Positions 1-64,000 of a stretch of DNA of 64,000 nucleotides are shown piece by piece. Positions within the stretch are counted from its first letter, which is position 1, and each line of letters starts with the position of its first letter. Where the stretch lies: positions 1-64,000 of the forward strand of contig NW_022651104.1 of the NCBI RefSeq assembly GCF_004027225.2, given 5' to 3'. A program made the translations under genes and the position numbers. This stretch comes from Strigops habroptila (taxonomy: Eukaryota; Chordata; Aves; Psittaciformes; Psittacidae). The notes under the pieces are model-generated. The model was given only the letters and a program-made list of their open reading frames with translations, made no database searches and had not been told where the DNA came from.

Positions 1-1452
1 AGATTTATCTTTAGGAAATCAAAAGCAAGAGAGTTGAAAGGGGTTTGCAGAGGTGATCTTCAAGGCAAAAATCATAAAAGAGATAAAAAGATTTCTGGAA
101 GATGCCAGCTTGATCTCTAGCGGAAAAGTTCCAAATAGGAGATTGCTGCTCCCTCCAGCAGTCAACTCTGCTGTCTTTTTTAGAATTCAAAAGATCTTAC
201 TCATGTTTAACAGAGCGTAACTCATAAAGAACAATGCAATTCTCAGTAAAACTTAGCCTTTCTGTGAACTTTCAGAAAATCAGCAAGACACCTCTCTCTC
301 CTCAGCAGATGAGTACTGTGTTTTCTTCCCATGCCTTGCCAGATGGAGAAGTCTGACAGTAGTCACTGCACGTACAAACCTCACATAGAGCCCAACCCAC
401 TAACTCAGCTCAGCTCACTTCCCTCTTTTCCACATTATCTCCTAAGAGAGACTACATTTCTAATAAGGAATTCATAATGCAGGCAAGACAATCTTAGCAA
501 GAACTGCCAAGATCGGTGTGTTATCAGCGCTGTTCCCAGACTATAGTCGAAAACTCAGCATTACGCTAGCTACTAAGGAGTAGAAAGATGACTGCTACTG
601 TTGAACCCAGGACAACACTTTCTACGTAATAACACATAGCATTTACTGATTCTATTTGTGATTTTCTTTCTTATGTAACAACTGCCAAATTTGAACTGTT
701 CTTTCTTGAAAAAGTGGTTTATAGGTTTGTTTCTAGAATTGCTGCTAAGAGTATGCAGTAACAGTGGTAGCCTTTGCTCTCCATTCAGAGGAAACTAAAC
801 GTTTTAAGCAAAAGGAATACTTTCTGTTTAATCGAAATGACATATGGTTGCTCGCAACCAAATTATAGACATTTACTCCGACCGTCAGCTACAAACCTGA
901 ATTTGCTTTTCAAAAGTTCTATATTCTTATTGACAAGCTGGAATGATGCAGCTAAAATTTTGCGGTGTAACTGAATACCTTGTCTTTTTCCTCTCTGATT
1001 CTCAGCTGTCATCTTCAAGAATGTCTAAATAGGATGTTTTCTTCTGTAATACTGAGATGATGTTTGTCTTTTACAAGAGAACAGGGCCTAGAAGAAGATT
1101 CTGATGTAAGCTGATGTTTGTTTTTCTTTAGAAATTGCATATTCACAATTCATAAAAATACACCTAGACAAGAAACTATATTGTGACGGGCTCCGTAAAC
1201 AGTGAGTGCTGTGGTAGGTTTTTGACTGAAACAGTACCTTAGAAAAAATTAGTTTCACTGGAATTCACGATGGGGACTTGTTTCCAAATGACACATCCTG
1301 GAAAGATACAAAGGAAGGCTATTTTGTTAAAAGCAATGGCTGTCAAATTAGTTGAACTTTAAAAGAGTTTGAGCTCTGGATTTCAAAAAAACAAGCACTC
1401 TCTACCTATCTTTTGTGCATATCAACTCCATAGTCAAGTAGTTTTTCATTTG
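1..1452. repeat. Left arm of an imperfect 4.8-kb inverted repeat
   Basis: This AT-rich stretch reappears in reverse complement at 3,128-4,848. For example, the block around 1,262-1,345 matches 3,241-3,320, and the first 120 bases match 4,741-4,848. The arms differ by scattered substitutions and small indels. The right arm also carries about 260 extra bases near 4,375-4,620. Around 510-613 the arm contains sequence resembling the end of an avian ERV LTR (also seen near 15,430 and 26,600), ending in an ACCCAGGACA-type terminus. No open reading frame longer than 89 codons exists, and none looks like a gene. The arm may continue left of the window. Confidence 0.85.
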
Positions 1453-3127
1453 AAAATAATTTCATTTTTCATTTTTCATTCAGAATGCTCTCTGTCACAT
1501 TACCAAGTTTCCTTCACAAGCGTTTTCTATTATTTGGTCTGCCGGGCTGCAGCAGAAATACAGATATACAATAGAACTTCCTCAAGGAAAAGAGAACTCG
1601 AAAAAACTAAACACGAAAAGTTCCACAGTCAGAACTGATATATATTTTCTTATTATTTATCATCAATACAGGCTGTGTTAGTGGCACAGCTTCATTACAT
1701 TCATGGTTAGTTTGTTCTTCAGTTAATATTTGGAAGAGATTCTTTTTTTCCTGCTATTCTTGACTTTCAGTGATGGCAATATTCACAAGAAACAACGGAG
1801 ACCAGAGAGGGACATGATATCTGATTTCTCTGAATTTGCGTGTTGTTACAATTTCTGTTGGTATGAATCATAAAACACAGAACTTAACTTACACATTCCT
1901 ACTGGAGGAATTGCTGCGCTTTCTTAGGCAGTCTGAAGTGTCTCACTCCATCTACCATTATTTGGTACATAAATATGTTTCTAGTTCTATTCTCGCTTTC
2001 AGTTCACTTAGACGGACTCAAGCAATCACACCAGCATGACTGTGTATAGCCTTCACTTCTATGCTGATGTACTGAGTGCTTCAGTTCACAACTGTTTTGT
2101 GCCCTCAGCCAACACCACAGTGGTATGGTGCGTACTACTCCCACGTCTTTGGTCTCATCCTTAACATGCACAGAGATAAATGGTACGAATATCATTTGAT
2201 TTAAATGCTTCCTTTCTTTTGTCTGTTTCCTTGTCAGAAATGAGTTAGGTATCCTATCTATCTGCGTACTGATTTCTCCTGAGTTCTCTATCCCAAATGC
2301 AATAGAATGCAACAACAACAAATGCAAGTGCCAGAAGCATATTTCACCTCAACGTAAGGAAATAATGCTTCACCGTAATGATATGGACACAAACGTGAAG
2401 GACAGTTGTGATCAGTTCTTCAGGCCTGAATTTCAACACTGCACAAGCACAAATACGCTTTTTGCTGATGACTCTGCCTATGCTATCAGCCGTGGGCAAC
2501 CATCTAAATTTCCTGCACAATTCTACGTGTGCTTAGGGTATGTCATCCCAAAGAGAAGTTTCTCGTGTTTCCTTTCCATTCTGAGAGACACAGTTTCATT
2601 GAAATAGGAGATTAATTCTTCTCACAACACTCTTCTGTCTATACCATTCTGATAGCATAACTAAAGGCACACATACACAGGGTTAAAAAGATGCATAGAT
2701 GCAACACTTGCACAATTAGCATTTTAACACCTAGCTAATGTTGATGTTTATTGAATTTGTTTCGTTATATGTGCTTGATTCTCTTCAGACTACACCATTT
2801 CCTTTAGATTACAGATCCAAAAGAGCATTTAGTTCTTTCGAGTCATAAAGCCTAGGAAACTAGAGGTATCTGCTTATCTACCACCTCTTTCTACCTGATT
2901 CTCCTGCCAGGGCCAAAGGAATATTTAGGCAGCAATGATAGAATGGATTTTAAAAATTGGAAGCGTCTAAAAGGAAAGATGTGGAATTATTTCAGAGCTC
3001 TTTTTTTTCCCAGAAGTGTAAGTATAAAATGCTCTATTTTAAATGTCATTTACAGAGGCGCAGTCACCAGGCGTATCTTTGGTAACTGTGCAAAAAAGAA
3101 TGGGAAACATTTACTTCGTTGACTTTT
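1453..3127. other. Loop between the arms; no gene seen
   Basis: This is AT-rich unique sequence separating the two arms of the left inverted repeat. I see no coding exon, RNA gene or recognisable transposon. The short open frames on both strands (up to 107 codons) lack codon structure and splice context. Confidence 0.6.
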
Positions 3128-4848
3128 TTCAAATGAAGAAATACTTGACTATGGAGTTGACATGCACAAAAAATAGGTAAAGAGACTGCTTGTTTTTTGA
3201 AATCTAGAGCTCAAACTGTTTTAAAGTGAAACAAATTGGACAGCCATTGCTTTTAACAAAATAGCCTTCCTTTGTATCTTTCCAGGATGTGTCATTTGGA
3301 AACAAGTCCCCATCGTGACTTCCAGTAAAAAGAAGTTTTTTCTAAGTTACTGTTTCAGTCACAAACCTACCACAGCACTCACTGTTTAGCTTTACGGAGC
3401 CCGTCACAATATAGTTTCTTATCTAGGGGTATTTTTATTAATTAGGAACATTCAATTTCTAAAGAAAAACAAACATCAGCTTACATCAGAATCTTCTTCT
3501 AGGCCCTGTTCTCTTGTAAAAGACAAACATCATCTCAGTATTACAGAAGAAAACATCCTATTTAGACATTCTTGAAGACGGCAGCTGAGAATCAGGGAGG
3601 AAAAAGAAACGGTGTTCAGTTACACCGCAAAACTTTAGCTGCATCATTCTACCTAGCGAGGAAGAACATATAAATTTTAAAAAGGAAATTCAGGTTTGTA
3701 GCTGACGGTCTGAGTCAATGTCTATAATTTGGTTGCGAGCAACCATATATCATTCAGATTCAACAGAAAGTATTCCTGTTGCTTAAAATATTTAGATTCC
3801 TCTGAGTGGAGAGCAAAGACTACCACTGTTACAGCATACCCTTAGCAGCAATTCTAGAAACAAAACTTTAAACCACTTTTTCAAGAAAGTACAGTTCAAA
3901 TTTGGCAGTTGTTACGTAGAAAATTAAATCACAGAAAGAGTAAATGCTGGGTGATATTACGTAGAAAGTGTTGTCATGGGTTCAACAGTAGCAGTCGTCT
4001 TTCTCCTCCTTAGTAGCTAGCGCAATGCTGAGTTTTCGACTTTAGTCTGGGAACAGTACTGAAAACACATCGATCTTGGCAGTTCTTGCTGAGTAAAGAT
4101 TGTCTTGCCTGCATTATGAATTCCTTATGAGAAATGTAGTCTCTCTTAGGAGATAATGTGGAAAAGAGGGAAGTGAGCTGAGCTGAGTTTGTGGATTGGG
4201 CTCTATGTGAGGTTTGTACGTGCAGTGACTATTGTCAGCCTTCTCTGTCTGGCAAGGCATGGGAACAAATCACAGTACTCATCTGCTGAGGAGAGAGAGG
4301 TGTCTTGCTGATTTTCTGAAAGTTCACAGGAAGGCTAAGTTTTAGTTATAATCGCATTGTTCTTTATGAGTTATGCGATGAAGATCTTCTGCTTCATCAG
4401 AAGTACTATATGTGCATTTTGACCACAAAACCTCGGTACGTTTGAAGCACGCCTCCATTTCTGACCTAATAATAAACCAGATTTTGTTAGCATCGAAAAA
4501 GAAAAGACAAAGGCAAGGCAAAACAGTGCTCAAATACTTGAAATGTTGCTTTATAAATAAAGGAGATGAAGCTGTTTTCTCTATTCACTAAAAGTAGGAC
4601 AAGAAGGCATGTAACTAAAAGGAAACACTACTCTGTTAAACATGAGTAATAATAGCTTTATAATTACAAACAGACAGCAGAGTTGACTGCTGTAGGTAGC
4701 AGTAATCTCCGGTTTTGAAATTTTCAGCTATAGATCAAGCTGGCATCTTCCAGAAATCTTTTTATCTCTTTTACGATTTTGCCTTGACGATCACCTCTGC
4801 AAACCCCTTTCAACTCTCTTGCGTTTGATTTCCTAAAGATAAATCTAG
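3128..4848. repeat. Right arm of the left inverted repeat
   Basis: Reverse complement of 1-1,452, with divergence visible in every line and an insertion of about 260 bases at roughly 4,375-4,620 that the left arm lacks. The LTR-like remnant is present in inverted form near 3,965-4,085. The match ends at the sequence corresponding to base 1, so the true outer end cannot be seen. Confidence 0.85.
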
Positions 4849-7800
4849 AAGAAGCTCAAAAAGGAAACCTTTTCAAGAACTATTTACTCAAAAAGAGACT
4901 TCTTTTTAAGAATTGTACAAATAGGTTTTCGGTTTTTATAGATTTTATCAGTAGGAGGGTCATTTTCAGATTACTCGCTTTGTAACTGTTACAGACCAGC
5001 TTGACCTCCCTATTTTTCCACTCATCTTTTCTCTTTCTGCCTGAGCTGAGAAATGTGCAATCATAAAATAGTTGAGGTTGGAAAAGACCTCCCTCCACTG
5101 AGATGGCAGAGCGAAGGGTGCACGCGGTCCCTCCAACATTGCCTTGCCACCCATAGGTTCTCTCTAGGAAGCATGGCTTTCTCCCTTTCTGCCTTCAAGC
5201 GCAGTTTAAAGCTCTTTCAGTGGGCCCTGCTGACTCTTGTGCAAAGATCCTTTTCCCCCTTTGAGAGAGGTCAACCTGTTTTGCCACCAACAGGCCTGGT
5301 GTTGTGACCAAAAAATCCCCAATTCTGCTGGTGCCGCAAGGCTCGGAAAAGTGTATTTGTCTGCTGGCTCTTTCTGTTTCTTTCCTCATCTTGCCCCGGA
5401 ATTGGAAGGATAGAAGAGAACACTGCTCGTGCTCTGGACCTTTTAACTAAGCATTAAGAGGCCCTGAGCTGTTTCTGCATGGCCCTCGGCCTCTAGCAGA
5501 ATGTTTCATCTGAGTCTGGTTAATCTCACGGGATCGCACTTCAGGATTTTTGAGCTTTTTGCCTACAGAGCTGAAGTTTGTCTAAAGACATAACACTTCA
5601 GTCTCCAGCCCCCTCTGCTGAAGGGCCACTTGCTGTGAGGTCAAAACATCACACGTACCCATTGCCACTGTTGTCCGTTGTTGTCATTGTTGTTGTCCCT
5701 AAATCCCGAAGCTGGACTTCTCAAAATGTTTGACTTCCTTACGGTGTTCAATGACGCTTCAAGGAGGTTTTCATTTCGGCATTTTCCAGAGGTGTTTTCC
5801 TGCTGTTTTTCTATATGGATCCTGCAAAGCATTTCTTTGCTGAATTTGGGCATATAGAATCTGTAAAGTAACTGCACACACTGCTGTCTCCCTGGATGCG
5901 AAGATAGGCTTTGTTCAAGAGAAGTGAATGTATGCTGGGAAACGAAAGGCATTTTGAATGCCTTTCTTGCTCGGGGCCTGCCCAGTCCCTTGCATCCAGC
6001 TCACTTCCCCCACAGCCACCGGCACCCTCCCGCAAGATGGAGCTCAATGGTCAGGAGGTGCCGCCCGTCCGTGCTTTGGGCTTTCTCCTGGAGCTGCCTC
6101 AGGGGACAGTGAAGCAAAGAGTCAAACTTAGCATCCAATGAGACTCTTCAGCCAGTATTCTTTTATTGCAGCGCTGGGCTTTGCGCTGGGATTTCTCCTT
6201 ACAACCGCTCCCCAGTACTATCAGTACATATGTCAGTACATATTTATATTGTCTTAATACAGGTACAGAAACTTTCTGCGGCATGTCCCACCTCATTACA
6301 AGAACTGGGTACGGCATTAAGTTCAATATTTCGTGGTCTCTGCTGCCATCTATTGACCTCTCGGTTCCTTCATCAACACTTGTCCTTTGGTTACCTTTTA
6401 GCTTAAGGATGCACAGTTTCTCTTCTAATTACATAAGCTCTTTGGACTAGCTTCAACATTTTTAGCAGTTATTTCATATGGGCAAAGAATATATTTTAAA
6501 ACATAGTTACCCATCCTGTTCTAGCAATGTGGTTACAATTAGCAGGCTGTGTTTACAATAGATTAGCTACGTAGGTGAACAACCAAGAGAACTGAGCAAT
6601 TTGACACGGACTCCAGTTAATAGTTTCAATGGAAAAATATTAACTTCTTGTTTCAGTATGCACACAAGTATGCAAGCACATTTCGATCAGCTCACTCACT
6701 CGGGTATATTCTACACCTGGCATGTCCAGCAATGACCGAATGAGAAATTCTAGGCAGTGTATTAACGGCAGGAGAAGAAATATTGATCTTCCCCTGTACT
6801 TCTATTACCCCTACTCTGTCTATAATTTCATCACCTTCATTGTTCAGGTGGTCCTCTGCATTCTCTCATGTTCTCACCGTTGCCCACTGTGAGAGCTTTG
6901 GCCAGGCATCCACCCTCCTGTTTCAGAACTGTAAACAAAGCTTTAGATGAGCACTGTTGCTTTCATTTCACTTTGACCTTCCTTGCTCAAGTCTGCTTTC
7001 CATGTGTTCCAGGGAAACAGCTTTAGCATCATACATCAAAGCTACGTGATAGGAGTGAGTAACAGGGAAGTCTCTCCTCACGAAGGCACATTGGAGCCAG
7101 ACTCTGGTTTATTGCAGCCATTTGAATAGATACAATATATCCTGCAAAGGGCTAAAGCCATTGCTTAAGCTTAACTCAGCTCCATATTCATTGAGAATAT
7201 ACCTATTAAACAGGTGCCAAATATGATTTTTTCATACTTTACGTAGTCATGATCATGTCAGGCAATTCAAGAATGACAAATTGCATTTGGATACAATAAC
7301 CTTTTACAATACAAACAGACTCTCCAGATCTTGGGAACTGAGAGGGACTTGCGTCTCTGGGAAGCCCATGGCATAGAACTGCACTGTTTACCTTTGACTT
7401 TCTAGGCAGCTGTGCTGTCTTCCTGGTTAAGATGCGGCAAATGTGAAGCAGCGCTTGGTTTTAATTATGGATAGAATGCAGAATTCCTTGCTGCAGCAGC
7501 AAGCTCTCATTCAGCTGGTACCTTTGACTTGTAGCATTTTGTCTCTGCTGCTGCGTAAGGGGTCACCGTATTTGAGGGACAACTGCTGAACTCAGGCTGC
7601 CTCCTGTGGCACTGCCAGAGGTGTGCAGGTTTTTCTCCAGGAATAAATGGAAACTTTCGCTCAGCTACATGTGATGGGACTTTAGTCTTGCTGACACAAT
7701 GGCACAACTTGATCTACCTTCACACCATGTGAACGAAAGGGAAGTCCTCTAAGTAATCTCTCCATGAAACGACGTCTTTTCATGGCCTTGTGTCTGGGAG

Positions 7801-8775
7801 CTGGATGGTGCGGGTTGCCTAAATGTTGACACACGTGCGTATCTTGTAGTTCTGGATGTCCGTAGCATGGACTTTGTGCAGTCTTGTGCAGTCCCGTGGA
7901 AGGCAGTATCTCAGCAGAACACGGAGCTAGAAAGAAAATCTAGCAAGTCCGACCACATCATCTGGGAAATATGGGTCACAAAGGTAAGCAGCTGCCAGCC
8001 TGTTTGCGCACCGTTGTGGGATAATTACTGTATATGATTTAGAAATTAAACTTATATTTAAAAATGTAGCATTGCTCACACATAAAGGAAGAATGGACTT
8101 TCAGGGTAAGATGCAGCTACACGTGGTTTGCCAGGAATTCACTCCACAGCGGTTCCCGTGGCAACATTGCTTGACGGAGGATGGAGCAGAGTGGAGATTC
8201 TGCGGCCAAACTCTGTCCCAACACCAGCAGAGGTGGGAACTAAATGGTACTTAAAACTGATAAGCTGCTTACTTGCTGCCCTGAGCCAACGGCCTGTCAT
8301 CTTTTGACAAAATGCTGTCCTTTGTGCGAACTTTGCTTCATTATAATGCATTTTAACACGAAAACACACCTCCACCTCCAATGCTACCCGCCTCCAAAGT
8401 GAGACCACCCCTCTTTGAGCATGCGGTTGTATACTTTATTATTTGCACGTGCTTTTGCAAACAGTGCATTTATCTCCGGCAATCCACAAGAACCTGTATC
8501 TGTTTCTTTAATAAACTGCACTGTTTAAGCAGCTAATCGTAAATCTCTCATTGAACGCGACCAGCTCCTCAGTGTGGCAGAGCTAGTTCGTGAGCACAAT
8601 TAGACTGAAGGTGCAGTGCACTATCAGTGCATGCAGAATCGTGATTATTCAATATATTGAATGCCTAGCCGCACTCAGCCCCTCTAATATCTGAGGACCA
8701 GCTAGAAAGAAAGGGGGTTTATTTTCTGCCAAATTATTTTCCCTTTCACGCAACAGCCTTCCTGCTCAACTACAT
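4849..8775. other. Gene-free left flank with CR1 and LTR remnants
   Basis: I find no convincing exon here. Around 5,053-5,095 there is a short CR1 3'-end-like stretch (tcataaaatagttgaggttg). Near 6,150-6,200 a minus-strand AATAAAAG followed by ERV-like sequence may be an LTR scrap. A plus-strand AATAAA occurs near 8,510 in another possible LTR-like stretch. From 6,361 on, the sequence is repeated in direct orientation at 48,287 onward, so this part belongs to the amplified material although it lies outside copy 1 as defined against copy 2. Confidence 0.6.
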
Positions 8776-10340
8776 CTGCAGCCTCAGACCCACCTCCCTG
8801 TCCTTCCTCTGCTGCAGCCCCGGGGACAAGAGGCCATGGCTTGGGGCAGCTGTAAGACCCCCTGCACTCAGGTGCTCGGAAGCTGCAGGATGGGGATGGA
8901 GGGGATCGAGCGGGGTCACCCGTCTGCTTCGCATTTACAGTTCTGCTTCTGGAAACACTGCCAGCTTCTCGCTTCATTGCTCCAGTGCTTGCGCGTGCAA
9001 GAGGAGCAGGAGAATCGCAATCTCTTGTCCCTTATCTCCGGCCTTAGCAGCTCCAAGCCTCGCTCCTTATTCCTCCCGTCCTTTCTACACCCCTCTCATT
9101 CCGGTCACTGGGCTGCAGCACGCAGCGGGCTCCAAAAACCTTCTGATGTGGGACCCGCTGCATCACACGCTGTCTCATCCCATCGGGAGGCACTTTTCCT
9201 ACATGGGCAGCACGCACTGCCAAGAGCCAGCGGGACTGCAAGCTCACCAGCTGGGAAGTGCTGCAAGGAAAGGGGTCGCTCCGCAGGCTTCTCTGCTACC
9301 GACAGGAGGGAAAAGCTGAAGCAGGCAGAGGCGAGCCCTGGGGGGAAAGCGACATGGTTTATTAGCCCGAGAAGGTGTCCACAGTGAGTGCAGGCTGCAG
9401 CACGATGTCCTCAGCGCAGCTCCCTCAGGCCTGGAGCTGGCAGCGGGGCACTACTCCTCCACTTGTGGGTTCATGCAAGAGCAGCTGCAAGCCTTGCACA
9501 GACCCTTCAGCACCCTTCTGAAGCAGGATGGTTGCTGCTCTTGGACCTCTTCATGTCTGCCATAATGCAATTCTGTTTGCGGGAAGACGTAGAAGGCTCT
9601 GGGGAAAGAATAGCTGTAGTTGTAGTAATAGGGGGACCTCTCGTAAATGTCTGCTTCCATCCACGTATAAGGTCTACAACTGGGGTGATTGCAGTGAGGG
9701 ATTTGAGCCCCTGTAGGAGGAGGGGAGGCCGGGGCACTGCCGGACTTGAACAGACGCTGCCTCCAGCTTAGCCTGGATGCCTCTTGCCTCCAGGGTGTCG
9801 CTGCCCTTTCATGAGCTGCTGCATACGCTGCCTGTGCATCCTCGTAGAATCGCGGGGTAGCAAAGGTTGTGCTGGCCTCTCCTTGGTGCTTTTTAGGTGC
9901 TTTCCTCACTCCGCGCCCGAATACAGCCTGCAGAGCTCTGTTGAGAACTGAGAGCCTGGGTGCGGTCCGTCTCTGCGCGTGTGGTGGGAGCTGACTCCAG
10001 GAATGTCCTGATCCCTGCCTCCGGGCCCGTGATGGTGTCTCTCTCTGGGCCTCTGCTGGTATTGGCACAGGAGACTTGGTGGACTGAACTTCTGCAGGTC
10101 TCCTTGCTGCCGTCGACACATCCACTCCTTCAGCCACGTCCTGCTCTTCCAGAGACTGCTGGATAGTTTCCTGCATCACAGCAAAACCCCCGCGAACGAC
10201 ATCCCTCATGAACTGGCTGGCTAGTTCCTGTGGAACAAACTCAGAGGCTACGGGGCTGAGCAGAGCAAGTGCCTCCTTCTGGGCCTCTTTGTCTTCCTCC
10301 TGCTTGCTAAAGGCACAGGAAGCTCGTGCCGATGCTGCCT
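6361..10340 (+). repeat. Direct repeat of the palindrome spacer (48,287-52,270)
   Basis: The sequence starting at ggttccttcatcaac recurs at 48,287 and runs in parallel for about 4 kb (offset about 41.93 kb). It covers the AT-rich flank, the start of the amplicon and most of the last exon of gene A. The spacer version then jumps to other parts of the unit. Differences are scattered substitutions and small indels, denser between about 7,080 and 7,560. Confidence 0.85.
9358..9363 (-). terminator. Poly(A) signal of gene A, copy 1
   Basis: AATAAA on the minus strand, 88 bases beyond the gene A stop codon at 9,451. It is conserved at 30,583-30,588 (copy 2) and 51,289-51,294 (truncated copy). Its position supports transcription of gene A from the minus strand. 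Confidence 0.65.
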
Positions 10341-13300
10341 TCTCTTTTGCTGCTGGGACGAGAGGGGCTGTGCTTGGCTCTCCCTGAGGCTCTGCGGCCA
10401 CAGGAGACTCCGTGTCCTCAACTGCTGCAGGTCTCATTGCTGCCACTGACACATTCACATGGCTTTGAGCCATGTCCTCCTGTTCCAGAGGCTGCTCATC
10501 AAAGCCAGGGGAAGCTGATGCCAGTGCCTCCTCCTGCTCTTGTTGCACAGCAGTGAGAGGTGCCTGGTGCTGCTCTTCCTCAGCAGCTCCAGCCAGGCTC
10601 GGAGCTGCCGGCTCGGTGTCCGTGGGACCAGCCGGGGCAGGAGACACGCTCTGCAGGTCTCCAGCTGCCTCTGCTGCCGCATCTGTGCCCATGCTGCTGA
10701 GGATGCTGGATTCCTCCTGGATATGCAATCGGGGGTCCTGGAAGAGCTCTGGCACCAAGGGGCATATCCAGATTTTGTCTGTGGTGATGACTTCCGCATG
10801 GGACAGGACATTGTCGATGTCCTCAACGCACTGTTTCTCCCCCTCTGCAGGCAAGGCTGCTGACTCCTCCTGTGAACACACAGCAGAACATCAGGAGCTA
10901 ACAGCTCTCCCCAGCCGTGTCTCTCTCGGGGGTGGAGGGAGTTTTGTGGGTGCCGTGCCATGGGCTGCCTTCTCCCCTGTGGCCCTGTGACCAGCGCCAG
11001 GGCTGGGTGGTGCATTGGCCCGTCACTTGGTCCTGGGGCTGCTGCTGGTGGCTGCTCACTGGGGAGGTCCCTCCCGGGCTGCTCTCCTTCAGTGCCTTTG
11101 CTCCAGAGGAGGGGTGCAGGACGGGAGAGCAAGAGCACAGGCAGGGGAGGGAGGGGATGTCAGCGGGATGGCACAGGGAGCACCAGCAATGCCCCTGCCA
11201 CACACAGCCTGGGGTCTGGGGCTGCCTCCAGCACCTTGGCATCGCTGGTGCCGGCCACACGCTGTCACTCACCTGGTGCTGAGAGTCCTGAGCCAAGGGA
11301 GAAGCTGCTGCTTCTCCTTCATCGTCTGCTCCAGGGGCAGGGGGCGGTGTTCCAGCATCTGCCCCAGGGATCTCAGTCAAAGAAGGTGTCACATCCCCCT
11401 CGTGTGCTGCCGGGGAGACACCGGCTCTTATGGCCTCTTCTTGATGGTCTCCAGCCACAGGAGACACCATGTCTTCTCCACCCTCGGCTGCTGCTGGCGA
11501 GCCACCGGCTCTTATGGCCTCTTCTTGATGGTCTCCAGCCACAGGAGACACCATTTCTTCTCCACCCTCGGCTGCTGCTGGGACGAGAGGGGCTGTGCTT
11601 GGCTCTCCCTGAGGCTCTGCGGCCACAGGAGACTCCGTGTCCTCAACTGCTGCAGGTCTCATTGCTGCCATTGGCACACGCACATGGCTCACAGCAGACT
11701 CGGTGTCCTTAAGTGCTGCATGCAGCGATGCTGCCATCGCCGCATGCCAGCTTTGGCTTGTGTCTTGCCCTTCCGCCTGCTTCTTGCTGGTTCTCAGGAT
11801 CCCAGCCGAGGGCAGGAGCAGCAGCTTCCTCTTTTTGGATGTGGCTGTGACCTGCAGAGCTGCGTCCATTACTCTGATGCTCTGCAGGGCAGGTGCATGT
11901 CTCTGCCCCTGTGGTGCTGCCTCCTTCTTGCCAAGGTTATTAGAAGCTGGTGCCGGTGCCACAGGAAGGAGACGTGCCTGGTGCTCCTCTTCCTCAGGAG
12001 CTCTGGCCACACAGCTCTTCTTCGGCTGCTCCGAAGACCTGGTCTTGCTGGGCTGGGGGGGCAGATGCCGTGCAACAGGCGTGTAGTGCACACCGAGGAA
12101 CTTGGTGTTGATGCAGGAATTCATGTGTGCCGCCGGCATTGCTGGCAGGTGCTCTGCTGCTTGCCCTGTGTTCCTGCTCTGGGGAGCACCGGTGCCCCCA
12201 TGGGTGCGAGAATGAAGTGTGGGCTGAGCGGCAGGGGCCTTGCTGCTGCCAGCCACCGGGACAGTGTCTGTCCTTGTCCTCATCCCTGCAGCCCTGCTGT
12301 GTGCCAGGTCCTGCCGTGGCGCTGGCTGCTGGAGGGCTCCCCGGCTCCCAGTGCTGTTCTTGCGCAGGACTGCGCTCACGCTGCCTGAACTCTTCATTGC
12401 AGAGGCAGAGGCTGTGGGGCTGAGTGGGGCAGGTGTCTGGCAGGTCTCTGGCCATGCAACTCTGCTGCCATGACTTGGTTTGCGGCGCAGCTGGGCTGCA
12501 GTTTTGAGAAGCTGCTGTTGGCTGCTGCTCGTGCTGCCGATGGCCAAGCTGCTGACAGTGTCAGAAGCTGCAGAGGCTGCTGGTGTCACAGGCGGCAGCC
12601 TGCAGGAGGTGACGACTGGTGTCTTTGAGCGATGAGGCGGCCGGTGTGCCATTGCCACCAATGGTGGCAGACGAAGCGTCTGCTCATGCATTGGCCCACT
12701 GCTGCGGGGCAGCATCCCTCGGTGCCCCGCGCTGCTCATCTGTAAGAGAAGCCGAGGAGAGAAGCTGTGTGATGGTGTCCCTTGCGCCCGCGTCCCAGCG
12801 GGCTGAGCTCTTGCACTTGGGCTCCCCTGCCAGCCCCAGGGCAGGGCTCAGCCCCGCAGGCGGCTGCCGCCTGCTCCCAGAGCCGGCTGGGGACAGGGCT
12901 GGCCACCCGCAGCCCTCGGCCGCTGCCCAGAGCACCCCCGGCACGCCGGGGAGCTGGCTGGGTACGGCGTGGGGGCCTCAGCTTGCTCCCTCCCGCACCT
13001 CCCGCCTGCCCGTCAGCAGCTCCCGGGGTCGGGACGACGTTCGGCCCCGTCTCCCTCAGGCTCCCTACCTGTGCCTGCTGGTTGGCGACAGGCTGAAACC
13101 TCTCTGGGTTGGGCACCCGTGCCTGCGTGATCCCATGGTGGGACGAGGCCTGGCTCGGGCTGCCCTGCGGCTGTTCCTCGGGCTGCCTGCGGGCCACCTG
13201 CGGGCAGGAGGAGGAGGAGGAAGAGGTGTGTGATGGAAGCGGCTGCCTTGGCACAGCGGCCCCCGCAGTGCCGGCAAGCCCGGCCCCGGCACCAAGGCAG

Positions 13301-13428
13301 CTCCGTGCGGCCCCGTCCCACCAGCGGCCTCCCCCTCCTGCCCCGGCTCTCACCTGGCACATCCTCTGTGCGCTTGGCCTGCCCTCAGCGGGCTGGGAAC
13401 GGGCGTTCGCCTCTTTGCCCACGGGCAT
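9451..13428 (-). CDS. Gene A copy 1: uncharacterised four-exon repeat-rich protein
   Basis: I do not recognise this protein. Exons, all in phase 0, are 13,428-13,354 (25 codons), 13,197-13,069 (43), 12,739-11,273 (489) and 10,869-9,451 (472 plus TAG), giving about 1,029 residues. Donors are CAG/gtgaga, CAG/gtaggg and CAG/gtgagt; acceptors are tgcccgcag, cttctcttacag and tgtgttcacag. Introns are 156, 329 and 403 bp. The start is chosen because it lies about 105 bases downstream of a TATA-like box and has A at -3; the frame stays open upstream, so a longer N-terminus is possible. The product is rich in Ala, Glu, Pro and Ser. It has two 28-residue repeats (about 459-514) and a module of about 30 residues present in both exons 3 and 4. 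The C-terminus is Tyr-rich, then Cys-rich. No membrane segment, signal peptide or known domain is visible. Exon boundaries are inferred from sequence only. Confidence 0.6.
11423..11590 (-). repeat. 84-bp coding tandem repeat in gene A exon 3, copy 1
   Basis: Two adjacent 84-bp units (11,423-11,506 and 11,507-11,590) encode two near-identical 28-residue repeats containing MVSPVAGDHQEEAIRAG. Being a multiple of three, the repeat keeps the frame. The same pair is present in copy 2 at 32,648-32,815. Confidence 0.85.
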
Positions 13429-13531
13429 CTTCCACGTCCTGGGACGCTGACCTGCCGTGGGCTTCCAGGGAAATTGCTGCCTCCTGAGGGAGGCTGCTCC
13501 TCTGGACTGGGCTGCTCCAGGGCTCTCGCTC

Positions 13532-13540
13532 CTTATGTAC
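13532..13540 (-). promoter_or_regulatory. TATA-like box upstream of gene A, copy 1
   Basis: On the minus strand the sequence gtacataagg lies about 105 bases upstream of the proposed ATG at 13,428. A CCATTGTG element of SOX-binding type lies about 40 bases further upstream. This would place transcription start near 13,505. Prediction from motifs only. Confidence 0.4.
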
Positions 13541-13761
13541 CCCACGCTCACCACGGGGCCACCCCTGTCACAATGGCCTCTGGGCACGAGGAGCCCCCCT
13601 ACATCACAAAACCCGGCGGTCGCAATGGAGATGCCCACACCTATGACCCGTCCCAGCCATTCCGAACCAGTCTCAGGTGTCTCCACAGCGACCACCGAGG
13701 CTTTGTGATGTTGGCAGCATCGTGCCCATGGCCACTGGGCTCACCAGGGCTGCTCCCGGCA

Positions 13762-14633
13762 GTCATAGAGACAACCAGGTTGGAAAAAAACCTTTAAGAT
13801 CATCAAATCCAACCATTCCCCAGCACTGCCAAGGCCACCACTAACCCATGGCACTGAGCGCCTCGTCTGCACGGTGTGTGAACACTTCAGGGACGGTGAC
13901 TCCACCACTGCTCTGGGCAGCCTGTTCCAATGCCTGACTCCACCTGAAGTGAAGAAATGCTTCCTAATCGCCAGTCTAAACCTCCCCTGGCCCAGCTCGA
14001 GGCCGTTTTCTCTTGTTCTATCCCTCATTCCTTAGGAGAGCAGACCAGGCACCTTCTGGCTCCAGCTTCCTTTCAGGTAGAGAGCAATAAGGTCCCCCCT
14101 GAGCCTTCTCTTCTCCACACTAAACCCCCCAGGTCTCTCAGCCGTTCCTCATCACACTTGTGCTCCAGGCCCTGCACCAGCTCCGGTGCCCTTCTCTGGC
14201 CCCGCTCCAGCACCTCAATGTCTCTCCTTAGAGGGAGCCCAGGTCTGAACACAGGATTCGAGGGGCGGCCACAGCAGTGCCCGGTACAGGGGGACAATCA
14301 CTGCCCTGGTTCTGCTGGCCACACTAGTGCTGATACAGGCCGGGATGCTCCCAAGTTCAGGACCCGGCACTTTGCCTTCTTGAACCTCATCCCATTGGCC
14401 ACAGCCCGTTGATCCAGCCGGTCCAGATCCAGAACCTCTGCAGAGCTTCCTGCCCTACAGCACATCAACACTCTCACTCAACTTGGTGTCGTCCACATAC
14501 TTACTGAGGGTGCACTCGATCCCCTCATCCAGATCATCAGGGATCTGGTTCTGTGATTCTATGATTCTAAGAAAGAAATTAAGCAACACTGGCTCCAATA
14601 CTGAGCCCTAGGGGACACCAGTAGTGACCAGTC
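13762..14633 (-). mobile_element. CR1 LINE 3' fragment, copy 1
   Basis: Read on the minus strand, this resembles the end of CR1 ORF2: short reverse-transcriptase-side motifs, then [20 protein letters not shown] and [14 protein letters not shown] near 13,800-14,028. It ends in the CR1 3' sequence ggttggaaaaaaacctttaa at the low-coordinate end. Frames are broken. Near 14,550-14,575 a short extra piece of CR1-tail-like sequence (gattctatgattctaag) interrupts the homology. The element is 5'-truncated and sits about 330 bases upstream of gene A. Confidence 0.85.
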
Positions 14634-14661
14634 TTGTTGGCAGACAAGAGAGTAAGAGACA

Positions 14662-15120
14662 TCAGGGAAGCTGAGAGGGAGCTGAGCTGCTGGCTCCAGG
14701 ATGCGGTGTTCCAGCATCAGCCCCAGGGATCTCAGTCAAAGAAGGTGTCACATCCCCCTCGTGTGCTGCCGGGGAGACACCGGTTGTTACGGACTCTTCC
14801 TGATGGGAAGACACGGGAGACACCATGTCTTCTCCACCCTCTCCTGCTTCTGCAATGAGAGGTGCTGTGCTTGGCTCTCCCTGAGTTTCTGCGGCCTCAG
14901 GAGATGCAGCGTCCTCAGCTACTGCAGCTGAAATTTCTGCCATGGCCACATCCAAGCTCTTGGTCTTCTCCTTGTGTTCCGCAGCAGCGAGAGGTGCCCG
15001 GTGCTGCTCTTCCTCAGCAGCTCCAGCCAGGCTCGGAGCTGCAGGCTTGGTGTCCGTGGGACCGAGTTCTTGTTCTTGTGCTTGTTCACAGGAACCAGCC
15101 TGTGAACGGGGTTGGGAAGA
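14662..15120 (-). pseudogene. Gene-A-type exon fragment, copy 1
   Basis: The minus-strand frame is closely related to gene A exons 3 and 4. It contains GAAEEEQHRAPL, AETQGEPSTAPL, EDMVSPVSSHQEE and SPAAHEGDVTPSL. It has no matching 5' exon, is joined upstream (15,120-15,321) to unrelated sequence, and reads into CR1-adjacent sequence downstream. A fuller version of this exon lies at 52,769-53,428. Probably a duplicated remnant of a gene A relative. Confidence 0.7.
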
Positions 15121-15889
15121 GGATGGAGTCATCTTCAATATGGGGGGGACACACAGAGTTATCCACGTGAAATGAGAAGAAAGTGGTACAACCTTGAATG
15201 ATTCCATTTTTGAGATGTAGGACTCTTCCTCAGTTCTCCCTTCATCCTTCCTTAACACCGTCCTGGGCAACGTGCTGCTCCTGGCTAAGAGCAGCTTCAA
15301 CAAATGGATTGCGAGTGTCACTAGGAGTAAGCCCAGGTAGACCTGAGTGATGTTTGACCTCCTCCAGAACCCGCTAAACTTCTGACATGATCTTCACTGA
15401 AGGCAGAGCATGAGACTGAAAAGTCCTTGATCAGGATTAGTGCTACTGAGCAACAACTGAACCATCGGTGTGTTATCAGTGTTGTTCTCAGACTAAAGCT
15501 GAAACACAGTGCTGCACCAGATACTAGGAAGGAGAAAATAACTATTACAGCTGAAGCCAGGACAGTATCCACCCCTTATTCCATACCATTCACGTCATGC
15601 TCAGCCCCCACATTTTTCAGTATACCATCGCTTTTTGTCTCGATATATATACACAGAGATATCATTCCTTCAGCCATGGACCATCCCCATAAAGATCGCT
15701 GAGTTCATTCAGTCCATGATGTCAGGCTCCATCTGTCATAACAGTCTTTCTGGGCAGGAATGAGAGTGCGTAGTTTTGGACTTTTCAGTCTCATGTTCTG
15801 TCAGTGAGGAGGGGCACGGGAAGCCGGGAGGAAGCAGAGACAGGACACCTGACCCGAACTAGCCAAAGGGTATTCCATCCCATAGCACG
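15121..15889. other. Intergenic with ERV LTR remnant
   Basis: No gene seen. Around 15,430-15,562 lies part of an avian ERV LTR ending in gccaggaca; the same sequence type is fuller at 26,473-26,741 and both are followed by gtatccaccccttattcc. The rest has no recognisable feature. Confidence 0.5.
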
Positions 15890-16719
15890 TCATGCCCAGG
15901 ATAGAAACGGGGGAGCTACGCAGAAGGACCGGATCACTGCTCGGGGCTTTGGGTAGGCAAATGTGCCAGTGCTGATGAACAAGGTGACCGCGGCCAGGTG
16001 AGGGAGGCACGTGGAAAAGCCTTTGTGGTGTCCCTGCTCAGAGGGGATCCTCAGCACGGCCCTGAAGATCTGCACATAGGACCCCACAATGAAAACAAAA
16101 CACCCATGTGCTAAACAGAAACTAACCACAGGAAGCCCAACTTCCCTGAGGTAGGAACGTGAGCAGGAGAGCTTGAGGAGCTGGGGGATTTCACAGAAGA
16201 ACTGCTCCACAGCATTGCCTCGGCAGAGGGGTAGGGAAAATGTATTGGCTGTGTGCAGCAGAGCAGTGAGAAACCCACTGCCCCAGGCAGCTGCTGCCAT
16301 GTGGGCACAAGCTCTGCTGCCCAGGAGGGTCCCGTAGTGCAGGGGCTTGCAGATGGCCACAGAGCGGTCGTAGGACGTGATGGTGAGAAGATATAACTGC
16401 TGAAAACAAGAAGAGAAAGAAAAAACTGTGCAGCACAACCTGTGTAGGAGATGGCCCTGGTGTTCCAGAGGGAATTGGCCATGGATTTGGGGACAGTGGT
16501 GGAGATGCAGCCCAGGTCCAGGAGGGAGAGGTTGAGCAGGAAGAAGTACATGGGGGTGTGGAGGTGCTGGTCGCAGGCTGTGCTGGTGATGATGAGGCCG
16601 TTGCCCAGGAGCGCAGCCAGGGAGATGCCCAGGAAGAGCCAGAAGTGCCAGAGCTGCAGCTCCCGCGTGTCTGCGAATGGCAGGAGGAGGAAGTGGGTGA
16701 TGGAGCTGCCGTTGGACAT
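15890..16719 (-). pseudogene. Olfactory receptor pseudogene, family-14-like, copy 1
   Basis: Translation from ATG at 16,719 gives a typical avian class II olfactory receptor start: N-glycosylation site NGSS, TM1 with LLGNGLII, HTPMYFFLLNLSLLD (IC1/TM2) and the conserved TM3-proximal Cys. Near 16,390-16,405 a net frame change breaks the gene in TM3. The second frame resumes with ITSYDRSVAICKPLHYGTLL, through TM4, ECL2 cysteines, TM5 and the KGFSTCLPHL motif before TM6. The DRY-type motif has become DRS. The frame ends just after TM6 and TM7 with its NPxIY motif is absent. A functional receptor would have about 310 residues. The same lesions occur in all three copies, so inactivation preceded amplification. 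Confidence 0.92.
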
Positions 16720-18262
16720 CTGCTGCCTCTGGACGTGAGGTCTGTTCAAACAAGGAAAGGACAGGGAGAAATTACAACATATGCATTTCCTTGTTCCTGA
16801 CTGAAATGCATTTCCTTTCTCTGGTTTGTGCTGGCTGAGTGTGCTGTGAGGAGCAGGACCTCTGCCCATGTGCTGCCAGGGAGTCAGCTTTGCTCTGAAG
16901 CAGTGCTTTCTCCAGCTCTGATGTTCAAAAGGGATGTCAGATGAAACTCACCTTAACTGTAAAGTTCAGTACTTGCACTCATGACTCGGGTGAGTCTGGG
17001 CTGCACAAGAGAGGCTCAGCATGGCCTTAGAATCATTTTGACTGTGTTCTTTATTGACTAGCATAACACTGCTGAGGCTTCTTTCTAGGGGTTTAAATCC
17101 TTCTTTGTATGACTGAAAACCTGAAGAGTATTGAAACAGGCAAAAGGTCTCAGCTCTTTGTAGCTTAGTGCAGAGCCAGGAGAGCTGCAGTGTCCATCAG
17201 TCCTTTCCCATTTGCCCTGTGCTTACACTTGCACTGCCTGTAGGATGCCTTCACACACAAATTGATCTTAAGAACCCCCACAAACATCTGTCCTGTGCTG
17301 AGAGCAGGGGAGCATGGTTTCAAAGGGCCGATCATGGAGCTCTCATGGGGAGAAGCAAAGGACTGTGCGCTGCCTCAATGTCTTTCAGAAGGACCCTCTG
17401 CCAGTGATGTGGAGCTCTGAGCAGCCCTGACCCACGGAGCACCCTCTCAAGTGCACAAGAACACTTCTCTGTCCCTGCCAGGGGTTGTTCCTTCCCGCCC
17501 AGCTTCTCCCCCAGCGCCGTGGGGAGCTCCCGGGCAGGCTGAGTGCTGACCCTGGCAGGCGGCAGAGTCCCTGCCCCGGCACACAGCCCCTGGGGTGCAG
17601 GGACCCTGCTCGCAAGGACAGCGCTGGGCACCCCTGGCTGCACACCCACATTCACACCCTGCAGCCAGCCCCAGGACAAGGGACCTGTCTTCTCCTGGCC
17701 CTCGCATGGTGCAGAGGGAAGCCCTGCTCTGCAGCACATCCTCCTCCTTATCTACACAGAGAAACTAAGAGAGTCCTCCTGGCAGATCCCATGGACTGTC
17801 CGAGGCAGCAGCTTGAGGAGATCCCTCCAGGAACTGCAGCTGCATTGCCCTGCACCCAGAGCCTTACCACGCACAGGGCTGGGAAGGTTTCTCCTGCAGG
17901 CAGCTCTCAGCATCCTCCACTGCCAAGTGCCTTTAAGCTCTCTGAGGCTCGCAGGTCTGCCCTCGGTGCCTGCAGGCAGTGCCCCAGCCCTGCTCCTGGG
18001 CAGAGCTGTCTCTCTGCAGCGCTGCCCGCTTGCCAGCATCTCTCTGCGTCCCAGGAGCCCGGCCCAGCTCAGCAGCAGAGGCCCAGCCCAAGGTGGCACT
18101 GCCTCTGCCCCTCTGGGCTCCCTCCAGGGCTCCCTGGGGCTCCAGGGGAACAGCATGGGAAAGTGCCTGAAGCAAGCACTGATGTTCCCTCCCTCAGCTG
18201 GGAGACACACTGCCTTCCTGCAGTGTCATTTCTCTGCTGAGAGACAGAGTTATGGCTAAAAA
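16720..18262. other. Olfactory receptor upstream region; no gene seen
   Basis: Positions 16,720-17,300 hold receptor 5' flank with a possible acceptor just before the start codon. Positions 17,330-18,260 are GC-rich and open in several frames on both strands (up to 251 codons), but no frame shows a domain, splice pattern or better conservation between copies than the others. I do not call a gene. Confidence 0.5.
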
Positions 18263-20532
18263 TCAACTTTTCTTAGAATCACAGAATTGTTTAGTTTGGA
18301 AAAGACCCTTGAGAACATCGAGTCCAACCATTAAGCTGTCACTAGCAAGTCCACACATTGACCATGAGAACAGCCCTGGAGGGATACCTCGTCTGGATGG
18401 TCACCAACAGCAACTGGGACTTTAAGTGGTATTTTACTTCTTACCATAATGTCACTAATTTCTATTCCATTCTGTTTGTTGTTAAACATTCTGCTACACA
18501 TGAGAGGATGGAAATCAGCTGGACAAGTTACGTTATTCCAGAAACCTCCTCGTATAGATAATGGTACATAAACGCATTTAACAAACTCTTTAACAATCGA
18601 GTAAAGCAACCAAAAATGTCCCTCAATTTACCACTGGAATTCAGCACTACTCTGTTTGTAGGCACAGAGGCAAGAGGTGACCACACCACTCTGTGAGAAA
18701 GATGGATTGACTTTAGTGACAAGGTGGATCGTGCTGGTGCATCCCCCCCTTTCCTGGAGCCCTCTGCTTCCCAAGGAATTCCTATTAGGCCCCAGCCTTT
18801 GCACAGCACAAGGAGTTGGGTGCTGGGTGCTCCCTGGCTGCACCAAGAGCTCTGGTTGCCTGGTGAAGGTGGGGAGCAGCACACAGAGATCTGGAAAGTT
18901 GGATACTCCCAGATCATACCAGGAGCACTTTTGGGATCATCAGTCATTCCCTGCCAACCTGGAACAGAACTGTTGTGCAACTGGGGCAACCGACACAGAA
19001 TTGAGGCCGGGATGAAAACTGGCTGATGACTAAAGCCCATCATCTGATGACCCTAGAAATGGCGGTCCCAAGAGAGAGACCCTTTGAGCTCTCCTGGACC
19101 CCAGCGGGCTGTGACCGGTATCTCCCTCAGAGTGGGACACCTCTGAGAGCCCCTAAACTCTCCAGTTTAGGAAATAGGGGGATCATCTGCCTGGGCTGTT
19201 CCTGCTGCTCGTGGACACTCAGCCCTTCGCCCGCTGCCAAAGCTGATGTGAGTATTGTGCTCTGCTTTTACTTTTCACTGCCCAAGGGCAGCTTTAACAC
19301 AGGTATGCATGTAGATGTGTCTATAGCCATCTAGCTCCAGCTCAGTGTGTTGTGCCAGCTTAGATATTCATTTGTAAGTGTGTGTATATTAGCTTCAGTG
19401 ATCAAGTGTCGTTAGAAAACCTGTGATTCATTTTACGAATGCAAACTGCTGCTACCTGACATTGGTGACCCTTTAGATGAATACCAGGTCTGAGACTAAG
19501 ATGGGATCCAGCCGCACCCAGACTCCTCTCGGAGAGGGAGTTTAGAAAGCAAAGGGGTCCAATCTGAACCTCGTGACTCAACGGGAGGGTCTCCCTTATT
19601 CCTTTTGTGTTTGCAGTTTCTATACACACGATTTCAGTTCAATACTGTGTAAATCACTTGAACCCAGTCCTGTATAAATCACTGCCAAGTCTGACACAAT
19701 CTCTTTTTGTAGGTGGTGGAGTGGGGCCTCGCCACCAAATCCTGTTGAATCGTGCACGCACCCCAGCCCTGACTCTGCACAGGGCAGCAAGGGGTGCTGC
19801 TCTTCACTACAGCCCAGCTGGGCTGAACTGAGTCGATGCTCACACAGAAACCTGCCTTTGTCCCAGACGAGGCTCTACAGACCACAGGATTCTCCAGAAG
19901 TACCAGCCCATCTGGTTTTCTTGTCCCATCCTTGCACAGGGGGAGACCCTTGTTGCTGTTTCTCCTAGAACACACGGGAGTAGAAAATGAAATATCATTT
20001 TTAATAACAAAACTGCATTCCAATTACCATGGAAAATATGGAACAAGATGCTAAAGCCCAACAGGTTTTACCAGGAAGAACAACAATTAACCAAAAATTC
20101 CCTCCTTTCCCAGTTTCCTCAGGAACTGACAAGTGCACGTGACACAGCAAGTGATCTGTGTGACTACTGCACGTGGAGGTGAGCAATTCCTTTTGGTGTT
20201 AGATCTGTATAGTCAGATTTATCTCCAAACGAACTCAACTATGTACCAAGCAAATAGGCAGGTAGTTTTCAGCTGGATCTGCAGTGCCCTGCTAGGACCT
20301 GCACATTTGGGGACTCCAGAAATAGCTGGGACTTTTTATCCCAAGAAATCCACCCCTGACAGGAAGGAAACACACACTCTGCTCTGTGACACCAGGGGTC
20401 ACTCCTTCAGCTGAGCTCTAATCCATTTTCAGAAATCACACAAACCCACTGTGCATTCAGCACACCAGGAGCTTTTATCAAAACCTCATCTCCCCAGAAC
20501 ACTTCAGTTGTAGAGGCACTAAATATTTATGT
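18263..20532. other. Intergenic; CR1 tail and possible LTR remnants
   Basis: At 18,275-18,337 there is a short CR1 3'-end relic (tcacagaattgtttagtttg followed by gaaaagaccc). From about 19,020 to 19,460 the sequence tgatgactaaagccc...acctgacattggtgaccc looks LTR- or primer-site-like, but I cannot assign a family. Nothing coding is recognised. Confidence 0.4.
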
Positions 20533-20795
20533 AAAGGGTTGGAAGGGACCTTAAAGCTCATCCAGTTCCAACCCCTGCCATGGGCAGGGACACCTTCCAC
20601 TAGAGCAGGTTGCTCCAAGCCCCTGTGTCCAACCTGGCCTTGAACACTGCCAGGGATGGGGCAGCCGCAGCTTCTCTGGGCACTCTGTGCCTGTGTCCCA
20701 CCACCCTCACAGGGAAGAACTTCCCAGGATCCCATCTCATCTCCCCTCTCTGCCAGGTTAAATCCGTTCCCCCTTGTCCCGTCCCCACAGGCCCT
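20533..20795 (-). mobile_element. CR1 LINE 3' end, copy 1
   Basis: gggttggaagggaccttaaa, followed by the usual CR1 text about CAGGGACACCTTCCACTAGA and AGCAGGTTGCTCCAAGCCCC. The 3' end is at the low coordinate, so the element lies on the minus strand. It is strongly 5'-truncated. Confidence 0.88.
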
Positions 20796-21261
20796 TGTGT
20801 GTTCTCCCCACAAGAAATGAAGGGAGATCCCGGGATTTAAGGCAGCTGGAGCGCTCGGCTGCCGGCTCAGCCAGAGGAACTCACACACCGAGTCCAAAGC
20901 AATGACTCTGGTGAAGTCACTTGAGGTGTTCTTGGGAACTCTTAAAGCACCCGAAGAACACGATCGCCACCCACCTCGTTCCATGCTCATGTGTCCACAG
21001 ACGTCACCGGCACCAAGACACCAAGACGGGAACCACCAGGGGAGCTGCTGTTGCCTCCTCCACCGGTAGCTTGTGTTCCGTGGGGCAGTTGTCATCTCCT
21101 GGTGCCTCCGGTGACGGGTTCCGTGGGGTTCCATGGCCTCGCACACCTGAACATGGGGTGTTCCAGAATCAGCCACCCCGTGGTCCTCATGATCATCGTG
21201 ATGCCTGTGTCCCCATGTGCCCTACCGTGTCCCCATGGTCACCATGTCCCCGTGTCCCCAG
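20796..21261. other. Intergenic stretch before the RYR1-like exon
   Basis: No recognisable feature. Several open frames exist only because the DNA is GC-rich. The last 60 bases form a pyrimidine-containing stretch leading to the splice acceptor of the next exon. Confidence 0.5.
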
Positions 21262-21396
21262 CACATCCCCGTGGTCACCATACAGTGGCAGATGGCCCTG
21301 TACCGCGAGACGGCCGACAAGGCTGAGGGCTCCGACAGCCCCGAGCAGATCACCTGGAGGGTGCAGGAGGTGTCGGCCGTGCTCTACCTCCTCGAG
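21262..21396 (+). pseudogene. RYR1: Single RYR1-like exon, copy 1
   Basis: A 45-codon open exon lies between acceptor cgtgtccccag and donor CTCGAG/gtcggg. Its translation contains [15 protein letters not shown] and [13 protein letters not shown], matching from memory the ryanodine receptor segment just before the conserved region that follows the central domain (WQMALYR...[12 protein letters not shown] in RYR1). A second possible acceptor lies at 21,285. No neighbouring RYR exons are found within reach, so this is an isolated captured exon and cannot make a channel. Copies 2 and 3 have His and Asn where copy 1 has Arg and Lys (YHETADNAEG). Assignment to RYR1 rather than another RYR rests on the recalled match and on the nearby DPF1 exons. 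Confidence 0.65.
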
Positions 21397-21880
21397 GTCG
21401 GGGGTGCTGGGGGGTCCCTGGGTGCTCTTGGGAGGCTCTGCAGTGCAGGGGATATTGGCTGTGCCCCATGGGCTCGAGCAGCTCAGGGTCCTGGGGGGGG
21501 CCAAGAGGTTTTAAGGATCCCCCGAGGGGGGCCCTGGGGTCCTCAAGAGTCTTGGGGGGGATCCTTGGGGTGTATCCAGGGATGCCATGAAGGGGTTCCT
21601 GGGATGCTACGGGGGCTCTGGTGGGGTCCATGGGGGGCTCTGGAGGTGCTCCAGGCCTTCCCTGGCATTCTCTAGGGGTATCCCCGGGATGCTCTGTGGG
21701 TCCTGAGGGTGCTCTGGGGGTGCTTTAGGGGTCACCGTGGCCAAAACCGACCCAAATACGGCAAATTGGGGAGTTTATTGGGTTTTTTTATTCCCATCTT
21801 GCCACGAGCAGGGAGCGTTTTCTCACTCCTGACCCTCATTAAATAGAATTTCCCTCCTTCCCAGCAAATCTCTATTAAAT
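21397..21880. other. G-rich intron-like stretch and 3'-end-like signals, copy 1
   Basis: Downstream of the exon is G-rich intronic-type sequence. At 21,774-21,779 and 21,787-21,792 there are two AATAAA signals on the minus strand, preceded (upstream on the minus strand) by AT-rich 3'UTR-like sequence at 21,800-21,885. They may mark the 3' end of a small or lost gene whose promoter would be the GC-rich block at 22,330-22,400. Confidence 0.4.
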
Positions 21881-22315
21881 CAGTGGTAAATCAGGGCAGC
21901 GCTGCCAGGAACAGACCCAGCAGCCCCTGCCCTCCCCCCCCCCAGGGGGGAAACAGCCCCCAGAACCCCCCACAACAGCCCCGCTCCATCCCCAGGGCCA
22001 TGCGGCCGGGGCGGGCAGGGAAAGGTGCGGGACCCCCCCTCGCCTCCCCCCCCCATGCTCCCAGCCCCCCTGTGCCGGGTTCCCAGCACCCCATCCTCCC
22101 GGGCACCCCCCAGCCCCACTGCCCAGTGCTCACACCCGCCCCCCCGCATTCCCCAGCACCCCGGGAGCGCCCGGCCCCACTGCCCAGAGCCTCGGGGGTC
22201 CGCACACCCCCAGCCCCGCTCCCCGGGCTCTGCAGCGCCCCCCAGCTCCGCTCCGCGGACCCACACCCAGCTCCCGCTCCCGCGCCGCCGCGCGCCCCGG
22301 CCCCGCCTCCGCCGC

Positions 22316-22375
22316 TGCAGCCAATCAACGCGCGGCTCCCCCCGCGCGGGGTACGCCGGGAGTTGTAGTCCGGGC
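22316..22375 (-). promoter_or_regulatory. Orphan CpG-rich promoter with ZNF143-type motif, copy 1
   Basis: On the minus strand the segment holds ACTACAACTCCCGGC, a ZNF143/SBS-type site, followed by a TTGATTGGCTG CCAAT-type box and GC boxes in a CpG-rich block of about 500 bases (21,920-22,420). This arrangement is typical of housekeeping promoters. No recognisable first exon follows. The same site is at 43,570-43,590 and, on the plus strand, 57,553-57,567. Confidence 0.5.
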
Positions 22376-22423
22376 TCCGGCGCATGCGGCAGAGGGGGGG
22401 CGTAGCGGGACCCCTGGGCGGGG

Positions 22424-22919
22424 TCCCGGTTTGGGGCGCGGGGGTCCCACTTTGGGGTGCTGGGGTCCCACTTTGGGGTGCTGAGGTCCCATTTTGATAT
22501 GCTGGGGTCCCGGTTTGGGGTGCTGGGGTCCCAATTTGGGGTGCAGGGGTCCCGGTTTGGGTGCTGGGGTCCAGGTTTGAGGTGCAGGTGCCCCATTTTG
22601 GGTGCTGGGGTCTCAGTTTGGGGTACCTGGGTCCCATTTTGGGGTGCAGGGGCCCCGGTTTGGGGCACAGGAGTCCCGTTTTAGGGTGCAGGGGTCCCAT
22701 TTTGGGGTGCTGGGGTCCCACTTTGGAGTGCTGGGGTCCCATTTTGATATGCTGGGGTCCCGGTTTGGGGTGCTCCCCCACTTTGGGGTGCTGGGATCCC
22801 GGTTTGGGGCGCAGGGGTCGAGCTTTGAGGTGCAGGTACCCCATTTTGGGTGCTGGGGTCTCAGTTTGGGGCACAGGGGTCCTATTTTGGGGTGCAGGGG
22901 CCCCGGTTTGGGGCGCAGG
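22424..22919. repeat. Minisatellite of ~20-bp units, copy 1 part 1
   Basis: Tandem units of the type ggggtcccattttggggtgct, degenerate, with T-G-G-G runs on the plus strand. Long proline-rich open frames on the other strand are by-products of the repeat. The array is split by a solo LTR and continues at 23,592-23,745. Confidence 0.93.
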
Positions 22920-23591
22920 TGTTAGCCGAGAGAAGAACACATAACCACTCTAAGGAGGTTATATGTGGTGCTTTATTTCGAGGCCCCGGGAACCAGGGGT
23001 AGCACCCAAATCTGGTTCCAAAGACCGTCACAACGCGCCCGCAATTTATCCTACTAAGATTTCACAATCTAATGTATATTCAGCAGGTTACATCCTTCTC
23101 TCATACATATGTATTTATAAATTGCATCATCTCCTGATTACATCATCAGTTGTTTCTGTGCTTGCGCAGCCCCCTTCTGGTGGTCATCAGGATGAAGTAA
23201 GTAGTCTTCCTCAGATGAAGTAAGACGTCTTCCTCGCTATGTCCTTTTTACCTTTTAGAGTCCTGGATAAATCCCAGCGACTGTGCTTGCGCCAATATTC
23301 TTCTCTCTCTCCTTGACTGGTTCTTAGTATACAACTCTGGTTTTTAACACAATTAAAAGTTCTACTTGAATAATCTTTAAAGTACTGTTCCTACCAAACC
23401 ACCACCCCATAAGGATATCGCTTGAATAGTCTCATAAATCTACGTCCACATCCTAGATACTAGCCTTTTCTGACCTAGTGACAAACTTAACAAAACACAA
23501 ATCAACCAAATCAGTAAGACTAAATACCATATATATATATAGATTAAAACTTGATTAAACTTCTGTTAATCAAACGTTATGATTTCTAACA
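22920..23591 (-). mobile_element. Solo LTR, 672 bp, copy 1
   Basis: Starts TGTTAG and ends CTAACA (perfect terminal inverted hexamers), flanked on both sides by CAGG, a 4-bp target-site duplication. On the minus strand it carries AATAAA about 55 bases before its 3' end and an AT-rich possible TATA region upstream. No internal retroviral genes remain, so it is a recombined solo LTR inserted in the minisatellite. The same insertion with the same length is in all three copies. Confidence 0.88.
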
Positions 23592-23745
23592 CAGGGGTCC
23601 CATTTTAGGGTGCAGGAGTCCCAATCTGGGGTGCTGGGGTCCCGGTTTGAGGTGTAGGGGACCCATTTTGGGGTGCTGGGGTCCCATTTGTGGTGCTGGG
23701 GTCCCATTCTGGGGTGCTGGGGTCCCGGTTTGGGTGCTGGGGGGT
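23592..23745. repeat. Minisatellite of ~20-bp units, copy 1 part 2
   Basis: Continuation of the array after the LTR insertion, ending beside the DPF1-like 3' end. Confidence 0.9.
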
Positions 23746-24093
23746 CAATGACGGGGGGGTCTCTCTGTCACAGTTTAATGCACAGACACTCACAGCTCAC
23801 ACCGACACCACGACGGGGGGGGGGGGGGCCGGCAGCACCTCATAACACCCATGGGACTCCCCCCCCTTTTCCCTTCCCCCTCCTTTTGTTTTGCACCAGC
23901 AACATCCGCCCCCCCCAACCCCGGGGGGGGGTGTGTCCCCAAATTAACCCCCCCCATTATAAATAATTAACACCCGGGGGGGGGGAGCCCCAATTTTCCC
24001 ATCATGCAACGCGTTGGCCTCCCCCCCACACCCCTCCAGCTCCATTATGGCTTTTGGCAGGTTTTGGGGTGCGGGGGGGGAGGTTGGGGGGCT

Positions 24094-24372
24094 TTAGGCA
24101 GAATTTGAGGTGCGGGGGGGTCCCCCCCAAGTGAGGGTGATGAAGGCTGAGGCCTTGTCCTTCAGCTGCCGCAGACAGAGGTGGCAGCTCCAACTGCCTG
24201 CGGGGGGGGACACACACACAAAGGGGGGGGGTCAATGGGGGGGGCACCCCCAAAAGACACACACACACCCCCCCCAGGGCCCGCACTGACCTTTGGGGGG
24301 CTCGGCCATGGCGGGGCTCAGGCAGTACATGTGGTACCCCCGGTCGCAATCGTCGCAGAACAGCAGCTGGTC
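24094..24372 (-). pseudogene. DPF1: DPF1-like last two exons, copy 1
   Basis: Exons 24,372-24,291 (82 nt) and 24,197-24,094 (104 nt, stop TAA) have canonical AG/GT borders. Together they encode the end of the second PHD finger of a DPF/BAF45 protein: [15 protein letters not shown], then [20 protein letters not shown]. The zinc ligands CxxC, HxxC and CxxC are all present. DPF proteins are BAF chromatin-remodelling subunits that read histone H3 tails. DPF1, as I recall it, ends at ITLT; here a Trp codon follows and 11 more residues precede TAA. Copy 1 has Lys in PPKG where copies 2 and 3 have Glu. No upstream DPF1 exons exist, so this is a truncated remnant. A poly(A)-type ATTAAA lies about 320 bases downstream on the minus strand. 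Confidence 0.8.
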
Positions 24373-24375
24373 CTG

Positions 24376-25190
24376 GGGGTGCACAATGGGGGGGTCGGGG
24401 TGGTTTTGGGGTTCAGTGGTTTGGGGGGGAGTTCAGAGTGGTTTTGGGGTACAGGGGGAAGTGTTGGGGGTTCAGGGGGTGTTTTGGGGGTGTTTGGAGA
24501 GGTCAGGGGGATGATTTGTGGGGTTCGGGGTGGTTTTAGGGTGCAGGGGGTGGGTCTAGGGGGTGTTTTGGGGGATATTTTGGGGGTGCAGGGAGCGGTT
24601 TGGGGTTGTTTTGGGTGTAGAGGGGTGTTTTGGGGTGCGGGGGGTGTCTTCAGGTGTTTCGAGGTCATTTTGGGGTGTTTTTGGGGTGGTTTTGGGTTTT
24701 TCTGGCATGGGGTTTTGGGGTGTTTCGGAGTGTTTGGGGTGCAGGAGGGGTGGTTTTGTGGTGGTTTGGGGTTGGTTTGGGGCGGTTTTGGGGTGGTTTA
24801 GGGTGTTTTGGGGTGTTCCAGGGTGGGTTTGAGGTGTTTTAGGGTGGTTTTGGGGTGTTTTGGGGATGGTTTTGGGGTGTTTCAAGGTCTTTTGAGTTGT
24901 TTCAGTGTGGTTTTGGGGGTGGTTTTGGGGTGTTTCAGGGTGTTGGGGGTGGTTTTGGGGTGCTGGGTATGTTTGAGGGGGTACTCGGGGGGTTGGGGTG
25001 TTTTGGGGGTGGTTTTGGGGTGTTTCAGGGTGGTTGGGGGTGGTTTTGGGGTGCTGGGGGTGGTTGGGGGTGTTCCAGGGGGGTTTCGGGGTGGTTTTGG
25101 GGTGCTGGGGGTGTTTGAGGGGGCTCGGGGGCTTTTGGGGTACTGGAGCTGTTTGGGGGTGCCCGGAGGGGTTTTGGGGTGCTGTATACT
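24376..25190. repeat. G-rich tandem array in the DPF1-like intron, copy 1
   Basis: Degenerate repeats of ggtggttttggggtgttt type run for about 0.8 kb on the plus strand, with many GGGG runs that could form G-quadruplexes. Copy 1 is about 155 bases longer than copy 2. The Pro/Thr- or Gly/Phe-rich open frames here are repeat artefacts. Confidence 0.92.
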
Positions 25191-25263
25191 GCCTCTGTTG
25201 AGTGCAAACCTCCAGCACCTCATTGCAAACTCCATGACCCCTGATATCGGGCACAAGAGAGGA

Positions 25264-25499
25264 GAGGATGCACGCAATTGGACTTTTAGGTGGGAAAGTG
25301 AGGAGCGAGAGCAATGCCGGTAGCACCGTTGCGGAGCTCACCGTGTGCAGAAGAGGCCCAGCACCAGCTTTTTATCCTGGCTCTTCGGCTGCAGGAGCAG
25401 GGCCCCGATGTTGTATGCGTGGTGAGCTCCACAACGATGCCACCGGCATCGCTCTCGCTCCTCGCTTTCCCACCTAAAAGTCCAATTGCGAGCATCCTC
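25264..25499. repeat. 236-bp hairpin element, copy 1
   Basis: Arms 25,264-25,342 and 25,421-25,499 (79 nt each) are inverted repeats with about 6 mismatches, around a 78-nt loop (25,343-25,420). Both arms start or end with gaggatgc...caattggacttttaggtg. Read on the minus strand, the loop contains a possible splice acceptor (ctgctcctgcag), ataaaaag and a gtgagc donor-like end. Copy 3 has the same orientation relative to its flanks; copy 2 has the whole element inverted. Confidence 0.9.
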
Positions 25500-25982
25500 T
25501 ACGGCGAGCACGCGAGGCTGTGCCGGAGTCAAGCGCGTAGAGCACAAACGTCCCCCCGCGCTCTCTGGCCCGCCCCCAGCCTCCGCTCAGCCCGGAGCTG
25601 GCCGGGGGCCACCGACACACATGGGAGCCCGGCGCGGAGCGGGCGGGCAGTGGCCGCCGTGACCCCCGAACCCCCTCGGTGCGCGGTGCGGGGGTGCCGG
25701 CCCCAGGAGCGCGGTCGGGCAAGGTGCCCGTGGTGCTGCTGACGCGAATTGACCCATCGGCCTATCGGCGCTCCGGGACCAGCGGGGAGCGGCACGCCGC
25801 GGAGCTGCGGCCGGGGAAGGCCGGTAACAACCCGGCTCCGCTCGGCCCGGAGAAGCCGGTGGGGGCCGGTGGGGGCCCCGGGACAGCAGCAGCTGCCGCG
25901 TCCGGCACGCGGGGAAGGAGAAGCAGCCCCTGGAGCGGCTTTATCGAGTGGGACCGCTGCTGGGGAGCGGCGGCTTCGGCTC
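25500..25982 (+). pseudogene. PIM-like kinase exon 1, truncated, copy 1
   Basis: CpG-rich 5' sequence leads into the kinase start at 25,912: [20 protein letters not shown] and GFGS, the glycine-rich loop of a PIM Ser/Thr kinase. At 25,982, inside the loop codons, the sequence switches to unrelated DNA, so the rest of the kinase is missing. Residues here (LYRVG, LLGSGG) match other PIM proteins better than copies 2 and 3 (LYFVG, LLGRGG). The upstream frame VLLTRIDPSAYRRSG is not in register with the kinase frame, so the start codon cannot be fixed. PIM-like genes are known to be expanded in songbirds. Confidence 0.78.
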
Positions 25983-26472
25983 AACACTCGGTCCCATGGC
26001 CAGACCCGACAGCGCAGACAGCCGGGGCCAGCTCCCCCCGCCCCAGCCCTAGACAAGACACCCCTGGAGAAAAGCAACCCTCAGCTGCAGGCTGAGGATC
26101 TGCCCGTGGCAGGGAAACGGCAGAGACCAGAACTACGGCCACAGGGAGCTGGGGAGCAGGAGCCGCTCCACATCTCCGGCAGGCTGCCGACGGGAACACT
26201 ACGGACCCAGGGACGGGCACGGGACACACACGGAGGGAAGGACCCACATGGAAAACCTGGGCATCAGCAGCTGCAGGAGCAAGGCAAGGGTTAGAAACCC
26301 ATGGGAATTATAAATAAATAACTCACCCACCAGCCAGAGCTCTTTAAAGAACAAGAAGAAAGTCATGAAAAGAAGTTAAAAACCAAACCTGGAGCAACAA
26401 GATAAAAGGCAAAAGTTTCTGTCACTAAAATCACTATTAACAGCTGTACAACACACTTTGTTCCTGTAGAAC
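25983..26472. other. Unique junction sequence after copy 1
   Basis: This sequence is not shared with copies 2 or 3. It begins directly after the broken PIM exon and has no recognisable gene or element. Confidence 0.5.
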
Positions 26473-26741
26473 TGTCGTGGGTTAAAGGGGACAGAGCATA
26501 AAACTAGCTAGGGGAAAGGAAAACGCTGTCTCTGTCCTGGCTCTGCTTCCTCCCAGCTTCCCGTGCCCCTCCTCACTGCAGAGCCTGAGAGAGTGAAAAG
26601 TGCTTGCTCAGGGTCAGTGCTACCAAGCAACAACTAAACCATCGGTGTGTTACCAGCGTTATTCCCAGAATAAAGCCAGAACACAGCATTGCACCAGCTA
26701 CAGGGAAGAGAGTTAATGCTATCCCAGCCAAACCCAGGACA
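26473..26741 (-). mobile_element. Short avian ERV LTR
   Basis: On the plus strand it begins TGTCGTGGGTTAA and ends CCCAGGACA. These are the inverted ends of a common avian ERV3/ERVL-type LTR, which read 5' TGTCCTGG...CCACGACA on the minus strand. At 269 bp it is probably internally deleted. Related fragments lie near 510-613, 3,965-4,085, 15,430-15,562 and 36,650-36,782. Family assignment is from memory. Confidence 0.55.
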
Positions 26742-26774
26742 GTATCCACCCCTTATTCCTAAATGAGCAGTTTG

Positions 26775-27090
26775 TACCATAAAATGAGGCTTTGGAGCCC
26801 CAAAACGAGTCTTTCAACTGCAGAATCTGAGCTTTGGACCCTAAACATGAGGCTTTGGGACTTAAAACTGGGGCTTTGAGCCATGCTAGAGGGGTTTGGT
26901 TCCTCCAAATGAGGGTTTCGACCGCTTAAGAGGCTGCTTGGACCCTAAAAATGCCTGATTGGATCCTAAAAATGACATCCTGGAATCTGAAAAGGAGACT
27001 CTGTAAACTGAACCTGAGGCTTTGGACCCTGCAAACGACGCTTTAGAAGCAAAACCTGAGACTTTGGAAAGTCAAAAAGAGGATTTAGAC
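26775..27090. repeat. Degenerate tandem repeat, ~20-30 bp units
   Basis: Repeated variants of aaaatgaggctttggaccct, for example near 26,780, 26,845, 26,870 and 27,020. Units vary in length and sequence. Not found elsewhere in the window. Confidence 0.65.
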
Positions 27091-27105
27091 ATGAGTAAGA
27101 AGGGT

Positions 27106-27725
27106 TTATTTTCCTGCTTTCCTCCTTTCCCTTTCCTTCCTGTCCTCCTTTCCTTTCAGTTTTCCTTTCCTTTCAGTTTTTTCCTTTGTACTCCTTTCCT
27201 TTGCTTTCCTTTTCTTCCTTTTCCTTTTCCTTTTCATTTTCCTTTTCCCTTTCCCTTTCATTCCCATGCCTTTCCCCTTTCCACCCCTTTTCTCACCCCT
27301 TTCCTCACCCGTCCTTTCCATCCATTTCCTTCCCATTCGTTCCCGTTCCTTCCCTTTCCTTTTCCCTTTCCACCCCTCCCCACCCCATTCCACCTTTCCT
27401 CACCCATTTCCTTTCCTTTCCTTTCCTTTCCTTTCCTTTCCTTTCCTTTCCTTTCCTTTCCTTTCCTTCCCTTTCCTTCTATTTCCTTCCCTTTCCTTCC
27501 CTTTCCTTTCCTTCCCTTCTGATTCCTCACCACTTGCCTTCCATTCCCTTTCATTCCTATGCCCTTTCCTTCACTTCCCTTCCCTTTCCCTCCCTATTCC
27601 ATTCACTTCCTGTTCCCTTCCCATCACTCCACATCCTATTCCCTTCCCTTCCCATCCATTTCCTTCCTATTCCTTTCCTTTTCCTTCCCTTCCCATCCAT
27701 TCCTATTCCTCACGACTTCCCTTCC
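27106..27725. repeat. Polypyrimidine tract with (CCTTT)n microsatellite
   Basis: More than 600 bases almost purely C and T on the plus strand, with a perfect pentanucleotide run (CCTTT)n near 27,408-27,468. Such mirror-symmetric purine/pyrimidine tracts can form triplex (H-DNA). It ends exactly where a partial copy of gene A begins. The Ser/Phe/Pro-rich open frame across it is an artefact. Confidence 0.95.
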
Positions 27726-27738
27726 CATTGCTGTTCCA

Positions 27739-28238
27739 CCTGCTTCTTGCTGGTTCTCAGGATCCCAGCCAAGGGCAGGAGCAGCAGCTTCCTCTTTTTG
27801 GATGTGGCTGTGACCTGCAGAGCTGCGTCCATTACTCTGATGCTCTGCAGGGCAGGTGCATGTCTCTGCCCCTGTGGTGCTGCCTCCTTCTTGCCAAGGT
27901 TATTGGAAGCTGGTGCCGGTGCCACGGGAAGGAGACGTGCCTGGTGCTCCTCTTCCTCAGGAGCTCTGGCCACACAGCTCTTCTTCGGCTGCTCCGAAGG
28001 CCTGGTCTTGCTGGGCTGGGGGGGCAGATGCCGTGCAACAGGCGTGTAGTGCACACCGAGGAACTTGGTGTTGATGCAGGAATTCATGCGTGCCGCCGGC
28101 ATTGCTGGCAGGTGCTCTGCTGCTTGCCCTGTGTTCCTGCTCTGGGGAGCACCGGTGCCCCCATGGGTGTGAGAATGACGTGTGGGCTGAGCGGCAGGGG
28201 CCTTGCTGCTGCCAGCCACCGGGACAGTGTCTGTTCTT
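27739..28238 (-). pseudogene. Gene A exon 3 fragment, 3' part
   Basis: Matches 11,776-12,275 of copy 1 (middle of exon 3) nearly base for base, but lacks both exon ends. A CR1 interrupts it at 28,239 and the rest follows at 29,734. With no promoter, start or last exon it cannot encode gene A. Confidence 0.88.
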
Positions 28239-29733
28239 AGAATCATAGAATCATAGAATAGTAAGGGTTGGAAGGGACCTTAAGATCATCTAGTTCCAAC
28301 CCCCCTGCCATGGGCAGGGACACCTTGCACTAAACCATGTGGTCCAAGGCTCTGTCCAACCTGGCGTTGAACACCGCCAGGGATGGAGCATCCACAACCT
28401 CCCTGGGCAACCCATTCCAGCGCCTCACCACCCTCACTGTAAAGAACTTCCTCCTTATATCTAATCTAAACTTCCCCTGTTTAAGTTTGAACCCATTACC
28501 CCTCGTCCTACCACTACAGTCCCTTAGGAAGAGTCCCTCCCCAGCATCCTTATAGACCCCCTTCAGATACTGGAAGGCTGCTATGAGGTCTCCACGCAGC
28601 CTTCTCTTCTCCAGGCTGAACAGCCCCAACTCTCTCAGCCTGTCTTCGTACAGGAGGTGCTCCAGCCCTCTTATCATCCTCGTGGCCCTCCTCTGGACTC
28701 GCTCCAACAGCTCCATGTCCTTTTTATGTTGAGGACACCAGAGCTGTACGCAGTACTCCAAGTGAGGTCTCACAAGAGCAGAGTAGAGGGGCAGGATCAC
28801 CTCCTTTGACCTGCTGGTCACGCTTCTTTTGATGCAGCCCAGGATACGGTTGGCTTTCTGGGCTGCGAGCACACACTGAAGCTGGCTCATGTTGAGCTTC
28901 TCATCAACCAACGCCCCCAAGTCCTTCTCCTCAGCCTGCTCTGAATCTCTTCTCCGCCCAACCTGTAGCAGTGCCTGGGATTGCCCCGACCCAGGTGTAG
29001 GACCTTACACTTGGCTTGGTTAAACTTCATAAGGTTGGCATCGGCCCACCTCACAAGCCTGTCAAGGTCCCTCTGGATGGCATCCCTTCCCTCCAGCGTA
29101 TCAACTGAACCACACAGCTTGGTGTTGTCGGCAAACTTGCTGAGGGCGCACTCAATCCCACTGTCCATGTCGCCAACAAAGATGCTGGACAGGACCGGTC
29201 CCAACACCGATCCCTGAGGGACACCACTCGTTACAGGTTTCCAACAGGACATCGAGCCGTTGACCACAACTCTTTACGTGTGGCCATCCAGCCAGTTCTT
29301 TATCCACCGAGTGGTCCATCTATCAAATTGATGTCTCTCCAATTTAGAGACAAGGATGTCATGCAGGACAGTGTCGAACGCTTTGCACAAGTCCAGGTAG
29401 ATGACGTCAACTGCTCTGCCCCTGTCCATCAGTTCTGTGGCTCCATCTTAGAAGGCCACCAAATTGGTCAGGCAGGATTTCCCCTTAGTGAAGCCATGTT
29501 GGCTGTCACCAACCACCTCGTTGTTTTTCATGTGCCTTAGCATATTTTCCAGGAGAATCTGCTCCAAGATTTTGCCAGGCACAGAGGTGAGGCTGACTGG
29601 TCTGTAGTTCCCCGGGTCTTCCACCTTCCCCTTCTTGAAAATGGGGGTTACGTTACCCTTCTTCCAGTCATCGGGAACTTCACCTGACTGCCACGATTTT
29701 TCAAATATGATGGACAGTGGTTTAGCAACTTCA
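28239..29733 (-). mobile_element. CR1 LINE, 5'-truncated, inserted in gene A fragment
   Basis: On the minus strand it encodes parts of the CR1 reverse transcriptase: [52 protein letters not shown], then [12 protein letters not shown] (the YADD-like box position) and the C-terminal NGLPREVV region. The low-coordinate end carries the tail agaatcatagaatcatagaa. The pentamer TTCTT flanks it at 28,234-28,238 and 29,734-29,738, perhaps a target-site duplication. At about 1.5 kb it is the longest CR1 in the window. Frames are interrupted, so it is inactive. Confidence 0.93.
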
Positions 29734-29937
29734 TTCTTGTCCTCATCCCTGCAGCCCTGCTGTGTGCCAGGTGCTGCCGTGGCGCTGGCTGCCGGTGGGC
29801 TCCCCGGCTCCCAGTGCTGTTCTTGCACAGGACTGTGCTCACGCTGCCTGAGCTCTTCATTGCAGAGGCAGAGGCTGTGGGGCTGAGTGGGGCAGGTGTC
29901 CAGCAGGTCTCTGGCTATGCAACTCTGCTGCCATGAC
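29734..29937 (-). pseudogene. Gene A exon 3 fragment, 5' part
   Basis: Continuation of the exon 3 fragment beyond the CR1, matching copy 1 up to about 12,474. It breaks at ccatgac into 60 bases of unshared sequence before amplicon copy 2 starts at 30,001. Confidence 0.85.
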
Positions 29938-30675
29938 AAGGTGGTTTCCTGTCCCCAAACACAAACCAAGAGCTGTGTCCGCCTTCCTGCCCAAATACAC
30001 CTGCAGCCTCAGACCCACCTCCCTGTCCTTCCTCTGCTGCAGCCCCGGGGACACGAGGCCATGGCTTGGGGCAGCTGTAAGACCCCCTGCACTCAGGTGC
30101 TCGGAAGCTGCAGGATGGGGATGGAGGGGATCGAGCGGGGTCACCCGTCTGCTTCCCATTTACAGTTCTGCTTCTGGAAACACTGCCAGCTTCTCACTGC
30201 ATTGCTCCAGTGCTTGCGCGTGCAAGAGGAGCAGGAGAATTGCAATCTCTTGTCCCTTATCTCCGGCCTTAGCAACTCCAAGCCTCGCTCCTTATTCCTC
30301 CCGTCCTTTCTACACCCCTCTCATTCCGGTCACTGGGCTGCAGCACGCAGCGGGCTCCAAAAACCAGCTGACGTGGGAGCCGCTGCATCACACGCTGTCT
30401 CATCCCATCGGGAGGCACTTTTCCTACATGGGCAGCACGCACTGCCAAGAGCCAGCGGGACTGCAAGCTCACCAGCTGGGAAGTGCTGCAAGGAAAGGGG
30501 TCGCTCCGCAGGCTTCTCTGCTACCGACAGGAGGGAAAAGCTGAAGCAGGCAGAGGCGAGCCCTGGGGGGAAAGCGACATGGTTTATTAGCCCGAGAAGG
30601 TGTCCACAGTGAGTGCAGGCTGCAGCACGATGTCCTCAGCGCAGCTCCCTCAGGCCTGGAGCTGGCAGCGGGGCA

Positions 30676-33600
30676 CTACTCCTCCACTTGTGGGTTCATG
30701 CAAGAGCAGCTGCAAGCCTTGCACAGACCCTTCAGCACCCTTCTGAAGCAGGATGGTTGCTGCTCTTGGACCTCTTCATGTCTGCCATAATGCAATTCTG
30801 TTTGCGGGAAGACGTAGAAGGCTCTGGGGAAAGAATAGCTGTAGTTGTAGTAATAGGGGGACCTCTCGTAAATGTCTGCTTCCATCCACGTATAAGGTCT
30901 ACAACTGGGGTGATTGCAGTGAGGGATTTGAGCCCCTGTAGGAGGAGGGGAGGCCGGGGCACTGCCGGACTTGAACAGACGCTGCCTCCAGCTTAGCCTG
31001 GATGCCTCTTGCCTCCAGGGTGTCGCTGCCCTTTCATGAGCTGCTGCATACGCTGCCTGTGCATCCTCGTAGAATCGCGGGGTAGCAAAGGTTGTGCTGG
31101 CCTCTCCTTGGTGCTTTTTAGGTGCTTTCCTCACTCCGCGCCCGAATACAGCCTGCAGAGCTCTGTTGAGAACTGAGAGCCTGGGTGCGGTCCGTCTCTG
31201 CGCGTGTGGTGGGAGCTGACTCCAGGAATGTCCTGATCCCTGCCTCCGGGCCCGTGATGGTGTCTCTCTCTGGGCCTCTGCTGGTGTTGGCACAGGAGAC
31301 TCGGTGGACTGAACTTCTGCAGGTCTCCTTGCTGCCGTCGACACATCTACTCCTTCAGCCACGTCCTGCTCTTCCAGAGACTGCTGGATAGTTTCCTGCA
31401 TCACAGCAAAACCCCCGCGAATGACATCCCTCACGAACTGGCTGGCTAGTTCCTGTGGAACAAACTCAGAGGCTATGGGGCTGAGCAGAGCAAGTGCCTC
31501 CTTCTGGGCCTCTTTGTCTTCCTCCTGCTTGCTAAAGGCACAGGAAGCTCGTGCCGATGCTGCCTTCTCTTTTGCTGCTGGGACGAGAGGGGCTGTGCTT
31601 GGCTCTCCCTGAGGCTCTGCGGCCACAGGAGACTCTGTGTCCTCAACTGCTGCAGGTCTCATTGCTGCCACTGACACATTCACATGGCTTTGAGCCATGT
31701 CCTCCTGTTCCAGAGGCTGCTCATCAAAGCCAGGGGAAGCTGATGCCAGTGCCTCCTCCTGCTCTTGTTGCACAGCAGTGAGAGGTGCCTGGTGCTGCTC
31801 TTCCTCAGCAGCTCCAGCCAGGCTCGGAGCTGCCGGCTCGGTGTCCGTGGGACCAGCCGGGGCAGGAGACACGCTCTGCAGGTCTCCAGCTGCCTCTGCT
31901 GCCGCATCTGTGCCCATGCTGCTGAGGATGCTGGATTCCTCCTGGATATGCAATCGGGGGTCCTGGAAGAGCTCTGGCACCAAGGGGCATATCCAGATTT
32001 TGTCTGTGGTGATGACTTCCGCATGGGACAGGACATTGTCGATGTCCTCAACGCACTGTTTCTCCCCCTCTGCAGGCAAGGCTGCTGACTCCTCCTGTGA
32101 ACACACAGCAGAACATCAGGAGCTAACAGCTCTCCCCAGCCGTGTCTCTCTCGGGGGTGGAGGGAGTTTTGTGGGTGCCGTGCCATGGGCTGCCTTCTCC
32201 CCTGTGGCCCTGTGACCAGCGCCAGGGCTGGGTGGTGCATTGGCCCGTCACTTGGTCCTGGGGCTGCTGCTGGTGGCTGCTCACTGGGGAGGTCCCTCCC
32301 GGGCTGCTCTCCTTCAGTGCCTTTGCTCCAGAGGAGGGGTGCAGGACGGGAGAGCAAGAGCACAGGCAGGGGAGGGAGGGGATGTCAGCGGGATGGCACA
32401 GGGAGCACCAGCAATGCCCCTGCCACGCACAGCCTGGGGTCTGGGGCTGCCTCCAGCACCTTGGCATCGCTGGTGCCGGCCACACGCTGTCACTCACCTG
32501 GTGCTGAGAGTCCTGAGCCAAGGGAGAAGCTGCTGCTTCTCCTTCATCGTCTGCTCCAGGGGCAGGGGGCGGTGTTCCAGCATCTGCCCCAGGGATCTCA
32601 GTCAAAGAAGGTGTCACATCCCCCTCGTGTGCTGCCGGGGAGACACCGGCTCTTATGGCCTCTTCTTGATGGTCTCCAGCCACAGGAGACACCATGTCTT
32701 CTCCACCCTCGGCTGCTGCTGGCGAGCCACCGGCTCTTATGGCCTCTTCTTGATGGTCTCCAGCCACAGGAGACACCATTTCTTCTCCACCCTCGGCTGC
32801 TGCTGGGACGAGAGGGGCTGTGCTTGGCTCTCCCTGAGGCTCTGCGGCTACAGGAGACTCCGTGTCCTCAACTGCTGCAGGTCTCATTGCTGCCATTGGC
32901 ACACGCACATGGCTCACAGCAGACTCGGTGTCCTTAAGTGCTGCATGCAGCGATGCTGCCATCGCCGCATGCCAGCTTTGGCTTGTGTCTTGCCCTTCCG
33001 CCTGCTTCTTGCTGGTTCTCAGGATCCCAGCCGAGGGCAGGAGCAGCAGCTTCCTCTTTTTGGATGTGGCTGTGACCTGCAGAGCTGCGTCCATTACTCT
33101 GATGCTCTGCAGGGCAGGTGCATGTCTCTGCCCCTGTGGTGCTGCCTCCTTCTTGCCAAGGTTATTAGAAGCTGGTGCCGGTGCCACAGGAAGGAGACGT
33201 GCCTGGTGCTCCTCTTCCTCAGGAGCTCTGGCCACACAGCTCTTCTTCGGCTGCTCCGAAGACCTGGTCTTGCTGGGCTGGGGGGGCAGATGCCGTGCAA
33301 CAGGCGTGTAGTGCACACCGAGGAACTTGGTGTTGATGCAGGAATTCATGCGTGCCGCCGGCATTGCTGGCAGGTGCTCTGCTGCTTGCCCTGTGTTCCT
33401 GCTCTGGGGAGCACCGGTGCCCCCATGGGTGCGAGAATGAAGTGTGGGCTGAGCGGCAGGGGCCTTGCTGCTGCCAGCCACCGGGACAGTGTCTGTCCTT
33501 GTCCTCATCCCTGCAGCCCTGCTGTGTGCCAGGTCCTGCCGTGGCGCTGGCTGCTGGAGGGCTCCCCGGCTCCCAGTGCTGTTCTTGCGCAGGACTGCGC

Positions 33601-34653
33601 TCACGCTGCCTGAACTCTTCATTGCAGAGGCAGAGGCTGTGGGGCTGAGTGGGGCAGGTGTCTGGCAGGTCTCTGGCCATGCAACTCTGCTGCCATGACT
33701 TGGTTTGCAGCGCAGCTGGGCTGCAGTTTTGAGAAGCTGCTGTTGGCTGCTGCTCGTGCTGCCGATGGCCAAGCTGCTGACAGTGTCAGAAGCTGCAGAG
33801 GTTGCTGGTGTCACAGGCGGCAGCCTGCAGGAGGTGACGACTGGTGTCTTTGAGCGATGAGGCGGCCGGTGTGCCATTGCCACCAATGGTGGCAGACGAA
33901 GCGTCTGCTCATGCATTGGCCCACTGCTGCGGGGCAGCATCCCTCGGTGCCCCGCGCTGCTCATCTGTAAGAGAAGCCGAGGAGAGAAGCTGTGTGATGG
34001 TGTCCCTTGCGCCCGCGTCCCAGCGGGCTGAGCTCTTGCACTTGGGCTCCCCTGCCAGCCCCAGGGCAGGGCTCAGCCCCGCAGGCGGCTGCCGCCTGCT
34101 CCCAGAGCCGGCTGGGGACAGGGCTGGCCACCCGCAGCCCTCGGCCGCTGCCCAGAGCACCCCCGGCACGCCGGGGAGCTGGCTGGGTACGGCGTGGGGG
34201 CCTCAGCTTGCTCCCTCCCGCACCTCCCGCCTGCCCGTCAGCAGCTCCCGGGGTTGGGACGACGTTCGGCCCCGTCTCCCTCAGGCTCCCTACCTGTGCC
34301 TGCTGGTTGGCGACAGGCTGAAACCTCTCTGGGTTGGGCACCCGTGCCTGCGTGATCCCATGGTGGGACGAGGCCTGGCTCGGGCTGCCCTGCGGCTGTT
34401 CCTCGGGCTGCCTGCGGGCCACCTGCGGGCAGGAGGAGGAGGAGGAAGAGGTGTGTGATGGAAGTGGCTGCCTTGGCACAGCGGCCCCCGCAGTGCCGGC
34501 AAGCCCGGCCCCGGCACCAAGGCAGCTCCGTGCGGCCCCGTCCCACCAGCGGCCTCCCCCTCCTGCCCCGGCTCTCACCTGGCACATCCTCTGTGCGCTT
34601 GGCCTGCCCTCAGCGGGCTGGGAACGGGCGTTCGCCTCTTTGCCCACGGGCAT
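30676..34653 (-). CDS. Gene A copy 2: uncharacterised four-exon repeat-rich protein
   Basis: Same structure as copy 1: exons 34,653-34,579, 34,422-34,294, 33,964-32,498 and 32,094-30,676, with all splice sites, the TATA-like box (34,757-34,765) and the poly(A) signal (30,583-30,588) preserved. All four exons are open and in phase 0, giving about 1,029 residues. Differences from copy 1 are few and mostly change the amino acid, for example in exon 4 Met to Val and Val to Ile in the RDV/IRGG segment, Lys to Glu in QSTESPV and Ile to Thr in PVPTPAE. Either both copies are young or they are homogenised by gene conversion. Function unknown. Confidence 0.6.
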
Positions 34654-34986
34654 CTTCCACGTCCTGGGACGCTGACCTGCCGTGGGCTTCCAGGGAAATT
34701 GCTGCCTCCTGAGGGAGGCTGCTCCTCTGGACTGGGCTGCTCCAGGGCTCTCGCTCCTTATGTACCCCACGCTCACCACGGGGCCACCCCTGTCACAATG
34801 GCCTCTGGGCATGAGGAGCCCCCCTACATCACAAAACCCGGCGGTCGCAATGGAGATGCCCACACCTATGACCCGTCCCAGCCATTCCGAACCAGTCTCA
34901 GGTGTCTCCACAGCGACCACCGAGGCTTTGTGATGTTGGCGGCATCGTGCCCATGGCCACTGGGCTCACCAGGGCTGCTCCCGGCA

Positions 34987-35853
34987 GTCATAGAGACAAC
35001 CAGGTTGGAAAAAAACCTTTAAGATCATCAAATCCAACCATTCCCCAGCACTGCCAAGGCCACCACTAACCCATGGCACTGAGCGCCTCGTCTGCACGGT
35101 GTGTGAACACTTCAGGGACGGTGACTCCACCACTGCTCTGGGCAGCCTGTTCCAATGCCTGACTCCACCTGAAGTGAAGAAATGCTTCCTAATCGCCAGT
35201 CTAAACCTCCCCTGGCCCAGCTCGAGGCCGTTTTCTCTTGTTCTATCCCTCATTCCTTAGGAGAGCAGACCAGGCACCTTCTGGCTCCAGCTTCCTTTCA
35301 GGTAGAGAGCAATAAGGTCCCCCCTGAGCCTTCTCTTCTCCACACTAAACCCCCCAGGTCTCTCAGCCGTTCCTCATCACACTTGTGCTCCAGGCCCTGC
35401 ACCAGCTCCGGTGCCCTTCTCTGGCCCTGCTCCAGCACCTCAATGTCTCTCCTTAGAGGGAGCCCAGGTCTGAACACAGGATTCGAGGGGCGGCCACAGC
35501 AGTGCCCGGTACAGGGGGACAATCACTGCCCTGGTTCTGCTGGCCACACTAGTGCTGATACAGGCCGGGATGCTCCCAAGTTCAGGACCCGGCACTTTGC
35601 CTTCTTGAACCTCATCCCATTGGCCACAGCCCGTTGATCCAGCCGGTCCAGATCCCTCTGCAGAGCTTCCTGCCCTACAGCACATCAACACTCTCACTCA
35701 ACTTGGTGTCGTCCACATACTTACTGAGGGTGCACTCGATCCCCTCATCCAGATCATCAGGGATCTGGTTCTGTGATTCTATGATTCTAAGAAAGAAATT
35801 AAGCAACACTGGCTCCAATACTGAGCCCTAGGGGACACCAGTAGTGACCAGTC
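34987..35853 (-). mobile_element. CR1 LINE 3' fragment, copy 2
   Basis: Counterpart of 13,762-14,633. It lacks a 5-bp agaac present in copy 1 (near 14,430) and in the spacer copy (near 52,540). Confidence 0.85.
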
Positions 35854-35881
35854 TTGTTGGCAGACAAGAGAGTAAGAGACA

Positions 35882-36340
35882 TCAGGGAAGCTGAGAGGGA
35901 GCTGAGCTGCTGGCTCCAGGATGCGGTGTTCCAGCATCAGCCCCAGGGATCTCAGTCAAAGAAGGTGTCACATCCCCCTCGTGTGCTGCCGGGGAGACAC
36001 CGGTTGTTACGGACTCTTCCTGATGGGAAGACACGGGAGACACCATGTCTTCTCCACCCTCTCCTGCTTCTGCAATGAGAGGTGCTGTGCTTGGCTCTCC
36101 CTGAGTTTCTGCGGCCTCAGGAGATGCAGCGTCCTCAGCTACTGCAGCTGAAATTTCTGCCATGGCCACATCCAAGCTCTTGGTCTTCTCCTTGTGTTCC
36201 GCAGCAGCGAGAGGTGCCCGGTGCTGCTCTTCCTCAGCAGCTCCAGCCAGGCTCGGAGCTGCCGGCTTGGTGTCCGTGGGACCGAGTTCTTGTTCTTGTG
36301 CTTGTTCACAGGAACCAGCCTGTGAACGGGGTTGGGAAGA
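35882..36340 (-). pseudogene. Gene-A-type exon fragment, copy 2
   Basis: Counterpart of 14,662-15,120, with the same truncation and the same unrelated sequence upstream. It differs by single bases, such as gccggcttgg for gcaggcttgg. Confidence 0.7.
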
Positions 36341-37109
36341 GGATGGAGTCATCTTCAATATGGGGGGGACACACAGAGTTATCCACGTGAAATGAGAAGA
36401 AAGTGGTACAACCTTGAATGATTCCATTTTTGAGATGTAGGACTCTTCCTCAGTTCTCCCTTCATCCTTCCTTAACACCGTCCTGGGCAACGTGCTGCTC
36501 CTGGCTAAGAGCAGCTTCAACAAATGGATTGCGAGTGTCACTAGGAGTAAGCCCAGGTAGACCTGAGTGATGTTTGACCTCCTCCAGAACCCGCTAAACT
36601 TCTGACATGATCTTCACTGAAGGCAGAGCATGAGACTGAAAAGTCCTTGATCAGGATTAGTGCTACTGAGCAACAACTGAACCATCGGTGTGTTATCAGT
36701 GTTGTTCTCAGACTAAAGCTGAAACACAGTGCTGCACCAGATACTAGGAAGGAGAAAATAACTATTACAGCTGAAGCCAGGACAGTATCCACCCCTTATT
36801 CCATACCATTCACGTCATGCTCAGCCCCCACATTTTTCAGTATACCATCGCTTTTTGTCTCGATATATATACACAGAGATATCATTCCTTCAGCCATGGA
36901 CCATCCCCATAAAGATCGCTGAGTTCATTCAGTCCATGATGTCAGGCTCCATCTGTCATAACAGTCTTTCTGGGCAGGAATGAGAGTGCGTAGTTTTGGA
37001 CTTTTCAGTCTCATGTTCTGTCAGTGAGGAGGGGCACGGGAAGCCGGGAGGAAGCAGAGACAGGACACCTGACCCGAACTAGCCAAAGGGTATTCCATCC
37101 CATAGCACG
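36341..37109. other. Intergenic with ERV LTR remnant, copy 2
   Basis: Counterpart of 15,121-15,889; no gene. LTR remnant at about 36,650-36,782. Confidence 0.5.
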
Positions 37110-37939
37110 TCATGCCCAGGATAGAAACGGGGGAGCTACGCAGAAGGACCGGATCACTGCTCGGGGCTTTGGGTAGGCAAACGTGCCAGTGCTGATGAAC
37201 AAGGTGACCGCGGCCAGGTGAGGGAGGCACGTGGAAAAGCCTTTGTGGTGTCCCTGCTCAGAGGGGATCCTCAGCACGGCCCTGAAGATCTGCACATAGG
37301 ACCCCACAATGAAAACAAAACACCCATGTGCTAAACAGAAACTAACCACAGGAAGCCCAACTTCCCTGAGGTAGGAACGTGAGCAGGAGAGCTTGAGGAG
37401 CTGGGGGATTTCACAGAAGAACTGCTCCACAGCATTGCCTCGGCAGAGGGGTAGGGAAAATGTATTGGCTGTGTGCAGCAGAGCAGTGAGAAACCCACTG
37501 CCCCAGGCAGCTGCTGCCATGTGGGCACAAGCTCTGCTGCCCAGGAGGGTCCCGTAGTGCAGGGGCTTGCAGATGGCCACAGAGCGGTCGTAGGACGTGA
37601 TGGTGAGAAGATATAACTGCTGAAAACAAGAAGAGAAAGAAAAAACTGTGCAGCACAACCTGTGTAGGAGATGGCCCTGGTGTTCCAGAGGGAATTGGCC
37701 ATGGATTTGGGGACAGTGGTGGAGATGCAGCCCAGGTCCAGGAGGGAGAGGTTGAGCAGGAAGAAGTACATGGGGGTGTGGAGGTGCTGGTCGCAGGCTG
37801 TGCTGGTGATGATGAGGCCGTTGCCCAGGAGCGCAGCCAGGGAGATGCCCAGGAAGAGCCAGAAGTGCCAGAGCTGCAGCTCCCGCGTGTCTGCGAATGG
37901 CAGGAGGAGGAAGTGGGTGATGGAGCTGCCGTTAGACAT
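37110..37939 (-). pseudogene. Olfactory receptor pseudogene, copy 2
   Basis: Counterpart of 15,890-16,719: ATG at 37,939, frame break near 37,610-37,625, DRS in place of DRY, and loss of TM7. Only a few substitutions separate it from copies 1 and 3. Confidence 0.92.
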
Positions 37940-40900
37940 CTGCTGCCTCTGGACGTGAGGTCTGTTCAAACAAGGAAAGGACAGGGAGAAATTACAACAT
38001 ATGCATTTCCTTGTTCCTGACTGAAATGCGTTTCCTTCCTCTGGTTTGTGTTGGCTGAGTGTGCTGTGAGGAGCAGGACCTCTGCCCATGTGCTGCCAGG
38101 GAGTCAGCTTTGCTCTGAAGCAGTGCTTTGTCCAGCTCTGATGTTCACAAGGGATGTCAGATGAAATCCAACTCTACTGTCAAGTTTAGTCCTTGCACTC
38201 ATGACTCGGGTGAGTCTGGGCTGCACAAGAGAGGCTCAGCATGGCCTTAGAAGCATTTTGACTGTCTTTTTATTGACTAGCATAACACTGCTGAGGCTTC
38301 TTTCTAGAGGTATAAATCCTTCTTTGTATGACTGAAAACCTGAAGAGTATTGAAACAGGCAAAAGGTCTCAGCTCTCTGTGGCTTAGTGCAGAGCCAGGA
38401 GAGCTGCAGTGTCCATCAGTCCTTTCCCATTTGCCCTGTGCTTACACTTGCACTGCCTGTAGGATGCCTTCACACACAAATTGATCTTAAGAACCCCCAC
38501 AAACATCTGTCCTGTGCTGAGAGCAGGGGAGCACGGTTTCAAAGGGCAGGTCCTGGAGCTCTCATGGGGAGAAGCAAAGGACTGTGCGCTGCCTCAATGT
38601 CTTTCAGAAGGACCCTCTGCCAGTGATGTGGAGCTCTGAGCAGCCCTGACCCACGGAGCACCCTCTCAAGTGCACAAGAACACTTCTCTGTCCCTGCCCG
38701 GGGTTGTTCCTTTCCCCCAGCTTCTCCCCCAGCGCCGTGGGGAGCTCCCGGGCAGGCTGAGTGCTGACCCTGGCAGGCGGCAGAGTCCCTGCCCCGGCAC
38801 ACAGCCCCTGGGGTGCAGGGACCCTGCTCGCAAGGACAGCGCTGGGCACCCCTGGCTGCACACCCACATTCACACCCTGCAGCCAGCCCCAGGACGAGGG
38901 ACCTGTCTTCTCCTGCCCCTCGCATGGTGCAGAGGGAAGCCCTGCTCTGCAGCACATCCTCCTCCTTATCTACACGGAGACACTAAGAGAGTCCTCCTGG
39001 CAGATCCCATGGACTGTCCGAGGCAGCAGCTTGAGGAGATCCCTCCAGGAACTGCAGCTGCATTGCCCTGCACCCAGAGCCTTACCACGCACAGGGCTGG
39101 GAAGGTTTCTCCTGCAGGGAGCTCTCAGCATCCTCCACTGCCAAGTGCCTTTAAGCTCTCTGAGGCTCACAGGTCTGCCCTCGGTGCCTGCAGGCAGTGC
39201 CCCAGCCCTGCTCCTGGGCACAGCTGTCTCTCTGCAGCGCTGCCCGCTTGCCAGCATCTCTCTGCGTCCCAGGAGCCCGGCCCAGCTCAGCAGCAGAGGC
39301 CCAGCCCAAGGTGGCACTGCCTCTGCCCCTCTGGGCTCCCTCCAGGGCTCCCTGGGGCTCCAGGGGAACAGCACGGGAAACAGGCTGAAGCAAGCACTGA
39401 TGTTCCCTCCCTCAGCTGGGAGACACACTGCCTTCCTGCAGTGTCATTTCTCTGCTGAGAGACAGAGTTATGGCTAAAAATCAACTTTTCTTAGAATCAC
39501 AGAATTGTTTAGTTTGGAAAAGACCCTTGAGAACATCGAGTCCAACCATTAAGCTGTCACTAGCAAGTCCACACATTGACCATGAGAACAGCCCTGGAGG
39601 GATACCTCGTCTGGATGGTCACCAACAGCAACTGGGACTTTAAGTGGTATTTTACTTCTTACCATAATGTCACTAATTTCTATTCCATTCTGTTTGTTGT
39701 TAAACATTCTGCTACACATGAGAGGATGGAAATCAGCTGGACAAGTTACGTTATTCCAGAAACCTCCTCGTATAGATAATGGTACATAAACGCATTTAAC
39801 AAACTCTTTAACAATCGAGTAAAGCAACCAAAAATGTCCCTCAATTTACCACTGGAATTCAGCACTACTCTGTTTGTAGGCACAGAGGCAAGAGGTGACC
39901 ACACCACTCTGTGAGAAAGATGGATTGACTTTAGTGACAAGGTGGATCGTGCTGGTGCATCCCCCCCTTTCCTGGAGCCCTCTGCTTCCCAAGGAATTCC
40001 TATTAGGCCCCAGCCTTTGCACAGCACAAGGAGTTGGGTGCTGGGTGCTCCCTGGCTGCACCAAGAGCTCTGGTTGCCTGGTGAAGGTGGGGAGCAGCAC
40101 ACAGAGATCTGGAAAGTTGGATACTCCCAGATCATACCAGGAGCACTTTTGGGATCATCAGTCATTCCCTGCCAACCTGGAACAGAACTGTTGTGCAACT
40201 GGGGCAACCGACACAGAATTGAGGCCGGGATGAAAACTGGCTGATGACTAAAGCCCATCATCTGATGACCCTAGAAATGGCGGTCCCAAGAGAGAGACCC
40301 TTTGAGCTCTCCTGGACCCCAGCGGGCTGTGACCGGTATCTCCCTCAGAGTGGGACACCTCTGAGAGCCCCTAAACTCTCCAGTTTAGGAAATAGGGGGA
40401 TCATCTGCCTGGGCTGTTCCTGCTGCTCGTGGACACTCAGCCCTTCGCCCGCTGCCAAAGCTGATGTGAGTATTGTGCTCTGCTTTTACTTTTCACTGCC
40501 CAAGGGCAGCTTTAACACAGGTATGCATGTAGATGTGTCTATAGCCATCTAGCTCCAGCTCAGTGTGTTGTGCCAGCTTAGATATTCATTTGTAAGTGTG
40601 TGTATATTAGCTTCAGTGATCAAGTGTCGTTAGAAAACCTGTGATTCATTTTACGAATGCAAACTGCTGCTACCTGACATTGGTGACCCTTTAGATGAAT
40701 ACCAGGTCTGAGACTAAGATGGGATCCAGCCGCACCCAGACTCCTCTCGGAGAGGGAGTTTAGAAAGCAAAGGGGTCCAATCTGAACCTCGTGACTCAAC
40801 GGGAGGGTCTCCCTTATTCCTTTTGTGTTTGCAGTTTCTATACACACGATTTCAGTTCAATACTGTGTAAATCACTTGAACCCAGTCCTGTATAAATCAC

Positions 40901-41749
40901 TGCCAAGTCTGACACAATCTCTTTTTGTAGGTGGTGGAGTGGGGCCTCGCCACCAAATCCTGTTGAATCGTGCACGCACCCCAGCCCTGACTCTGCACAG
41001 GGCAGCAAGGGGTGCTGCTCTTCACTACAGCCCAGCTGGGCTGAACTGAGTCGATGCTCACACAGAAACCTGCCTTTGTCCCAGACGAGGCTCTACAGAC
41101 CACAGGATTCTCCAGAAGTACCAGCCCATCTGGTTTTCTTGTCCCATCCTTGCACAGGGGGAGACCCTTGTTGCTGTTTCTCCTAGAACACACGGGAGTA
41201 GAAAATGAAATATCATTTTTAATAACAAAACTGCATTCCAATTACCATGGAAAATATGGAACAAGATGCTAAAGCCCAACAGGTTTTACCAGGAAGAACA
41301 ACAATTAACCAAAAATTCCCTCCTTTCCCAGTTTCCTCAGGAACTGACAAGTGCACGTGACACAGCAAGTGATCTGTGTGACTACTGCACGTGGAGGTGA
41401 GCAATTCCTTTTGGTGTTAGATCTGTATAGTCAGATTTATCTCCAAACGAACTCAACTATGTACCAAGCAAATAGGCAGGTAGTTTTCAGCTGGATCTGC
41501 AGTGCCCTGCTAGGACCTGCACATTTGGGGACTCCAGAAATAGCTGGGACTTCTTCTCCCAAGAAATCCACCCCTGACAGGAAGGAAACACACACTCTGC
41601 TCTGTGACACCAGGGGTCACTCCTTCAGCTGAGGTCTAATCCATTTTCAGAAATCACACAAACCCACTGTGCATTCAGCACACCAGGAGCTTTTATCAAA
41701 ACCTGGTCTCCCCAGAACACTTCAGTTGTAGAGGCACTAAATATTTATG
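37940..41749. other. Copy 2 intergenic stretch; no gene seen
   Basis: Counterpart of 16,720-20,532, with the CR1 tail relic at about 39,493-39,555. Open frames are present on both strands without support. Confidence 0.5.
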
Positions 41750-42018
41750 TAAAGGGTTGGAAGGGACCTTAAAGCTCATCCAGTTCCAACCCCTGCCACG
41801 CGCAGGGACACCTTCCGCTAGAGCAGGTTGCTCCAAGCCCCTGTGTCCAACCTGGCCTTGAACACTGCCAGGGATGGGGCAGCCGCAGCTTCTCTGGGCA
41901 CTCTGTGCCTGTGTCCCACCACCCTCACAGGGAAGAACTTCCCAGGATCCCATCTCATCTCCCCTCTCTGTCAGGTTAAATCCGTTCCCCCTTGTCCCGT
42001 CCCCACAGGCCCTTGTTC
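41750..42018 (-). mobile_element. CR1 LINE 3' end, copy 2
   Basis: Counterpart of 20,533-20,795. Confidence 0.88.
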
Positions 42019-42475
42019 TCCCCACAAGAAATGAAGGGAGATCCCAGGATTTAAGGCAGCTGGAGCGCTCGGCTGCCGGCTCAGCCAGAGGAACTCACAC
42101 ACCGAGTCCAAAGCAGCGACTCTGGTGAAGTCACTTGAGGTGTTCTTGGGAATTCCTAAAGCACCCGAAGAACGCGATCGCCACCCACCTCGTTCCATGC
42201 TCATGTGCCCACAGACGTCACCGGCACCAAGACACCAAGACGGGAACCACCAGGGGAGCTGCTGTTGCCTCCTCCACCGGCAGCTTGTGTTCCGTGGGGC
42301 AGTTGTCATCTCCTGGTGCCTCCGGTGACGGGTTCCATGGGGTTCTGTGGCCTCGCACACCTGAACATGGGGTGTTCCAGAATCAGCCACCCCGTGGTCC
42401 TCATGATCATCGTGATGCCTGTGTCCCCATGTGCCCTACCGTGTCCCCATGGTCACCATGTCCCCGTGTCCCCAG

Positions 42476-42610
42476 CACATCCCCGTGGTCACCATACAGT
42501 GGCAGATGGCCCTGTACCACGAGACGGCCGACAATGCTGAGGGCTCCGACAGCCCCGAGCAGATCACCTGGAGGGTGCAGGAGGTGTCGGCCGTGCTCTA
42601 CCTCCTCGAG
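42476..42610 (+). pseudogene. RYR1: Single RYR1-like exon, copy 2
   Basis: Same 45-codon exon with intact borders, reading YHETADNAEG where copy 1 reads [10 protein letters not shown]. Isolated, as in copy 1. Confidence 0.65.
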
Positions 42611-43529
42611 GTCGGGGGTGCTGGGGGGTCCCTGGGTGCTCTTGGGAGGCTCTGCAGTGCAGGGGATATTGGCTGTGCCCCATGGGCTCGAGCAGCTCAG
42701 GGTCCTGGGGGGGGCCAAGAGGTTTTAAGGATCCCCCGAGGGGGGCCCTGGGGTCCTCAAGAGTCTTGGGGGGGATCCTTGGGGTGTATCCAGGGATGCC
42801 ATGAAGGGGTTCCTGGGATGCTACGGGGGCTCTGGTGGGGTCCATGGGGGGCTCTGGAGGTGCTCCAGGCCTTCCCTGGCATTCTCTAGGGGTATCCCCG
42901 GGATGCTCTGTGGGTCCTGAGGGTGCTCTGGGGGTGCTTTAGGGGTCACCGTGGCCAAAACCGACCCAAATACGGCAAATTGGGGAGTTTATTGGGTTTT
43001 TTTATTCCCATCTTGCCACGAGCAGGGAGCGTTTTCTCACTCCTGACCCTCATTAAATAGAATTTCCCTCCTTCCCAGCAAATCTCTATTAAATCAGTGG
43101 TAAATCAGGGCAGCGCTGCCAGGAACAGACCCAGCAGCCCCTGCCCTCCCCCCCCCAGGGGGGAAACAGCCCCCAGAACCCCCCACAACAGCCCCGCTCC
43201 ATCCCCAGGGCCATGCGGCCGGGGCGGGCAGGGAAAGGTGCGGGACCCCCCCTCGCCTCCCCCCCCCCATGCTCCCAGCCCCCCTGTGCCGGGTTCCCAG
43301 CACCCCATCCTCCCGGGCACCCCCCAGCCCCACTGCCCAGTGCTCACACCCGCCCCCCCGCATTCCCCAGCACCCCGGGAGCGCCCGGCCCCACTGCCCA
43401 GAGCCTCGGGGGTCCGCACACCCCCAGCCCCGCTCCCCGGGCTCTGCAGCGCCCCCCAGCTCCGCTCCGCGGACCCACACCCAGCTCCCGCTCCCGCGCC
43501 GCCGCGCGCCCCGGCCCCGCCTCCGCCGC

Positions 43530-43590
43530 TGCAGCCAATCAACGCGCGGCTCCCCCCGCGCGGGGTACGCCGGGAGTTGTAGTCCGGGCT
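43530..43590 (-). promoter_or_regulatory. Orphan CpG-rich promoter with ZNF143-type motif, copy 2
   Basis: Same ACTACAACTCCCGGC and CCAAT-type arrangement as copy 1, within a CpG-rich block at about 43,135-43,635. Confidence 0.5.
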
Positions 43591-43637
43591 CCGGCGCATG
43601 CGGCAGAGGGGGGGTGTAGCGGGACCCCTGGGCGGGG

Positions 43638-44133
43638 TCCCGGTTTGGGGCGCGGGGGTCCCACTTTGGGGTGCTGGGGTCCCACTTTGGGGTGCTGAGG
43701 TCCCATTTTGATATGCTGGGGTCCCGGTTTGGGGTGCTGGGGTCCCAATTTGGGGTGCAGGGGTCCCGGTTTGGGTGCTGGGGTCCAGGTTTGAGGTGCA
43801 GGTGCCCCATTTTGGGTGCTGGGGTCTCAGTTTGGGGTACCTGGGTCCCATTTTGGGGTGCAGGGGCCCCGGTTTGGGGCACAGGAGTCCCGTTTTAGGG
43901 TGCAGGAGTCCCATTTTGGGGTGCTGGGGTCCCACTTTGGAGTGCTGGGGTCCCATTTTGATATGCTGGGGTCCCGGTTTGGGGTGCTCCCCCACTTTGG
44001 GGTGCTGGGATCCCGGTTTGGGGCGCAGGGGTCGAGCTTTGAGGTGCAGGTACCCCATTTTGGGTGCTGGGGTCTCAGTTTGGGGCACAGGGGTCCTATT
44101 TTGGGGTGCAGGGGCCCCGGTTTGGGGCGCAGG
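43638..44133. repeat. Minisatellite of ~20-bp units, copy 2 part 1
   Basis: Counterpart of 22,424-22,919, the same length in this part; it continues at 44,806-44,965 after the LTR. Confidence 0.93.
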
Positions 44134-44805
44134 TGTTAGCCGAGAGAAGAACACATAACCACTCTAAGGAGGTTATATGTGATGCTTTATTTCGAGGCCC
44201 CGGGAACCAGGGGTAGCACCCAAATCTGGTTCCAAAGACCGTCACAACGCGCCCGCAATTTATCCTACTAAGATTTCACAATCTAATGTATATTCAGCAG
44301 GTTACATCCTTCTCTCATACATATGTATTTATAAATTGCATCATCTCCTGATTACATCATCAGTTGTTTCTGTGCTTGCGCAGCCCCCTTCTGGTGGTCG
44401 TCAGGATGAAGTAAGTAGTCTTCCTCAGATGAAGTAAGACGTCTTCCTCGCTATGTCCTTTTTACCTTTTAGAGTCCTGGATAAATCCCAGCGACTGTGC
44501 TTGCGCCAATATTCTTCTCTCTCTCCTTGACTGGTTCTTAGTATACAACTCTGGTTTTTAACACAATTAAAAGTTCTACTTGAATAATCTTTAAAGTACT
44601 GTTCCTACCAAACCACCACCCCATAAGGATATCGCTTGAATAGTCTCATAAATCTACGTCCACATCCTAGATACTAGCCTTTTCTGACCTAGTGACAAAC
44701 TTAACAAAACACAAATCAACCAAATCAGTAAGACTAAATACCATATATATATATAGATTAAAACTTGATTAAACTTCTGTTAATCAAACGTTATGATTTC
44801 TAACA
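44134..44805 (-). mobile_element. Solo LTR, 672 bp, copy 2
   Basis: Same insertion as 22,920-23,591, with identical TGTTAG/CTAACA ends and CAGG flanks. Confidence 0.88.
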
Positions 44806-45311
44806 CAGGGGTCCCATTTTAGGGTGCAGGAGTCCCAATCTGGGGTGCTGGGGTCCAGGTTTGAGGTGTAGGGGACCCATTTTGGGGTGCTGGGGTCCCA
44901 TTTGTGGTGCTGGGGTCCCATTCTGGGGTGCTGGGGTCCCGGTTTGGGTGCTGGGGGGTCAATGACGGGGGGGTCTCTCTGTCACAGTTTAATGCACAGA
45001 CACTCACAGCTCACACCAACGACACCACGATGGGGGGGGGGGCCGGCAACACCTCATAACACCCATGGGACTCCCCCCCCCTTTTCCCTTCCCCCTCCTT
45101 TTGTTTTGCACCAGCAACATCCGCCCCCCCCAACCCCGGGGGGGGGTGTGTCCCCAAATTAACCCCCCCCATTATAAATAATTAACACCCGGGGGGGGGG
45201 GAGCCCCAATTTTCCCATCATGCAACGCGTTGGCCTCCCCCAACCCCACCCCTCCAGCTCCATTATGGCTTTTGGCAGGTTTTGGGGTGCGGGGGGGGAG
45301 GTTGGGGGGGT

Positions 45312-45588
45312 TTAGGCAGAATTTGAGGTGCGGGGGGGTCCCCCCCAAGTGAGGGTGATGAAGGCTGAGGCCTTGTCCTTCAGCTGCCGCAGACAGAGGT
45401 GGCAGCTCCAACTGCCTGCGGGGGGGGGACACACAAAGGGGGGGTCAATGGAGGGGGCACCCCCAAAAGACACACACACACACCCCCCCCCAGGGCCCGC
45501 ACTGACCTTCGGGGGGCTCGGCCATGGCGGGGCTCAGGCAGTACATGTGGTACCCCCGGTCGCAATCGTCGCAGAACAGCAGCTGGTC
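45312..45588 (-). pseudogene. DPF1: DPF1-like last two exons, copy 2
   Basis: Exons 45,588-45,507 and 45,415-45,312, sizes and borders as in copy 1, with PPEG instead of PPKG at the exon junction. Same stop shift beyond ITLT. Truncated upstream. Confidence 0.8.
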
Positions 45589-45591
45589 CTG

Positions 45592-46250
45592 GGGGTGCAC
45601 AATGGGGGGGTCGGGGTGGTTTTGGGGTTCAGTGGTTTGGGGGGGAGTTCAGAGTGGTTTTGGGTACAGGGGGAAGTGTTGGGGTTCAGGGGGTGTTTTA
45701 GGGGTGTTTGGAGAGGTCAGGGGGATGATTTGTGGGGTTCGGGGTGGTTTTAGGGTGCAGGGGGTGGGTCTAGGGGGTGTTTTGGGGGATATTTTGGGGG
45801 TGCAGGGAGCGGTTTGGGGTTGTTTTGGGTGTAGAGGGGTGTTTTGGGGTGCGGGGGGTGTCTTCAGGTGTTTCGAGGTCATTTTGGGGTGTTTTTGGGG
45901 TGGTTTTGGGTTTTTCTGGCATGGGGTTTTCGGTGTTTCGGAGTGTTTGGGGTGCAGGAGGGGTGGTTTTGTGGTGGTTTGGGGTTGATTTGGGGCGGTT
46001 TTGGGGTGGTTTAGGGTGTTTTGGGGTGTTCCAGGGTGGGTTTGAGGTGTTTTAGGGTGGTTTTGGGGTGTTTTGGGGATGGTTTTGGGGTGTTTCAAGG
46101 TCTTTTGAGTTGTTTCAGTGTGGATTTGGGGTGTTTCAGGGTGTTGGGGGTGGTTTTGGGGTGCTGGGGGTGGTTGGGGGGGCTCGGGGGCTTTTGGGGT
46201 GCTGGGGGTGTTTGGGGGTGCCCGGAGGGGTTTTGGGGTGCTGTATACTG
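45592..46250. repeat. G-rich tandem array in the DPF1-like intron, copy 2
   Basis: Shorter than the copy 1 array: a block corresponding to about 24,915-25,080 is missing. Same repeat unit. Confidence 0.92.
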
Positions 46251-46322
46251 CCTCTGTTGAGTGCAAACCTCCAGCACCTCATTGCAAACTCCATGACCCC
46301 TGATATCGGGCACAAGAGAGGA

Positions 46323-46558
46323 GAGGATGCTCGCAATTGGACTTTTAGGTGGGAAAGCGAGGAGCGAGAGCGATGCCGGTGGCATCGTTGTGGAGCTCAC
46401 CACGCGTACAACATCGGGGCCCTGCTCCTGCAGCCGAGGAGCCAGGATAAAAAGCTGGTGCTGGGCCTCTTCTGCACACGGTGAGCTCCGCAACGATGCC
46501 ACCGGCATTGCTCTCGCTCCTCACTTTCGCACCTAAAAGTCCAATTGCATGCATCCTC
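46323..46558. repeat. 236-bp hairpin element, copy 2, inverted
   Basis: Arms 46,323-46,401 and 46,480-46,558, loop 46,402-46,479. The left arm is identical to the reverse complement of the copy 1 right arm, and the loop is reversed, so the whole element is flipped relative to flanks that are otherwise in the copy 1 order. Confidence 0.92.
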
Positions 46559-46737
46559 TACGGCGAGCACGCGAGGCTGTGCCGGAGTCAAGCGCGTAGA
46601 GCACAAACGTCCCCCCGCGCTCTCTGGCCCGCCCCCAGCCTCCGCTCAGCCCGGAGCTGGCCGGGGGCCGCCGACACACATGGGAGCCCGGCGCGGAGCG
46701 GGCGGGCAGCGGCCGCCGTGACCCCCGAACCCCCTCG

Positions 46738-47192
46738 GTGCGCGGTGCGGGGGTGCCGGCCCCAGGAGCGCGGTCGGGCAAGGTGCCCGTGGTGCTGCTG
46801 ATGCGAATTGACCCATCGGCCTATCTGCGCTCCGGGACCGGCGGGGAGTGGCACGCCGCGGAGCTGCGGCCGGCGAAGGCCGGTAACAACCTGGCTCCGC
46901 TCGGCCCGGAGAAGCCGGTGGGGGCCGGCGGGGCCCCGGGACAGCAGCAGCGTCCGCGTCTGGCACGCGGGGAAGGAGAAGCAGCCCCTGGAGCGGCTTT
47001 ATTTTGTGGGACCGCTGCTGGGGAGAGGCGGCTTCGGCTCCGTCTACTCGGGGGTCCGCCTGTCCGTCGGCACCCCGGTAAGTGGCGGGGCTGGCGGCGG
47101 GGCGGGGGCCAGCTCAGGCCAACGCTGCCATTGGCTTGCAGGTGGCGATCAAACGGGTGGCTAGGGAGCGCATCTCCTCATGGGTCGAGTGG
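46738..47192 (+). pseudogene. PIM-like kinase exons 1 and 2, palindrome left arm
   Basis: Exon 1 ends at 47,077 (CACCCCG/gtaagt). Exon 2 is 47,142-47,192 (51 nt) between tggcttgcag and gtgagt. The kinase frame from 46,970 reads [36 protein letters not shown], then [17 protein letters not shown]: the glycine loop and the VAIK lysine of a PIM kinase N-lobe, with exon 2 exactly the PIM exon 2 length. The large third exon with the catalytic loop (HRD) and DFG motif is absent. Instead a gene-A-type exon follows at 47,667 in the same phase. The upstream frame is uncertain, so the start is not fixed. No kinase activity is expected. Confidence 0.82.
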
Positions 47193-47666
47193 GTGAGTGT
47201 GCGGGTCCACCGGGACAGTGTGGGGCAGGGCGGGTGGGGGGAAACCGGGACAGCATGAGGGGAGCAGGCGCGGAGTCACCGGGGGATGTGGAGCATCCAG
47301 GGCAGGGGGTGCCCGGTACTGGGTAGGGGGGCACTGGAGCAGCCCCGGGGCGGGAGGCACCTGGTACCGGTGAGGCCAGACAGGGGGGCACCGGAGCATC
47401 TCTGGGGTAAGGGGTCACCTGGTACCGGTGGGGCTGGGCAGGATAGCACTGTAGCATCCCAGGCAGGGGGACACAGGACTCCTGGCCTAGCATCAGCCCC
47501 ACTGACAGGGTCGTGGGCCAATGCACCACCCAGCCCCAGCACTGGCCACAGGGCCACAGGGGAGAAGGCAGCCCATGGCACGGCACCCACACAACTACCT
47601 CCAGCCCTGAGAGAGACACGGCTGGGGAGAGCTGTCAGCTCCTGATGTTCTGCTGTGTGTTCACAG
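47193..47666. other. Intron-like sequence between PIM exon 2 and gene-A-type exon
   Basis: The first ~310 bases have tandem-like cggtaccgg...ggggcaccgg text. From about 47,507 on, it is homologous to the last intron of gene A (compare 10,870-11,030), including the acceptor tgtgttcacag. The fusion of the two gene types therefore lies inside this intron near 47,507. Confidence 0.6.
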
Positions 47667-48212
47667 GAGGAGCCAGCAGACTTGCCCGCAGAGGAGGAGA
47701 AGGATGAGGATGCGAAGGAGGAGTCGGAATATGTTAGTGACAAAGAGCTGTCCCTAGGAGAAGCCGGCACCTTGTACAACATCTGAGTCAACCCCTTAGT
47801 GACAGAGCTCTTCCAAGACCCCCGAGCGCATATCCAGGAGGGATCCAGCATCCTCAGCAGCATGGGCACGGATGCGGCAGCAGAGGCAGCCGGAGACCTG
47901 CAGAGCGTGTCTCCTGCCCCGGCTGGTCCCACGGACACCGGGCTGGCAGCTCCTACTCTGGCTGGAGCTGCTGAGGAAGAGCAGCACCGGGCACCTCTCG
48001 CTGCTGCGGAACACAAGGAGAAGACCAAGAGCTTGGATGTGGCCATGGCAGAAATTTCAGCTGCAGTAGCTGAGGACGCTGCATCTCCTGAGGCCGCAGA
48101 AACTCAGGGAGAGCCAAGCGCAGCACCTCTCATTGCAGAAGCAGGAGAGGGTGGAGAAGACATGGTGTCTCCTGTGTCTTCCCATCAGGAAGAGTCCGTA
48201 ACAACCGGTGTC
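47667..48212 (+). pseudogene. Gene-A-type exon downstream of PIM exons, left arm
   Basis: Starts EEPADLPAEEEKDEDAKEES after a good acceptor and aligns with gene A exon 4 (ELFQDPRAHIQE, SSILSSMGTDAAAEAAGDLQ). An in-frame TGA at 47,784-47,786 stops it after 39 codons, though the frame stays otherwise open to 48,266. The palindrome arm ends at 48,212, cutting the exon. Positions 48,213-48,281 are inverted sequence otherwise found near 15,700-15,765. Confidence 0.8.
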
Positions 48213-51200
48213 CACTACACACTCTCATTCCTGCCCAGAAAGACTGTTATGACAGATGGAGCCTGACATCATGGACTGAATGAACTCAGCGGTTCCTTCA
48301 TCAACACTTGTCCTTTGGTTACCTTTTAGCTTAAGGATGCACAGTTTCTCTTCTAATTACATAAGCTCTTTGGACTAGCTTCAACATTTTTTGCAGTTAT
48401 TTCATATGGGCAAAGAATATATTTTAAAACATAGTTACCCATCCTGTTCTAGCAATGTGGTTACAATTAGCAGGCTGTGTTTACAATAGATTAGCTACGT
48501 AGGTGAACAACCAAGAGAACTGAGCAATTTGACACGGACTCCAGTTAATAGTTTCAATGGAAAAATATTAACTTCTTGTTTCAGTATGCACACAAGTATG
48601 CAAGCACATTTCGATCAGCTCACTCACTCGGGTATATTCTACACCTGGCATGTCCAGCAATGACCGAATGAGAAATTCTAGGCAGTGTATTAACGGCAGG
48701 AGAAGAAATATTGATCTTCCCCTGTACTTCTATTACCCCTACTCTGTCTATAATTTCATCACCTTCATTGTTCAGGTGGTCCTCTGCATTCTCTCATGTT
48801 CTCACCGTTGCCCACTGTGAGAGCTTTGGCCAGGCATCCACCCTCCTGTTTCAGAACTGTGAACAAAGCTTTAGATGAGCACTGTTGCTTTCATTTCACT
48901 TCGACCTTCCTTGCTCAAGTCTGCTTTCCATGTGTTCCAGGGAAACAGCTTTAGCATCATACCTCCATGCTACGTGATAGGAGTGAGTAACAGGGAAGTC
49001 TCTCCTCACGAATGGCTCATTGGCGCCAGACTCTGGTTTCATTGCAGCCATTTGAATAGATACAATATATCCTGCAAAGGGCTTAAGCCATTGCTTAAGC
49101 TTATCTCAGCTCTGTATTCATTACGAATATACCTATCAAATAGGTGCCAAATATGATTTTTTCATACTTTACGTAGTCATGATCATGTCACACAATTCAA
49201 GAATGACAAAATGCATTTGGATACAATAACCTTTTACAATACAAACAGACGTGCTCCAGAGCTTGGGAACTGAGAGGGACTTGCGTCTCTGGGAAGTCCA
49301 TGGCAAAGAACTGCACTGTTTACCTTTGACTTTCTAGGCATCTGTGCTGTCTTCCTGGTTAAGAGGTGGCAAATGTGAAGCAGCGCTTGGTTTTAATTAT
49401 GGGCAGAATGCAGAATTCCTTGTGCAGCTGTAAGCTCTCATTCAGCTGGTACGTTTGACTTGTAGTGTCTTCTTTCTGCTGCTGCATAAGGGGTCACCAT
49501 GTCTGAGGGACGACTACTGAAATCGGCAGCCTCCTGTGGCATTCCTAGAGGCGTGCAGGTTTTTCTCCAGGAATAAATGGAAACTTTCGCTCAGCTACAT
49601 GTGATGGGACTTTAGTCTTGCTGACACAATGGCACAACTTGATCTACCTTCACACCATGTGAACGAAAGGGAAGTCCTCTAAGTAATCTCTCCATGAAAC
49701 GACGTCTTTTCATGGCCTTGTGTCTGGGAGCTGGATGGTGCGGGTTGCCTAAATGTTGACACACGTGCGTATCTTGTAGTTCTGGATGTCCGTAGCATGG
49801 ACTTTGTGCAGTCTTGTGCAGTCCCGTGGAAGGCAGTATCTCAGCAGAACACGGAGCTAGAAAGAAAATCTAGCAAGTCCGACCACATCATCTGGGAAAT
49901 ATGGGTCACAAAGGTAGGCAGCTGCCAGCCTGTTTGCGCACCGTTGTGGGATAATTACTGTATATGATTTAGAAATTAAACTTATATTTAAAAATGTAGC
50001 ATTGCTCACACATAAAGGAAGAATGGACTTTCAGGGTAAGATGCAGCTACACGTGGTTTGCCAGGAATTCACTCCACAGCGGTTCCCGTGGCAACATTGC
50101 TTGACGGAGGATGGAGCAGAGTGGAGATTCTGCGGCCAAACTCTGTCCCAATACCAGCAGAGGTGGGAACTAAATGGTACTTAAAACTGATAAGCTGCTT
50201 ACTTGCTGCCCTGAGCCAACGGCCTGTCATCTTTTGACAAAATGCTGTCCTTTGTGCGAACTTTGCTTCATTATAATGCATTTTAACACGAAAACACACC
50301 TCCACCTCCAATGCTACCCGCCTCCAAAGTGAGACCACCCCTCTTTGAGCATGCGGTTGTATACTTTATTATTTGCACGTGCTTTTGCAAACAGTGCATT
50401 TATCTCCGGCAATCCACAAGAACCTGTATCTGTTTCTTTAATAAACTGCACTGTTTAAGCAGCTAATCGTAAATCTCTCATTGAACGCGACCAGCTCCTC
50501 AGTGTGGCAGAGCTAGTTCGTGAGCACGATTAGACTGAAGGTGCAGTGCACTATCAGTGCATGCAGAATCGTGATTATTCAATATATTGAATGCCTAGCC
50601 GCACTCAGCCCCTCTAATATCTGAGGACCAGCTAGAAAGAAAGGGGGTTTATTTTCTGCCAAATTATTTTACCCTTTCACGCAACAGCCTTCCTGCTCAA
50701 CTACATCTGCAGCCTCAGACCCACCTCCCTGTCCTACTTCTGCTGCAGCCCCGGGGACAAGAGGCCATGGCTTGGGGCAGCTGTAAGACCCCCTGCACTC
50801 AGGTGCTCGGAAGCTGCAGGATGGGGATGGAGGGGATCGAGCGAGGTCACCCGTCTGCTTCGCATTTACAGTTCTGCTTCTGGAAACACTGCCAGCTTCT
50901 CGCTTCATTGCTCCAGTGCTTGCGCGTGCAAGAGGAGCAGGAGAATCGCAATCTCTTGTCCCTTATCTCTGGCCTTAGCAACTCCAAGCCTCGCTCCTTA
51001 TTCCTCCCGTCCTTTCTACACCCCTCTCATTCCGGTCACTGGGCTGCAGCACGCAGCAGGCTCCAAAAACCTTCTGATGTGGGACCCGCTGCATCACACG
51101 CTGTCTCATCCCATCGGGAGGCACTTTTCCTACATGGGCAGCACGCACTGCCAAGAGCCAGCGGGACTGCAAGCTCACCAGCTGGGAAGTGCTGCAAGGA

Positions 51201-51381
51201 AAGGGGTCGCTCCGCAGGCTTCTCTGCTACCGACAGGAGGGAAAAGCTGAAGCAGGCAGAGGCGAGCCCTGGGGGGAAAGCGACATGGTTTATTAGCCCG
51301 AGAAGGTGTCCACAGTGAGTGCAGGCTGCAGCACGATGTCCTCAGCGCAGCTCCCTCAGGCCTGGAGCTGGCAGCGGGGCA

Positions 51382-52270
51382 CTACTCCTCCACTTGTGGG
51401 TTCATGCAAGAGCAGCTGCAAGCCTTGCACAGACCCTTCAGCACCCTTCTGAAGCAGGATGGTTGCTGCTCTTGGACCTCTTCATGTCTGCCATAATGCA
51501 ATTCTGTTTGCGGGAAGACGTAGAAGGCTCTGGGGAAAGAATAGCTGTAGTTGTAGTAATAGGGGGACCTCTCGTAAATGTCTGCTTCCATCCACGTATA
51601 AGGTCTACAACTGGGGTGATTGCAGTGAGGGATTTGAGCCCCTGTAGGAGGAGGGGAGGCCGGGGCACTGCCGGACTTGAACAGACGCTGCCTCCAGCTT
51701 AGCCTGGATGCCTCTTGCCTCCAGGGTGTCGCTGCCCTTTCATGAGCTGCTGCATACGCTGCCTGTGCATCCTCGTAGAATCGCGGGGTAGCAAAGGTTG
51801 TGCTGGCCTCTCCTTGGTGCTTTTTAGGTGCTTTCCTCACTCCGCGCCCGAATACAGCCTGCAGAGCTCTGTTGAGAACTGAGAGCCTGGGTGCGGTCCG
51901 TCTCTGCGCGTGTGGTGGGAGCTGACTCCAGGAATGTCCTGATCCCTGCCTCCGGGCCCGTGATGGTGTCTCTCTCTGGGCCTCTGCTGGTGTTGGCACA
52001 GGAGACTCGGTGGACTGAACTTCTGCAGGTCTCCTTGCTGCCGTCGACACATCCACTCCTTCAGCCACGTCCTGCTCTTCCAGAGACTGCTGGATAGTTT
52101 CCTGCACCACAGCAAAACCCCCGCGAACGACATCCCTCACGAACTGGCTGGCTAGTTCCTGTGGAACAAACTCAGAGGCTATGGGGCTGAGCAGAGCAAG
52201 TGCCTCCTTCTGGGCCTCTTTGTCTTCCTCCTGCTTGCTAAAGGCACAGGAAGCTCGTGCCGGTGCCGCC
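51382..52270 (-). pseudogene. Gene A last exon, 5'-truncated (spacer copy)
   Basis: The last ~296 codons of gene A exon 4, with the normal stop codon (51,382) and poly(A) signal (51,289-51,294). At about 52,270 the exon is fused to the polypyrimidine acceptor region of intron 1 and then to CR1 sequence. An accidental open frame of 340 codons runs through the junction. Exons 1-3 and the promoter are missing. Confidence 0.85.
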
Positions 52271-52322
52271 TTCACTCTCAGGAGGAGGAGGAGGAGGAGG
52301 TGTGTGATGGAGGTGGCTGCCT

Positions 52323-52740
52323 CAATGTCTCTCCTTAGAGGGAGCCCAGGTCTGAACACAGGATTCGAGGGGCGGCCACAGCAGTGCCCGGTACAGGGGG
52401 ACAATCACTGCCCTGGTTCTGCTGGCCACACTAGTGCTGATACAGGCCGGGATGCTCCCAAGTTCAGGACCCGGCACTTTGCCTTCTTGAACCTCATCCC
52501 ATTGGCCACAGCCCGTTGATCCAGCCGGTCCAGATCCAGAACCTCTGCAGAGCTTCCTGCCCTACAGCACATCAACACTCTCACTCAACTTGGTGTCGTC
52601 CACATACTTACTGAGGGTGCACTCGATCCCCTCATCCAGATCATCAGTGATCTGGTTCTGTGATTCTATGATTCTAAGAAAGAAATTAAGCAACACTGGC
52701 TCCAATACTGAGCCCTAGGGGACACCAGTAGTGACCAGTC
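52323..52740 (-). mobile_element. CR1 LINE fragment, spacer copy
   Basis: Matches 14,217-14,633 of copy 1 and shares its 5-bp agaac insertion; the 3' half of the CR1 was lost in the deletion. Confidence 0.82.
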
Positions 52741-52768
52741 TTGTTGGCAGACAAGAGAGTAAGAGACA

Positions 52769-53428
52769 TCAGGGAAGCTGAGAGGGAGCTGAGCTGCTGG
52801 CTCCAGGATGCGGTGTTCCAGCATCAGCCCCAGGGATCTCAGTCAAAGAAGGTGTCACATCCCCCTCGTGTGCTGCCGGGGAGACACCGGTTGTTACGGA
52901 CTCTTCCTGATGGGAAGACACGGGAGACACCATGTCTTCTCCACCCTCTCCTGCTTCTGCAATGAGAGGTGCTGTGCTTGGCTCTCCCTGAGTTTCTGCG
53001 GCCTCAGGAGATGCAGCGTCCTCAGCTACTGCAGCTGAAATTTCTGCCATGGCCACATCCAAGCTCTTGGTCTTCTCCTTGTGTTCCGCAGCAGCGAGAG
53101 GTGCCCGGTGCTGCTCTTCCTCAGCAGCTCCAGCCAGAGTAGGAGCTGCCAGCCCGGTGTCCGTGGGACCAGCCGGGGCAGGAGACACGCTCTGCAGGTC
53201 TCCGGCTGCCTCTGCTGCCGCATCCGTGCCCATGCTGCTGAGGATGCTGGATCCCTCCTGGATATGCGCTCGGGGGTCCTGGAAGAGCTCTGTCACTAAG
53301 GGGTTGACTCAGATGTTGTACAAGGTGCCGGCTTCTCCTAGGGACAGCTCTTTGTCACTAACATATTCCGACTCCTCCTTCGCATCCTCATCCTTCTCCT
53401 CCTCTGCGGGCAAGTCTGCTGGCTCCTC
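52769..53428 (-). pseudogene. Gene-A-type exon, palindrome right arm, full length
   Basis: Exon begins at 53,428 after acceptor tgtgttcacag and runs to the frame end at 52,769. It carries the same TGA (53,309-53,311) as the left arm. Beyond the palindrome boundary (52,883) it continues as SPAAHEGDVTPSL, like the fragments at 14,662 and 35,882. It is the most complete member of this second exon type. Confidence 0.8.
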
Positions 53429-53902
53429 CTGTGAACACACAGCAGAACATCAGGAGCTGACAGCTCTCCCCAGCCGTGTCTCTCTCAGGGCTGGAGGTAG
53501 TTGTGTGGGTGCCGTGCCATGGGCTGCCTTCTCCCCTGTGGCCCTGTGGCCAGTGCTGGGGCTGGGTGGTGCATTGGCCCACGACCCTGTCAGTGGGGCT
53601 GATGCTAGGCCAGGAGTCCTGTGTCCCCCTGCCTGGGATGCTACAGTGCTATCCTGCCCAGCCCCACCGGTACCAGGTGACCCCTTACCCCAGAGATGCT
53701 CCGGTGCCCCCCTGTCTGGCCTCACCGGTACCAGGTGCCTCCCGCCCCGGGGCTGCTCCAGTGCCCCCCTACCCAGTACCGGGCACCCCCTGCCCTGGAT
53801 GCTCCACATCCCCCGGTGACTCCGCGCCTGCTCCCCTCATGCTGTCCCGGTTTCCCCCCACCCGCCCTGCCCCACACTGTCCCGGTGGACCCGCACACTC
53901 AC

Positions 53903-54357
53903 CCACTCGACCCATGAGGAGATGCGCTCCCTAGCCACCCGTTTGATCGCCACCTGCAAGCCAATGGCAGCGTTGGCCTGAGCTGGCCCCCGCCCCGCCG
54001 CCAGCCCCGCCACTTACCGGGGCGCCGACGGACAGGCGGACCCCCGAGTAGACGGAGCCGAAGCCGCCTCTCCCCAGCAGCGGTCCCACAAAATAAAGCC
54101 GCTCCAGGGGCTGCTTCTCCTTCCCCGCGTGCCAGACGCGGACGCTGCTGCTGTCCCGGGGCCCCGCCGGCCCCCACCGGCTTCTCCGGGCCGAGCGGAG
54201 CCGGGTTGTTACCGGCCTTCCCCGGCCGCAGCTCCGCGGCGTGCCGCTCCCCGCCGGTCCCGGAGCGCAGGTAGGCCGATGGGTCAATTCGCATCAGCAG
54301 CACCACGGGCACCTTGCCCGACCGCGCTCCTGGGGCCGGCACCCCCGCACCGCGCAC
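53903..54357 (-). pseudogene. PIM-like kinase exons 1 and 2, palindrome right arm
   Basis: Exon 2 is 53,953-53,903; exon 1 ends at 54,018. Same protein as the left arm except GAP for GTP before VAIK. As there, the catalytic exon is absent and a gene-A-type exon follows downstream. Confidence 0.82.
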
Positions 54358-54536
54358 CGAGGGGGTTCGGGGGTCACGGCGGCCGCTGCCCGCCCGCTCC
54401 GCGCCGGGCTCCCATGTGTGTCGGCGGCCCCCGGCCAGCTCCGGGCTGAGCGGAGGCTGGGGGCGGGCCAGAGAGCGCGGGGGGACGTTTGTGCTCTACG
54501 CGCTTGACTCCGGCACAGCCTCGCGTGCTCGCCGTA

Positions 54537-54772
54537 GAGGATGCTCGCAATTGGACTTTTAGGTGGGAAAGCGAGGAGCGAGAGCGATGCCGGTGGCATC
54601 GTTGTGGAGCTCACCACGCGTACAACATCGGGGCCCTGCTCCTGCAGCCGAGGAGCCAGGATAAAAAGCTGGTGCTGGGCCTCTTCTGCACACGGTGAGC
54701 TCCACAACGGTGCCACCGGCATTGCTCTCGCTCCTCACTTTCCCACCTAAAAGTCCAATTGCGTGCATCCTC
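54537..54772. repeat. 236-bp hairpin element, copy 3
   Basis: Arms 54,537-54,615 and 54,694-54,772, loop 54,616-54,693. Relative to its flanks it has the copy 1 orientation, opposite to copy 2, although copies 2 and 3 are otherwise closest. Confidence 0.9.
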
Positions 54773-54841
54773 TCCTCTCTTGTGCCCGATATCAGGGGTC
54801 ATGGAGTTTGCAATGAGGTGCTGGAGGTTTGCACTCAACAG

Positions 54842-55545
54842 AGGCAGTATACAGCACCCCAAAACCCCTCCGGGCACCCCCAAACACCCCCAGCACCCCA
54901 AAAGCCCCCGAGCCCCCTCAAACACCCCCAGCACCCCAAAACCACCCCCAACCACCCTGGAACACCCCCAACCACCCCCAGCACCCCAAAACCACCCCCA
55001 ACACCCTGAAACACCCCAAATCCACACTGAAACAACTCAAAAGACCTTGAAACACCCCAAAACCATCCCCAAAACACCCCAAAACCACCCTAAAACACCT
55101 CAAACCCACCCTGGAACACCCCAAAACACCCTAAACCACCCCAAAACCGCCCCAAACCAACCCCAAACCACCACAAAACCACCCCTCCTGCACCCCAAAC
55201 ACTCCGAAACACCCCAAAACCCCATGCCAGAAAAACCCAAAACCACCCCAAAAACACCCCAAAATGACCTCGAAACACCTGAAGACACCCCCCGCACCCC
55301 AAAACACCCCTCTACACCCAAAACAACCCCAAACCGCTCCCTGCACCCCCAAAATATCCCCCAAAACACCCCCTAGACCCACCCCCTGCACCCTAAAACC
55401 ACCCCGAACCCCACAAATCATCCCCCTGACCTCTCCAAACACCCCCTGAACCCCCAACACTTCCCCCTGTACCCCAAAATCACTCTGAACTCCCCCCCAA
55501 ACCACTGAACCCCAAAACCACCCCGACCCCCCCATTGTGCACCCC
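54842..55545. repeat. C-rich (G-rich complement) tandem array, copy 3
   Basis: Inverted counterpart of the arrays at 24,376 and 45,592, intermediate in length. It fills the intron before the DPF1-like exons. Confidence 0.92.
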
Positions 55546-55548
55546 CAG

Positions 55549-55827
55549 GACCAGCTGCTGTTCTGCGACGATTGCGACCGGGGGTACCACATGTACTGCC
55601 TGAGCCCCGCCATGGCCGAGCCCCCAGAAGGTCAGTGCGGGCCCTGGGGGGGGTGTGTGTGTGTCTTTTGGGGGTGCCCCCCCCATTGACCCCCCCCCTT
55701 TGTGTGTGTGTCCCCCCCCGCAGGCAGTTGGAGCTGCCACCTCTGTCTGCGGCAGCTGAAGGACAAGGCCTCAGCCTTCATCACCCTCACTTGGGGGGGA
55801 CCCCCCCGCACCTCAAATTCTGCCTAA
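55549..55827 (+). pseudogene. DPF1: DPF1-like last two exons, copy 3
   Basis: Exons 55,549-55,630 and 55,724-55,827 on the plus strand with acceptors cccccag and ccccgcag and donor gtcagt. PPEG at the junction; all PHD zinc ligands of this half are kept; reading continues past ITLT to TAA at 55,825-55,827. A polyadenylation-type ATTAAA lies at 56,143-56,148. Confidence 0.8.
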
Positions 55828-56142
55828 ACCCCCCCAACCTCCCCCCCCGCACCCCAAAACCTGCCAAAAGCCATAATGGAGCTGGAGGGGTGGGGTTGGG
55901 GGAGGCCAACGCGTTGCATGATGGGAAAATTGGGGCTCCCCCCCCCGGGTGTTAATTATTTATAATGGGGGGGGTTAATTTGGGGACACACCCCCCCCCG
56001 GGGTTGGGGGGGGCGGATGTTGCTGGTGCAAAACAAAAGGAGGGGGAAGGGAAAAGGGGGGGGAGTCCCATGGGTGTTATGAGGTGTTGCCGCCCCCCCC
56101 CCCCATCGTGGTGTCATTGGTGTGAGCTGTGAGTGTCTGTGC

Positions 56143-56148
56143 ATTAAA
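56143..56148 (+). terminator. Poly(A)-type signal of DPF1-like 3' end, copy 3
   Basis: ATTAAA in gtgtctgtgcattaaactgt, 316 bases beyond the stop codon and followed by GU-containing sequence. Present in all copies. Confidence 0.45.
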
Positions 56149-56173
56149 CTGTGACAGAGAGACCCCCCCGTCA

Positions 56174-56330
56174 CTGACCCCCCAGCACCCAAACCGGGAC
56201 CCCAGCACCCCAGAATGGGACCCCAGCACCACAAATGGGACCCCAGCACCCCAAAATGGGTCCCCTACACCTCAAACCGGGACCCCAGCACCCCAGATTG
56301 GGACTCCTGCACCCTAAAATGGGACCCCTG
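56174..56330. repeat. Minisatellite of ~20-bp units, copy 3 part 1
   Basis: C-rich-strand view (gggaccccagcaccccaaaa) of the same array; it continues at 57,003-57,500. Confidence 0.92.
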
Positions 56331-57002
56331 TGTTAGAAATCATAACGTTTGATTAACAGAAGTTTAATCAAGTTTTAATCTATATATATATATGGTATTT
56401 AGTCTTACTGATTTGGTTGATTTGTGTTTTGTTAAGTTTGTCACTAGGTCAGAAAAGGCTAGTATCTAGGATGTGGACGTAGATTTATGAGACTATTCAA
56501 GCGATATCCTTATGGGGTGGTGGTTTGGTAGGAACAGTACTTTAAAGATTATTCAAGTAGAACTTTTAATTGTGTTAAAAACCAGAGTTGTATACTAAGA
56601 ACCAGTCAAGGAGAGAGAGAAGAATATTGGCGCAAGCACAGTCGCTGGGATTTATCCAGGACTCTAAAAGGTAAAAAGGACATAGCGAGGAAGACGTCTT
56701 ACTTCATCTGAGGAAGACTACTTACTTCATCCTGACGACCACCAGAAGGGGGCTGCGCAAGCACAGAAACAACTGATGATGTAATCAGGAGATGATGCAA
56801 TTTATAAATACATATGTATGAGAGAAGGATGTAACCTGCTGAATATACATTAGATTGTGAAATCTTAGTAGGATAAATTGCGGGCGCGTTGTGACGGTCT
56901 TTGGAACCAGATTTGGGTGCTACCCCTGGTTCCCGGGGCCTCGAAATAAAGCATCACATATAACCTCCTTAGAGTGGTTATGTGTTCTTCTCTCGGCTAA
57001 CA
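56331..57002 (+). mobile_element. Solo LTR, 672 bp, copy 3
   Basis: Plus-strand orientation here, TGTTAG...CTAACA with CCTG on both sides. AATAAA at 56,944-56,949. Confidence 0.88.
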
Positions 57003-57500
57003 CCTGTGCCCCAAACCGGGGCCCCTGCACCCCAAAATAGGACCCCTGTGCCCCAAACTGAGACCCCAGCACCCAAAATGGGGTACCTGCACCTCAAAGC
57101 TCGACCCCTGTGCCCCAAACCGGGATCCCAGCACCCCAAAGTGGGGGAGCACCCCAAACCGGGACCCCAGCATATCAAAATGGGACCCCAGCACTCCAAA
57201 GTGGGACCCCAGCACCCCAAAATGGGACCCCTGCACCCTAAAACGGGACTCCTGTGCCCCAAACCGGGGCCCCTGCACCCCAAAATGGGACCCAGGTACC
57301 CCAAACTGAGACCCCAGCACCCAAAATGGGGCACCTGCACCTCAAACCTGGACCCCAGCACCCAAACCGGGACCCCTGCACCCCAAATTGGGACCCCAGC
57401 ACCCCAAACCGGGACCCCAGCATATCAAAATGGGACCTCAGCACCCCAAAGTGGGACCCCAGCACCCCAAAGTGGGACCCCCGCGCCCCAAACCGGGACC
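57003..57500. repeat. Minisatellite of ~20-bp units, copy 3 part 2
   Basis: Continuation of the array up to the CpG-rich promoter block. Confidence 0.92.
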
Positions 57501-57552
57501 CCGCCCAGGGGTCCCGCTACGCCCCCCCTCTGCCGCATGCGCCGGAGCCCGG

Positions 57553-57620
57553 ACTACAACTCCCGGCGTACCCCGCGCGGGGGGAGCCGCGCGTTGATTG
57601 GCTGCAGCGGCGGAGGCGGG
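57553..57620 (+). promoter_or_regulatory. Orphan CpG-rich promoter with ZNF143-type motif, copy 3
   Basis: ACTACAACTCCCGGC at 57,553-57,567, ATTGG at 57,597-57,601 and GC boxes follow on the plus strand. Two AATAAA signals lie about 550 bases downstream (58,132-58,137 and 58,145-58,150), so a very short transcription unit is conceivable, but no convincing open frame joins them. Confidence 0.5.
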
Positions 57621-58527
57621 GCCGGGGCGCGCGGCGGCGCGGGAGCGGGAGCTGGGTGTGGGTCCGCGGAGCGGAGCTGGGGGGCGCTGCAGAGCCCGGG
57701 GAGCGGGGCTGGGGGTGTGCGGACCCCCGAGGCTCTGAGCAGTGGGGCCGGGCGCTCCCGGGGTGCTGGGGAATGCGGGGGGGCGGGTGTGAGCACTGGG
57801 CAGTGGGGCTGGGGGGTGCCCGGGAGGATGGGGTGCTGGGAACCCGGCACAGGGGGGCTGGGAGCTTGGGGGGGGGAGGCGAGGGGGGGGTCCCGCACCT
57901 TTCCCTGCCCGCCCCGGCCGCATGGCCCTGGGGATGGAGCGGGGCTGTTGTGGGGGGTTCTGGGGGCTGTTTCCCCCCTGGGGGGGGGGGAGGGCAGGGG
58001 CTGCTGGGTCTGTTCCTGGCAGCGCTGCCCTGATTTACCACTGATTTAATAGAGATTTGCTGGGAAGGAGGGAAATTCTATTTAATGAGGGTCAGGAGTG
58101 AGAAAACGCTCCCTGCTCGTGGCAAGATGGGAATAAAAAAACCCAATAAACTCCCCAATTTGCCGTATTTGGGTCGGTTTTGGCCACGGTGACCCCTAAA
58201 GCACCCCCAGAGCACCCTCAGGACCCACAGAGCATCCCGGGGATACCCCTAGAGAATGCCAGGGAAGGCCTGGAGCACCTCCAGAGCCCCCCATGGACCC
58301 CACCAGAGCCCCCGTAGCATCCCAGGAACCCCTTCATGGCATCCCTGGATACACCCCAAGGATCCCCCCCAAGACTCTTGAGGACCCCAGGGCCCCCCTC
58401 GGGGGATCCTTAAAACCTCTTGGCCCCCCCCAGGACCCTGAGCTGCTCGAGCCCATGGGGCACAGCCAATATCCCCTGCACTGCAGAGCCTCCCAAGAGC
58501 ACCCAGGGACCCCCCAGCACCCCCGAC

Positions 58528-58662
58528 CTCGAGGAGGTAGAGCACGGCTGACACCTCCTGCACCCTCCAGGTGATCTGCTCGGGGCTGTCGGAGCCCTCA
58601 GCATTGTCGGCCGTCTCGTGGTACAGGGCCATCTGCCACTGTATGGTGACCACGGGGATGTG
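58528..58662 (-). pseudogene. RYR1: Single RYR1-like exon, copy 3
   Basis: Inverted counterpart with the copy 2 variant YHETADNAEG. Borders intact, no neighbouring exons. Confidence 0.65.
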
Positions 58663-59119
58663 CTGGGGACACGGGGACATGGTGACCATGGGGACACGGT
58701 AGGGCACATGGGGACACAGGCATCATGACGATCATGGGGACCACAGGAGTGGCTGATTCTGGAACACCCCATGTTCAGGTGTGCGAGGCCACAGAACCCC
58801 ATGGAACCCGTCACCGGAGGCACCAGGAGATGACAACTGCCCCACGGAACACAAGCTGCCGGTGGAGGAGGCAACAGCAGCTCCCCTGGTGGTTCCCGTC
58901 TTGGTGTCTTGGTGCCGGTGACGTCTGTGGGCACATGAGCATGGAACGAGGTGGGTGGCGATCGCGTTCTTCGGGTGCTTTAGGAGTTCCCAAGAACACC
59001 TCAAGTGACTTCACCAGAGTCGCTGCTTTGGACTCGGTGTGTGAGTTCCTCTGGCTGAGCCGGCAGCCGAGCGCTCCAGCTGCCTTAAATCCTGGGATCT
59101 CCCTTCATTTCTTGTGGGG

Positions 59120-59392
59120 AGAACAAGGGCCTGTGGGGACGGGACAAGGGGGAACGGATTTAACCTGACAGAGAGGGGAGATGAGATGGGATCCTGGGAA
59201 GTTCTTCCCTGTGAGGGTGGTGGGACACAGGCACAGAGTGCCCAGAGAAGCTGCGGCTGCCCCATCCCCGGCAGTGTTCAAGGCCAGGTTGGACACAGGG
59301 GCTTGGAGCAACCTGCTCTAGCGGAAGGTGTCCCTGCCCGTGGCAGGGGTTGGAACTGGATGAGCTTTAAGGTCCCTTCCAACCCTTTACAT
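59120..59392 (+). mobile_element. CR1 LINE 3' end, copy 3
   Basis: Inverted counterpart of 20,533-20,795; ends in ggtcccttccaaccctttac reading toward the CR1 3' end. Confidence 0.88.
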
Positions 59393-62300
59393 AAATATTT
59401 AGTGCCTCTACAACTGAAGTGTTCTGGGGAGATCAGGTTTTGATAAAAGCTCCTGGTGTGCTGAATGCACAGTGGGTTTGTGTGATCGCTGAAAATGGAT
59501 TAGAGCTCAGCTGAAGGAGTGACCCCTGGTGTCACAGAGCAGAGTGTGTGTTTCCTTCCTGTCAGGGGTGGATTTCTTGGGAGAAGAAGTCCCAGCTATT
59601 TCTGGAGTCCCCAAATGTGCAGGTCCTAGCAGGGCACTGCAGATCCAGCTGAAAACTACCTGCCTATTTGCTTGGTACATAGTTGAGTTCGTTTGGAGAT
59701 AAATCTGACTATACAGATCTAACACCAAAAGGAATTGCTCACCTCCACGTGCAGTAGTCACACAGATCACTTGCTGTGTCACGTGCACTTGTCAGTTCCT
59801 GAGGAAACTGGGAAAGGAGGGAATTTTTGGTTAATTGTTGTTCTTCCTGGTAAAACCTGTTGGGCTTTAGCATCTTGTTCCATATTTTCCATGGTAATTG
59901 GAATGCAGTTTTGTTATTAAAAATGATATTTCATTTTCTACTCCCGTGTGTTCTAGGAGAAACAGCAACAAGGGTCTCCCCCTGTGCAAGGATGGGACAA
60001 GAAAACCAGATGGGCTGGTACTTCTGGAGAATCCTGTGGTCTGTAGAGCCTCGTCTGGGACAAAGGCAGGTTTCTGTGTGAGCATCGACTCAGTTCAGCC
60101 CAGCTGGGCTGTAGTGAAGAGCAGCACCCCTTGCTGCCCTGTGCAGAGTCAGGGCTGGGGTGCGTGCACGATTCAGCAGGATTTGGTGGCGAGGCCCCAC
60201 TCCACCACCTACAAAAAGAGATTGTGTCAGACTTGGCAGTGATTTATACAGGACTGGGTTCAAGTGATTTACACAGTATTGAACTGAAATCGTGTGTATA
60301 GAAACTGCAAACACAAAAGGAATAAGGGAGACCCTCCCGTTGAGTCACGAGGTTCAGATTGGACCCCTTTGCTTTCTAAACTCCCTCTCCGAGAGGAGTC
60401 TGGGTGCGGCTGGATCCCATCTTAGTCTCAGACCTGGTATTCATCTAAAGGGTCACCAATGTCAGGTAGCAGCAGTTTGCATTCGTAAAATGAATCACAG
60501 GATTTCTAACGACACTTGATCACTGAAGCTAATATACACACACTTACAAATGAATATCTAAGCTGGCACAACACACTGAGCTGGAGCTAGATGGCTATAG
60601 ACACATCTACATGCATACCTGTGTTAAAGCTGCCCTTGGGCAGTGAAAAGTAAAAGCAGAGCACAATACTCACATCAGCTTTGGCAGCGGGCGAAGGGCT
60701 GAGTGTCCACGAGCAGCAGGAACAGCCCAGGCAGATGATCCCCCTATTTCCTAAACTGGAGAGTTTAGGGGCTCTCAGAGGTGTCCCACTCTGAGGGAGA
60801 TACCGGTCACAGCCCGCTGGGGTCCAGGAGAGCTCAAAGGGTCTCTCTCTTGGGACCGCCATTTCTAGGGTCATCAGATGATGGGCTTTAGTCATCAGCC
60901 AGTTTTCATCCCGGCCTCAATTCTGTGTCGGTTGCCCCAGTTGCACAACAGTTCTGTTCCAGGTTGGCAGGGAATGACTGATGATCCCAAAAGTGCTCCT
61001 GGTATGATCTGGGAGTATCCAACTTTCCAGATCTCTGTGTGCTGCTCCCCACCTTCACCAGGCAACCAGAGCTCTTGGTGCAGCCAGGGAGCACCCAGCA
61101 CCCAACTCCTTGTGCTGTGCAAAGGCTGGGGCCTAATAGGAATTCCTTGGGAAGCAGAGGGCTCCAGGAAAGGGGGGGATGCACCAGCACGATCCACCTT
61201 GTCACTAAAGTCAATCCATCTTTCTCACACCTCTTGCCTCTGTGCCTACAAACAGAGTAGTGCTGAATTCCAGTGGTAAATTGAGGGACATTTTTGGTTG
61301 CTTTACTCGATTGTTAAAGAGTTTGTTAAATGCGTTTATGTACCATTATCTATACGAGGAGGTTTCTGGAATAACGTAACTTGTCCAGCTGATTTCCATC
61401 CTCTCATGTGTAGCAGAATGTTTAACAACAAACAGAATGGAATAGAAATTAGTGACATTATGGTAAGAAGTAAAATACCACTTAAAGTCCCAGTTGCTGT
61501 TGGTGACCATCCAGACGAGGTATCCCTCCAGGGCTGTTCTCATGGTCAATGTGTGGACTTGCTAGTGACAGCTTAATGGTTGGACTCGATGTTCTCAAGG
61601 GTCTTTTCCAAACTAAACAATTCTGTGATTCTAAGAAAAGTTGATTTTTAGCCATAACTCTGTCTCTCAGCAGAGAAATGACACTGCAGGAAGGCAGTGT
61701 GTCTCCCAGCTGAGGGAGGGAACATCAGTGCTTGCTTCAGGCACTTTCCCATGCTGTTCCCCTGGAGCCCCAGGGAGCCCTGGAGGGAGCCCAGAGGGGC
61801 AGAGGCAGTGCCACCTTGGGCTGGGCCTCTGCTGCTGAGCTGGGCCGGGCTCCTGGGACGCAGAGAGATGCTGGCAAGCGGGCAGCGCTGCAGAGAGACA
61901 GCTCTGCCCAGGAGCAGGGCTGGGGCACTGCCTGCAGGCACCGAGGGCAGACCTGCGAGCCTCAGAGAGCTTAAAGGCACTTGGCAGTGGAGGATGCTGA
62001 GAGCTGCCTGCAGGAGAAACCTTCCCAGCCCTGTGCGTGGTAAGGCTCTGGGTGCAGGGCAATGCAGCTGCAGTTCCTGGAGGGATCTCCTCAAGCTGCT
62101 GCCTCGGACAGTCCATGGGATCTGCCAGGAGGACTCTCTTAGTGTCTCCGTGTAGATAAGGAGGAGGATGTGCTGCAGAGCAGGGCTTCCCTCTGCACCA
62201 TGCGAGGGGCAGGAGAAGACAGGTCCCTTGTCCTGGGGCTGGCTGCAGGGTGTGAATGTGGGTGTGCAGCCAGGGGTGCCCAGCGCTGTCCTTGCGAGCA

Positions 62301-63186
62301 GGGTCCCTGCACCCCAGGGGCTGTGTGCCGGGGCAGGGACTCTGCCGCCTGCCAGGGTCAGCACTCAGCCTGCCCGGGAGCTCCCCACGGCGCTGGGGGA
62401 GAAGCTGGGCGGGAAGGAACAACCCCTGGCAGGGAAGGAAAAGTGTTCTTGTGCACTTGAGAGGGTGCTGTGTGTTACAGGGCTGCTCAGAGCTCCACAT
62501 CACTGGCAGAGGGTCCTTCTGAAAGACATTGAGGCAGCGCACAGTCCTTTGCTTCTCCCCATGAGAGCTCCATGATCGGCCCTTTGAAACCGTGCTCCCC
62601 TGCTCTCAGCACAGGACAGATGTTTGTGGGGGTTCTTAAGATCAATTTGTGTGTGAAGGCATCCTACAGGCAGTGCAAGTGTAAGCACAGGGCAAATGGG
62701 AAAGGACTGATGGACACTGCAGCTCTCCTGGCTCTGCACTAAGCCACAGAGAGCTGAGACCTTTTGCCTGTTTCAATACTCATCAGGTTTTCAGTCATAC
62801 AAAGATGGATTTATACCTCTAGAAAGAAGCCTCAGCAGTGTTATGCTAGTCAATAAAAAGACAGTCAAAATGCTTCTAAGGCCATGCTGAGCCTCTCTTG
62901 TGCAGCCCAGACTCACCCGAGTCATGAGTGCAAGTACTGAACTTTACAGTAAAGTTGGATTTCATCTGGAATCCCTTTTGAACATCAGAGCTGGAGAAAG
63001 CACTGCTTCAGAACAAAGCTGACTCCCTGGCAGCACATGGGCAGAGGTCCTGCTCCTCACAGCACACTCAGCCAACACAAACCAGAGGAAGGAAACGCAT
63101 TTCAGTCAGGAACAAGGAAATGCATATGTTGTAATTTCTCCCTGTCCTTTCCTTGTTTGAACAGACCTCACGTCCAGAGGCAGCAG
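59393..63186. other. Copy 3 intergenic stretch; no gene seen
   Basis: Inverted counterpart of 37,940-41,749, with the CR1 tail relic near 61,570-61,637. No supported gene. Confidence 0.5.
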
Positions 63187-64000
63187 ATGTCTAACGGCAG
63201 CTCCATCACCCACTTCCTCCTCCTGCCATTCGCAGACACGCGGGAGCTGCAGCTCTGGCACTTCTGGCTCTTCCTGGGCATCTCCCTGGCTGCGCTCCTG
63301 GGCAACGGCCTCATCATCACCGGCACAGCCTGCGACCAGCACCTCCACACCCCCATGTACTTCTTCCTGCTCAACCTCTCCCTCCTGGACCTGGGCTGCA
63401 TCTCCACCACTGTCCCCAAATCCATGGCCAATTCCCTCTGGAACACCAGGGCCATCTCCTACACAGGTTGTGCTGCACAGTTTTTTCTTTCTCTTCTTGT
63501 TTTCAGCAGTTATATCTTCTCACCATCACGTCCTACGACCGCTCTGTGGCCATCTGCAAGCCCCTGCACTACGGGACCCTCCTGGGCAGCAGAGCTTGTG
63601 CCCACATGGCAGCAGCTGCCTGGGGCAGTGGGTTTCTCACTGCTCTGCTGCACACAGCCAATACATTTTCCCTACCCCTCTGCCGAGGCAATGCTGTGGA
63701 GCAGTTCTTCTGTGAAATCCCCCAGCTCCTCAAGCTCTCCTGCTCACGCTCCTACCTCAGGGAAGTTGGGCTTCCTGTGGTTAGTTTCTGTTTAGCACAT
63801 GGGTGTTTTGTTTTCATTGTGGGGTCCTATGTGCAGATCTTCAGGGCCGTGCTGAGGATCCCCTCTGAGCAGGGACACCACAAAGGCTTTTCCACGTGCC
63901 TCCCTCACCTGGCCGCGGTCACCTTGTTCATCAGCACTGGCACATTTGCCTACCCAAAGCCCCGAGCAGTGATCCGGTCCTTCTGCGTAGCTCCCCCGTT
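63187..64000 (+). pseudogene. Olfactory receptor pseudogene, copy 3 (cut by window end)
   Basis: ATG at 63,187, same frame break at about 63,505-63,515, same DRS motif. The sequence runs out of the window just after the TM6 region. Confidence 0.92.

Follow-up and report, generated by a model that had tools for sequence, protein, structure and literature searches.

A four-exon gene in two open copies in Strigops habroptila, a member of an unnamed repeat-built protein family of modern birds

The window analysed here, a 64,000-nucleotide stretch of Strigops habroptila (kakapo) DNA, carries two open copies of a four-exon gene that, on sequence comparison, is a member of an unnamed, repeat-built, fast-changing protein family of many modern birds. 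We lean towards a joint reading in which a gene of this repeat family lies in a direct repeat, its copies exchanged sequence by gene conversion, one of its introns has turned coding, and its product, more tentatively, would be a germline membrane scaffold. Within a short stretch the window brings together a duplication, likely gene conversion and what seems to be an intron converted to coding sequence, and the family proteins of the 25 named bird species carry unrelated automatic names in public databases.

Gene model in the window

The coding strand, which the initial annotation did not give, is the minus strand. Its model of four phase-0 exons with canonical splice sites and about 1,029 codons held: each exon length is a multiple of 3, all borders are GT-AG, and the spliced product has 1,029 residues. 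The TATA-like box and poly(A) signal that it pointed to were located at 13539-13532 and 9363-9358, and its second copy (30,676-34,653), lying at +21,225 bases, is intact, with all borders and the frame kept and open throughout.

13532..13539, minus strand: TATA-like TACATAAG, consensus match only
13354..13428, minus strand: copy 1 exon 1, 75 nt, 25 codons, with the start motif
13069..13197, minus strand: copy 1 exon 2, 129 nt, 43 codons
11273..12739, minus strand: copy 1 exon 3, 1467 nt, 489 codons (Markov simulation, P0001 alignment)
9451..10869, minus strand: copy 1 exon 4, 1419 nt, 472 codons plus stop, with the predicted amphipathic helix and C-terminal basic Cys-rich helix
9358..9363, minus strand: poly(A) signal AATAAA, ~87 nt past the copy 1 stop
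34579..34653, minus strand: copy 2 exon 1 (splice borders and open frame, as for the next three)
34294..34422, minus strand: copy 2 exon 2
32498..33964, minus strand: copy 2 exon 3
30676..32094, minus strand: copy 2 exon 4

Because the region is GC-rich and its opposite strand carries long chance frames (for example 465 aa at 10991-12388), the gene call was weighed against first-order Markov simulations with base transitions taken from the locus itself; exon 3 was open in 0 of 4,000 and exon 4 likewise in 0 of 4,000.

Relatives in other birds

The wider family that had been suggested from the window was borne out in other birds by three protein searches, each scoring ~8,000 candidates, which yielded at least 42 relatives (P0001-P0042). 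The second half of the window protein retrieved six direct relatives from parrots and an ibis (E 5.4e-224 to 1.3e-49), and 36 more were reached via an ibis relative and a family profile. The 40 relatives with organism names span 25 species, all of which we take to be Neoaves, a restriction that describes only what was found here, since each search scored ~8,000 candidates; the description of the gene as lineage-specific does not stand as worded and applies at most to Neoaves as found in these searches. The database contains predicted proteins only, two of the 42 (P0017, P0019) being named LOW QUALITY, so that broken orthologues would stay hidden.

The closest database relative, P0001, is the uncharacterised kakapo protein LOC115603218, which starts as the window copies do, runs through the same three splice junctions and ends in a similar tail, with identities over aligned residues of 96% in exon 1, 95% in exon 2, 91% in exon 3 and 86% in the first part of exon 4. 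It lacks a 28-residue repeat of the window copies and has a 48-residue helix unit and two 8-residue stretches absent from them. The label "undescribed" fits the family, for which nothing was found at title and abstract level in the literature, and does not fit the gene, whose spliced product LOC115603218 matches across three junctions. The remaining relatives (P0002-P0042) are named uncharacterized, treacle-like, calphotin-like, nucleolar dao-5-like, KIAA0754-like and others. A repeat unit around NIWVNPLVPELFQDP, the putative amphipathic helix, a FRRALRALRRAF tail and the start motif are each shared by part of them, and their repeat-unit numbers differ from that of the window protein.

In fixed-pattern scoring the start motif was matched at 17 or more of 26 residues in 11 of the 42 relatives (17/26 in the window copies), and the tail motif at 14 or more of 21 in 20 of the 42. 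The window-copy tail scored 10/21 against the common pattern, below the member threshold of 14 and with tail-less proteins reaching 8; its C-terminal end equals kakapo P0002 at 19 of 27 residues. A loose exon-2 pattern occurs in 11 relatives. Eight of them have the exon 1-2 junction of the present model, P0009 and P0027 keep intron 1 as coding sequence, and in P0022 the sequence leading into exon 2 starts within that intron. By similarity, by the start motif with the exon 1-2 junction and by the Cys-rich tail helix, the window gene belongs to this unnamed Neoaves repeat family.

A candidate former intron in exon 4

9597..9791, minus strand: exon 4 stretch resembling a former terminal intron, now coding, 195 bases, ends placed by eye

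At this place in exon 4, 12 of the 42 relatives have PG and then an IAAL-like sequence, and in these 12 a terminal intron seems to be spliced out where the window copies read on. P0001, whose frame is open, reads through this presumed intron as well. TGG stands at the donor place of the presumed intron instead of GT, and AG is kept at the acceptor place. The stretch is mostly overlapped by residues 926-992, which are only 60% identical to P0001, and it is the least conserved stretch. From these comparisons we infer that ~65 residues before the tail derive from a former intron that turned coding in this sub-branch.

Repeat architecture and divergence of the copies

The gene was said to have been amplified with a palindrome, and a palindrome does adjoin it (arms seen at 37126-48212 and 52883-64000); the two full copies, however, form a direct repeat with a unit of ~21.2 kb, and neither lies inside the arms within the window. 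Olfactory receptor pieces, with a receptor split over two frames, occur within the same repeated unit. Other pieces of the family were found in six stretches, with the two blocks of one broken exon 3 region not counted separately, rather than in the four neighbouring fragments first reported.

51382..52276, minus strand: third copy, open exon 4 fragment only (similarity and translation; match stretch 51385-52293; a few bases further upstream are open but non-homologous)
27728..29950, minus strand: broken exon 3 piece in two blocks, 27728-28246 open and 29723-29950 with a stop
14698..15063, minus strand: family fragment (similarity)
35918..36283, minus strand: family fragment, copy of 14698-15063 (similarity)
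47739..48209, plus strand: family fragment with internal stop (similarity and translation)
52805..53356, minus strand: family fragment with internal stop (similarity and translation)

Stops are present in three of the five translated pieces (29723-29950, 47739-48149 and 52946-53356), and no Rfam family matched at gathering thresholds.

Copies 1 and 2 differ at 11 of 3,090 coding sites, and, as the initial annotation had observed, most of these differences (8/11) alter residues. Of the two readings that it drew from them, weak constraint or positive selection, the latter finds no support, since the neutral expectation for the nonsynonymous share is 0.712 and eight or more would occur with P = 0.61; the copies may be under weak constraint. 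Purifying selection is likewise not visible in the copy pair, which looks neutral, or against a diverged fragment, itself broken, for which dN = 0.17 and dS = 0.17.

The introns and upstream sequence differ at 5 of 1,460 sites, a count from which a downstream stretch with 51/751 position-by-position mismatches was excluded because homology to copy 2 begins only at 8756. The flank just downstream (8756-9154) differs at 13 of 399 sites between the units and is more diverged than the gene. Along the two 21 kb units divergence varies from place to place, staying between 0 and 2.8% per kb as far as ~24.7 kb and rising to nearly 6% at the end, and the gene sits in a low-divergence stretch where introns are as low as exons.

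9155..10060, minus strand: 906-base block with zero differences among three copies, covering exon 4 end, 3' UTR and flank

Purifying selection was considered for the 591 coding bases on which all three copies agree and set aside, since the identity continues through the 3' UTR and flank, for which gene conversion is the simpler explanation. The block's three-copy identity suggests it as a gene conversion candidate, and the near-identity of the copies was probably kept partly by this process.

Predicted structure and possible function

Two structure models were both of low confidence (mean pLDDT 51.5 and 48.5). The first, from AlphaFold2, points to disorder by its low confidence and places exon 4 helices at residues 187-202, 211-247, 306-317, 343-354 and 449-464, the last being the basic Cys-rich C-terminal helix. 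Most of the protein is therefore probably disordered, apart from this C-terminal helix and one that is amphipathic. Among solved structures, exon 4 matched three SAKe entries, which are designed proteins (best E 1.5e-5, no single stretch passing alone), and the family profile matched none up to E 1.

The initial annotation saw no recognisable domain, which is true of the window protein: its sole Pfam match, DUF5543 (E 0.0098), reached 16.6 bits against a cut-off of 25, and FSIP2 (PF15783), a sperm fibrous-sheath protein, was absent from its matches up to E 1. The statement does not extend to the family, since among the 32 of the 42 relatives scanned two ibis proteins, P0005 and P0007, exceed the curated FSIP2 cut-off (E 3.4e-9 and 1.3e-10); matches below the cut-off came from a cormorant (E 1.4e-4) and a snowy owl (E 0.003). 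The ibis segment resembles profile positions 628-750 and lies in a predicted long helix, and the match could partly reflect coiled-coil composition. Human FSIP2 has 6,907 residues and neognath sperm are without fibrous-sheath ribs and columns (PMC11276731), and an FSIP2-like role need therefore not mean a classical sheath.

A likeness to A-kinase anchoring proteins was sought with an RII-binding helix pattern, selected after the sequences had been inspected, in 25 proteins that covered only 23 of the relatives. The stricter form fitted 11 of the 25, and the looser form did better than shuffled sequences (5 or fewer of 300) in only seven; these matches are not independent, since most of them are repeats of a single helix. 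No match to the pattern, which fits other members of the family, came from the two window copies or from P0001, and AKAP membership was rejected for the window copies.

As a best guess for function, and a tentative one, we propose a membrane-attached germline scaffold. The window protein would be a flexible Ala/Pro/Glu-rich scaffold whose basic, cysteine-rich C-terminal helix might anchor it at a membrane, palmitoylation being one possible means, and whose amphipathic helix might serve as the docking site for a partner; this could be an R-subunit-like docking domain, in the manner of sperm sheath proteins. Such a scaffold would most likely act in male germ cells, a germline role drawn solely from the FSIP2 match of the relatives. 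It is a bolder and rather improbable idea that a Neoaves-specific family of sperm scaffolds, built in part from an FSIP2-like segment together with a docking helix present in repeats, assumed part of the sheath architecture when neognaths lost its ribs and columns, and that turnover of repeats, gene conversion and the conversion of introns to coding sequence now drive its evolution. If expressed in the germline, the family would amount to a bird reproduction gene that is widespread and evolves fast, and it would help to show which components make up the simplified sperm sheath of neognaths.

The chief competitor to a working gene, possible and still less than probable, is that the family is real elsewhere and that the window copies are recently dead or dying, open only by recent duplication and homogenisation. 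The neutral look of their differences is consistent with this, as are the stops in neighbouring pieces, the poor conservation of the former intron now coding and the unmatched RII helix pattern. Exon divergence from the diverged fragment is also not below that of the intron (52/329 against 17/177; Fisher P 0.058), but this is a weak test because the fragment is broken and its first part resembles a different repeat type. Against decay, all splice sites and an open frame of >3 kb are kept in both full copies, and P0001 is likewise open.

That the gene serves the olfactory region or some other somatic tissue, proposed since the repeated unit also contains an olfactory receptor, is unlikely: linkage alone says little, that receptor is split over two frames, and no receptor family rose above cut-off in the window protein or in any of the 32 scanned relatives. 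That the frames are open merely by chance in GC-rich DNA and no gene exists, as the long frames on the opposite strand might suggest, is exceedingly improbable given the simulations for each long exon and is already refuted by the existence of relatives, six bird proteins matching the window protein directly.

Gene Model and Bird Relatives

Translation of copy 1, which is coded on the minus strand (13428-9451), bore out the proposed four exons with GT-AG borders, all of lengths divisible by three and giving a product of 1,029 residues plus stop, and copy 2 (30,676-34,653) has identical borders and frame at an offset of exactly 21,225 bases. The TATA-like sequence (13539-13532) and poly(A) signal (9363-9358) of the initial annotation were also found. 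Since the GC-rich DNA of the window is rich in long open frames, both long exons were simulated using the base transitions of the locus itself; exon 3 and exon 4 were each open by chance in 0 of 4,000 simulations.

A wider family had been surmised, and protein searching confirmed it: the C-terminal half of the product matches six bird proteins (three from kakapo and one each from blue-and-yellow macaw, golden parakeet and ibis) with E values of 5.4e-224 to 1.3e-49. A second search with an ibis protein and a third with the family alignment raised the total to at least 42 relatives, each search having scored ~8,000 candidates, and fowl, ducks and ratites may still have members. Two of the relatives are without an organism name; the other 40 represent 25 species, all Neoaves, from parrots, falcons, eagles and hawks, owls, shearwater, cormorant, ibis, egret, flamingo, razorbill, potoo, hummingbird, pigeon and a manakin. 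P0042, from the manakin, has the weakest E value of the third search (1.3e-36) and is the most different in appearance. Their source names range from "uncharacterized" to "treacle-like" and "calphotin-like". We conclude that the window gene is genuine, though uncharacterised, and belongs to an unnamed family of bird genes.

The closest relative among the matches listed, P0001 (kakapo LOC115603218), agrees with the window protein at 96, 95 and 91% of aligned residues in exons 1, 2 and 3, and its sequence, compared as protein only, is continuous over the three junctions, as the same splicing would give. Eleven relatives fit a loose exon-2 pattern, and eight of them join exon 1 to exon 2 as in the window model; the P0009 and P0027 models read through the homologue of intron 1, and P0022 enters from within it. 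Because intron 1 is open in the window too, these sequence comparisons support the exon 1-2 border, yet not beyond doubt. Upstream of the start, a leader or promoter seems conserved, since the translation of 13429-13600 matches, by eye, the extended 5' ends of two other models, P0019 (flamingo) and P0024 (falcon). Where some eagle models have an upstream Met (MAGLRQRTPKMPM), the window has Thr.

Fourteen of the 42 relatives (12 species) lie on contigs of 23.6-26.8 Mb, a hint of one conserved chromosome; the other 28 are outside that size range. The P0019 model, named LOW QUALITY, is a family member fused to an AIF-like oxidoreductase, a part that may mark a neighbouring gene.

Divergence Between Copies

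The most serious alternative to a working gene is that the window copies are already dying, and the main result against a working gene is that no purifying selection on them was seen in any test run within the window. Between copies 1 and 2, dN is 0.0034 and dS 0.0040. Differences had been said to be mostly residue-changing, and 8 of the 11 coding differences are, but this is no excess over the neutral expectation of 0.712 of changes, under which 8 or more have a probability of 0.61. Over the introns and 572 upstream bases together, 5 of 1,460 sites differ, and in the flank 8756-9154 13 of 399. Against a diverged, broken family fragment, dN = dS = 0.17, with more differences in exon (52/329) than in intron (17/177; Fisher P 0.058); by eye, most of the exon changes lie in the first ~40 codons, possibly a different type of repeat.

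Divergence between the copies is patchy, and so looks like the product of gene conversion. Six of the 11 coding differences are clustered in 191 bases (2290-2480), where copy 1 is the odd one, since copy 2 has the kakapo residue at all five replacement sites and the third copy, an open exon 4 piece, at four of them; outside the cluster, the kakapo residue is in copy 2 at 273 and in copy 1 at 123 and 154. A 906-base block (9155-10060), UTR and flank included, has zero differences among the three copies, and the remaining 21 kb unit diverges by 0 to 2.8% per kb, climbing to about 6% at its end.

Presumed Terminal Intron and Protein Anatomy

Family proteins consist of repeated units whose motif resembles NIWVNPLVPELFQDP, a stretch rich in Ala, Pro and Glu, an amphipathic helix and a basic C-terminal tail with cysteines close to the end. 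Directly ahead of the tail, PG runs straight into an IAAL-like sequence in 12 of 42 relatives, as would be expected after removal of an intron. By eye, this place is read through in the falcon P0024 and macaw P0003 models, and likewise in the window copies, the third fragment and P0001. The donor place in the window is CCC TGG AGG, without GT (TGG at 9792-9790), and the acceptor place has a pyrimidine-rich stretch with the final AG kept at 9598-9597. Residues 926-992, overlapping most of the presumed former-intron stretch, show 60% identity to P0001, versus 83% after and 86-96% upstream. This presumed terminal intron appears to have become coding in the sub-branch of the window copies. Their tail shares 19 of 27 residues with that of kakapo P0002 and scores only 10 of 21 on the commoner tail pattern.

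Most of exon 4 was modelled with low confidence, the mean pLDDT being 51.5 and 63 of the 472 residues reaching at least 70; helices were predicted at 187-202, 211-247, 306-317, 343-354 and 449-464.

Possible Role

The most likely role of the window gene, tentatively, is that of a germline, membrane-attached scaffold. Among 32 relatives scanned, two ibis proteins exceeded the Pfam cut-off for the sperm fibrous-sheath protein FSIP2 (E 3.4e-9 and 1.3e-10), and cormorant (1.4e-4) and snowy owl (0.003) proteins fell below it, with overlapping profile positions in all four; the Pfam scan listed no FSIP2 match up to E 1 in the window protein. Because the matching ibis segment is predicted as a single long helix (268-319), the match is possibly a coiled-coil resemblance. 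PMC11276731 describes binding of FSIP2 to AKAP4 in the sperm fibrous sheath, a sheath whose ribs and columns are absent from neognath birds.

The stricter form of an RII-binding pattern, for the docking helix of A-kinase anchoring proteins (AKAPs), is present in 11 of 25 tested proteins (shuffle means at most 0.10 per protein) and absent, among these 25, from both window copies and P0001; the looser form is clearly above shuffles (5 or fewer of 300) in seven of the 25, for a pattern picked after the sequences were seen, whose repeats inside one protein are not independent. A perspective (PMC12203939) describes AKAP anchoring by an amphipathic helix, broken by a charged residue in the hydrophobic face; the pattern itself does not come from that source.

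Genome Setting

Features of the repeated units and palindrome
37126-48212 and 52883-64000: palindrome arms, beyond copy 2, centre near 50.56 kb
15890-16947 (-), 37110-38173 (-) and 62953-63795 (+): olfactory receptor, broken into two frames (Pfam, ORF list)
22378-22782 and 43592-43996: tandem 21-base repeat, in each unit; inverted near 57.2 kb
28330-29004 (-): open frame flanked by both blocks of a broken exon 3 fragment

The gene had been described as amplified with a palindrome; it is amplified, in a direct repeat of ~21.2 kb, but neither full copy lies in the palindrome arms inside the window. The arm pieces are mostly 98-100% complementary (one 91%), and the ~4.7 kb spacer houses the third gene fragment; copy 2 is predicted to have a mirror image beyond the window end. 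Both pieces of the first receptor copy match Pfam 7tm_4, and the ORF list shows both again in the second copy and a single one in the third; a broken receptor was therefore amplified with the repeated unit. The tandem repeat reads as 7-residue PAPQTG-like units inside a long open frame, and its first copy had no Pfam match. The 28330-29004 frame, likewise without a Pfam match, resembles the end of a CR1-type reverse transcriptase.
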